Shown one piece after another: positions 1 through 39,566 of a stretch of DNA of 39,566 nucleotides (the first letter of the stretch is position 1; every line of letters starts with the position of its first letter). Below the pieces are notes generated by a model. It was not told the origin of the DNA. It worked only from the letters and a program-made list of their open reading frames with translations, and did not search any database. Made by a program: the position numbers and the translations under genes. Origin of the DNA: a virus; IMG/VR virus record IMGVR_UViG_3300027969_000200, positions 1-39,566 of that record. The stretch is one strand, 5' to 3'.

Positions 1-164
1 AATTTGCTTTAATCTCTTTAGCAAAAGCAACACACACATCATAATGAACAGCATCTGAAACACTGTCAGCGAAATCCCACCATTCACGATGTGCTTTCTT
101 CATCATTCCCTTGTCTCCAAGTTCGTACGCACGCTGGCAAGCGACACCATGAGCCGTTGCCACC
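1..164. repeat. Left copy of 164-bp terminal direct repeat
   Basis: Bases 1-164 recur at 39403-39566 with a single difference (C at 37, T at 39439). The overlap joins the ends into a circle and lets the edge gene be read whole. It most likely reflects circular assembly of a permuted genome, although a short genuine terminal repeat cannot be excluded. Confidence 0.93.
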
Positions 165-253
165 ACAACATACCAGGGTGTGTCGCCATTAACGATGGCA
201 ACAATATCTTCCTTAGTAATCATTCCAATATTTCTTTCTGTTTGTATCTCCAT
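1..253 (-). CDS. Hypothetical 84-aa protein (runs off left edge; complete across the circle)
   Basis: Read leftward from ATG at 253-251. The frame stays open to base 2, and its TAA stop is made of base 1 plus 39402-39401 after circular closure, giving 84 residues. The protein starts MEIQTERNIGMITKEDIVAI and ends AFAKEIKAN. It has a Trp/Ala-rich helical middle (KKAHREWWDFADSVSDA) and no recognised domain. There is no clear Shine-Dalgarno before the first ATG; an internal ATG at codon 11 (223) is an alternative. It lies downstream of two leader hairpins and a copy of the 18-bp palindrome. Function unknown. Confidence 0.75.
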   Translation of the reverse strand, partial: MEIQTERNIGMITKEDIVAIVNGDTPWYVVVATAHGVACQRAYELGDKGMMKKAHREWWDFADSVSDAVHYDVCVAFAKEIKAN

Positions 254-266
254 TAGTAGAGAGTCA

Positions 267-292
267 CACACACGAGCCGAAACCCGTGTGTG
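267..292 (-). promoter_or_regulatory. Leader hairpin just upstream of the 84-aa gene
   Basis: CACACACG at 267-274 pairs perfectly with CGTGTGTG at 285-292 around a 10-nt loop. The hairpin lies 14 nt upstream of the ATG at 253. It has no T-tract on the transcribed strand, so it looks more like a translational or RNA-stability element than a terminator. Confidence 0.5.
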
Positions 293-310
293 CTCACCGC
301 ACTAATGCGT

Positions 311-332
311 AACACCAAGAACGCTTGGCGTT
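311..332 (-). promoter_or_regulatory. Second leader hairpin (CGUU tetraloop on the minus-strand RNA)
   Basis: On the leftward transcript AACGCCAAG pairs with CUUGGUGUU over 9 bp, one of them G-U, around a CGUU loop. On the plus strand the same pairing contains an A-C mismatch, so the structure is better formed on the leftward RNA. It sits between the palindrome at 341-358 and the hairpin at 267-292. Confidence 0.45.
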
Positions 333-340
333 TAGTCAAT

Positions 341-358
341 GTGTAAGAGGTCTTACAC
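341..358. promoter_or_regulatory. 18-bp palindrome, copy 1 of 5
   Basis: GTGTAAGAGGTCTTACAC: two perfect 8-bp arms around a GG centre. It overlaps the stop codon of the 122-aa gene (its GTG TAA forms the first six bases on the minus strand) and lies 88 bp upstream of the 84-aa gene start. It could be a protein operator or an intercistronic RNA hairpin. Confidence 0.75.
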
Positions 359-721
359 GAACCGCATGTTCTTAGCGATAGTGATAGCAGTCTTGCGCTC
401 CACACCATTAGCAACCAACTCTTTAACCAAGTCAGCACCGTTGATAGTACGAACCTTGTAAGTAGTTGTGTCCTTAACTACTGGCTTCTTGCCAGCACTC
501 TTGGTCTTAATGATATGAGCAATACTTGCACAAGCACTAGCACCACCGAGGATATTCTCCTCAGCCCACTCAATGTGCGACAAGTTAATACGGATAGTTT
601 CCGCAGGACGCTCATCACACGACATTCCACGAACCGCTTTCACATGGTCATTACACCATGAACGCTTATCTTGGTCAGTCTTAATCCACTCGTTGTAGCA
701 GTCAATGTAACTATTGACCAC
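353..721 (-). CDS. Hypothetical 122-aa protein
   Basis: GTG start at 721; no in-frame ATG exists between the upstream stop near 811 and this codon, and no clear Shine-Dalgarno is seen, so the start is uncertain. The sequence is plausible as protein: a polar N-terminal half with WIKTDQDKRSWCNDH, an Ala/Cys/Ile segment (GGASACASIAHIIKTK), then KVRTINGADLVKELVANGVERKTAITIAKNM, which has the spacing of a small helix-turn-helix. DNA binding would be inference only. The palindrome copies at 827-844 and 341-358 bracket it. No family recognised. Confidence 0.65.
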   Translation of the reverse strand: MVNSYIDCYNEWIKTDQDKRSWCNDHVKAVRGMSCDERPAETIRINLSHIEWAEENILGGASACASIAHIIKTKSAGKKPVVKDTTTYKVRTINGADLVKELVANGVERKTAITIAKNMRFV

Positions 722-826
722 GCTACGACTAGCGTCACTTAATCCTTTCGCAAGTGAAATGTGTGTTGTCTTGGGTGTCGTACCCTTGCCGTTTTTCGTT
801 GTAATTGTATTCTACTTTCACTAGTC

Positions 827-844
827 ATGTAAGAGGTCTTACAC
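827..844. promoter_or_regulatory. 18-bp palindrome, copy 2 of 5
   Basis: ATGTAAGAGGTCTTACAC, with A instead of G at the first position and the rest identical to copies 1, 4 and 5. It is about 106 bp upstream of the 122-aa gene. On the minus strand its CTTACA could serve as a poor -35 box, with TACAAT 18 bp downstream as a -10 box; the same spacing is not seen at the other copies. Confidence 0.72.
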
Positions 845-858
845 GAAGTATGTTTGTT

Positions 859-980
859 TGTATCTGATAGCCCCACCCAGTTCCTAGACTAGGTAGGTAG
901 ACAGGCATTGTGCCTTCTACTAATAGTTTCTACGCCTAATACACGCATTTGGTGTATGTGCTAGAAGGCTCACAGATACA
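859..980. ncRNA. Candidate structured non-coding RNA or DNA element
   Basis: Outer arms TGTATCTG (859-866) and CAGATACA (973-980) are perfect 8-bp complements. Inside, GTAGA-c-AGGCA (897-907) pairs with TGCCT-TCTAC (911-920) around a TTG loop, ATACAC (939-944) pairs with GTGTAT (952-957), and CCTA pairs with TAGG across GAC near 884-894. An alternative pairing joins GCCTTCTA (912-919) to TAGAAGGC (962-969). It does not fold as a tRNA and matches no RNA family I recognise. The strand is undecided because the helices form on both. Confidence 0.4.
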
Positions 981-1175
981 GGCGCACACGACCTAGGGGA
1001 GTACGGCCCCCCTGCCGCCCACATGTATAAGGGACTCCTCTTGCGTAGGGAGCGAGCTACACGTTTTATAGGAAGGGTGGTTTGGGGCACACAGATAGGG
1101 GCCGCCTTGTTTCAGTAGGGACCCTGATTTGTATTTGCTATATGTGGTATGGTTTTTGTGGGGTTTGGATAGGCC

Positions 1176-1475
1176 CTAGCAGTCCCATTTGCGCAGTGCT
1201 AGTGTCTTGCGTGTGGGTTTCCCGTTTGGTTTGGTTGCTGGTCCTGGCATTCCGCCCATGCGTGCGCAGAATGATTTTCTGCGTGCAGCTGATTTGGGGG
1301 ATTTGGAGGCTTGTTTGGCTGAGACGGGTGGCTTTAGGGTGCCGCCTGTTTGGGCTTTGTAGGATGCTCGTCCTTTGGCGTTTAAACCGCCTGCTGGGTT
1401 TTTGCCTTCGGATCGTGTCCAGGCTGCGGTTTTGGGGGTGGCTTTCTTTTTGGCGGGTGCCTTCTTAGCTGCCAT
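1176..1475 (-). CDS. Basic small phage protein, DUF6321-like
   Basis: 99 residues, start ATG at 1475, overlapping the end of the upstream gene by 11 bp. The N-terminus (MAAKKAPAKKKATPKTA) is Lys/Ala-rich and histone-tail-like. The body carries the pattern SEGKNPAGGLNAKGRASYKA, then LKPPV, KSPKSAARRKSFCARM and a terminal RKTLALRKWDC. I recall this pattern from a small protein family widespread in aquatic phages (DUF6321, from memory); its role is unknown. The charge suggests nucleic-acid binding. Last gene before the 454-bp non-coding region. Confidence 0.82.
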   Translation of the reverse strand: MAAKKAPAKKKATPKTAAWTRSEGKNPAGGLNAKGRASYKAQTGGTLKPPVSAKQASKSPKSAARRKSFCARMGGMPGPATKPNGKPTRKTLALRKWDC

Positions 1476-1761
1476 GTTGTTCTCCTAGTATTTCTATAGA
1501 TGTGATCCATCCCAAAGGGACGTGGTTAATATCCCCAACACACTCAGGTGTGGGAAGTTCAGATTCAAACAACGTACCCACCAAAGTTATGTATCCAGGC
1601 TGGCAATCTTTCCAGTATCGTCCTAAGGTTGTAGCTGTGGACTCTTTGGGCTCATAGTCGTTTGTGTCATGCCAACCTGAGGATGGACTGTAAGCGTCCT
1701 TCCATTTAATTCGCAGTTCAGTCCACTCAGGAATCTGTTGTATCTGCAATATTGTTTCCAT
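1465..1761 (-). CDS. Hypothetical 98-aa protein
   Basis: Start ATG at 1761 with a TAGGAAT Shine-Dalgarno-like sequence nearby. Compact and Trp-rich (WTELRIKWKDAYSPSSGWHD, GRYWKDCQPGYITLVGTLFE, NHVPLGWITSIEIL), ending in a hydrophobic strand pattern that suggests a small beta-rich fold. It is translated just ahead of the basic DUF6321-like protein, with an 11-bp overlap suggesting coupling. First leftward gene from the divergent control region at 1762-1929. No family assigned. Confidence 0.72.
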   Translation of the reverse strand: METILQIQQIPEWTELRIKWKDAYSPSSGWHDTNDYEPKESTATTLGRYWKDCQPGYITLVGTLFESELPTPECVGDINHVPLGWITSIEILGEQHGS

Positions 1762-1772
1762 GATTCCTACTT

Positions 1773-1784
1773 CGTACTAGTACG
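1773..1784. promoter_or_regulatory. Perfect 12-bp palindrome upstream of the leftward 98-aa gene
   Basis: CGTACTAGTACG is its own reverse complement. It lies 12 bp upstream of the ATG at 1761, close to where a repressor would act on leftward transcription or initiation. Possible operator; no second copy was noticed. Confidence 0.35.
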
Positions 1785-1828
1785 GGGCTACGCTTATGCT
1801 CGCCCCGATGTATATGCTAACGGGTTAC

Positions 1829-1855
1829 AACCACCCTTAGGTGGTTTTCTTGTTT
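1829..1855 (+). terminator. Rightward rho-independent terminator candidate
   Basis: AACCACC (1829-1835) and GGTGGTT (1840-1846) form a 7-bp stem with a CTTA loop followed by TTCTTGTTT. It faces right, just before the structural arm, although no rightward gene lies upstream. It may insulate the late region from readthrough or act as an attenuator. Confidence 0.5.
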
Positions 1856-1875
1856 CCCCCCCTATAGTCCCCCCC

Positions 1876-1914
1876 ATCGTAACCTGAGAACCATTCTCAC
1901 ATTTAGGTTACGAT
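1876..1914. promoter_or_regulatory. Large inverted repeat upstream of the terminase genes
   Basis: ATCGTAACCT (1876-1885) pairs perfectly with AGGTTACGAT (1905-1914). Nested inside, TGAGAA (1885-1890) pairs with TTCTCA (1894-1899) around CCA. It ends 15 bp before the terminase small subunit start and follows two C7 tracts. Candidates are an operator, a late-transcript leader structure or a packaging (pac) site near the small terminase gene. Confidence 0.5.
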
Positions 1915-1929
1915 TATGACGTATAAAGT

Positions 1930-2355
1930 ATGAGAGAAGAACTTATTCTTACGCCTACACAGCAGAGATATCTTGACTGGTTATGTACGCCTCCTATGGA
2001 GCGTGTCCCTAATTCCAAGAATCGTATGGCTGTGGAATTGGATGTTGATGTTAAGACGTTGCGACGTTGGGAGAAGAAGGCTGCCTTTCGTGAGCAGTGG
2101 CAGGCCAGGGTGGATGACATTCAGGGTTCTCCAGAGCGTACTCAGGGTGTTCTGGACGTTCTGTATGCTAAAGCTATTGAGGGTGATACTAAATCGGCTC
2201 AGTTGTACCTGCAGGCTACTAATCGTATGGCTCCGCCTACGATTGAGGTTCGTAATGATCGCAAGACTTCTGATTTAACAGATACAGAGCTTGACGAGTT
2301 GATTGCTGCTATGGCATCCAGGGAGAAGGAGTCTCGTACTCTTCGTGTTGTGTAA
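1930..2355 (+). CDS. Terminase small subunit-like protein
   Basis: 141 residues. The N-terminal half is a helix-turn-helix of terminase-small type (TPTQQRYLDWLCTPPMERVP, then KNRMAVELDVDVKTLRRWEK). This is followed by a helical linker (REQWQARVDDIQGSPERTQGVLDVLYAKAIEGDTKSAQLYLQ in the middle third, the pattern of phage DNA-binding packaging subunits) and a charged tail. In the family this subunit binds the packaging start site and recruits the large subunit, encoded two genes downstream. No Shine-Dalgarno; TATAAAGT directly precedes the ATG. Assignment rests on fold pattern and position. Confidence 0.8.
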   Translation: MREELILTPTQQRYLDWLCTPPMERVPNSKNRMAVELDVDVKTLRRWEKKAAFREQWQARVDDIQGSPERTQGVLDVLYAKAIEGDTKSAQLYLQATNRMAPPTIEVRNDRKTSDLTDTELDELIAAMASREKESRTLRVV

Positions 2356-2477
2356 TGGATTTGGAGGAGTGCGATCGCTGTGGCGAGGAGTACCCCCAGA
2401 CTTGGGTTGGTTGCCCATATTGTGATAGTGGCGAGAAGCCACATTTCAAACTTGATAAGGATGATTTTTGGAATTAA
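2355..2477 (+). CDS. 40-aa zinc-ribbon mini-protein
   Basis: Starts in a TAATG overlap with the terminase small subunit stop and ends inside the start of the large subunit. It encodes MDLEECDRCGEEYPQTWVGC then PYCDSGEKPHFKLDKDDFWN. Two CxxC pairs (residues 6/9 and 20/23) make a compact zinc ribbon. Placement between the two terminase genes and tight overlap on both sides argue for a real, co-translated gene. It may assist packaging or transcription, but no family is known to me. Confidence 0.7.
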   Translation: MDLEECDRCGEEYPQTWVGCPYCDSGEKPHFKLDKDDFWN

Positions 2478-4042
2478 ATGAATTATTGCAGGAACGTGAG
2501 TGGCGTTTATGCAAAGGACCTGATGATGCGTCCCCTTCTGACTTGGCTGATGCTTTCGAGCATTTCTGTTCTACGTATTGGTTCATCAGACATCCTGAGC
2601 GTGGGCGTATCTTGTTTGAGATGCGTGAGGCACAGACAGAGACTGTTTATGCTTGGATAGCCAACCGTAACAGCATTGTGTTAAAGGCTCGTCAGATTGG
2701 GTTTTCTACTTTGGCTGCTGCTTTTGCTTTTTGGGAGGTTTTCTTTTGGCCTGATCGTTTTGAGGTTATGCTTAGCCGTACGGAACGTGAGGCTGCTAAG
2801 TTGCTTCAGAAATCTAAGTATGGATATAAGATGCTTCCTGATTGGATTAAACAACGGGGGCCTGGTTTAGCTTCTGAGAATCAGTTAAGGATGGTGTTTG
2901 CTAATGAGTCTGCTCTTGAATCTCTTCCTAGTGGTAATGACCCTGCTCGTGGTGAATCCGTGTATCGTGTCTTTATTGATGAGATGGCGTTTCTTCCGAA
3001 CTCTGAGGAAGCCTGGGCATCTATTGAACCTATTGCCGATGTGGGTGGTCGTATCGTATGTCTATCCACCGCTAAAGGTGAAGGGAACATATTTCATCGC
3101 CTTTGGGTTGGGTCCCAGAATGGAACGAATGATTTTAAGGGCATTTTCTTTCCGTGGTCGGCGGGCGATCGTGATGAGGCATGGTACGAGGTAAAGAAGG
3201 CGCAGCTTCCTGATTGGCAGCTTGCGCAGGAATATCCTAGCGACCCTGATGAGGCTTTTGTTCGTTCTGGTCGTCCTGTATTTGACCTTGATGTTCTTAG
3301 GGCTTTGGAGATTGTTGAGCCTGACCGTGGACATTTGTATTTGGATAACCATCTTGAGTTTAGGCGTGATGGTGGTCCACTTTCTGTTTGGGCTCCTCCA
3401 GAAGCTGACGGGGTTTACTGTATTGGTGCTGACGTTGCTGAAGGTTTATCTTATGGTGACTATAGTGTTGCCCATGTTATTGACGCCACCAACGGTAACG
3501 TTGTGGCTATGTGGCATGGTCATGTGGATCCTGACTTATTCGGTTCTGATGTTCTCATGGACTTAGGTGACTGGTACAATGGGGCTTTGATTGGTGTTGA
3601 AAACAACAACCATGGTTTAACTACACTGAAAGCTTTACAGCGTACTGGGTATAGAAACATATACAGACAGCGACGCCTTGCTAGTCGCAATCCTCAGGTT
3701 ACTGAGATTCTTGGTTGGCGTACCACTTCTGCTTCTAAACCTTTGGCTATCGACGAACTATCTAAAGCGTTGCGTGATGGTGAGCTTGGTTTGTCTTGTG
3801 CTAGGACTGTGGCTGAGTTGCGTACGTTTATTCGTGAAGATAACGGCAAAATGCATGGTTCACCTCATGACGACCGTGTCATGTCTTTAGCTATTACTAA
3901 TCAAATGTTGAAACATGTTTGGCTTCCTGAGTATGCACCCAGTTATTCTCCCGCTCCCTATACTATGGACTGGTTTGCTGAGCGTATCCCTAAAGAGAAG
4001 AAAGAAAAACTTGTTATTGGTTCTTTCAACACCAGAAAGTAA
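2468..4042 (+). CDS. terL: Terminase large subunit
   Basis: 524 residues; TTG start at 2468 with AAGGAT 6 bp upstream. ATPase domain: Walker A-like KARQIGFST (73-81), Walker B VFIDEM (168-173), coupling motif CLSTAKGEG (198-206). C-terminal RNase H-like nuclease: D322 in GADVAEG, E378 in GVENNN, D468/D469 in PHDDRVMSLAI. The complete motif set indicates an active DNA-packaging motor that cuts concatemers and feeds DNA through the portal encoded at 4686. The end-overlapping contig fits headful packaging by this enzyme. Confidence 0.95.
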   Translation: MELNELLQEREWRLCKGPDDASPSDLADAFEHFCSTYWFIRHPERGRILFEMREAQTETVYAWIANRNSIVLKARQIGFSTLAAAFAFWEVFFWPDRFEVMLSRTEREAAKLLQKSKYGYKMLPDWIKQRGPGLASENQLRMVFANESALESLPSGNDPARGESVYRVFIDEMAFLPNSEEAWASIEPIADVGGRIVCLSTAKGEGNIFHRLWVGSQNGTNDFKGIFFPWSAGDRDEAWYEVKKAQLPDWQLAQEYPSDPDEAFVRSGRPVFDLDVLRALEIVEPDRGHLYLDNHLEFRRDGGPLSVWAPPEADGVYCIGADVAEGLSYGDYSVAHVIDATNGNVVAMWHGHVDPDLFGSDVLMDLGDWYNGALIGVENNNHGLTTLKALQRTGYRNIYRQRRLASRNPQVTEILGWRTTSASKPLAIDELSKALRDGELGLSCARTVAELRTFIREDNGKMHGSPHDDRVMSLAITNQMLKHVWLPEYAPSYSPAPYTMDWFAERIPKEKKEKLVIGSFNTRK

Positions 4043-4059
4043 CGACTATCATCTATAGT

Positions 4060-4287
4060 ATGGCCTCTTTTCTATGTGATCAATGTTTAACTGCGTTTGT
4101 TGAGGACTCTTTGCCTCGTCGTGGTTCTGTTTGCTTTAAATGCCACCTAAAAGGTATTCGTATTGGCTTCACTCAAGGTAAAGAAGAGTTTAAGGGTCCT
4201 ACTATTGGTGAGCGTCAACGCAAAACTGTTGCGGACGCTGCTGCCAAGGGTATTGTGGCTGAACCTGTCGGACAGCGGTGGGTGTAG
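4060..4287 (+). CDS. Small zinc-finger protein (75 aa)
   Basis: Begins MASFLCDQCLTAFVEDSL; CxxC at residues 6/9 and a second CFKC pair about 17 residues later form a likely zinc ribbon. A Lys/Arg/Glu-rich tail (GERQRKTVADAAAKGIVAE) follows. There is no Shine-Dalgarno; TATAGT lies directly before the ATG. It sits between terminase and the small membrane proteins. Function unknown; a packaging or regulatory accessory is plausible. Confidence 0.72.
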   Translation: MASFLCDQCLTAFVEDSLPRRGSVCFKCHLKGIRIGFTQGKEEFKGPTIGERQRKTVADAAAKGIVAEPVGQRWV

Positions 4288-4293
4288 ATTGTC

Positions 4294-4494
4294 ATGGAGT
4301 CTTGGATTGTTCCAGTTTTGGTCGCCATCATTGGAGGTCCATTAATGGTTCTGATGCAAGTTCTACGTAAAGAGAACACAACCCAACATGCCGAAGGTCA
4401 ATCACTTCTTAGAGAAGTTATTTCCAAGGTAGACAATGTAGGAACTAAGATTGACAACCATATTGGTTGGCACGATGGAAAGAAGGAATCATGA
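4294..4494 (+). CDS. Small single-span membrane protein, holin candidate 1
   Basis: 66 residues: N-terminal hydrophobic helix (WIVPVLVAIIGGPLMVLMQVL, about residues 4-24), then a charged helical tail with heptad-like spacing (LLREVISKVDNVGTKIDNHI). One transmembrane segment plus a short coiled-coil tail suits a holin, antiholin or inner-membrane partner. Its stop overlaps the start of the next membrane protein (ATGA), so the two are probably made together. Lysis role inferred. Confidence 0.65.
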   Translation: MESWIVPVLVAIIGGPLMVLMQVLRKENTTQHAEGQSLLREVISKVDNVGTKIDNHIGWHDGKKES

Positions 4495-4682
4495 AGATTA
4501 CTAAAGAACAAAAATGCGCATTTGCATCGTACGTACGTGCCTCACTAGCTACAGTTCTTGCTGTTGTATTAGCTGGAGAGACATCACCTAAAGCTCTTGG
4601 AAGTGCTGCAGTTGCAGCCTTCCTGCCACCAATTGTTCGCTGGCTTAACCCAGGAGATGCAGCGTTCGGAAGGACCAAATAA
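4491..4682 (+). CDS. Small membrane protein, holin candidate 2
   Basis: 63 residues from ATG at 4491, chosen for the AAGGAA Shine-Dalgarno just upstream and the ATGA overlap with the preceding gene. A hydrophobic span (YVRASLATVLAVVLAG) is followed by a second weaker one (ALGSAAVAAFLPPIVRWL) and LNPGDAAFG. The hairpin-like two-span layout resembles small phage holins. Coupled to the preceding single-span protein, so they may be a holin/antiholin pair, separated by about 22 kb from the endolysin at 26860. Confidence 0.65.
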   Translation: MKITKEQKCAFASYVRASLATVLAVVLAGETSPKALGSAAVAAFLPPIVRWLNPGDAAFGRTK

Positions 4683-4685
4683 ACA

Positions 4686-6512
4686 ATGGCTCCAAGACCA
4701 AATAAAGATGTTCTGGCGGATTACCGCAAGAAAATAGATCACTCACGCAAATGGCGTAAGGAAGAAAAATACGACAAGCTTTGGCGGCGAATGATTGACT
4801 TATACAAAGGGAAACATTTCAACGACATGAGCGACGAAGATCGGATGCTTATAAATGTTTCTTTTTCTACTATTAATGTTATTGGGCCCAGTGTTGCTGT
4901 CAATCACCCCAAAATTACTGTTGGAGCACGAAAGTCTGAGGATGGCGATAAAGCAATTATCACTGAAGCTATTGTCAATTATTGGTGGCGTCATTTTGAT
5001 TGTCAGAAACAGCTTCGTCGTGCTGTTGACGACTATCTCATTATTGGTCACGCATGGATCAAAGTGGGTTACCGCTTTGTTGAAGAAGAAAAACTAAAGA
5101 AGATCACCACAGACGAAAACGCCGAAGTTGCAGACCCAGACCAGGGTATATCTATGGAAACAGAAATAGTTGTTACAGAGGACCGTCCTTTTGTTGAGCG
5201 TGTTTCCCCGTTTGATATTCTTATTGATCCAGATGCTACTTGTGTTGAGGATATGAAATGGATTGCGCAACGCACACGTCGCCCAATGGTTGAAGTACGC
5301 AATGACCCACGATACATCTCCAAGTCCCGCAAAGACGCACAAGCAAGTCATTATTCTAAATGGTCAGCCGAGGACGGCAAGCCTCGTCAGTCTCGCCAAG
5401 AAGATGACGCTTATGTTGACGTGTGGGAATACTACGACATTAAACGACAGACCATGGCTGTGTTCTGTGACGGTGGAGACGCCTTTCTAATTAACCCAGT
5501 TAAGATGCCTTACGCTTTTGGTCATCCTTTTGTGATGATGCGCAACTATGACATTCCCGAGCATTTCTACCCTATGGGCGAACTTGAAGCTATTGAACCT
5601 CTACAGTATGAGTTGAATGCTACACGCTCACAGATGATGAACCATCGTAAGCGTTTCTCACGCAAGTGGCTATACAAGGAATCAGCATTTGACCAAGATG
5701 GTCGTGCAGGTTTGGAATCTGACGAAGATAACGTTATGGTACCTGTTGTATCTGATGAACCTCTTAGCGCTGTTGTTATGAACATGCCTGCTGTGGTTAA
5801 CCCACCAGACATGTACAACGTGTCTAGCATGATCCTAAGCGATATTGACCGTATCTCTGGTGTTGCTGAGTTCATGCGGGGAGGCTCATCTGAGATTAGC
5901 CGTACCGCTACAGAATCTGCCATGATGCAAGACGCCATGAACGCTCGTACGTCAGATAAGCTTGCAGAAGTTGAACGTGTTATTGCTGGATGTGCCAAGC
6001 GCCTCATTGGGCTTGCGCAACAGTATATGACTGGTGATCATGTTGCTCGTGTTGTTGGTTCTAGTGCTATGCCTATTTGGGTTAACTTTGACCGTGACTA
6101 TATCCTTGGGGAGTTTGATTTTGAAGTTGAAGCTGGGTCTACGCAACCTGTTAATGAATCTTTCCGTCGCCAGATGGCACTACAGATGGTTGATGCTATG
6201 GCGCCGTTTGTTGGCGCAGGTGTTGTGGACATGGCGGCGTTAGCTCGCCACGTTCTGCAGTTTGGTTTTGGTGTTAAAGCACCTGAAGCATTTATGGCTC
6301 CACCACCACAACCTGGTGCTGTTGGCCCTGATGGGCAGCCAGTTCCTGGCGCTCCACCAGCGGAACCACCTCCACCTCCTGAACTTCCTGGCATGATTCC
6401 AGGTATGGATCAGGTTGCTACTGGCGGTATGCCACAGCCAAGTTCTATTCCGCCACAAGTGTTAAGCATGATTGCTGCACAAACTGGTGGTTTACCAAAC
6501 ACACAAATGTAA
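4686..6512 (+). CDS. Portal protein
   Basis: 608 residues, between terminase and scaffold genes as expected. Features typical of the portal family: basic N-terminus (YRKKIDHSRKWRKEEKYDKL), RMIDLYKGKHFNDM, VSPFDILIDPDATCVEDMKW, long alpha-helical crown region (LNATRSQMMNHRKRFSRKWL; DRISGVAEFMRGGSSEISRT) and a Pro-rich C-terminal segment from about residue 536. It would form the dodecameric ring at one capsid vertex through which DNA enters and leaves. Starts 3 bp after the preceding stop. Confidence 0.92.
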   Translation: MAPRPNKDVLADYRKKIDHSRKWRKEEKYDKLWRRMIDLYKGKHFNDMSDEDRMLINVSFSTINVIGPSVAVNHPKITVGARKSEDGDKAIITEAIVNYWWRHFDCQKQLRRAVDDYLIIGHAWIKVGYRFVEEEKLKKITTDENAEVADPDQGISMETEIVVTEDRPFVERVSPFDILIDPDATCVEDMKWIAQRTRRPMVEVRNDPRYISKSRKDAQASHYSKWSAEDGKPRQSRQEDDAYVDVWEYYDIKRQTMAVFCDGGDAFLINPVKMPYAFGHPFVMMRNYDIPEHFYPMGELEAIEPLQYELNATRSQMMNHRKRFSRKWLYKESAFDQDGRAGLESDEDNVMVPVVSDEPLSAVVMNMPAVVNPPDMYNVSSMILSDIDRISGVAEFMRGGSSEISRTATESAMMQDAMNARTSDKLAEVERVIAGCAKRLIGLAQQYMTGDHVARVVGSSAMPIWVNFDRDYILGEFDFEVEAGSTQPVNESFRRQMALQMVDAMAPFVGAGVVDMAALARHVLQFGFGVKAPEAFMAPPPQPGAVGPDGQPVPGAPPAEPPPPPELPGMIPGMDQVATGGMPQPSSIPPQVLSMIAAQTGGLPNTQM

Positions 6513-6557
6513 CAAAAACTACTACTATAGAGCAACCTTAGGGACTCTGGAGAAAAT

Positions 6558-7337
6558 ATGGAAACTGAAAATTTTGATTCAGAAATTGTTGACCCCATTG
6601 AATATGATGGACAAGTTGATGGTGGAGATGAAGTTGCGGAACCTACAGAATACGAATATCTTGATACTGATCAATACGCTGACAAATACGTCAGGGTAAC
6701 TATTGATGGTGAAGAGGTTGAAGTACCTTTTGGTGAAGCTGTTTCGGGTTATCAACGTCAAGCGGATTATACCCGCAAGACACAACAATTAGCTGAAGAG
6801 CGTAAAAGCGTTCAATTTGCAGCGGCAATCCAACAAGCGTTGGACAATGATCCGAATGCAACTATTGATCTACTGAAAAGCCACTATGGTCTAAATGAAA
6901 TAGATCCTTTTGAAGAGGATGACATTTTTGCAGATCCAATGGAGAAACAGTATCGTCAACTTGATAGTCGTCTAAAGTCCTTTGAGGACCAGCAGGCGTT
7001 TAACGAGTTGGAACGTAATTTAAACAATCTACAGCAGAAATACGGTGAGGATTTCGATGCTAACGAAGTTGTCGCCCAGGCTTTAGCCGTGGGCTCTACA
7101 GATTTAGAATCAGTGTATAAGCAGTCAGCTTTTGACCGCATGTACGCTCGGGAACAAGCATCACGGCAGATACAGGCTAACAAAGCTAAGCAGGAACAAG
7201 GAATTGTTCAAGCCAAGCGTTCTAGCGGTATTGTGGCTGGTGGTTCTAGTGCTCAGGGAAACTCAGTGGATTCACAACCTATATCATCTCTAAGGGATGC
7301 CTTTACGGCGGCTAAACAGCAGCTTGGCATTTCCTAG
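6558..7337 (+). CDS. Capsid scaffolding protein
   Basis: 259 residues with GGAG upstream of the ATG. Very acidic N-terminus (first 55 residues rich in Asp/Glu), then VRVTIDGEEVEVPFGEAVSG and a long charged helical region (DYTRKTQQLAEERKSVQF; LDSRLKSFEDQQAFNELERN; NNLQQKYGEDFDANEVV) with coiled-coil character. Composition, size and position immediately before the major capsid gene match scaffolding proteins, which shape the procapsid and are then removed. No protease gene was recognised, so release is probably by exit rather than cleavage (inference). Confidence 0.85.
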   Translation: METENFDSEIVDPIEYDGQVDGGDEVAEPTEYEYLDTDQYADKYVRVTIDGEEVEVPFGEAVSGYQRQADYTRKTQQLAEERKSVQFAAAIQQALDNDPNATIDLLKSHYGLNEIDPFEEDDIFADPMEKQYRQLDSRLKSFEDQQAFNELERNLNNLQQKYGEDFDANEVVAQALAVGSTDLESVYKQSAFDRMYAREQASRQIQANKAKQEQGIVQAKRSSGIVAGGSSAQGNSVDSQPISSLRDAFTAAKQQLGIS

Positions 7338-7361
7338 AAACTTTTCCTAGGAGGAACTACT

Positions 7362-8324
7362 ATGGCAGTTAATGCTAACTTTGATGCACTGTTGTCAACA
7401 ACACTTGCAAACTACCGTGACAAGCTCACGGACAACGTGTTCACAGCACGTCCACTTACTTATTGGCTTATGGACAAGGGCCGTATCCGCACCGAATCGG
7501 GTGGTACGAAAATTGTTGAGCAGCTCATCTACGGTAAGAACACTACTGTTGCACCATACGCTGGTTACGACACTATTTCTTTGACCGCACAAGATGGTAT
7601 CTCGGCTGCTGAATACGATTGGAAGCAGTATGCTGCTTCAATCTCGATCAGTGGTATTGAAGAAGCCAAGAACAACGGAGAGCATGCTATCATTAACTTG
7701 CTTGAAGCTAAAATCATGCAGGCTGAAGAGTCAATGCGTGAAGGTTTTAACCTTATGTTCTTTGGTAACGGTACAGATACTCTTGGTGCAGCTGGTGCTG
7801 ACTCAGGTAAGTCTTGGAACGGCCTTGGCAACATTGTTGAGTCTGGTAACACCGTTGGTGGTATTAACTCAGCTACTGCTGGTAACGAGTTCTGGCGTTC
7901 ATACGAACAGAACACTGCTGAAGCTTTGTCGCTTGCAAACATGACCACTGCTTATAACAGTGCTTCTGTTGGTAGTGACCATCCTGACGTTATCCTTACT
8001 ACTCAAACATTGTTTGAAAAGTACGAATCATTGTTGACGCCTAACCTTCGTTATGCTGATACAAAGACTGCAGATGCTGGATTCCAGAACTTGCTGTTCA
8101 AGGCTACACCAATCATGTACGATACAGCTTGTACCGCAGGTGTTGTGTACTTCTTGAACTCTAAGTACCTCAAGCTTGTTGGTCACACCGACAAGTGGTT
8201 CTCACAGACTGAATTCGTTCGTCCTGAGAACATGGATGCCCGCTATGCGCTCATCATGTGCTATGGTAACCTTGTCTGCTCAAACCGAGCAAAGCAAGGC
8301 AAGCTGACTGCAAAGACAGCCTAA
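7362..8324 (+). CDS. Major capsid protein
   Basis: 320 residues with a strong Shine-Dalgarno (CTAGGAGGAAC) in a short leader. Sequence features of an HK97-fold coat protein without a pro-domain: N-terminal helix (ANFDALLSTTLANYRDKLTD), RPLTYWLMDKGRIRTESGG, TISLTAQDGISAAEYDWKQY (an E-loop/P-domain-like stretch), a long spine-like helix (EEAKNNGEHAIINLLEAKIM), and LTPNLRYADTKTADAGFQNL near the end. Gene order scaffold-capsid-terminator supports it. The terminator directly downstream fits a need for high, discrete expression. Confidence 0.93.
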   Translation: MAVNANFDALLSTTLANYRDKLTDNVFTARPLTYWLMDKGRIRTESGGTKIVEQLIYGKNTTVAPYAGYDTISLTAQDGISAAEYDWKQYAASISISGIEEAKNNGEHAIINLLEAKIMQAEESMREGFNLMFFGNGTDTLGAAGADSGKSWNGLGNIVESGNTVGGINSATAGNEFWRSYEQNTAEALSLANMTTAYNSASVGSDHPDVILTTQTLFEKYESLLTPNLRYADTKTADAGFQNLLFKATPIMYDTACTAGVVYFLNSKYLKLVGHTDKWFSQTEFVRPENMDARYALIMCYGNLVCSNRAKQGKLTAKTA

Positions 8325-8340
8325 ATAGCTATTGGAAGTT

Positions 8341-8373
8341 GGGGGGCGCAAGCCCCCCTCTTTTAAGTATTTT
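8341..8373 (+). terminator. Strong rho-independent terminator after the major capsid gene
   Basis: GGGGGGC (8341-8347) and GCCCCCC (8352-8358) form a 7-bp all-GC stem closed by a GCAA (GNRA) tetraloop. It is followed by TCTTTT and, after AAGTA, TTTTTT. This is the clearest terminator in the window and separates capsid from downstream structural genes. Confidence 0.93.
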
Positions 8374-8399
8374 TTAATTTTAATAATAAAGGAGTAGCT

Positions 8400-8936
8400 A
8401 TGGCTGCAAAAGATAAAAACGGTCCTGGAAACAACAAGGCGTACATGCCAGTTCCTAAGGGCTACAAAGGTAATTGGAATGTTCCTAAAGGAACTCCGTG
8501 GAAAAAGGATTCTCCTTACAACCCAGCAAACTCTCCTTCTGCCAAGAAGGCTGCAGAAGCAAAAAGTCAAAGGGATGCCGTTGCTGCACGAAAAGCAGCA
8601 AATGCTAAAGCTTCAGCAAATAAAGTTGCTGCTTCATACAAATCTTCTGATGACAAGATGATGACTATGGCTAAACAAGGTCGGGCTGTAACTGTTGCAA
8701 AAGCAAAGCAAATGGCTAGTCCAACTAGTCGTGTAACAAAAAAGCCTGCTGGATATAAGCCTGCAGTAGCGCCTAAGGGTATTACTCCTAGTGATCGTCG
8801 TGGTTCAATGGACAACATCAAGCGTGCTGCACAAACTAATCGTGCAAACAAAGCTGCTTCGGCAAAAGCTAGTGCTTCCCGCACAAGCAAAAGCGTTGTA
8901 ACGGGTGCAGCTAACAAAATGAGGCGTTTCTCTTAA
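8400..8936 (+). CDS. Lys/Ala-rich basic structural-region protein (178 aa)
   Basis: Start ATG at 8400 after AAGGAG. N-terminal GNNKAYMPVPKGYKGNWNVP, then low-complexity Lys/Ala/Ser sequence with repeats such as AARKAANAKASANKVAASY and NRANKAASAKASASRTS. Strongly basic and probably largely disordered or helical. It may bind DNA or RNA inside the capsid or serve as a head accessory protein, judged only from charge and from lying between capsid and adaptor genes. No family recognised. Confidence 0.75.
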   Translation: MAAKDKNGPGNNKAYMPVPKGYKGNWNVPKGTPWKKDSPYNPANSPSAKKAAEAKSQRDAVAARKAANAKASANKVAASYKSSDDKMMTMAKQGRAVTVAKAKQMASPTSRVTKKPAGYKPAVAPKGITPSDRRGSMDNIKRAAQTNRANKAASAKASASRTSKSVVTGAANKMRRFS

Positions 8937-8948
8937 ACAAGTAACAGA

Positions 8949-8993
8949 TCCGTATAGGGTATGACCTTTAAAACTGTTAACGCCCTATACGGA
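8949..8993 (+). promoter_or_regulatory. 11-bp inverted repeat enclosing the start codon of the 72-aa gene
   Basis: TCCGTATAGGG (8949-8959) is the perfect reverse complement of CCCTATACGGA (8983-8993). The 23-nt loop contains the ATG (8961-8963) and first codons, and the stem contains the only ribosome-binding-like bases. On the mRNA this could hide the initiation region; as DNA it could be an operator. Confidence 0.55.
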
Positions 8994-9179
8994 ACCCTTG
9001 TTGGTGGTAGCCTGCCTGTAAACCAGTCTGCTACCTCTAAACTACAAATTGGTGGACTGCCCTACGTTGGTCGTCAACGTTGCATAGCCAACGATGACAC
9101 CTGCGAAGGTCCTAAAGCCAAAGGAACCGAATACTGCATCGGGCATTTACGTGCCAACACAAAGAAAGAAGCTGAATGA
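8961..9179 (+). CDS. Small Cys/His protein (72 aa), probably zinc-binding
   Basis: Contains RCIANDDTCEGPKAKGTEYC followed by IGHLRANTKK: three Cys and one His in zinc-finger-like spacing near the C-terminus. The N-terminal half is polar (ALYGTLVGGSLPVNQSATSK). Its start is enclosed by an 11-bp inverted repeat, and its stop overlaps the adaptor start (ATGA), so its translation may set that of the adaptor. The pattern recalls small zinc-binding proteins beside phage connector genes; function unknown. Confidence 0.72.
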   Translation: MTFKTVNALYGTLVGGSLPVNQSATSKLQIGGLPYVGRQRCIANDDTCEGPKAKGTEYCIGHLRANTKKEAE

Positions 9180-9874
9180 GCACAACTGCTGAACTTAAAG
9201 ATTTTGTTTATGAAATTTTAGATCTTGACGCTGCTGACCTGCCAACCTCTTTGGTGTATAAGTATTTGAAAGATGGGTTCCAGCGTGTAATCAATCTTGA
9301 ACGCCGTTGGCCGTTTCTTGAAACAACCTATGCGCTTAACACGATCGCCAGTCAGCGTGACTACGCTATTTCCACTATTGGTAATGGCGACATGCGTGAA
9401 ATAGTCTCCATCGTAGACACCACAACCAGCGGAAACAGACTGTCTGTTATATCTCTAGATGAAGCCGAGAACGTTTGGCATGGATCGTTTGACACACCTA
9501 GTCGTCCTTTGTTTTTTGCTGAATGGAGCGAAACAATAAAACTGTATCCTAAACCCGACACTGCGTATGCTTTGACTGTTCGTGGATATCGTAAACCTAG
9601 TTATTCTCCTTTTGTCACAACAACCTTAGAGGTTGATTGTGATGAGCGTCTACATCTTGCCATTGCCTACTATGCTATCTCTCAGGCTTACAAGCGTCAG
9701 GAAGATAACGAGATGGCTAGCATATACAAGCAGTCCTTTGAGGAGGCTGTTTCTCTTGCTCGTAAGGATATGATGCGTGCTTCTGGTCATCGCCCTATGA
9801 TTATGTCTAGAGGTGCTGCACGTCCGTCTGAGCATTACTGGTTACAGTCTCTTGGTAGAACGCTAGGTCAGTAA
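9176..9874 (+). CDS. Head-tail adaptor (podovirus type)
   Basis: 232 residues. N-terminal helices (TAELKDFVYEILDLDAADLP, VYKYLKDGFQRVINLERRWP) and the LAIAYYAISQAYKRQEDNEM helix near the C-terminus are in the style of adaptor proteins that dock under the portal in short-tailed phages. A beta-rich middle (MREIVSIVDTTTSGNRLSVI, RPLFFAEWSETIKLYPKPDT) fits too. It precedes the nozzle gene with a TAATG overlap, the T7-like adaptor-nozzle order. Family-level assignment from memory; a tail-completion protein is the alternative. Confidence 0.78.
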   Translation: MSTTAELKDFVYEILDLDAADLPTSLVYKYLKDGFQRVINLERRWPFLETTYALNTIASQRDYAISTIGNGDMREIVSIVDTTTSGNRLSVISLDEAENVWHGSFDTPSRPLFFAEWSETIKLYPKPDTAYALTVRGYRKPSYSPFVTTTLEVDCDERLHLAIAYYAISQAYKRQEDNEMASIYKQSFEEAVSLARKDMMRASGHRPMIMSRGAARPSEHYWLQSLGRTLGQ

Positions 9875-11490
9875 TGGCTACTAATCTTAGAGTTCTTCGT
9901 CAGGACGATTTCACTGGTGGGTTGAATCTTCGTGCTGACCAGTTTCAGTTGGCTCCTAACGAGTCACCTAAAATGCTTAATGTCGAGATTGATCCTCGTG
10001 GTGGTATTTTTAGTCGTGGCGCTATGCGTCGCACAAACACTAGTCCTATTACTCCTACTAACTGGAATCCTACTAGCTTGTATTCGTTTTTTGCTTCAAC
10101 CCACAGGTTGATGCTTTCTACTGGTTATAAGGCTTCTGTTAATGGTGACGTTTTTTGGTCTAGTAACTGTTCTTCTTATGCTAGTCTTGCTATTCCTGTG
10201 ACTAGTTCTTTTGGTGCTTCTTTTGCTTCTTGGGGTGAGGATCTTTACATTACTACAGGTTCTGGCAGTGTGTCGTACAAGTGGGATGGTACCACTAAGA
10301 CCGCTTTGACTGCTTCTGGTCCAACATTTCAAAACTCCTACACTTCTCCCACTTTGCCTGCGGTGTTTTTTCCCAAGGCTGAGCATACTGTTACTCATGC
10401 TGGAAAGATATTTGTTGCATCTACAAACGAGAACGGTGTTGCATATCCTAACCGTATCAGATGGTCTCACCCTAACCTTCCTGGTAACTGGGCTGCTGAT
10501 GACTATATAGATATTAATACTGGATCTGTAGGAATTACAGCTCTTGCTGTTTTCTCTGGTCATATTGTTGTTTTCAAAGAAGATGCAGTGTTTGCTATTT
10601 TTGGTTATGATTCAGACACTTTTCAAGTTGTTGAGGTTTCACGTTCTGTTGGTGCTGTAAATCCTGGTTCTGTTGCAACTACAGAATCTGGTGTTTATTT
10701 CTATTCACACCCTGATGGTTTAATGCTTTACAATGGTAATGGTATTGTTGACTTGTTTCAGCCTTTGCGTCCCGCTTTGGTTAATGGTTATGTTAACTCT
10801 GCAGCAACAAACGCCATTAACGTAAACTACGTTAATCGTCGTGTTTGGGTTTCGGTACCATACAGTGAAACAACAAGCGCAACCACGCCGACCGTTTCTT
10901 TTGTATATGATAACACAGTAAACAAGTCTGGTGCTTGGCTGATGTTTTCTTCTTATGATGGTTGTGGTATTTCTGCTGGTTTAACCTTCACACAAACAGA
11001 CGGAACAACTAAGCATATTGTTGCCCACCCTACGCAACCGTACACATTGACCGTAGATAACTACGGCAATGCTTTGGACAATGTTAATGGTGTTGATAAC
11101 CAGTTTACTAGTCGTTACCGTACACGGTGGTTTGATGCTGGTTCGTATGCTCAAAATAAAATGTTCAGACGTCCTAGTTTAGTTGTTAAGCAAACACCTT
11201 CTGCTTCTCAGTTGAATGTTGTTGTTTATGGCAACTATGAAGAAGCTGAAGATGGAGAAATGAAACAGTATGTTATTGATATACCAGCATCTGGTGGTAG
11301 CATGTTATGGGGTTATTCTCTTTGGGGTTCTGCTACTTGGGGTGCTGCAAACCCTGGATCTCAAGTTGTTAATGGTCGAAGTGTTGGACTTGCAAAGTCT
11401 GTACAGTTAGAATTTGTTGGTTCTCCAGCACAAACGTGGGGTGTCAATAGCTTCACATTAAAGTATAATCCTAGAAAGGTTAAAGCATAA
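9874..11490 (+). CDS. Tail nozzle / stabilisation protein (T7 gp12-like role)
   Basis: 538 residues. Starts [20 protein letters not shown], an opening typical of podoviral nozzle or DNA-stabilisation proteins, followed by beta-propeller-like blades: [74 protein letters not shown]. The end is beta-rich with [15 protein letters not shown]. Expected to cap the short tail below the adaptor and hold DNA before ejection. TAATG junctions on both sides indicate coupled translation with adaptor and fibre genes. Confidence 0.85.
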
Positions 11491-12320
11491 TGGCTAGTTT
11501 AAGTATTCCAAACTCATTTACAAACAACACGGTAGCCAGTGCTACTGAGGTTAACGCAAACTTTACATCTGTAAAAAGTTTTGCCGAGTCTGCTGTTGTT
11601 CAAGTTGATGGTTCTGTTCAGGCTCCTACTGTTGCTATTGCAAACTTGGCTGTCACTACAGCAAAGATTGCTGATCTGAATGTTACTACGGCTAAGATTG
11701 CTGATGCTTCTATTACTGTTGGCAAACTTGCTTCTGGTGTTCAAATGTCTGGGCCTACTGGCGCAACAGGTGCTACTGGCCCTACTGGTCCTACTGGTCC
11801 TGCTGGTCCTACTGGTCCTACTGGTCCACAAGGTGCTACTGGCGCAACTGGTGCAACGGGCCCTGCTGGTCCAATTACGGACTCTTTAACAATTTCTCAA
11901 GGTACTGGTAGTGGTATTGGTGTTCATGTCGTGCGTGGTTTGTATCAAGCGAATTATGACGCATACCGAACAACCAATGGTGCAGGCGGTATTAACTTTG
12001 CTGTTGATTATACAGGAAGGGTTTTTCACTCTGGATTGACAGCAATATCTGACAGATACAAAAAACAGAATATTGAAATTGCAGACAAAGCAAGCCTTGT
12101 ACATGCCATCAACAATCTTGTTCCAAAGACTTTCAACTGGATTGACAACCCAGAAGAAAACCAAATTGGTTTTATAGCTCAAGAAGTGCAGGAAGTTATG
12201 CCTATTTCAATTAATGAACATAATGGCGTTCTGGGAATTGACTACAACGTACTAGTGACAGCATTGGTTGCTAAGTGCCAAGACCTGGAAGCACGACTGG
12301 CAGCGTTAGAAGCTAAATAA
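11490..12320 (+). CDS. Tail fibre with collagen-like repeats and C-terminal S74 chaperone
   Basis: 276 residues. Trimeric-looking N-terminus with heptad pairs ([20 protein letters not shown]), then about 13 Gly-X-Y triplets ([12 protein letters not shown]) around residues 88-130, a short globular part, and a C-terminal intramolecular chaperone domain of peptidase S74 type. The S74 domain shows [40 protein letters not shown] and a final coiled coil ([17 protein letters not shown]). In the family this domain trimerises the fibre and cuts itself off at the Ser-Asp site (SDR). Probable host-recognition fibre. Confidence 0.9.
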
Positions 12321-12703
12321 TGGCTACAGAAACACCAAGGAACAATCCACCAATACAAGGATGGACCGCACCGCTGCTAGAACAGTTGCGTTCTGCAGAC
12401 GCACGCACCCTGCAGCATGTTTTCACATCATTAAAAGATTACCTAGGTGGCGTACAACAAACCATCAGCTCAAACTATTATGATCTAAATATCGGGTCTG
12501 TATCTGCGGGAACAGCTGGCGCATCTATCACAGGAACATTCCCAAGTCAAACATTAAATCTAACGTTGCCTACGGGTCCTACTGGACCAACAGGTCCTAC
12601 AGGTCCTGCTGGTTCTTCTGGCTTTTCTTCTTTAAATCTTGATGGTGGACACCCAGATTCTATCTATGGTGGAACACCTCTTATTGATGCGGGGTATGCA
12701 TAA
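12320..12703 (+). CDS. Short collagen-like tail protein (127 aa)
   Basis: N-terminal helix ([20 protein letters not shown]) and [17 protein letters not shown], followed by the module [15 protein letters not shown] that leads into four to five Gly-X-Y triplets (near residues 89-101), and a C-terminal tail with [20 protein letters not shown]. This C-terminal DGG...SIYGG pattern is seen in many marine and freshwater phage tail proteins. Probably links the nozzle to the big fibre. TAATG stop-start overlaps on both sides. Confidence 0.8.
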
Positions 12704-15700
12704 TGGCTGTAGTAATTCAACATCGTAGAGGAACCGCAGCACAATGGACTGCTGCTAACCCTGTTTTGGCGCAAGGCGAACCAGGATACGAATACGACAC
12801 AGGAAAATTCAAAGTAGGTAATGGTGTAGTTGCGTGGAACTCTTTGCCATACTCATCTGGTATCCAAGGAGCTACAGGCGCAACAGGAGCACAAGGTATT
12901 CAAGGTATTCAAGGACCAATAGGAAATACAGGTTCTACAGGTCCTACTGGAAACACAGGAGCAACAGGATCAACGGGAGCCACTGGTCCAACTGGGCCTA
13001 TAGGACCTACGGGTTTGACAGGTGCTACAGGTCTTACTGGTGCTACTGGCCCTACAGGTGCCACAGGAGCCACTGGGACGGCCGCTACGGTCACTTTAGG
13101 TTCAACTACGACTGGAGCTGCAGGGTCTGCTGTTTCTATCTCAAACAGCGGTACAACAGCTGCTGCAATACTTAACTTTACTATCCCTAGAGGCGATACT
13201 GGCGCTACAGGACCTACGGGTCCTACGGGTCCTCAAGGTATTCAGGGTATAACTGGTGCTACGGGACCAATTGGTCCTACGGGTGCTACGGGAGCAACGG
13301 GTGCTGCAAGCACCGTTCCTGGTCCTACTGGTCCACAGGGTCAGTCGTCTACTTTTTATAACTACCAAATTAAAACTAGTTCTACTAGTGGTAATCCTTT
13401 AAGTGGACACATTTCATACAACAATGCTACACAAATTAGTGCTACACAGATACAGATCAACCATTTAGATGATCTTGGTAACGATATTGATTTGTTTCTT
13501 AGTTTCCTTAAAACTGGTGACAAAGTTTACATTCAGGATCAAAACAACTCTGCCAATAGTCAAACGTGGACTGTTAGTGGTACCCCAACTGATTATGGTA
13601 ACTCGTATCTTGACATTCCATTAACTTATGTTTCTTCTAGCGGTGTAGGAACAACAAACTTTAGCAATAATCATCAGGTTATTTTTGTTATTGCACCTAT
13701 TGGTATTCAAGGAGCTACAGGAGCTACAGGAGCGACTGGTGCTACGGGTCCTACGGGTCCTACGGGAGCGACTGGTCCTCAAGGTCCTCAGGGTATTCAA
13801 GGCGTGACTGGTGCTACTGGTGCTGCTTCTACTGTTCCTGGTCCTACGGGTGCTACGGGCCCTCAGGGGCCTGCTGGTCCTACGGGTTTAACTGGTCCTA
13901 CTGGTTTGACTGGCAACACTGGTCCTGCTGGTCCTACTGGACCAACAGGAGCAACAGGTACTGCTGGGGCTACTGGTGCTACGGGAGCTACTGGTGCTAC
14001 TGGTCCTGGTGTACCAACTGGTGGTAGCACTGGTCAGATTCTTTCAAAGATTGATGGTACAAACTACAATACACAGTGGATCACTAATAATCCTGCTACG
14101 ACTTTGGTTTCTTTAACTGATGTTGGTCCTTGGTCTAGTGCAGCATACGCCATTGGTGATACTGGTCCTGCTGGTGGAATTATTTTTATAACACCAACCA
14201 CTTTTGGTAATACAACAGGTAAGTACTTTGAGTCTGCCCCAGTAGCACAAGCAGTACAGCGTGCATGGGCACAAACAGCATATCAAAGCACAGCAGTAAC
14301 TGGTGCCGATAATATAACCATTGGTTCTGGACAACAAAATACAAACGATATTATTGCTCAAGGAAACACAAACTCAGCCACTAGTGCTGCTGCTTTTGCT
14401 GATGCGTTTACTTATGGTGGTTTTTCAGATTGGTATCTTCCATCTAAAAACGAATTAACAACATTAAATAAACAACTTGATGCGTCTGGAATTTATACCC
14501 AGTATCGTATTGGTTATTATACTGATTATTGGAGTTCTACAGAAAATTCTAATTATGGACCAAGTGATGCATTTACATACACCTTTGGTAGTTATGCTTA
14601 TAGCGGTTCAAGTTCTAAAAGTAACTCTAACAACTATGTTCTTCCTATTCGTAGTTTTGTTAGTACGCCAGCATCTGTTCCTGCACAAAATGATTATTTA
14701 AAATATAACGGAACTGACTGGATTAACTCGCCTATTAATAATGCTTCTCCACAGGTTTACGGATTTGTCAAGGGATCAACTGGTGACTATAACGATTCAT
14801 TAAGTTTTGGTTACTATGCGGGTACAAGCAATATCTCATTGTTGCAAGTTGGTTCTTCAAATACTTATGTTTTTACTTTGATTGGTACAACATTTGCAGC
14901 AAAATTTGCTGGTACTGATTATGCTGATTTTGATTATAGTTATTTTATTGGAAAAGAAACGCAAGTAATGAGTTATGGTACTCCTTATATGCAAGTATCT
15001 GGAAAAGTTACTGCCGTAACTGCAAACACAATAACTTTTAAAGCGTCTAGTGTAGGCGGTACTGGTACCGACCCCGCTACTAGTTATTTTGGTTTTTATG
15101 TTCCTCAAAACACTTCTGGTGGATGGGGAAATACTCTTCTTGGACGAGACGCAGGAATTGACATATTAAATAAGGACGCTGATACTGATACAAGAAACAC
15201 TGCCATTGGTGACAAAGCGTTAACAAAAACCAATCTCAATGTTGGTTATGACATTTCAAGTTACGACAATGTTGCCATTGGTTCAGAGGCAGGTACAAAC
15301 ACTGCTGGTAACGCCAATATTTTCATTGGTTCCAAAACAGGCAATTACAATTATGGCCCAACAGCCACTAAGCAGTTTTCTAACATGATTTGGATTGGTC
15401 CTCAAGTTGGAAACAATGTTACAACTGGAAAAAGTAACATTACTCTTATAGGCAATTTTGATACTACTCCAATTGCTAGTGGAGAGACTGGTATTGGTGT
15501 TAATGGTTATCTTGGATTGCATCTTAGAGCAAATAGAAACTTGACCATACCTGCACAATACACCTACAATGGTGACCAAGCAGGCGGAGCAGCAGCAACT
15601 TATAGTGGTGGCAATGTTATACCTTATAACAATGTTGTAAATAATGGCAGCAGATTCAACACAAGTAACGGTCGTTTCAACATGGATATTGCTGGTTATG

Positions 15701-15963
15701 TTCTGTGCTCGTTTAACTCTCTTATTGCCAGACCTAACAACACTGCTCATGCTTATGTTGAGTTTCAGGTAGATGGTGTAAGAAAATCAGTCAGAACTCA
15801 CACTATGTATGACGTAGGTGGAAACTACACTGCTTTAAACAACACGGCTATTGTGTATTGTCCAGCAAATAGTTACGTTACTTGTAATTTATGGACAATA
15901 GGTGGTGCCTTTGCTTACGCAGACTATTACGGTTCTGGCTTAACATTTAGATATTTAGGATAG
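12703..15963 (+). CDS. Large modular tail fibre / adhesin with collagen, lectin-like, YadA-like and C1q-like parts
   Basis: 1086 residues. Order: N-terminal tail-attachment domain as in major-tropism-determinant proteins ([20 protein letters not shown], 6-25); collagen triplets 53-127; fibre module ending LNFTIPRG (128-164); collagen 165-213; globular 214-334; collagen 335-436; an Lcl/DUF1566-like C-type-lectin-fold domain 480-655 ([27 protein letters not shown]); YadA-head-like repeats 800-915 ([27 protein letters not shown]); a C1q/TNF-like beta domain 985-1086. Collagen plus Lcl is the layout of the Legionella collagen-like adhesin. Main receptor-binding candidate. Confidence 0.9.
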
Positions 15964-15970
15964 GAGAACC

Positions 15971-16273
15971 ATGAATACTTTTACAATAACACTTACAGAC
16001 GTGCAATTAAAAGCATTAGCTTTTGATGTACTTGACCCTCAAGACTGGATCGAAAATGCAGTCTATGAAAGATGTCGTGTGGCGATGGAAGAAATCTTTA
16101 AACAAGAGGTTGCTCGCATGTTGGCTGACCCAGAAACAATTTCTATCCCTGCTGACCGTGAAGCAGTAGTTTTGTCTGCTGATATCAAGACAGCTGCAGA
16201 GGTTCATGCTGAACGCATGATTGCCCCAATCGAAATTCCACCTGCTCCGCCTGTAACAATAAACACTATATAG
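15971..16273 (+). CDS. Hypothetical 100-aa protein after the fibre
   Basis: Good AGGAGA Shine-Dalgarno. Begins with a beta strand (TFTITLTDVQLKALAFDVLD), then an amphipathic helix (WIENAVYERCRVAMEEIFKQ) and a Pro-rich end (APIEIPPAPPVTINTI). The pattern 'LTDVQLKALAFDVLDPQDWI..A...R....' is common in small proteins encoded just after phage tail fibres. It could be a fibre-assembly chaperone or a minor tail protein; neither is demonstrated. Confidence 0.72.
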   Translation: MNTFTITLTDVQLKALAFDVLDPQDWIENAVYERCRVAMEEIFKQEVARMLADPETISIPADREAVVLSADIKTAAEVHAERMIAPIEIPPAPPVTINTI

Positions 16274-16282
16274 AGGATATGT

Positions 16283-16732
16283 ATGAGCGACACAAGTAAT
16301 TTTGACTACCTAGGGTATGGTAAGCGTAAGCGGGCAGCTGGCAGCCAGTATGGCGCCAAAGCAGCCCAGTCTGCCTATAGTCAGTTTCTGTCTCAACAGC
16401 GTGGGAACCGCAAAGTGTTTGATATTAACAAACAGTTTGAACAGGCAGCCCCTGGGGTTGTTGGCAGTTTTACTAAGCGTGGCTTGGCTGGTCCTGGTGT
16501 GCAGTCTGGTGTCTATAGCAAGGGTTTAACTGATTTTGCTAATCAGAAAACTGAGTCAATAAACAACAGCCAGATGGATACTGCTGGTGAAATTCAACAG
16601 TCTAAACTTGGTGATGCTTATGACCTGGCTGCTTACCAGTCTGAGTTGGAAGCTTTGGATTTTGAGAAACAAAGTAATATTGCAAATACAGCAGCGTCTT
16701 TGACTGCTTGGAAACCGTTTTTAGGAGCGTAA
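16283..16732 (+). CDS. Internal virion / minor structural protein (149 aa)
   Basis: ATG after GAGGAT. Polar, Gln/Ser/Ala-rich: NFDYLGYGKRKRAAGSQYGA, QFLSQQRGNRKVFDINKQFE, GSFTKRGLAGPGVQSGVYSK, then a helical Gln-rich C-terminal half. This composition is typical of small internal or ejection proteins of podoviruses, which the neighbourhood supports. No enzymatic motif. Confidence 0.7.
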   Translation: MSDTSNFDYLGYGKRKRAAGSQYGAKAAQSAYSQFLSQQRGNRKVFDINKQFEQAAPGVVGSFTKRGLAGPGVQSGVYSKGLTDFANQKTESINNSQMDTAGEIQQSKLGDAYDLAAYQSELEALDFEKQSNIANTAASLTAWKPFLGA

Positions 16733-16734
16733 TT

Positions 16735-17772
16735 ATGGCACCAATAGTAATCCCAGGTAAAGGGTATAAACAAACAGGCAAAGGTTACAAGCAGACAGCT
16801 GTTAAGCCTCGTGCTGCTACTGATCGCACTGTGGCTAAGCCTGCAGCAACCAATAAACCAGATCCTGTTGCAAGTTATGGTCCTACTAGTCGTGTTACAA
16901 ACAAAAAACTTGAAGATAAAGCTAATTCTAGATTGGTTGGCCAGTCTGAACTTGATGCTATCCGTAAGAAGTCTGCTGCTGAAGCTGCTGCTGCCGCTGC
17001 TGCTGCTGGTGGTGACGGTGGTGGCGGTCGTAATCCTTTGAATGATTACACTCAGCAACTTCAATCACTTCTCAGGGGTGGTTCTTATGCTGATCCTTAT
17101 AATGGTTTGCTTGAAAAAATTAAAGGTCTTTATGGTACAGCACAAACTGATTTGACAACAAATCAAAATGCTGCCGTAAGTAGTCTTGAGGGTTTGTATG
17201 GTGATCAAACGTCAAGTTTGGCTGGAATAAATACTCAGGCTGGTAATACTATTAATTCTTCTATGGATAGTTTAAAGACGATGCTTGAGGGACAGGCTAA
17301 TCCTTATGCTAATTTGCAGGCCGAATCTGTTACTCCTACTGCGCAGTTGTCATCGTTTCTGCAGGGTCAGAACGTTGGCAATCAGCAGACACAGGACTAC
17401 GCTCAGGTGTTGAATGCACATAACGCTGGTTCTGCTGGTGCGTTTAATAATCTTGCTAGTGTTATGCGTAGTATTGCTGGGGCTAATCAGCAGGGTGCTA
17501 TTTCTGATGTTGCTGTTCAGCGTGATGCTTCCACTCGTCAACTTGCTAATCAAAACGCAGCGGCTGGTACTCAGTTAAAGCAAGGTTTGCTTGCTGATAA
17601 GTTAAAACTTAACCAAGGATATCAGCAGAATCAGTTTGATTTGTCTAAGGGTCTTTTGGGTGCTGAACAAAGTGTTCAACAGAATAGTCAAAGTCAGCAA
17701 AGTGATTTAATTCAACAGTTGATGGCTGCCATTGCTAAGGGTGGCGTTCCGAAGAAGGGAAGGTTGTTCTAA
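16735..17772 (+). CDS. Internal virion protein with N-terminal VIPGKGY motif (345 aa)
   Basis: ATG at 16735 chosen because TTAGGAGCG lies just upstream and the preceding stop is 2 bp away. Starts MAPIVIPGKGYKQTGKGYKQ; then basic linker, poly-Ala/Gly segment near residues 83-100, and a long Gln/Asn/Ser-rich helical part (QNVGNQQTQDYAQVLNAHNA, SQSQQSDLIQQLMAAIAKGG). The VIPGKGY motif recurs in the next gene. Likely a structural or ejected protein. TAATG overlap with the next gene. Confidence 0.72.
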   Translation: MAPIVIPGKGYKQTGKGYKQTAVKPRAATDRTVAKPAATNKPDPVASYGPTSRVTNKKLEDKANSRLVGQSELDAIRKKSAAEAAAAAAAAGGDGGGGRNPLNDYTQQLQSLLRGGSYADPYNGLLEKIKGLYGTAQTDLTTNQNAAVSSLEGLYGDQTSSLAGINTQAGNTINSSMDSLKTMLEGQANPYANLQAESVTPTAQLSSFLQGQNVGNQQTQDYAQVLNAHNAGSAGAFNNLASVMRSIAGANQQGAISDVAVQRDASTRQLANQNAAAGTQLKQGLLADKLKLNQGYQQNQFDLSKGLLGAEQSVQQNSQSQQSDLIQQLMAAIAKGGVPKKGRLF

Positions 17773-18740
17773 TGACACCGCAAGAAATGCAGTTGCTTTT
17801 GGAGTTTGCTGCCGCTAGAAAAGGAAACAAAAACGTTAGTGGTGTTTTGAATAACATGGATAGCGAGATGCTAGCAATCATGGCTGGTGCTTACGATCCA
17901 CGTACTGCTGAACAGTCTGGTCCTGGCAGTGGTCCTTACTGGTCGAGATATTCACAGTCTGAAAATCCCATCATTCAGGATGTTATTTCCAAAATAACCA
18001 GTGGTGCAGATAAGTTTCAGATTAGTAGTTATATTGATTCTATTGCTGCGCCAGGTGTAGATTTGGGTGGTTTTCAGGTTGCTGATTTAAAGGGTGTTGC
18101 TGGCGAGTTGTATAAGGAATACACTGGAACTAGCACTGATTCTTCTAGTTCTAAAAACAAGACCGCAACTCAAAAAGCTGGTATACCTAGCCCTTTAGAG
18201 TTGTATGATACTTCTACTGTTCCTCTTGCTGCTGCAAATGAATTGTATATCAAGAAACTTCAGGACGATTTAGTACCTAAGGTTAAAGGTTATGGAGATG
18301 CCCAATACCAGGTTAATGTTGCACGAGAAAATCTTGCTAGATATGCAGATTCGGGTAAAGACAAAGGCGGTCAAAATGCTTTTGGTGGTCCTTACGTTAT
18401 TCCAGGTAAGGGTTTTGTACAGCCAGGTAAAGGATACAAGCAGACTAAGAAAAACGAATTTGGTGGACCTTACGTTATCCCAGGCAAGGGGTATACTGTT
18501 GATGGTAAAAAGTTTAGCGACAAACCCTCTAAGGGAGTTAAGGGTTACGACAAGAAAGCTGCCAAAGCATATGACGATGCTATGCAGGTAATGTTAGATA
18601 TGGAAGGAAATGCCAATGCTGCTAAGCAGCGTGAGCAGGCTGTCCGTGAGGGTCAAATGGATTATGCTAGGCAGAGTGGGGCTACTCCTACTACTGACGC
18701 CATGAAAATGATCATGAAGTTCATTTCTTCGTCTAAGTAA
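17772..18740 (+). CDS. Internal virion protein with three PGKGY-type repeats (322 aa)
   Basis: N-terminal helix MTPQEMQLLLEFAAARKG; middle GSGPYWSRYSQSENPIIQDV; C-terminal half holds FGGPYVIPGKGFVQPGKGYK and FGGPYVIPGKGYTVDGKKF, then a charged helix (YDDAMQVMLDMEGNANAAKQ). The GPYVIPGKG unit is a close relative of the start of the preceding protein. Shared short motifs suggest a common docking partner or a recent duplication. No enzyme motif recognised. Confidence 0.72.
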   Translation: MTPQEMQLLLEFAAARKGNKNVSGVLNNMDSEMLAIMAGAYDPRTAEQSGPGSGPYWSRYSQSENPIIQDVISKITSGADKFQISSYIDSIAAPGVDLGGFQVADLKGVAGELYKEYTGTSTDSSSSKNKTATQKAGIPSPLELYDTSTVPLAAANELYIKKLQDDLVPKVKGYGDAQYQVNVARENLARYADSGKDKGGQNAFGGPYVIPGKGFVQPGKGYKQTKKNEFGGPYVIPGKGYTVDGKKFSDKPSKGVKGYDKKAAKAYDDAMQVMLDMEGNANAAKQREQAVREGQMDYARQSGATPTTDAMKMIMKFISSSK

Positions 18741-18758
18741 CGAAAAGTCTTACAGTAT

Positions 18759-21700
18759 ATGGCTAATCCTTATAATGACCAGCGTTACGCAATGGCTAGG
18801 GCCATGCGTGAACAGAAGCAAACACAACCTGGGTTCACCCCGTTAAATAAGACTACCAGTGCTACTGGTGTGGCTTATGGGCGTCAAGCGTCTAATATGA
18901 TGTCAACTAACTTTGATTTGAAGAGCGCCATTGACGCTATTGGTCAGGGCAAAACTTCTAAGTCTCCACAGGGTGGTGTGCTTGGTAGTGTTCTTGGTAA
19001 CTCTGTAGTTCAAGGTGTTCTTAAACCTCTTAGTCTTTTGGCTTTGCCAGGTCGTACTGTCATCTCTGGTTTGCGTGAATTTGGTGATGCAGTGGATGGC
19101 AACAACAAAACTAAAGCTTCGTTTGGTGATTTCAAGAAGCAAGCAACAGATGTTTCTTTTGGTTTTGGTACTGCTTTCAATATTGACACTGGTTCTAAAT
19201 GGCTGGATAGGGCTATTGGTTTTGCTGGTGACGTTGTTCTTGACCCTATTACTTATGTAACCTTTGGTGGTGGCAAGTTTGCTGGATATGCTGGCAAGCT
19301 TGACTTAGCTAAGGCTGTTCTTGCACACAACGGCGACGAAGCTCTTGCTGCTTCTGTCGCTCGTTTCGGTCGTGCTGCTATTAAAGATCAAAACCTACTT
19401 ACTGACCTTGGTGCTAATAACCATGGTTTGTATATGTTAGGTAAGCGTATAAAAGTTGGAAAACTAAATGCTGCTAGCGGCGAGAGAATGGGTTTACGTA
19501 TCCCAGGTAGTGGCGCCATAGGTGCGTTTGGCGATAACGCCATGGCCAAGATGCGCATGATGGGTTCAGAAACCAAGATGGGTGAATTTGTTCGTAAGTG
19601 GACTTTACCTAACGAGCATCTTGTTGCTCGTACAGCTTTGCTTAAAGGTGCTACAGCCAGCGGTAAGCCATTGTCTACAGATACAACCACTGCTTTGATT
19701 GGTTATTTTTCTGCTACTCCAGCTATGAAACAGTTTATGGGTCAACTTGCGCAGAGCGAACGTCAAGTGTTGGCTAAAACTTTAGAGGCTGAAGCTGGTG
19801 CGGGTCTTGAAGGTTATGCTAAAGAAGTTTATAAGTATCTTGAGAATCCTGAGTTGTTGGCTACTGCTACTCCAGAAATTCAAGCTGCTGTACAAAAGTG
19901 GGGACCAGATTTCTTTGATTCTTACGAGGCACGTGTTGGTGCTGCAATGAAAGAAGTTGATCCTACTTCTCCTGGGTTTGATGGTGTTACAAACTATTTC
20001 CCTAGAATACAATCAGATGCTGCAATTGCTTATCGTGCTAACCCTAACAGCCCTCATGCTGCTGACCTAAATAGTATTTATTCCAGGGACCCTATGGCTG
20101 GTGGTAAGAACTTTAAGACTCGTACAATGACAGAGGGTGACAAATGGTTTGGTCACAAGTTAACTATTGATGATTTGAAGAGCACAGACAGACTTAATCA
20201 ACTTGCCAAAGATGGTGGTTTCATTGGTGATTTCTTTGAAACAGATATCCGCATTGTTGCACCTAGGTATGTTGACGAGTTTGTTAAAGAGTCTGGTATC
20301 TTGTTTAAACACAAGCACCTTGCTGATGCTGGTTTTTGGGAACGTGCTGCAGCTATAGACATGAGTGGTGAGTTTGTTGACGAGATCATGCTTGAGTCCA
20401 TTAAAAAGTCTGCTGGTTCTATCGCTGGTGATTTGAACGCTTTGTATAAGCAATCTTCAAAAGCCTATTTAACTTTCAACGACGCACTGGTTGCACACCA
20501 AGCAAAGCTTAGTGGTGAAATTAAAGAACTACTGGGCGACACTGGTGCTGTTGGTTCAAGAGAGATTCTTTTGGACACAGAAGCTGCCTTGAATGACATT
20601 CTTACTGGTGGTTTAACCATTAGCGCAGATCAACTTGGGTTGGCTGCTAATGCTCTTGACAAAAGCAAAAAGACTTTGGTTGATTTGTTTGGATACGCAT
20701 ATACAAAAGGTGGAAAGCTTGTTCTTAAAGATACGGGTCGTGAGGCTACTGAGTCTACTTATTTGTTGCATGGTATCCTTGGTCATCTGGATAGCATCCA
20801 GGATGACTTCTTAGACCTTGAAAGACAAGCAACTGTTTTAGGTAAGGACCTTACAGGTATTGAACTTAAAAGCATTGCCGACAAGACAGATGCTGCACAC
20901 AAACTTGCTCTTGAACGTTTGAAAGCTTCTGAAGAAAACGTTAAAATTGTTTTAGAGTTTGGCAATCAACTTGAGAGTGTTCTTGAGGGTGTTATTTCTG
21001 GACAGACATACGCTAGAGACATTACTGATATTCTTGGTATTATGGGTGAAAGAGGTGTGCTTACTGACACTGCTGTTTCTAGTATTGTAGACAAGACTGC
21101 TGCTGGTGTTAAAAATGCTGAAAAAGCAGATCGTGTTCGTCAAACTGCTTTGCGTAATTTAATAAATAAAGAGGGTGGTCTTTTCCAGCGTCTTACCAAG
21201 AACTCTAAGTTAAGCAAAACTTCTGTTACTAAAATGAATGACAATGTTTTTAATAACAATCTTCCTAAGGTTTTTACTGGCGAGCTTTCTTCTAGTGAAG
21301 TTCGTAGTATGTCTATTTATACTTTGTTGAATGATGAGCGCATATATGGAGAGAACGTTCCAGAGTTTCTTGTAGCAGTTAGAGATAAGCTTCTTAAAAA
21401 CTTGCAGGAAGCGGACGAAGCTGAAGTTATTGCTGCCGAAATAGCTAAAGATTCTGGTGCTGGTGCCCGTAAAAATTCTGGTAGTATTTGGAAAACACAA
21501 ACTAAGCCAAAAATTGCTGAAGCCAAGCTGTTGCGTGAGAACATTGACCAAATGGATGAGTTTGTCAACCTTATGAGAAACACTGACCTTCTTCGCAATC
21601 TTGGAGACACGGAAATTTCTTGGGGTCTTTTTGAGGCACATGCAAAGTCTAAGCCTTGGTTGTCTCAGTTTATTCCAGACAATGATGTTGCTTACTTAAA

Positions 21701-24700
21701 CGAAGAAGCAATCAAAGACCTAATGGGTTATTATGATAATGTTTCTGGTGGAAAAACTATTGATGGTGCTGCTGGTTATAGTCCTTGGTCTGGAGATAAA
21801 GGACTAGATGTTACTCCAGAGTTTAAACCAGGAGAAAATGTTGTTGACTCTATGGCGGTTAGGGATTTCTCGCAGTCTACTGGTGCAAGACCTCGTGGCA
21901 GTAATGTTGTTACATACAATGATTTGATGAATGAAATAGACAGATTTTCTGCTTTAGCTAAAGAAGCTTTTGGTGCTGACGAGTTCTTTGCTACTGGTTC
22001 TGGTGTTGGTCGAAAGACCTATTCTGCAAAGTCGCTTCTTGATGTTGACGCTAAACTGAGTGCTGCTCGTGCCAAGGTTAAACAACTTAGAGCAGCAAAG
22101 GCTTCTGGTACAGAATCTCTGTCTGCTGCTCGTGAACTTGACGATGCACTTAATACTATTAAAGAAATCACCAGTGGTGGTTCTTTAACAAAGCCTGAAT
22201 GGTTTCAAAGTGTCGCACATACAAGCGAGGAACTTGGTCGTGCTTTGTTTGATTATCATATTGTTTCTGATCTTGGAAAACGTTGGAACACTGTAAGCGA
22301 GATATTTTCTACGTTTGGTATTGCCCCTAGTGAAAGAGTGTTCACTCGTATTAGTAAGAATGTTTCACAAAAGTTTATTGACATCATTGATAGCAACTTG
22401 ACTTCTACACGTAATGGTGTTTTGAATCTTGAAAAGTTTGAAAGAGCTGTTTCCGACATTGTTAACAACCCAGATCTTTCCGTGTCTGCGGGTCGTGTTT
22501 TCCAGGACCAATGGGATAAACTTAGTTCTGCTGAACGTGAAACAATTCAAGTTGCTTTAGGAAACAAGTCTGTAGCAAGTGGAGACGCTTACACTTTGCG
22601 CATGGAACTAAAAGCCATTAAGGGTAGGGCACGTAAGGCTGGAGCAACTCGTGCAGAGATAACTAAACTAGAAAATGATTTCTATAAAGAAAAAGTAGAT
22701 CCATGGTACACACAGGCTTTCCCTGAAGGAAGAAACTACAAGAAAGACAAGACTGCCGCTCTTAAAGAACTTGCACCTGTTCAAAGAAAGGGAGCCAAGT
22801 CTACGTACATGACTCCGTTCGCTGAAGAAGCTGATGCTGCTATTGTTAAATCCTTTTTTGAAAAGCATTTGGGTGCTTCAACTATTAAAGGAAGAAGCGC
22901 CACTCCTGTCGGGTATGTTGGCGAGTCTGGTAGTGGATCGATGGTTAAAGTTGTTGGTGGAGAAAATACTTTACAAACAAAGATTAAAGCGTTAAAAGAA
23001 TCCAAGGCTCGTTATGGTCAAATGTTGGATGAAGATTTGGATATGGAAACTTTCCTTCGTGATCCAGGTGCCCCACAAACTCGTCCTAGTATGAAGGTGC
23101 GTATAATGCAGCACACTTCAGAGCGCTGGCAAGCAGCGGTTAAGGAAGCGCAGACGGAAGCAGACAACTTTGCTATTCGTACTCGTGATGCTGTGTCTGC
23201 TAGAGAATCTGCTACTGTTCTTCAAACAGAAGCTGATTTGTTAGCTAAGGGTCAGGCTGTTCCTGCAAACTTCTTGGCTAAGGTTAAAGCTGTTGAACCC
23301 AAGATTAGAGCTATTGAATCTGCAGACAATGTAGTTGCCACTGCCCAGTCAAAATTAGATGACGTTACTGCAAAACTTACAGAAGTTCAAGACTCTATTG
23401 CTGCAAAACAAGAAGCGTGGGTTTCTTCTGGTAAGAAAGGCAAGCGTCCTTTAACTAATACAGAGTCTACACGTCTTGAGCGTTTAACTCCTGCGGTAAA
23501 GTCTGCTCAGAAACAACTTGATACAGCGCAGAAAGCAAGAGCCAATGTTCCTGCGTTGACCCCTAATGAATCTAAGTTTGTTGATTTGGTTAGGGCTGAG
23601 CCAACAACAACTGTGAAGCCAGCCAATCCTTTAACTGGTCAGGCTGCACGTCCTGGTAAACCTGCTGCTCCTTATGCTGAGCAGGCTAAAAAGATTATTG
23701 ACGCATACAACAAGAGGGCTAGTAGCGTCATGACTGCTAAAGCCAAGGGTGATGAAAGACTTGTACAAGTAATGCATGATGTTGCTGCTTACGATCTTTC
23801 TACTTTTACTGATGGTTTCAAAACCATTGATGGAGAGTATGCCGCATTTGATAATGGTACTAAGGTTGTTTTCACTCCTGAAGAAGCAGAGTCTTTGTAT
23901 GTTGGTGGTTCAGTAAGAGCTTCCGTAACTGCAGAGAATGTTAATGATTCTATTCGTGAAATATTGCAAGAGAAGAAAATTCTTGAACAGCAATACAAAG
24001 CAGCTGGTCAAGAATTTGATAAGGTTCGTCGTCGTATGCCAAGCGGTAAACCTGTATCTAGATTTGCTACGGCTGTACGTGCTGTTGATGGTGATATCTA
24101 TAGAGAAGCATTTGTAAAGTTTAACAATGAAATTGATAGAATCAATGCAAGACTTGCTGGGCTAAATGCTGACCTAGTGCCACTTGAGATATCTAAAAAA
24201 GCATTGAACCCAAAGGTTCAAGCTTCTGCTTTAAAAAAGATTAGCATTTTGGTTAATGGTTCTAAACGTTCTGGTGCAGTGTTTGATGAAATTGGTGTTG
24301 GTCGCTGGATTGACAACACACATCCTACCTTGGTGGATGTTGCACGTCGTGATGGCCTTAAAGAGATGGATGAACTTACTGCTTTGGGTGTTAGTTCTCG
24401 CAGTACTCCAAAGTCAGTGTCTGAGCGTTTAGATAAAGGATATAAAGTTGGTGGACGTGATCTTGAAATGCGTAGAGGCAACTTAGACAGGGCTTTTAAA
24501 GCAACTCCAGAGTATAAGCATCTTCAGGAACTTGCTGAGATGGAGAATGATGTTGTTGTTGCTTTGCACAAAAATACCAGGGCTTCTGCTGAGTCAATGA
24601 AAAACTATGCTGATGAACTTGCTAAAGAACTTGAAATTGCTAGAGGTGCTTTATCTGGACCTACTAATGTTGCTAGACTTGAACAAGAAATTCTTGCTGA

Positions 24701-26858
24701 TGCACAGGCTGCTAGTGACAGTTTGAAAGCACTTAGAGGTGCTGGACCTGTTGATGCTAGTGGTGTTCCGTTGGAGTTGCCAACGTCACCTGCTGCTGTT
24801 GACGAGTTTGGTCAGGCTGTTATTTCTCAGTCTGCTCCTGGTGGTACTTTTGTAGAGCCTGGCACTACGCCTAATACTAGGTTGTCTGCTGCTCAGGCTG
24901 TTCAGGCTGAAAACAGATACAACATTGGTTTCGCAAAGATTCAAGCTGATGACGCTAAGGAAGCTCGTCTTTTGTGGACTGAGAAGCGTGTTGATCCTGC
25001 TACTGGTCGTAGGACGTTGCCATCTTTAAGAGATGAAACTATGAAAACAGTTAAGACTGCTTTAGAGAATAAGCGCACGCAGAGGGCTGCTGTTGAGGAT
25101 ATTATTAAAGCAGTTAGTGGTGCGGCTGAAGAAGTGCGTATTAAGATTGAAGTAACTTCTGGTGGTGTTGACCAGTTTATGCAAGCATTGAACGATGGTC
25201 GTCAGTTGGCTGCTTCTTTGCAGCAACAACTTGATGAAGTTAACATGCTGGTGGCTTCAATGCCAGCCAAAGATACTATGGATGTATTTAAGTCCATGTC
25301 TACGGCTAAGGGTGGACGTAAGGTTACTGCTGCTCAGCAGGCTGCAGCAATTGAATCTTACAACAAATGGTTGAAAGATAACAAGCGTGTATTTGAAATG
25401 CTTTCTGAATCACCTGACGATCCTGTCAACAAGGCTTGGGCTGCTGCGGCTATGGCTGATTCGCAGTTGATTGATTTGGAATTGACCCATGCTGGTGAGT
25501 TGCTTGCCATTGCAGGTGCTAGTGCACCTGAATGGACAACTAGAGTGTTTGAACCGTTCTCTAAAGAATGGAAAAAGGCTGCTAAAGAGATGGGCTTATA
25601 CAAAGATATGAAGCGCATAGACAAAAAGGGATTCCCTAGTCTTGTTGGTGATAGTGAAGCAATTGAACTTTTAAATAACGTTGGGCGACTAAATCAACTT
25701 GGTGTTGTTAGTGACCTTGGTAAGTTTATGAGTGGATACACTCAGTTCTTTAAGGCGTATGCTACTCTTAGTCCTGGTTTCCATTTGCGTAACGAGATAA
25801 GCAACGTGTTTTCTATGTTCGCTGCTGGTGCGGATGTAAAGAACATGTATGACGGGTTCAAGTTGTGGCGTATGGCTGACACTCATTTTTCTGGTGGTGG
25901 AACTGTTGATTCGTTTATTGCAACCTTACCAGATGCTCAAAAAGAAATTGCACGAAATAGTCTTGGTGTAATGCTTGGCATGGGTGGCGGCAGAACACAA
26001 GATGCACTTAGTGGTTTCATGGCTAGAGGTAACGCTAGAATTAACTCTAACGCTGCTCTTAACTATTCAAAGAAAGTTGGTGGCAAGCTTGAAGGCTCTG
26101 CTCACTTTATGTTGGCTTACGATTCTTTTGTAAAGGGTTTTGACCCTAGCCAGTCGTTCAACAGAACAAAGCGTTACTTGTTTGACTATTCAGAGAAGTC
26201 TTTACTGGATGAATCAATGCAAGACATTGTTCCATTCTGGACGTGGATGAGTCGCAACTTGCCTTTGCAGATTACTAACCGCTGGGCAAACCCCAAGCCT
26301 TATCTGATGTATCAGCGTATGGTTTCAAACTCCCAGCAGGGTAAGGACATGTCTGGCATGCCTAGTTATGTGCGTAATGCTATTAGTCTTGGTGGAGATC
26401 AGTTCTTAAATCCTGATTTGCCGTTCAGCAGAGTGAACGAACAAATTGACTCACTGACTGACCCTAAAAAGCTTCTTGGATATTTGAACCCTGGTATTCG
26501 TGTTCCTTTGGAGACAATGTTTAATCAAGACTTATACACGGGTAAGCCTATGTCTGACAAGCAGGAGAAACTTTCTGGTGCTACTCTTTTGTTAGCTCCG
26601 TTCTTGCAAGCCACTGGTCAACTTAGTTATAACCAAGCAGGGGACCCTGTTGCCCCATCAAAGTTTGTTCGTGCTTTGACACAGATAATACCACCTATTG
26701 GACAGGCACAGCGTGTCGGAGACAAAGGTATTAACACTTACGTAGGTATACCAGTTCAGACTGTTACACAGAAACAGAAAGATGGTGTGGCTTTTGGTAA
26801 GCTTGAACAACTCAGAAAACTATCCGAAAAACAACGCAACATTCAGAAAGCGGAGTAA
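18759..26858 (+). CDS. Giant virion-associated protein (2699 aa), probably ejected with the DNA
   Basis: One uninterrupted frame filling a fifth of the genome. The N-terminal third has hydrophobic, Gly-rich helices (GVLKPLSLLALPGRTVISGL; LDRAIGFAGDVVLDPITYVT), a motif I recall from very large podoviral internal proteins. The central part is mostly charged helix and coiled coil (DNVVATAQSKLDDVTAKLTE; RLERLTPAVKSAQKQLDTAQ). The last 400 residues are aromatic and conserved-looking (FKAYATLSPGFHLRNEISNV; IVPFWTWMSRNLPLQITNRW). Placement before the endolysin matches ejection proteins. Enzymatic motifs were not recognised; polyvalent-protein domains cannot be excluded by eye. Confidence 0.82.
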   Translation: MANPYNDQRYAMARAMREQKQTQPGFTPLNKTTSATGVAYGRQASNMMSTNFDLKSAIDAIGQGKTSKSPQGGVLGSVLGNSVVQGVLKPLSLLALPGRTVISGLREFGDAVDGNNKTKASFGDFKKQATDVSFGFGTAFNIDTGSKWLDRAIGFAGDVVLDPITYVTFGGGKFAGYAGKLDLAKAVLAHNGDEALAASVARFGRAAIKDQNLLTDLGANNHGLYMLGKRIKVGKLNAASGERMGLRIPGSGAIGAFGDNAMAKMRMMGSETKMGEFVRKWTLPNEHLVARTALLKGATASGKPLSTDTTTALIGYFSATPAMKQFMGQLAQSERQVLAKTLEAEAGAGLEGYAKEVYKYLENPELLATATPEIQAAVQKWGPDFFDSYEARVGAAMKEVDPTSPGFDGVTNYFPRIQSDAAIAYRANPNSPHAADLNSIYSRDPMAGGKNFKTRTMTEGDKWFGHKLTIDDLKSTDRLNQLAKDGGFIGDFFETDIRIVAPRYVDEFVKESGILFKHKHLADAGFWERAAAIDMSGEFVDEIMLESIKKSAGSIAGDLNALYKQSSKAYLTFNDALVAHQAKLSGEIKELLGDTGAVGSREILLDTEAALNDILTGGLTISADQLGLAANALDKSKKTLVDLFGYAYTKGGKLVLKDTGREATESTYLLHGILGHLDSIQDDFLDLERQATVLGKDLTGIELKSIADKTDAAHKLALERLKASEENVKIVLEFGNQLESVLEGVISGQTYARDITDILGIMGERGVLTDTAVSSIVDKTAAGVKNAEKADRVRQTALRNLINKEGGLFQRLTKNSKLSKTSVTKMNDNVFNNNLPKVFTGELSSSEVRSMSIYTLLNDERIYGENVPEFLVAVRDKLLKNLQEADEAEVIAAEIAKDSGAGARKNSGSIWKTQTKPKIAEAKLLRENIDQMDEFVNLMRNTDLLRNLGDTEISWGLFEAHAKSKPWLSQFIPDNDVAYLNEEAIKDLMGYYDNVSGGKTIDGAAGYSPWSGDKGLDVTPEFKPGENVVDSMAVRDFSQSTGARPRGSNVVTYNDLMNEIDRFSALAKEAFGADEFFATGSGVGRKTYSAKSLLDVDAKLSAARAKVKQLRAAKASGTESLSAARELDDALNTIKEITSGGSLTKPEWFQSVAHTSEELGRALFDYHIVSDLGKRWNTVSEIFSTFGIAPSERVFTRISKNVSQKFIDIIDSNLTSTRNGVLNLEKFERAVSDIVNNPDLSVSAGRVFQDQWDKLSSAERETIQVALGNKSVASGDAYTLRMELKAIKGRARKAGATRAEITKLENDFYKEKVDPWYTQAFPEGRNYKKDKTAALKELAPVQRKGAKSTYMTPFAEEADAAIVKSFFEKHLGASTIKGRSATPVGYVGESGSGSMVKVVGGENTLQTKIKALKESKARYGQMLDEDLDMETFLRDPGAPQTRPSMKVRIMQHTSERWQAAVKEAQTEADNFAIRTRDAVSARESATVLQTEADLLAKGQAVPANFLAKVKAVEPKIRAIESADNVVATAQSKLDDVTAKLTEVQDSIAAKQEAWVSSGKKGKRPLTNTESTRLERLTPAVKSAQKQLDTAQKARANVPALTPNESKFVDLVRAEPTTTVKPANPLTGQAARPGKPAAPYAEQAKKIIDAYNKRASSVMTAKAKGDERLVQVMHDVAAYDLSTFTDGFKTIDGEYAAFDNGTKVVFTPEEAESLYVGGSVRASVTAENVNDSIREILQEKKILEQQYKAAGQEFDKVRRRMPSGKPVSRFATAVRAVDGDIYREAFVKFNNEIDRINARLAGLNADLVPLEISKKALNPKVQASALKKISILVNGSKRSGAVFDEIGVGRWIDNTHPTLVDVARRDGLKEMDELTALGVSSRSTPKSVSERLDKGYKVGGRDLEMRRGNLDRAFKATPEYKHLQELAEMENDVVVALHKNTRASAESMKNYADELAKELEIARGALSGPTNVARLEQEILADAQAASDSLKALRGAGPVDASGVPLELPTSPAAVDEFGQAVISQSAPGGTFVEPGTTPNTRLSAAQAVQAENRYNIGFAKIQADDAKEARLLWTEKRVDPATGRRTLPSLRDETMKTVKTALENKRTQRAAVEDIIKAVSGAAEEVRIKIEVTSGGVDQFMQALNDGRQLAASLQQQLDEVNMLVASMPAKDTMDVFKSMSTAKGGRKVTAAQQAAAIESYNKWLKDNKRVFEMLSESPDDPVNKAWAAAAMADSQLIDLELTHAGELLAIAGASAPEWTTRVFEPFSKEWKKAAKEMGLYKDMKRIDKKGFPSLVGDSEAIELLNNVGRLNQLGVVSDLGKFMSGYTQFFKAYATLSPGFHLRNEISNVFSMFAAGADVKNMYDGFKLWRMADTHFSGGGTVDSFIATLPDAQKEIARNSLGVMLGMGGGRTQDALSGFMARGNARINSNAALNYSKKVGGKLEGSAHFMLAYDSFVKGFDPSQSFNRTKRYLFDYSEKSLLDESMQDIVPFWTWMSRNLPLQITNRWANPKPYLMYQRMVSNSQQGKDMSGMPSYVRNAISLGGDQFLNPDLPFSRVNEQIDSLTDPKKLLGYLNPGIRVPLETMFNQDLYTGKPMSDKQEKLSGATLLLAPFLQATGQLSYNQAGDPVAPSKFVRALTQIIPPIGQAQRVGDKGINTYVGIPVQTVTQKQKDGVAFGKLEQLRKLSEKQRNIQKAE

Positions 26859-26859
26859 C

Positions 26860-27300
26860 ATGAAATATTATAACTGGCAGAAACCATCAAAACTTGACTA
26901 TGTAAAGTTTCGTGTTGCGTCACCCAACCTTGAGGTGTTGAATCGCTATCTGGCGAAGCGTTGGGGTGGTACTAACCTGGGGATTTTTGTGAAGCGCCCT
27001 GTTCGTGGTGGCACTGTTCCTTCTACTCATTCGTTTGGAGCGGCTCTTGATTGGCGCTACGACACCCGTGAGGAGGGTAAAGAAGTCATGGACTGGATAG
27101 TACTCAATCATGAGGTACTGGGAATCCAAGTCGTACAAGACTATGTTGGTTGTTGTATTTGGATTGCTGGTCGTGGCTGGAAAGCCGCTACACCAGACTC
27201 TACGGGCTTTGGTCAGCCGTGGGCTAAGTGGATACATGTTGAAACCTCACGTGAGTCTTGGGGAGACAAACGCAAGGTTTCAGAACGTATCAAAGGTTAA
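26860..27300 (+). CDS. M15-type peptidase, endolysin candidate
   Basis: 146 residues from ATG at 26860, one base after the giant protein's stop. Contains STHSFGAALDWRYD, matching the SxHxxGxAxD zinc-binding pattern of D-Ala-D-Ala carboxypeptidase/VanY-like M15 enzymes, then IQVVQDYVGCCIWIAGRGWK and WAKWIHVETS, where the terminal His would be the third ligand. In actinophages this fold cuts peptidoglycan peptides at lysis. No signal peptide, so release would need a holin; candidates are at 4294-4682. Last rightward gene. Confidence 0.82.
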   Translation: MKYYNWQKPSKLDYVKFRVASPNLEVLNRYLAKRWGGTNLGIFVKRPVRGGTVPSTHSFGAALDWRYDTREEGKEVMDWIVLNHEVLGIQVVQDYVGCCIWIAGRGWKAATPDSTGFGQPWAKWIHVETSRESWGDKRKVSERIKG

Positions 27301-27440
27301 TCTGGTTTTACTGGAGGGCCAAAACCCTCCATGTATGTTATTTTCACTGGCGCTTGTTTGGGTTGGTGACAAGATTTTGAAAAGGTTTTACCAGGACGAG
27401 TCTTACGTTTCCATCCGCTTGTTCTAATACTTCTTCCCAT
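27301..27440. terminator. Convergent gap with weak bidirectional hairpin
   Basis: GGAGGG (27313-27318) and CCCTCC (27325-27330) form a 6-bp stem around CCAAAA, located where the rightward and leftward arms meet. The downstream T-content is modest (TATGTTATTTT on the plus strand; AGTAAAACC on the minus strand), so termination strength is doubtful. Nothing else was recognised here. Confidence 0.5.
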
Positions 27441-27719
27441 TTAATCTTCCCAGATATCTATATTGTCACGCTTTAATGCGTACTCCATAGTTGCTAGCAG
27501 AGACATCAGGACGCTTGTTCCTATCATCCACGATGTGGGGTCTCCCATGCGCATACCGTAGCCTGCACGTACTGCGTCTAGCATGTCTGCTTGTGTCATC
27601 ATAACACTCATCTCGTAATACTCTGAGTCTTGGCTGATGATGCGTTCAGCTTTTGCTGATATCTGGTTTATATCTTCTTCGGGAAGAAAGTTTTTAATCC
27701 AGTCGTTTTGATCTGTCAT
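27441..27719 (-). CDS. Hypothetical 92-aa protein, last leftward gene
   Basis: Starts MTDQNDWIKNFLPEEDINQI; acidic, helical, with a hydrophobic patch (SWMIGTSVLMSLLATMEYAL) that may be an amphipathic or membrane-associated helix, and ends IDIWED. Its start overlaps the tail of the 59-aa gene by 26 bp. No family recognised. Confidence 0.7.
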   Translation of the reverse strand: MTDQNDWIKNFLPEEDINQISAKAERIISQDSEYYEMSVMMTQADMLDAVRAGYGMRMGDPTSWMIGTSVLMSLLATMEYALKRDNIDIWED

Positions 27720-27873
27720 TTTTAATCACTATCCAATCGTTTGGCAATCCATTTACAAACACTCCTAAGCCTAGTTCGGTATTTGCAACACCATAATGCT
27801 TGGCTAGGATTGTTTGCAGTTCTTGGACGCTTACCGCAATGTGGAAGGCGACCGTGAACTGTGTGGATTTCAT
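27694..27873 (-). CDS. Hypothetical 59-aa protein in coupled overlap
   Basis: ATG at 27873 forms an ATGA overlap with the stop of the upstream gene, and the frame ends inside the next gene. The product starts MKSTQFTVAFHIAVSVQELQ and continues TILAKHYGVANTELGLGVFV to NGLPNDWIVIKNDRSKRLD. It would otherwise leave a 150-bp hole in a gapless operon, and the strand-helix-strand pattern looks like a small folded domain. Function unknown. Confidence 0.7.
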   Translation of the reverse strand: MKSTQFTVAFHIAVSVQELQTILAKHYGVANTELGLGVFVNGLPNDWIVIKNDRSKRLD

Positions 27874-28061
27874 TCTACTTCGGCTTGTTCCTTGCGCATT
27901 GAATCTTCAATCTTGGTTGCTGCTTCAACAATTGATTCTACTGCTGGTACTCCGAACCTATCTTCAAGGTAGTGGATGATTGCAAAGATGTTTGCAACAA
28001 TCCAGTACACATCTACTGGTTCTTTCTGCTCTGTATTAGCTATGTCCTGGTGTTCTGTCAT
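27870..28061 (-). CDS. Hypothetical 63-aa acidic helical protein
   Basis: Start ATG at 28061 with AGGAGA Shine-Dalgarno placed inside the end of the sigma-like gene. Sequence EPVDVYWIVANIFAIIHYLE then DRFGVPAVESIVEAATKIED; mostly helical. Short helical proteins with this aromatic-hydrophobic core occur next to replication genes in actinophages; the role is unknown. Ends in an ATGA overlap with the 59-aa gene. Confidence 0.7.
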   Translation of the reverse strand: MTEHQDIANTEQKEPVDVYWIVANIFAIIHYLEDRFGVPAVESIVEAATKIEDSMRKEQAEVE

Positions 28062-28968
28062 AATCTTCTCCTAACTGAAGGTTGAATGTTTCGTCAATCA
28101 ACATTAGGGCTACTACGCAATATCCTACGATATCGAGAAGTGTGTCAAATACTGATTCGTTTTTTGCATGTTTGTTTTTAAGGTTTGCATACCGTTCTAC
28201 TTTGTCTGACAGGCGTACGGTGATGCCGTACAGCCCAAACTTGTTTATATTTTCATGACCGTAATCATACTGTTTGCTACATAGTGTTTCAAAGACTGTT
28301 GCCAAGTCCCATGACTCAATGCTTTTAAGTTCGTTAATTGCGGATACAGCCATCTTTTCAAAGATTACTTGTGTTGTGTGTAGCGATAGGTGTTCTGATT
28401 TTTCTGCTACAACTAGTGATGCTATCCATGTTCGCATTGATGGGATGTCTGCTCCTTGGAGGGAGTTTACTTTTTGTCTTGCAACTAGGTACTCGTCTGG
28501 CTCAAGATGTGTCAGGTATGACAACCACTGCATGGCTGACTGGTCCCATGTGGTTGCTACTCGTACTGATTTTCTGATTGTTGTGTCGGTGCTCATTGTT
28601 TCCTTGAGTTTCTTGAATGCTTGGTTTCGTAAACGCCAAACATGTGTTTTTGTTATTGATAGTTCGTCTGCTATGGACTGGAGTGAACGGCCCTCGTTCA
28701 TGAGGGCGTTCACAATCCATTGTTCCCTGGGGGGTAGTTGCTCTACATGTTCCATCACTGCGTCACGTAGTTCCATTAAACCCTCTTGTGGTTCGTATGG
28801 TTCTTCGTGGGGCATGGTTTCCATTAACGCTTGGTATTCGTTTTCTGGAAGCCTGTAACTAGTAGACCTTATTTGGCTACGGTAGTTTTCAGTGTCGTGA
28901 TTATTGGGGCTGTCTGTGTACTGCATAAGCGGCGGCGTCGTATTTCGTTGGTTCAGATGGGAAGTCAT
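28036..28968 (-). CDS. Sigma-70 region 4-like HTH fused to an Nmad1 (DUF1599-like) domain
   Basis: 310 residues from the longest start; ATG at 28926 (codon 15) is an alternative, as neither start has a good Shine-Dalgarno. Residues 77-124 match sigma-70 region 4: LPPREQWIVNALMNEGRSLQ, SIADELSITKTHVWRLRNQA. No region 2 is visible, so it is not a complete sigma factor. Residues 222-292 match nucleotide-modification-associated domain 1: YDYGHENINKFGLYGITVRL, SDKVERYANLKNKHA, ESVFDTLLDIVGYCVVALML. The middle is helical and unassigned. The fusion suggests a DNA-binding regulator with a nucleotide-pool link. Confidence 0.78.
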   Translation of the reverse strand: MTSHLNQRNTTPPLMQYTDSPNNHDTENYRSQIRSTSYRLPENEYQALMETMPHEEPYEPQEGLMELRDAVMEHVEQLPPREQWIVNALMNEGRSLQSIADELSITKTHVWRLRNQAFKKLKETMSTDTTIRKSVRVATTWDQSAMQWLSYLTHLEPDEYLVARQKVNSLQGADIPSMRTWIASLVVAEKSEHLSLHTTQVIFEKMAVSAINELKSIESWDLATVFETLCSKQYDYGHENINKFGLYGITVRLSDKVERYANLKNKHAKNESVFDTLLDIVGYCVVALMLIDETFNLQLGEDYDRTPGHS

Positions 28969-29386
28969 CTGTTAATAGTTTAACATACGCTTTTTTGTTG
29001 TCATCAAAATGATCGATTGTGCCCTTGGAGATGCAGGCTTCTTGCCATGCTTCTAGAGGTGATATCCACCATCGTTTTTTCGAGGAGTCGTAAACAAACA
29101 AATGTACGGGAGCCATTTGTTGCCAACGGGCAAGTGCGTTCATCTTTTCTATCTTAAACTTGAGTGTCTTGTCACGACCTACACCCATGACTTCAATCAT
29201 GCCGTCAACCGTTAGGAAGTCTGGCAGGAACCGCATGATGTACGGTAGTGATTGTGTGTGCAGGTTGGGGCGGTTCAGCCCGAGTCGGTGGTGTGCAGGG
29301 AACACATCTTCAAAGACTTTCTCTGCTACGTCCCCCATTGCGCCGAAGCGTACGTGGAATGGTGATTGATGAAATGCGTTACTCAT
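28901..29386 (-). CDS. PD-(D/E)XK-like nuclease (161 aa)
   Basis: The likely catalytic core is RFLPDFLTVDGMIEVMGVGR followed by DKTLKFKIEKMNALARWQQ. The conserved Asp, the E-V-M strand and a following Lys resemble the D...(D/E)xK layout of small restriction-like nucleases. VHLFVYDSSKKRWWISPLEA gives the last strand. Also contains PAHHRLGLNRPNLHTQSLPY upstream. Lies between RusA and the sigma-like gene, so probably serves recombination or host-DNA breakdown. Start at 29386 overlaps the RusA stop by 8 bp. Fold call is by eye. Confidence 0.6.
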   Translation of the reverse strand: MSNAFHQSPFHVRFGAMGDVAEKVFEDVFPAHHRLGLNRPNLHTQSLPYIMRFLPDFLTVDGMIEVMGVGRDKTLKFKIEKMNALARWQQMAPVHLFVYDSSKKRWWISPLEAWQEACISKGTIDHFDDNKKAYVKLLTDDFPSEPTKYDAAAYAVHRQPQ

Positions 29387-29726
29387 GTTTTGTTACCAGT
29401 AGTCGTTGGACGAGTTTATCGTCGGTGTATGCAATGCCGTTCAGTCCGTCCAGGATTGATTTGGCATAGTTGTCGATATCTCCTCGCAGTTTACTCGCTG
29501 GTCCATCTAGCGTTTTAACTGTAATAGTTACCTTGTCTTTGTATAAGCCTATCACCATGCTGACTGGGGTGTCAGCGCATGGTCCATGCCAAGATGACCC
29601 AATGTATCTTTCAAATACAAGGGTTTGTTCAGGGGTGAATACTCTGCCTCTCCTGCCAAGCCTTGGGCGTTGTTTAACCTTGGGTTTGACGGGAATGGTT
29701 TGTTTGTGGTTGATTAATTCTGTCAT
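29379..29726 (-). CDS. rusA: RusA-family Holliday junction resolvase
   Basis: 115 residues, near the usual RusA length. Basic N-terminus (PVKPKVKQRPRLGRRGRVFT), TPVSMVIGLY strand, and the family signature GDIDNYAKSILDGLNGIAYT-DD (residues 82-103) with catalytic aspartates at 83, 85 and 102/103 and Lys at 104. RusA enzymes cut four-way DNA junctions; here it would trim branched or concatemeric replication products before packaging. ATGA overlap with the primase-polymerase gene. Confidence 0.9.
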   Translation of the reverse strand: MTELINHKQTIPVKPKVKQRPRLGRRGRVFTPEQTLVFERYIGSSWHGPCADTPVSMVIGLYKDKVTITVKTLDGPASKLRGDIDNYAKSILDGLNGIAYTDDKLVQRLLVTKHE

Positions 29727-30646
29727 GGTGTTCCCATTGTAATTACGTATGCTCTTTCTATTAGTTTGATTAATTCTGATTCACCGTCTGCTCTGTCTTG
29801 GAACTTACCCCATCGTGCATCTGCTGAACGCACAACCACCAACGCTTCGTTGGGTGGTATGTTTGCGTCACGCATCTTGCATGCGAGTCTGAACAATGTG
29901 GAGGAACGATCATTTCCTTCTATTGGTCCGTCTCTCCACATGATGTATGGTATTGCTCCGACTCTGCGCAGGATTTGTTTGATGTCTGCGTTATCTTCGG
30001 TGTTGGTTATGTGTACCCTCTGTGGAGGACGCCACAGGTTGGCTAGTGTGTCCAGCTGTTCTTCCGTGGTTAGGTTGGCGGTGGCTTCATTCAGGAAGTC
30101 TGTTAGTGGCATAATGTTTTCATCGTTGTCGAGAATGTAGCGTTCGGCTGGTGTTTCCTTGCGGGCGTTAGGATAGGGTAGGCGTACATAGTTTCCATAT
30201 CCTGTTCCTGCTGTCTCCTGCTTCGGGTTGACCTCTTTGGCTGGGTAGTTGATTGCTTGGTGTGCTGATAGAAATGCTCGCCGCATTGTTGCGGCTGGCA
30301 CTAGCGAGTCTGCGAACACCCAGATGTGATATCCTTTGCGTGTTCGTTCAACCCATGATGTGATTCCTTTAACGGCGAAAGACATCTGTAAGTTACGTGC
30401 TGCATCTAAGTCGTCTACGTCAATGTCTGAACATCCCCACACACAAAACCAGCTGGCTTTGTATGGTAGCAGTGGGTACACCCCGATGAGTTCGTCACCT
30501 TGTAGGTGTTCCAGGAACTTGTCTTGTGTTAGTGGCTGCTTGACGCATCCACCACCCCATGAACCGTATACGTCACCTCTGCCTCTGAATAGTTTTGTAA
30601 ACGATTCTAGAATGGCTGGGCTGATGGTAGTTCCGCTTGGCTCCAT
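29723..30646 (-). CDS. Archaeo-eukaryotic-type primase-polymerase
   Basis: 307 residues from ATG at 30646, chosen for AAGGAGCG just upstream; longer frames to 30697 lack this site. Motifs of the AEP superfamily (TOTE/prim-pol-like): metal-binding DID (residues 74-76, within SDIDVDD), GYHIWVF (105-111), KEVNPKQ (137-143) and GNYVRLPY (151-158). The C-terminal helical part (EGNDRSSTLFRLACKMRDAN) resembles a PriCT-like module. No other DNA polymerase was found, so it may prime and also extend, or rely on host polymerase. Overlaps the helicase gene by 40 bp. Confidence 0.88.
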   Translation of the reverse strand: MEPSGTTISPAILESFTKLFRGRGDVYGSWGGGCVKQPLTQDKFLEHLQGDELIGVYPLLPYKASWFCVWGCSDIDVDDLDAARNLQMSFAVKGITSWVERTRKGYHIWVFADSLVPAATMRRAFLSAHQAINYPAKEVNPKQETAGTGYGNYVRLPYPNARKETPAERYILDNDENIMPLTDFLNEATANLTTEEQLDTLANLWRPPQRVHITNTEDNADIKQILRRVGAIPYIMWRDGPIEGNDRSSTLFRLACKMRDANIPPNEALVVVRSADARWGKFQDRADGESELIKLIERAYVITMGTP

Positions 30647-31674
30647 TGTGCGCTCCTTAAATACTGGTCGGGTAGTTCTCCGTTCTTGAGTTCCCATAGT
30701 CGTCCTGTTTTAACATCTATTTCAAAGTCCACATCGTCAACTAGCATTCCTGCTGGTCGTTTGTTTTTTAGCAGAGACAGAGTGATTGTGTACTCGTGTA
30801 CTTTCTGGTCGTACATGAGCATCTCTAGACGCTCTTGTGCTTTCTCTGTGTGGTTTCGGTCTAGGCGTTCTCTTAGGTCGTTTATTTCTGCTCCGATTTC
30901 CATCTTCTTTCGGCGTACACCAATGATCGATGTTGCTTGTTGTTCTCCACCGTAGGCACCTGAGGAGATGGTTAGCTTGCGTCCATCTGCTCCTGAGGTT
31001 CGTGAGGTTTGGTGTAGCACGAGCATTGGGATGTCGTGTCGTCTGCCGAATCCTTTTAGGAATCCTGCTTTCTCGGGTACTTGTTCTCCTGCTTCTACAA
31101 GTTCAAGGTAGTCAACTACTGCGAGGTCGGGCTTGTCGCCCCACACATCACACACTTCGTTGTATGCTCGTTCCATGTCTGCTGGTATTAGTGGTTGGTC
31201 AAAGACTGCAAGGTTGGGGAAGTCCTCCTCTGCTGTTTGGCGCAGTAGGTCAATTGCTTCTTTGTCGTCGTTAGCGACACGCATCTCTAGTTGACGTGCA
31301 TCAATGTTGTGATGCATGCATGTCAGTTTAGTTAACACGAGCGTCTTGGGTTCATCGGGAATGAACAACGCTATCTTCTTGTCTCTGTTGTTGCGCAACG
31401 CATGCAACAGCACCAGTGTCTTACCACCGTGGCTGTATCCGAGCATCATTGCTAGTTCTCCTGGGGCTATGCCACGCATCTCAGCATCTAGTGGCTCTAT
31501 GCCTAGATAAACTCTGTCTTGCGGTGATTGTGCCCAGCGCACATACGAGTGTGCTGCTTCTGTGAGTGGTACGTAATGGCGGTACTCTTTAGGAATAGAA
31601 GAAGCAGGGGGCGTGGTACCCCCTGCCTCAACTTCGTTCCATCCCGCCTGTATTTGATCAAGCGAGAGTCTCAA
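30607..31674 (-). CDS. DnaB-like replicative helicase / RecA-fold ATPase
   Basis: 355 residues. Walker A GYSHGGKT (79-86), Walker B DLAVVDYLEL (183-192), a downstream QTSRTSG motif and an SSGAYGGEQQATSIIGVRRK segment as in DnaB C-terminal domains (polarity/Arg-finger region). The N-terminal 50 residues replace the usual DnaB N-domain, so this is a single-domain ring helicase as in many small phages. Directly upstream of the primase-polymerase in the operon, it probably unwinds the fork with it. Confidence 0.9.
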   Translation of the reverse strand: MRLSLDQIQAGWNEVEAGGTTPPASSIPKEYRHYVPLTEAAHSYVRWAQSPQDRVYLGIEPLDAEMRGIAPGELAMMLGYSHGGKTLVLLHALRNNRDKKIALFIPDEPKTLVLTKLTCMHHNIDARQLEMRVANDDKEAIDLLRQTAEEDFPNLAVFDQPLIPADMERAYNEVCDVWGDKPDLAVVDYLELVEAGEQVPEKAGFLKGFGRRHDIPMLVLHQTSRTSGADGRKLTISSGAYGGEQQATSIIGVRRKKMEIGAEINDLRERLDRNHTEKAQERLEMLMYDQKVHEYTITLSLLKNKRPAGMLVDDVDFEIDVKTGRLWELKNGELPDQYLRSAQWSQAELPSAQPF

Positions 31675-32061
31675 TTACGCTCCCTTTGGTGGCCAGTAGG
31701 CTTTTTCCTTGTCGTTCACTGCCTTGAACCAAGGACGCTTTGGGTTGGCTGCAAGGTCTGCACGATTGTCGTACACTTCTGTAACGCCGTCACGCTGACA
31801 TGAACTGATTAGCCACTCTGGGATTGGACCTTGCTGGTCGTTCTTGATGCTGACTGTGAAGCCTGCGCTGGTTGCTTGTGGGAATGCCTTGGCTACCATT
31901 GCTTCTGGTGTTGCTTGTGTGCCACCGTAGATTGCTTGCATTAGCAGTTCGGTAACTGCTTCAAAGTTGTCCGCATACAAACCAAGGTCTGCTTTGTTGA
32001 TTGTAAGTTCTGACGCAATTTTTGCGGCTACTTGTGTGATGATTGCTTTTGAGTTGTCCAT
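31675..32061 (-). CDS. Hypothetical 128-aa replication-operon protein
   Basis: Helical N-terminal half (DNSKAIITQVAAKIASELTI; YADNFEAVTELLMQAIYGGT) and a C-terminal half with NDQQGPIPEWLISSCQRDGV and DNRADLAANPKRPWFKAVND then KEKAYWPPKGA. The Trp/Phe/Lys-rich end is a recurrent feature of small actinophage proteins near helicase genes and could bind single-stranded DNA; that is inference. Stop and start abut the helicase and exonuclease genes without gap. Confidence 0.7.
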   Translation of the reverse strand: MDNSKAIITQVAAKIASELTINKADLGLYADNFEAVTELLMQAIYGGTQATPEAMVAKAFPQATSAGFTVSIKNDQQGPIPEWLISSCQRDGVTEVYDNRADLAANPKRPWFKAVNDKEKAYWPPKGA

Positions 32062-32945
32062 TATTGGGCTATCTCCTGTGTGTTGTTGTTTGTGAAGTCA
32101 CTGATGCGGGCTCCTTTGCATATCGACCAGTATGTGCACCACTTCTCAGAGCAGAGTCCATGTTGGTCGTTTGTCATCCACGGAGTTTCAAGTCCGAGTT
32201 TAACAAATGGTTGTACTATAGAGTCTACCTGATGTTTAAACCAGTCAACGTGACTAGCAGTACGAATGATTGGAACAATCTGTCCTACGCTGTTGTTGGT
32301 TCGTGTCATGACGCCATAGTTAAATCTTACTGGGTACCCTGGTGCCCATCCCATCTCTACACTGGCATACGAGTATGCTGTTGCTTGGATGGACTGTCGT
32401 TGTTTCTCTCCTTGGGAGTATTTACGTCCTGCTGTTTTCCAGTCCCACACTAACCCATTGGGGTCTACATAGTCCATTGTTCCGCCTAGCCACACTTCGG
32501 TGGGTTTGGTTTGTGGGTCTGTGGATGGCATGCCGAACATGTCAATGGTTGGAATGTCAAACAACTTAACGCCAAACTTGGCTTCAACCTGTCCGCCTTC
32601 TACAACTTGGGGCATGATGTCACGCTCAAAGGTTGCCATTAGTTTCTGTACATACTCACGCATGTGTTCAGGTCCGTTGGTTGAGTTAATCTTGTAAGGT
32701 TCCTCATCCATCAGTCGGGTTAGTTCTGTGTCTGCTACCGTGTAGCCTTCCGTGACTGTACCCCCAGTCAGGTAGTGTTCAATGCCTCTGTGAACGGCGG
32801 TTCCGATGTGTGTGGCATCTGAACCTTGTCGCCATTCAGGAAGCCTTACGGCAAGCCGTGAACGCTCGGGGCATATCATAACATCGTTAAGCCATGATTG
32901 GCGTACCCATATCTTTGTGTGGTCGTCTAGTTCTTCAATTCTCAT
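32061..32945 (-). CDS. Cas4/RecB-like exonuclease with likely [4Fe-4S] cluster
   Basis: 294 residues. Nuclease motifs: THIGTAVHRGIEHYL (His52), Glu121, GTMDYVDPNGLVWDWKT with D158, D168 and K170, and the QxxxY motif Q187-A-T-A-Y191. Four cysteines, C25 in ICPERS and C265/C270/C276 in LCSEKWCTYWSIC, occupy the Cas4/AddB iron-sulfur positions. No CRISPR array was found. In phages such enzymes act in recombination and end processing. Located at the head of the helicase-primase operon. Confidence 0.9.
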   Translation of the reverse strand: MRIEELDDHTKIWVRQSWLNDVMICPERSRLAVRLPEWRQGSDATHIGTAVHRGIEHYLTGGTVTEGYTVADTELTRLMDEEPYKINSTNGPEHMREYVQKLMATFERDIMPQVVEGGQVEAKFGVKLFDIPTIDMFGMPSTDPQTKPTEVWLGGTMDYVDPNGLVWDWKTAGRKYSQGEKQRQSIQATAYSYASVEMGWAPGYPVRFNYGVMTRTNNSVGQIVPIIRTASHVDWFKHQVDSIVQPFVKLGLETPWMTNDQHGLCSEKWCTYWSICKGARISDFTNNNTQEIAQ

Positions 32946-33400
32946 TAAAGTTCTCCTTTGTGTTGTAGTCGTTTTCTTAGATGAGTTACATACGATTTGT
33001 TTATCGTGTATCCGAACTCGTCAATGATTGCTTGACGCAGTGGTGTTGGCATCATGCCTTGCCTAATGCCTCTGACAAGATACGCATATACATCCGCTGG
33101 TAAGAAGCGTGATGGTGTTATGGTATGTTCGATCATTGGCGCAATGTCCATCTTGCCTCGCAGGTTCTCTGCTTCTTGATGTTTCCTAAACAATCTAATT
33201 GGTGGTGTCGCTTTGTTTACCAGTTCACACCAGTGTGGTATTGTGCCATCCCATTTGCCAAAGTAAGCGAGTGCTTCACCGTTTAACATTTCGTGTGGTA
33301 TCGCTAAATACTTTGGGGATACTGGGTCTGTGATTTTTACGTCACATAAGCATAAGGGGTCGTGCGATATAACATCGCAACCCTCGGGTGATAAGGTCAT
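32945..33400 (-). CDS. Putative DNA-binding regulator (151 aa)
   Basis: AGGAGA precedes the ATG at 33400. The C-terminus has the shape of a winged or simple helix-turn-helix: PTPLRQAIIDEFGYTINKSY followed by VTHLRKRLQHKGEL. The N-terminus carries Cys residues (GCDVISHDPLCLCDV) that could bind metal, and the middle is hydrophilic. First gene after the control gap 33401-33504, a typical site for an early regulator. Assignment is weak and by pattern only. Confidence 0.55.
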   Translation of the reverse strand: MTLSPEGCDVISHDPLCLCDVKITDPVSPKYLAIPHEMLNGEALAYFGKWDGTIPHWCELVNKATPPIRLFRKHQEAENLRGKMDIAPMIEHTITPSRFLPADVYAYLVRGIRQGMMPTPLRQAIIDEFGYTINKSYVTHLRKRLQHKGEL

Positions 33401-33504
33401 GTTCTCCTGTCATGTATTTGTTATCATGTCTTGTGGTGCGCCACCCCTAAGGTGGCTCACCTGCGTGGTCGGGTACTTCCCCCCTCCGTTGGTTCCCCCC
33501 AGGC
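33401..33504. promoter_or_regulatory. Short control gap with hairpin and G6 tracts
   Basis: GCCACC (33440-33445) and GGTGGC (33451-33456) form a stem around CCTAA. Further right, two C6 runs near 33480-33500 read as G6 tracts on the leftward strand. The layout (hairpin plus paired G-tracts in a leader) resembles 1829-1875. A promoter for the DNA-metabolism operon may lie here; no clear -35/-10 pair was found. Confidence 0.35.
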
Positions 33505-33654
33505 TCACAGCCTAGCATTAGGCTTGGGCTTCTTGTCAACGGGCTCCATCTCAACGGCTTTCTTTCCTCGCTCATGCCAGTGAGTTGGTGGCTTGAATAA
33601 TGCTAGGTCTGTACCTATCCAGTGGGTGCATTTAGGGCACTGCCAGTAGTTCAT
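33505..33654 (-). CDS. 49-aa zinc-ribbon-like protein
   Basis: ATG at 33654 chosen for AAAGGAGG about 9 bp upstream. The product MNYWQCPKCTHWIGTDLALF continues KPPTHWHERGKKAVEMEPVD and ends KKPKPNARL. CPKC plus HWH provides a probable C2H2-like zinc site; the tail is basic. A longer frame to 33783 exists but its extra part is antisense-like to the Rpf gene end. Function unknown. Confidence 0.68.
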   Translation of the reverse strand: MNYWQCPKCTHWIGTDLALFKPPTHWHERGKKAVEMEPVDKKPKPNARL

Positions 33655-33689
33655 GGCTTGATGCCTCCTTTCGTGGCTTAGAACGCTTC

Positions 33690-34262
33690 TCAGCGTCTCT
33701 GACGGGACTTGGCGACCACCTTGTCCCACGCCGTCCAAGGCGCTGGGACTGGTGGTTTGAGATAGTCGTTGTTTTTGATGCATCCCCAGCCGTTAAATCC
33801 AACTGGCTGTTGAAAGTAACCGTTAGGAGCCAACCATCCATGCAACGCAATCCTGTTCGCAATAGTGATTTGTTCTAGTCGTGTTGCGAGCCATTGCTTG
33901 GGTGCGAACTCTTGTCCACCATACCCCCGCCATGTCTGAAGAAAAATACCGAGACCACCAGCGAATTTGCCACGGTCTTTCCAATTGCTTTTAGTTTCGC
34001 ATTGAGCGACCTTGTCCCAGTATTTGTTGTGGGGTCGTTTGAGTGTAGCCAGCCACGATATATCCCACTTACTACTGTTTCGTGTTTGTACTTCTTGGGT
34101 GTGGACTTGTGGTGCTTGTGTGGTAGATGTGTTAAAAACATATACAAATTCTTTCTTTATTGTTGTTGTGGGTGAAGCCGATACTGGCTTGTTATCCGAT
34201 AGCCATAAGGTTATCGTGATGGTTAATACTATTAATAATTTAAGTATTGTAAATTTGTTCAT
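33690..34262 (-). CDS. Secreted Rpf-domain muralytic protein
   Basis: 190 residues with AAGGAGA before the ATG. N-terminal Sec signal or anchor (hydrophobic 5-20, then SDNKPVSAS at a likely cleavage site). A Ser/Thr/Gln linker leads to the Rpf/lysozyme-like domain at 80-165: YWDKVAQCETKSNWKDRGKF (catalytic Glu89), AGGLGIFLQTWRGYGGQEFA, LEQITIANRIALHGW, with Cys88 and Cys161 placed for the Rpf disulfide. Rpf enzymes cleave the glycan backbone of actinobacterial walls. Unusually it lies in the DNA-metabolism arm rather than with the endolysin, so it may act early at the envelope. Confidence 0.87.
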   Translation of the reverse strand: MNKFTILKLLIVLTITITLWLSDNKPVSASPTTTIKKEFVYVFNTSTTQAPQVHTQEVQTRNSSKWDISWLATLKRPHNKYWDKVAQCETKSNWKDRGKFAGGLGIFLQTWRGYGGQEFAPKQWLATRLEQITIANRIALHGWLAPNGYFQQPVGFNGWGCIKNNDYLKPPVPAPWTAWDKVVAKSRQRR

Positions 34263-34473
34263 GGTTGGTCTCCTTCATAAACTGAATTAAGGCAAGTTCC
34301 AGTTTATGTTTTGATGTCATTAGTAAAGCGTACTCCTCTGATACGCCGTCTTGCCATTTAGTGGATGATACCCTGCCAACTTTCTTGGCTACTTGGTCAC
34401 AGCCGATACTCAGGGACTTGATTGTCGCTCGCAGTTCGTCAATGGTTAGTTGTGTGTTTATGGTTAGTTCCAT
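34240..34473 (-). CDS. Hypothetical 77-aa helical protein
   Basis: GGTAGG lies upstream of the ATG at 34473. Sequence MELTINTQLTIDELRATIKS then LSIGCDQVAKKVGRVSSTKW and a Leu-rich helix (YALLMTSKHKLELALIQFMK). It is probably all-helical and may dimerise. Overlaps the Rpf gene start by 23 bp. No family recognised. Confidence 0.65.
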   Translation of the reverse strand: MELTINTQLTIDELRATIKSLSIGCDQVAKKVGRVSSTKWQDGVSEEYALLMTSKHKLELALIQFMKETNHEQIYNT

Positions 34474-34491
34474 TTCGTTACCTACCGTGTC

Positions 34492-35070
34492 CTAAAACGG
34501 TTCCAGGTGGGTTCTAGTGTCATTCACAGACGCTGGTAGCGTATACAGATTGTCGTCCATACGACCAGACAGGTGAGAACACACAGCCGAACGCATGCTT
34601 GACCACAGCAGTTTCTGTGAGCGTTCCTTGTACTCATCGCCTAGTTCCTGCCACATTCTCCTGAATGTTGTTTCATCCATCTGAGGTAACGACCATACGG
34701 AGTCACGGGTTTGTTGCATCAACTCTTTGTGTGTCTTAACAATCTCCCAATCCTCGTCAAACACATTAACATCTCTAGCCATGTGGTTGTACATAGACAA
34801 TGCGTTGTTTATTGTTAATGGATCTGTGTTTACATAACTGATAGCACCAAGTCCCTCTGCTACTGTTGTCTGTATAGTGCGTACACGACCGCTAGTAAAT
34901 AGGTCCTCGTTTGCTTCACTAAACTTCTCACCCTCCAATCGTACGCCGTTACGAACAATGCCTAGTGCGTGTCGTTCTATCTCCCAATCTGTAATGTCGT
35001 TGTAGTTATTGTTTGAGTTGTTGGCGTCAATAGTGAATTCTATTGTCATGCTGATTTGGTATGATTTCAT
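34492..35070 (-). CDS. Hypothetical 192-aa protein
   Basis: Start ATG at 35070 in an ATGA overlap with the upstream gene, with GGAG nearby and a palindrome copy 16 bp upstream. MKSYQISMTIEFTIDANNSN is a beta-strand start; the rest is mixed, including TFRRMWQELGDEYKERSQKL and SMRSAVCSHLSGRMDDNLYT. No family recognised. The palindrome placement suggests shared regulation with the amidoligase operon. Confidence 0.7.
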   Translation of the reverse strand: MKSYQISMTIEFTIDANNSNNNYNDITDWEIERHALGIVRNGVRLEGEKFSEANEDLFTSGRVRTIQTTVAEGLGAISYVNTDPLTINNALSMYNHMARDVNVFDEDWEIVKTHKELMQQTRDSVWSLPQMDETTFRRMWQELGDEYKERSQKLLWSSMRSAVCSHLSGRMDDNLYTLPASVNDTRTHLEPF

Positions 35071-35393
35071 TTGTTTCTCCTGTTGGTGTAAGATGTCTTA
35101 CACAGTCTTGATTTTGTTTTTTGTTTAGGGTACCACGAGCAGTAATACACGCGGTACATTTGGTCTGTGTCAATGACGAGGTTGTTGCCCTCGTCATAAA
35201 CAAGTGGGTATGCTGTGACGCTGAGGCGGTTATCATCTACCCAAAGATTAACATCTTGTCTATTGAGTGGGTTGATATCCTCCATGTTGTATGTGTCCCA
35301 CACATCATCGTAGTGGCTGTATTTATTCTTGCTCATCCAATGCTCAGCCATTTGTTTGGCGTAAGCATAGATGTCTGTATGTTTATTTCTCAT
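35067..35393 (-). CDS. Hypothetical 108-aa protein
   Basis: Good GGAGGG Shine-Dalgarno. MRNKHTDIYAYAKQMAEHWM, rich in Tyr/Asp/Asn, then strands LSVTAYPLVYDEGNNLVIDT and YRVYYCSWYPKQKTK. The last coding bases contain palindrome copy 3 (35086-35103). It is the gene immediately downstream of the amidotransferase (9-bp gap), so probably in the same transcript. No family recognised. Confidence 0.7.
   Translation of the reverse strand: MRNKHTDIYAYAKQMAEHWMSKNKYSHYDDVWDTYNMEDINPLNRQDVNLWVDDNRLSVTAYPLVYDEGNNLVIDTDQMYRVYYCSWYPKQKTKSRLCKTSYTNRRNK
35086..35103. promoter_or_regulatory. 18-bp palindrome, copy 3 of 5 (centre TG)
   Basis: GTGTAAGATGTCTTACAC: both 8-bp arms are identical to the other copies and only the central pair differs (TG instead of GG). 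It lies inside the last codons of the 108-aa gene and 16 bp upstream of the 192-aa gene. Preserving the arms inside a coding sequence argues for selection. Confidence 0.68.
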
Positions 35394-35402
35394 TGTTCCC
35401 TC

Positions 35403-36377
35403 CTAGAAGAACCAATCGTTGGTACCGTCGTAATTACCCTTGGTGTGTGATGGCACATACAGTTGGGATTGGCGATAGTCGTCAACAATGTCAGACTGTG
35501 CACCCATGCATCTACACAACATGCGTGGCTCTGAACAGAACCAACAGCAGTCGCATTGTGAACACAGGTCAACATTGTTTACATTGGATTCGTCTATGTA
35601 CTCAATGTGGTCACAACTAGCGCAACGCCATAGTTCACCCCACACCTCGTCACCGTTCTCGTCAATGTATGTACAGTCCTCAACAAGAACAGATTGGTTG
35701 TCCCATATGTCGTTGTCATACATGGCGTACTTGGTTGTGTCAATAGTGTACCGTGAATCAGGTGGTGTCTTGCCAGTAGATGTCCAGCCAGTAGTGTACA
35801 TGCCGTGTCCTGAGTAACTGTAGCGGTCGTACTTGTAACTGTTGTTTGACCACCATACACCCTCAACCCAATGCCCGTCGTTCTCGTTGATGATGTAATA
35901 GTCCTCTTGAACATCAGGATTGGCAGACAAGAACACAAGTTTAGAACCATCAGCGAACTTGGATAGTTTCTTGCGTGTTTTCTTGCTGTTGAGTGTTGAA
36001 GCGCCACCCCAACTAGGGAATAATTCCTTAGCAAAGATGTGGGTATCACTCATACCGTTGCGAGCCGCAATCGGCAACATGCCGTTGTGTGCTACAACCG
36101 TGTTAGTGTCCTTGCCAACTTGGAATGGGTGACAGTTGTTGATGTTGGTACCGCCATGTGTCGTGATGCGGGAGTGAAACAACGCAGGACCCGAATGAAT
36201 TGCTCGTGTCTTGAGGAAGTTATCTAACACGGCATCAAAGTTGAGACCGCTACCTTTCACAATGTGTGTACCAGCATGAACAGCGTAACCAAACCCGTCA
36301 GGGTTGTTCTGTGAACCAACAGTTAATGAATCTACATCCGCTGTTGTGTACTCTTGCATGAATGTTAATAAACACAT
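35403..36377 (-). CDS. Class II glutamine amidotransferase with C-terminal cysteine-rich domain
   Basis: 324 residues. After removal of Met1, Cys2 would be the N-terminal nucleophile (MCLLTFMQEY). Other Ntn motifs: NPDGFGYA (25-32), FHSRITTHGG (67-76), NCHPF (81-85), VAHNGML (95-101), SDTHIFAKELF (110-120). These enzymes release ammonia from glutamine for a partner. The synthase part is absent; instead the C-terminus carries a Cys cluster (WRCASCDHIEY, LCSQCDCCWFC, MLCRCMG). The gene starts 5 bp after the amidoligase stop, with AAAGG before the ATG, so the two enzymes very probably work together. Confidence 0.9.
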   Translation of the reverse strand: MCLLTFMQEYTTADVDSLTVGSQNNPDGFGYAVHAGTHIVKGSGLNFDAVLDNFLKTRAIHSGPALFHSRITTHGGTNINNCHPFQVGKDTNTVVAHNGMLPIAARNGMSDTHIFAKELFPSWGGASTLNSKKTRKKLSKFADGSKLVFLSANPDVQEDYYIINENDGHWVEGVWWSNNSYKYDRYSYSGHGMYTTGWTSTGKTPPDSRYTIDTTKYAMYDNDIWDNQSVLVEDCTYIDENGDEVWGELWRCASCDHIEYIDESNVNNVDLCSQCDCCWFCSEPRMLCRCMGAQSDIVDDYRQSQLYVPSHTKGNYDGTNDWFF

Positions 36378-36382
36378 ATTTC

Positions 36383-37570
36383 TTATATGCCTTTCGTTGT
36401 GGCGTAAGCATCAAATGCTTCGTAACCGTTTTGTTTTGTCCATTGACGGAAACGATCCCAGTCATGGCTCTCTTGAATTTTGATGTTGTACATTTGACTG
36501 ATGCTGTACTCTGCTACTGCGTGTACTGCTTCTAGTCGTGCTTGAATAGTTTTGGGGTTGAGCGTACCCTTGAAGAAACGCAACTCTAATGTGTGGCGTG
36601 GCTGTAAGTTAAGCGCAACATATCTGTCGTTGTTGCACTGTCGCATGTTTCCAGCCTGTAAGCCCTTGGCGTAACGCAACATCTGCGTTGCTTCAAAGTC
36701 GTCCCATTGTGCGTATGTTGAACGACTACGACCAGCAAGTGTTTTCCATTGCTCGGTGTTGCGATAAAACATAGACATGAAACGATACAAAGATGACGAC
36801 CTGCCCTCAAAGAATCCCTTGTTGATGTGAACATGAAGCCCACAGGTTCTTGTAGTAGCAGAACGCATACCAATATCAGACAACTCACGCAGTCGTGCAA
36901 GAGGCAACACATTCTGTATGTACTCTTTCGTCATGGGATGAGATACAACCTCAAACCCATTGCTAAGAGAACCGTCATGCTTGAGATAACAAGAGTCACC
37001 AAAGATATCAGTAGCAAGTTCAGCACCCTCGTTGATGTCGCAACCGTCTGCTTCCATTTCTAACTCAAAACCAGTAACGCTGATGCGTCGTGGCTCTCGC
37101 ATGGTTGTAAACATTTTGATGTCCTTGGTTAGGACATCAGGACGCATACCATGAAAGATAGGGTCAGGACGAAATGAGTAGTCATGAATGAGTCGTGAAC
37201 TTTCTTGCTGTTCATCTTCACACGAACATTGCGGTCCGTTGTCAATGTGATAAACCTCATCACAGTATTCGCAACTGCTGTACTGGTCGTAACACGATTC
37301 GCATCGCATCTCGTCCCAGCCGATGTCCATCATGTCGCCACGCTCAACATACAACTGACAGTCCTGACAGTATGTGTAGTCATCGTCGCAATCTGAACAG
37401 AAGTATTTAGCGTTACCTGTTGCTAATGCTTCATGGATGTCTCGGCGTCGCCAGTATGAAGTGTTCTCGTCAAGACGAATAACTAATGCTTCAATTAGAT
37501 GCTCGTCTTGGCAGATACAGCACTCGGCTAGTAGGCTTGGTGGCTCTGTTGTTGTTTCTTGTGTTGTCAT
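36383..37570 (-). CDS. GCS-like amidoligase (Amidoligase_2 family) with N-terminal zinc-binding region
   Basis: 395 residues. Residues 17-117 hold about twelve cysteines as CxxC pairs (CCIC, CSDC, CQDC, CESC, CEYC, CSC), suggesting several zinc ribbons or a treble clef. The C-terminal domain has family motifs: GFELEMEADG (167-176, Mg/ATP-binding Glu169/171), KHDGSLS..FEVVSHP (197-212), CGLHVHIN (243-250), RYVALNL (316-322), TLELRFFKGTLNP (327-339). Amidoligases of this ATP-dependent glutamine-synthetase/GCS fold join carboxyls to amines. With the adjacent GATase a peptide or cell-wall amidation or ligation is likely; the substrate is unknown. CCCAGGAGGG precedes the start, and a palindrome lies 34 bp upstream. 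Confidence 0.9.
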   Translation of the reverse strand: MTTQETTTEPPSLLAECCICQDEHLIEALVIRLDENTSYWRRRDIHEALATGNAKYFCSDCDDDYTYCQDCQLYVERGDMMDIGWDEMRCESCYDQYSSCEYCDEVYHIDNGPQCSCEDEQQESSRLIHDYSFRPDPIFHGMRPDVLTKDIKMFTTMREPRRISVTGFELEMEADGCDINEGAELATDIFGDSCYLKHDGSLSNGFEVVSHPMTKEYIQNVLPLARLRELSDIGMRSATTRTCGLHVHINKGFFEGRSSSLYRFMSMFYRNTEQWKTLAGRSRSTYAQWDDFEATQMLRYAKGLQAGNMRQCNNDRYVALNLQPRHTLELRFFKGTLNPKTIQARLEAVHAVAEYSISQMYNIKIQESHDWDRFRQWTKQNGYEAFDAYATTKGI

Positions 37571-37603
37571 TGTACCCTCCTGGGTGTTGTGTTTTTATTT
37601 GTT

Positions 37604-37621
37604 GTGTAAGAGGTCTTACAC
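37604..37621. promoter_or_regulatory. 18-bp palindrome, copy 4 of 5, upstream of the amidoligase operon
   Basis: GTGTAAGAGGTCTTACAC, an exact copy, between the 86-aa gene stop (37659) and the amidoligase start (37570). It is the only copy with a clear gap on both sides, so it is the cleanest candidate for operator or leader hairpin control of the amidoligase-GATase pair. Confidence 0.75.
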
Positions 37622-37658
37622 GGTTGGTGGATATTCAAGGTAGTCAAATCGTCAATGA

Positions 37659-37919
37659 TTACTGGGGTTTGTGGTAGACATTTCCGTTTATGTCACACAG
37701 CCTCCTGTCAAAGATAGGTGAGATACGCCACGCCAAGCCGACATTGTTGTCACGCTCAAAGGAAAGCAAATCATCTTCCTCAACATAAGTTAGATGTTCA
37801 GTCTCCGTGTTGATTACTTGCCAACACTTAGGCTTGACACCTCCCTTGCGTGCTCGTTCCACACAACGAGCGAGGTCGTTGTCGTACTGCTTGCGTGATG
37901 AGGTATTCTGTGATTTCAT
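37659..37919 (-). CDS. Hypothetical 86-aa protein
   Basis: MKSQNTSSRKQYDNDLARCV, basic at first, then WQVINTETEHLTYVEEDDLL and NNVGLAWRISPIFDRRLCDI. AGGAGATAAATAA ahead of the ATG includes the stop of the upstream gene. Likely small folded protein; no family recognised. Confidence 0.68.
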   Translation of the reverse strand: MKSQNTSSRKQYDNDLARCVERARKGGVKPKCWQVINTETEHLTYVEEDDLLSFERDNNVGLAWRISPIFDRRLCDINGNVYHKPQ

Positions 37920-38327
37920 TTATTTATCTCCTAATTGTATTGTAAGCCAGTCGTCTCCAACTGTTTGTTGTAGCATCTCGTCAAACTCAAGTGACCAGAA
38001 TTGGTTTGTTGACAAATCAACACCCAAGCCATGCAGAACAGCATCATACATCATGACAATACTCTGCATAGTTTCCTCAAGTGTCTCTTTGCGTGACGCA
38101 TTGTAAACAACCGCTTGAGTAGTTGTCTCCTCAATGGTAGCAAAGAAATCAGTCCTACCATCATAATACGAAATATTAGTTTGCATTTCTTGCAAGTCAG
38201 CCAACGCTTTATGCGCCAAACTTTCCTGATGTCTAGTGTTACTCCACCTATCTCTAAGTGTGCAATACAAAGTAACCAACCTAGTTAGTTCCTCTGATAC
38301 TTGTTGTGTTAGTGCACCGTTGTCCAT
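37920..38327 (-). CDS. Hypothetical 135-aa helical protein
   Basis: Almost entirely helical: ALTQQVSEELTRLVTLYCTL, HQESLAHKALADLQEMQTNI, ETLEETMQSIVMMYDAVLHG, ending QLGDK. Its Shine-Dalgarno (AGGAGATAAATAA) is embedded in the last codons of the upstream gene, and an almost identical junction ends this gene. Function unknown; a dimeric coiled-coil-like protein is plausible. Confidence 0.7.
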   Translation of the reverse strand: MDNGALTQQVSEELTRLVTLYCTLRDRWSNTRHQESLAHKALADLQEMQTNISYYDGRTDFFATIEETTTQAVVYNASRKETLEETMQSIVMMYDAVLHGLGVDLSTNQFWSLEFDEMLQQTVGDDWLTIQLGDK

Positions 38328-38328
38328 T

Positions 38329-38577
38329 TTATTTATCTCCTAGATATGTGTTGTTGTATTTGCTAAGTAAGCGGTCAAACAATAAAGCATAAGCCTGCTC
38401 GTCATCTTGCTGTACCTCTAATGGTGTGTCAATAATCTTGTGCCAAGTACCCGTGTCATCATTCCATAATGGTTTGTTGTACGGAACATTCACAGAACTG
38501 TCTAGTGCGAAAGACACAACACCATCAGTGATTGTGGCTCGCACCATAAAGTAATGCTCGTAGTTATTAGTAGTCAT
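38329..38577 (-). CDS. Hypothetical 82-aa protein
   Basis: ATG at 38577 chosen for GAGGAGG about 6 bp upstream; a longer frame to 38646 overlaps the 65-aa gene. MTTNNYEHYFMVRATITDGV then SFALDSSVNVPYNKPLWNDD, beta-rich, with a helical end (AYALLFDRLLSKYNNTYLGD). Ends in the same LGDK-stop as the next gene. No family recognised. Confidence 0.68.
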   Translation of the reverse strand: MTTNNYEHYFMVRATITDGVVSFALDSSVNVPYNKPLWNDDTGTWHKIIDTPLEVQQDDEQAYALLFDRLLSKYNNTYLGDK

Positions 38578-38764
38578 TGTCGTCCTCCTCAAAGGTGAAT
38601 GTTTCATAGTCTGAAAGGAAGTCTCGCAGACGGATAGGTTGCTCATCTGAATAACGGTCGATGTCTAGTTTGTGTAAACATTGTTCAAGGAACCACATAG
38701 TGTGGTTTCGTAGTCGCATCTTTACAGGTGTAAAGAATAGAGTGAAGCGTAAACGCCTGTTCAT
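38567..38764 (-). CDS. Hypothetical 65-aa protein
   Basis: ATG at 38764 overlaps the stop of the 27-aa gene (ATGA). Sequence MNRRLRFTLFFTPVKMRLRN, then HTMWFLEQCLHKLDIDRYSD and an acidic tail (FLSDYETFTFEEDDNDY). Overlaps the 82-aa gene start by 11 bp. The coupling chain supports it as real; function unknown. Confidence 0.6.
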   Translation of the reverse strand: MNRRLRFTLFFTPVKMRLRNHTMWFLEQCLHKLDIDRYSDEQPIRLRDFLSDYETFTFEEDDNDY

Positions 38765-38844
38765 ATTGGTAGGATACTTTCTGTTAGGTGGAATATGATG
38801 TGTACGAATACACAGAAGGTAAAGTGTTGTACAAAGTGTTTCAT
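38761..38844 (-). CDS. 27-aa hydrophobic peptide gene
   Basis: ATG at 38844 has one of the best ribosome-binding sites in the window (GAAAGGAGGTCAAGTG) and forms a TGATG overlap with the upstream stop. The product is MKHFVQHFTFCVFVHIIFHL-TESILPI, largely hydrophobic, so possibly a membrane micro-protein, or a leader that couples translation of the 65-aa gene through ATGA. Confidence 0.5.
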   Translation of the reverse strand: MKHFVQHFTFCVFVHIIFHLTESILPI

Positions 38845-39107
38845 CACTTGACCTCCTTTCTCTTAGTTGGGTATGGCTTCCACTGTGACTTGTGATGACC
38901 GCTATCGCAACGATTACGGCAACAGAAGTCAATCTTCTTTGAACGCACAGGCTCAGACCAAGTGTACTTGTCATAAGACTCCCACAGGCTTGGTTCTTCC
39001 TGATACATATTGAGAACGCTGATGATGTGATTGTACTCACTATCAACATAGTCCGCAATGTCTGCGATACCTGTTTGCCACTCAGGTATTCCTTTTGTTA
39101 CTGACAT
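38844..39107 (-). CDS. Hypothetical 87-aa Cys/His protein
   Basis: AAAGGA upstream of ATG at 39107. MSVTKGIPEWQTGIADIADY, helical middle (EYNHIISVLNMYQEEPSLWE), then KIDFCCRNRCDSGHHKSQWK, a Cys-Cys..Cys..His-His cluster that resembles the end of small zinc-finger phage proteins. Preceded by a 107-bp gap with palindrome copy 5. Function unknown. Confidence 0.7.
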   Translation of the reverse strand: MSVTKGIPEWQTGIADIADYVDSEYNHIISVLNMYQEEPSLWESYDKYTWSEPVRSKKIDFCCRNRCDSGHHKSQWKPYPTKRKEVK

Positions 39108-39193
39108 ATTGCTATGTCCTTTCTACTATCTGACCTATCATCAGCAACCACCTAAGGTTGTACGCCTCACGGCGTTTCAAGGAATAAGATACT

Positions 39194-39211
39194 GTGTAAG
39201 AGGTCTTACAC
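39194..39211. promoter_or_regulatory. 18-bp palindrome, copy 5 of 5
   Basis: GTGTAAGAGGTCTTACAC, an exact copy, extending to 20 bp as TGTGTAAGAGGTCTTACACA. It begins 3 bp beyond the stop of the 43-aa gene (supplying a second in-frame TAA) and lies 87 bp upstream of the 87-aa gene. A second small hairpin (ACGCC/GGCGT) is found just downstream on the transcript. Confidence 0.75.
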
Positions 39212-39214
39212 AAA

Positions 39215-39346
39215 CTACTGAGCGTAGTCAGCAGTATCGTCAAACGATTCTGTGTCAGGCTCTGACTCGGTGATGACTGGCATCAACAAGTTAATCATTG
39301 CTTCATACTCTGCGAGTATGTTCTGCTCTACTTCTGTTGGCAACAT
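39215..39346 (-). CDS. 43-aa acidic mini-protein
   Basis: ATG at 39346 with AAGGAGAAAG just upstream, stop TAG at 39215. Product MLPTEVEQNILAEYEAMINL followed by LMPVITESEPDTESFDDTAD and YAQ, strongly acidic with an N-terminal amphipathic helix. Acidic mini-proteins in phage early regions often inhibit host enzymes, but that is only a suggestion here. It fills the space between the 84-aa gene and palindrome copy 5. Confidence 0.65.
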   Translation of the reverse strand: MLPTEVEQNILAEYEAMINLLMPVITESEPDTESFDDTADYAQ

Positions 39347-39400
39347 GGCTTTCTCCTTTCCTTGTAGATTTCCAATAAACCCATGCATACAAGTTGTGTA

Positions 39401-39566
39401 TTAATTTGCTTTAATCTCTTTAGCAAAAGCAACACACATATCATAATGAACAGCATCTGAAACACTGTCAGCGAAATCCCACCATTCACGATGTGCTTTC
39501 TTCATCATTCCCTTGTCTCCAAGTTCGTACGCACGCTGGCAAGCGACACCATGAGCCGTTGCCACC
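39401..39566 (-). CDS. C-terminal part of the 84-aa edge gene (second copy in the terminal repeat)
   Basis: Encodes residues 31-84 and the TAA stop (39403-39401) of the gene whose start is at 253. Open to the right edge. The T at 39439 changes residue 73 from Val (GTG, left copy) to Met (ATG). Confidence 0.8.
   Translation of the reverse strand, partial: VATAHGVACQRAYELGDKGMMKKAHREWWDFADSVSDAVHYDMCVAFAKEIKAN
39403..39566. repeat. Right copy of 164-bp terminal direct repeat
   Basis: Matches 1-164 base for base except position 39439. Merging the two ends gives a circle of 39402 bp. Confidence 0.93.

Follow-up and report, generated by a model that had tools for sequence, protein, structure and literature searches.

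What do two adjacent phage genes accomplish together, when one encodes a probable carboxylate ligase and the other a probable glutaminase, and each protein carries a cluster of cysteines outside its catalytic domain? The question arises from IMG/VR virus contig IMGVR_UViG_3300027969_000200, a stretch of 39,566 bases that was analysed whole and is referred to here as the window. A first-pass annotation, made from the letters of the sequence, described a phage amidoligase and a class II glutamine amidotransferase (GATase) as leftward neighbors separated by 5 bp. That gap, the strand, and the coordinates 35403-36377 and 36383-37570 are exact, and all the motifs quoted from the two proteins are found. 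The features discussed below are as follows, with the lines of evidence in parentheses.

36383-37570, minus strand: Amidoligase_2 family ligase, 395 aa, first gene of the pair (Pfam, PHROGs, AlphaFold, VIA)
36383-37096, minus strand: predicted GS/GCS-fold catalytic domain of the ligase, about residues 159-395 (invariant motifs, fold searches)
37196-37570, minus strand: N-terminal LIM-like, Cys-rich, putative zinc-type region of the ligase, 13 Cys, five CxxC (conservation in 28 sequences, LIM profile matches)
35403-36377, minus strand: class II GATase, 324 aa, second gene of the pair (Pfam, PHROGs, AlphaFold, Foldseek)
35484-35648, minus strand: C-terminal eight-Cys tail of the GATase, C-x2-C-x16-C-x2-C-x2-C-x2-C-x6-C-x-C (23 aligned tails)
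37604-37621, minus strand: leader hairpin GTGTAAG-ACCT-CTTACAC, 33 bases upstream of the ligase start codon (repeat count in the genome)

Two predicted enzymes with intact active sites

Profile searches agree with both family assignments. The ligase scores 37.3 bits against Amidoligase_2 (PF12224, curated cut-off 22) and matches phrog_16683 in PHROGs at 5e-33. The GATase scores 28.4 bits against Pfam model GATase_4 (PF13230, curated cut-off 23) and matches phrog_25883 at 1.5e-31. Alignments of 55 sequences show the ligase residues E169, E171, D199, S201, E207, H246, H248, R281, N321, E329 and R331 to be invariant; the motifs GxExE, DGS, CGLHVH and TxExRxF, of the Glu/His/Arg metal/ATP-binding type, are invariant or nearly so. 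Residues C2, R70, T73, H74, H83, N98, G99 and D111 of the GATase, also invariant among 55 sequences, correspond to the catalytic set known from class II amidotransferases. The C2 nucleophile sits right after the initiator Met, and R70, the N98-G99 oxyanion residues and the glutamine-binding residue D111 are all present. The catalytic modules are intact, as the first-pass annotation had supposed; neither the glutamates of the ligase nor Cys2 of the GATase has been lost.

Structure prediction gives a consistent picture. The AlphaFold model of the ligase has a mean pLDDT of 84.9, and Foldseek relates it to YbdK, glutamine synthetase, GmaS and PafA, all with E <1e-3. A VIA comparison returns Z 12.3 to the YbdK-like structure 1tt4 (rmsd 4.1, 222 residues aligned) and Z of about 11 to glutamine synthetases. 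By its model, the ligase has a GS/GCS-like carboxylate-amine ligase fold. The catalytic domain of the GATase is modeled with pLDDT of about 95; for its C-terminal tail the value is about 60-79, which is moderate confidence. The top Foldseek match of the GATase model is the GlmS glutaminase domain 1xff (E 1.4e-8), with PurF glutaminase domains also among the top matches, and the modeled fold is that of an Ntn-hydrolase glutaminase.

Against close relatives, dN/dS for each gene lies in the range 0.12-0.21, which indicates purifying selection on both. Profiles, conservation and dN/dS together rule out a chance or frame artefact for the two genes. PADLOC, searched for known anti-phage defence systems, returned no match for either protein.

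Pairing across phages and bacteria

Two viral-contig scans, one anchored on the amidoligase and the other on the GATase, were used to survey gene order; the best-scoring relatives were kept in each, and the two sets share contigs, so that their counts are not independent. At least 547 amidoligase relatives were confirmed in one viral-contig scan. Among the best-scoring 80 loci of the amidoligase-anchored scan, 78 have a GATase directly downstream on the same strand, with a gap of -60 to +36 bases, and the remaining two contigs end inside the ligase gene. The claim that the pair occurs together in related phages therefore holds for 78 of 78 testable amidoligase loci and, in the overlapping set of the best-scoring 80 GATase-anchored loci, for 80 of 80, where the ligase is directly upstream. 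Loci from Methylophilales phages show ligase then GATase in 16 of 17 cases, the contig ending in the last, and LUZ24-type Pseudomonas phages have the pair in five of five. The same order is seen in Mycobacterium phage Marvin (gp105/gp106) and in other public phage records.

The closest known systems differ from the window in several features. Marvin (Marvinvirus) shares both families, the order, the strand, the ligase N-terminal Cys region and the GATase eight-Cys tail, at identities of about 29% for the ligase and about 31% for the GATase, but its ligase has an extra C-terminal extension. In the Methylophilales (OM43) phages MEP401/MEP402, the two genes are adjacent, overlap and have the same order; unlike in the window, the ligase has a long N-terminal extension with two CxxC only and the GATase lacks the eight-Cys tail. 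In LUZ24, the amidoligase gp18 is likewise followed directly by the class II GATase gp19, but this ligase has no zinc region, and additional COOH-NH2 ligase, ATP-grasp and GGCT genes occur. None of these additional genes is found among the window ORFs searched (Pfam, PHROGs, ligase profile), so the window pair is filed with the two-gene core rather than with the LUZ24-type expanded cluster. In five related loci (L213, L218, L229, L242 and L298), the main ligase is immediately preceded by a second, smaller GS-fold ligase that has no zinc region, a layout that recalls LUZ24; a partial second GS-fold ligase occurs in L026. A search of the window with the ligase profile matched the known gene alone.

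The expanded neighborhoods bear on one alternative, a longer peptide-ligase or secondary-metabolite pathway in which the ligase would contribute a single step and would couple a carboxylate to an amino acid or an amine instead of ammonia. Such a pathway finds support in LUZ24, where the genes around the pair encode a further COOH-NH2 ligase, a RimK-like ATP-grasp enzyme and gamma-glutamyl cyclotransferase, and in the small second ligase of the five loci just described. The two genes nevertheless stand alone in the window and in most relatives, no ATP-grasp, GGCT or second ligase gene is present among the window ORFs searched, and a glutaminase partner that is always adjacent argues for ammonia. 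We consider a longer pathway unlikely.

Bacterial genome contigs yielded 83 ligase ORFs in 80 loci, nearly all from Oscillospiraceae or other Clostridia. A GATase is found in the same locus for 74 of the 83, nearly always directly downstream. The Oscillospiraceae module has in common with the window a ligase that bears a zinc region and a class II GATase gene after it, but the GATase in the examples examined is of GATase_6 type without the eight-Cys tail, and the module lies beside resolvase and relaxase genes with DUF960 upstream. Ruminococcus flavefaciens and related genomes (L095-L173, mostly Oscillospiraceae) carry a cassette of DUF960, amidoligase, GATase and serine resolvase, in several copies in some Oscillospiraceae genomes and often with relaxase genes nearby. 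An upstream DUF960 gene with a serine resolvase and relaxase nearby is as expected of mobile-element cargo. DUF960 neighbors the pair in Oscillospiraceae elements only, and comparison of gene neighborhoods across the viral and bacterial loci found no third partner gene linked to the pair across lineages. The constant order of two genes, with no third gene common to the lineages, fits two subunits of one reaction.

A family of C. difficile phage amidoligases is the exception to the pairing. Its nine loci (L012 and L256-L263) have neither a GATase neighbor nor a zinc/Cys region; the amidoligase fold works without a GATase in some settings, which counts against the reading of the pair as one enzyme. 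Phages whose terminase is at least about 80% identical to that of the window, and whose upstream sequence is long enough, have the ligase or the pair at a distance of about 4-6 kb; two phages with terminases about 64-65% identical have neither ligase nor GATase in 8-10 kb of upstream sequence.

Earlier publications describe phage pairs of this kind, in LUZ24-like phages (PMC3890496, PMC3517423) and in OM43 phages (PMC10580990). As cited in PMC10580990, Iyer and colleagues interpreted the phiEco32 genes as modifying the cell wall against superinfection, and the Marvin genome paper linked the Marvin pair to secondary metabolites. In our profile searches, the 20-45 kb region of phiEco32 gave no match to amidoligase or GATase. 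A partial search of the literature found no published description of the zinc regions in these pairs. Phage amidoligase/GATase pairs are already known; the present analysis adds their near-obligate synteny, the zinc domains and the occurrence as cargo of mobile elements.

Cysteine-rich regions of the two proteins

The clusters pointed out in the first-pass annotation are real, N-terminal and LIM-like in the ligase, C-terminal in the GATase, and they are conserved down to about 30% sequence identity, which means that they are not chance. Full-length ligases of the window's group have about 8-21 Cys preceding the catalytic domain. Eight ligand positions are near-invariant; across 28 sequences, little or no variation is seen at C58, C61, C68, C71, C90, C93, C100 and C103. 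LIM domains, as described by Pfam model PF00412, have eight zinc ligands in two modules of the type CxxC-x(16-23)-[HC]xxC with two residues between them. A profile built from the ligase region finds LIM-domain structures as its best matches (best E 1.6e-4), PF00412 itself is matched by three of the 28 members (best 9.4e-5) although not by the window member, and BFVD gives one related phage protein the name 'LIM domain containing protein'. The linker between the modules is longer than strict LIM spacing allows, and we describe the region as LIM-like.

The GATase tail has a different pattern and a narrower distribution. All eight Cys are invariant in 23 aligned tails, that of Marvin gp106 included, and near-invariant in 55 sequences; the GATase of L074 has lost one. 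The pattern C-x2-C-x(10-18)-C-x2-C-x2-C-x2-C-x(6-9)-C-x-C is kept by practically all full-length GATases of the actinophage group. The tail is restricted to this actinophage lineage and is absent from the Methylophilales and LUZ24 types. Both regions probably bind zinc.

It had been suggested that these regions bring the two enzymes together, an idea that is possible but unsupported. LUZ24-type ligases without an N-terminal Cys region and Oscillospiraceae GATases of another type are still paired, so the regions are not needed for pairing. A single duplicated Cys domain serving as a dimer interface was also considered and is not supported, since hhalign of the ligase region against the GATase region gives 21 columns at a probability of 39%.

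LIM and treble-clef domains typically bind proteins or peptides. This background makes protein modification a special case of the amidation proposed below: the LIM-like region would recruit a host or phage protein whose side-chain or C-terminal carboxyls are amidated during takeover. The region is kept in nearly all ligases of the window's group despite large divergence, the pair shares an operon with helicase, primase and exonuclease genes, and the Pup ligase PafA is among the fold relatives of the ligase. Set against this are the LUZ24-type ligases that have no zinc region, and no target has been found. We regard protein modification as possible but less likely than not. The same architecture weighs on the proposal that the genes merely boost host nitrogen or amino-acid metabolism, as was claimed for a planctomycete phage with similar genes (PMC10945688). 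An enzyme of general nitrogen metabolism would hardly be expected to combine a zinc-bearing ligase with an obligatory GATase of its own, nor to lack any link to nitrogen genes, and glutamine-hydrolysing enzymes consume ammonia rather than assimilate it; such a role appears highly improbable.

Genome setting and proposed reaction

The window contains a terminase and has the usual structural-module layout on its right side. The direct terminal repeat of about 164 bases at the contig ends indicates that it is probably a complete genome. A leftward, non-structural operon encodes a helicase, a primase, an exonuclease, RusA, an Rpf-like transglycosylase (PF06737) and the amidoligase/GATase pair, and we infer that the pair is expressed early. 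The transglycosylase (33690-34262, minus strand) is secreted-looking and lies in the replication operon, apart from the structural genes. WhiB genes occur near the pair in related phages. From the known distribution of the two families, the Rpf-like domain in the window and WhiB in relatives point to actinobacterial hosts, and the window virus probably infects actinobacteria of freshwater type. Megablast with positions 33000-39566 found no near-identical isolated phage. Elsewhere in the genome, three consecutive plus-strand genes (11490-15963) with long collagen-like G-x-T/G-x-P repeats probably encode tail-fibre proteins, and a single plus-strand ORF of 2699 aa (18759-26858), long for a 39.6-kb genome, possibly encodes a large internal virion or ejected protein.

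The ligase and several other leftward genes are preceded by the hairpin GTGTAAG-ACCT-CTTACAC, which occurs in five copies in the window (341-358, 827-844, 35086-35103, 37604-37621 and 39194-39211) against 0.16 expected. Nine relatives (L003-L006, L016, L020-L022 and L025) have hairpins of the same architecture, with a 7-9 bp stem and a tetraloop, in the homologous place. Within a genome the same stem recurs, whereas related genomes have a different stem that also pairs perfectly; the window has one copy, at about 38719-38736, with the stem typical of L003-L006. Most copies in the window's group and in L016 keep the loop ACCT in the same orientation, and for this reason an RNA element fits somewhat better than a symmetric protein-binding site. 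Rfam searches of the window at gathering thresholds found no families. The extended start-associated sequences (ESAS) of cluster K mycobacteriophages are a comparable phenomenon (PMC3203893).

At 28036-28968 on the minus strand lies a gene for a sigma-70 region 4 protein with a sub-threshold C-terminal match to DUF1599 (nucleotide modification associated domain 1); in relatives, the DUF1599-like part is encoded by itself, without sigma-70 region 4. This match is one of two points for the idea that the substrate amidated by the pair is a carboxylated base of phage DNA or of tRNA, the other being the involvement of class II GATases in base modification by other phages, in preQ0/archaeosine systems. 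The match falls under the curated cut-off and lies about 7 kb from the pair, however, and no thymidylate-synthase-like, base-oxidising or base-transferring enzyme is present among the window proteins searched, which makes a nucleic-acid substrate very unlikely.

The explanation we favor, at a probability of roughly 0.68, is that ligase and GATase form a glutamine-dependent amide synthase whose zinc region probably binds the substrate or a partner. The type of reaction follows from what is known of the families, together with the intact active sites and the constant pairing. Once its initiator Met had been removed, the GATase would have Cys2 as the N-terminal nucleophile and, as a class II Ntn hydrolase, would convert glutamine to glutamate and ammonia. 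The ammonia would pass from the GATase subunit to the ligase subunit. There the GS/GCS-fold amidoligase would spend ATP on activating a carboxylate, the intermediate probably being an acyl phosphate, and attack by ammonia would yield the amide. The LIM-like region of the ligase, together in the actinophage lineage with the eight-Cys tail of the GATase, would most likely bind the substrate or the partner subunit. It counts against this explanation that ligases of the GS/GCS fold are able to use other amines in place of ammonia.

Our leading guess for the substrate is the carboxyl of a peptide, a protein or a cell-wall peptide. Cell-wall amidation, a further special case, would act on the D-Glu or meso-DAP stem-peptide carboxyls of host peptidoglycan, with changed receptors or lytic sensitivity as the effect, so that other phages, for example, are excluded. 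This role has been proposed for phiEco32-type amidoligases, as reported in PMC10580990 and PMC11318856, which both cite Iyer 2009. MurT-GatD, of Gram-positive bacteria, is a real two-protein enzyme for glutamine-dependent wall amidation (PMC3267633, PMC5871853). It resembles the proposed system in its working, a glutaminase and an ATP-dependent ligase that make a primary amide (PMC3267633), but it is not a relative, being built from Mur ligase and class I GATase folds. The probable actinobacterial hosts, suggested by PF06737 in the same operon and by WhiB in relatives, would suit a wall substrate. However, comparison across lineages links the pair to no gene for a wall ligase, a transporter or any other wall function; phages of Gram-negatives, whose walls differ, carry the module too; and an enzyme acting on small lipid-linked substrates would not otherwise be expected to have a zinc region. 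Cell-wall amidation seems doubtful to us. A broader proposal, that zinc (LIM-like) domain-guided amidation of protein or peptide carboxyls is common to actinophages and Firmicutes mobile-element cargo and disarms or reprograms a host component, is speculative, and the odds are clearly against it.

Amidoligase/GATase pairs are very common, in unrelated phages and mobile elements alike, and the literature examined names no substrate for them. Near-obligate pairing and conserved zinc regions make the pair a concrete two-protein system, open to expression and to assay for glutamine-dependent amidation. Finding its target could uncover a strategy of host modification that mobile elements have in common.
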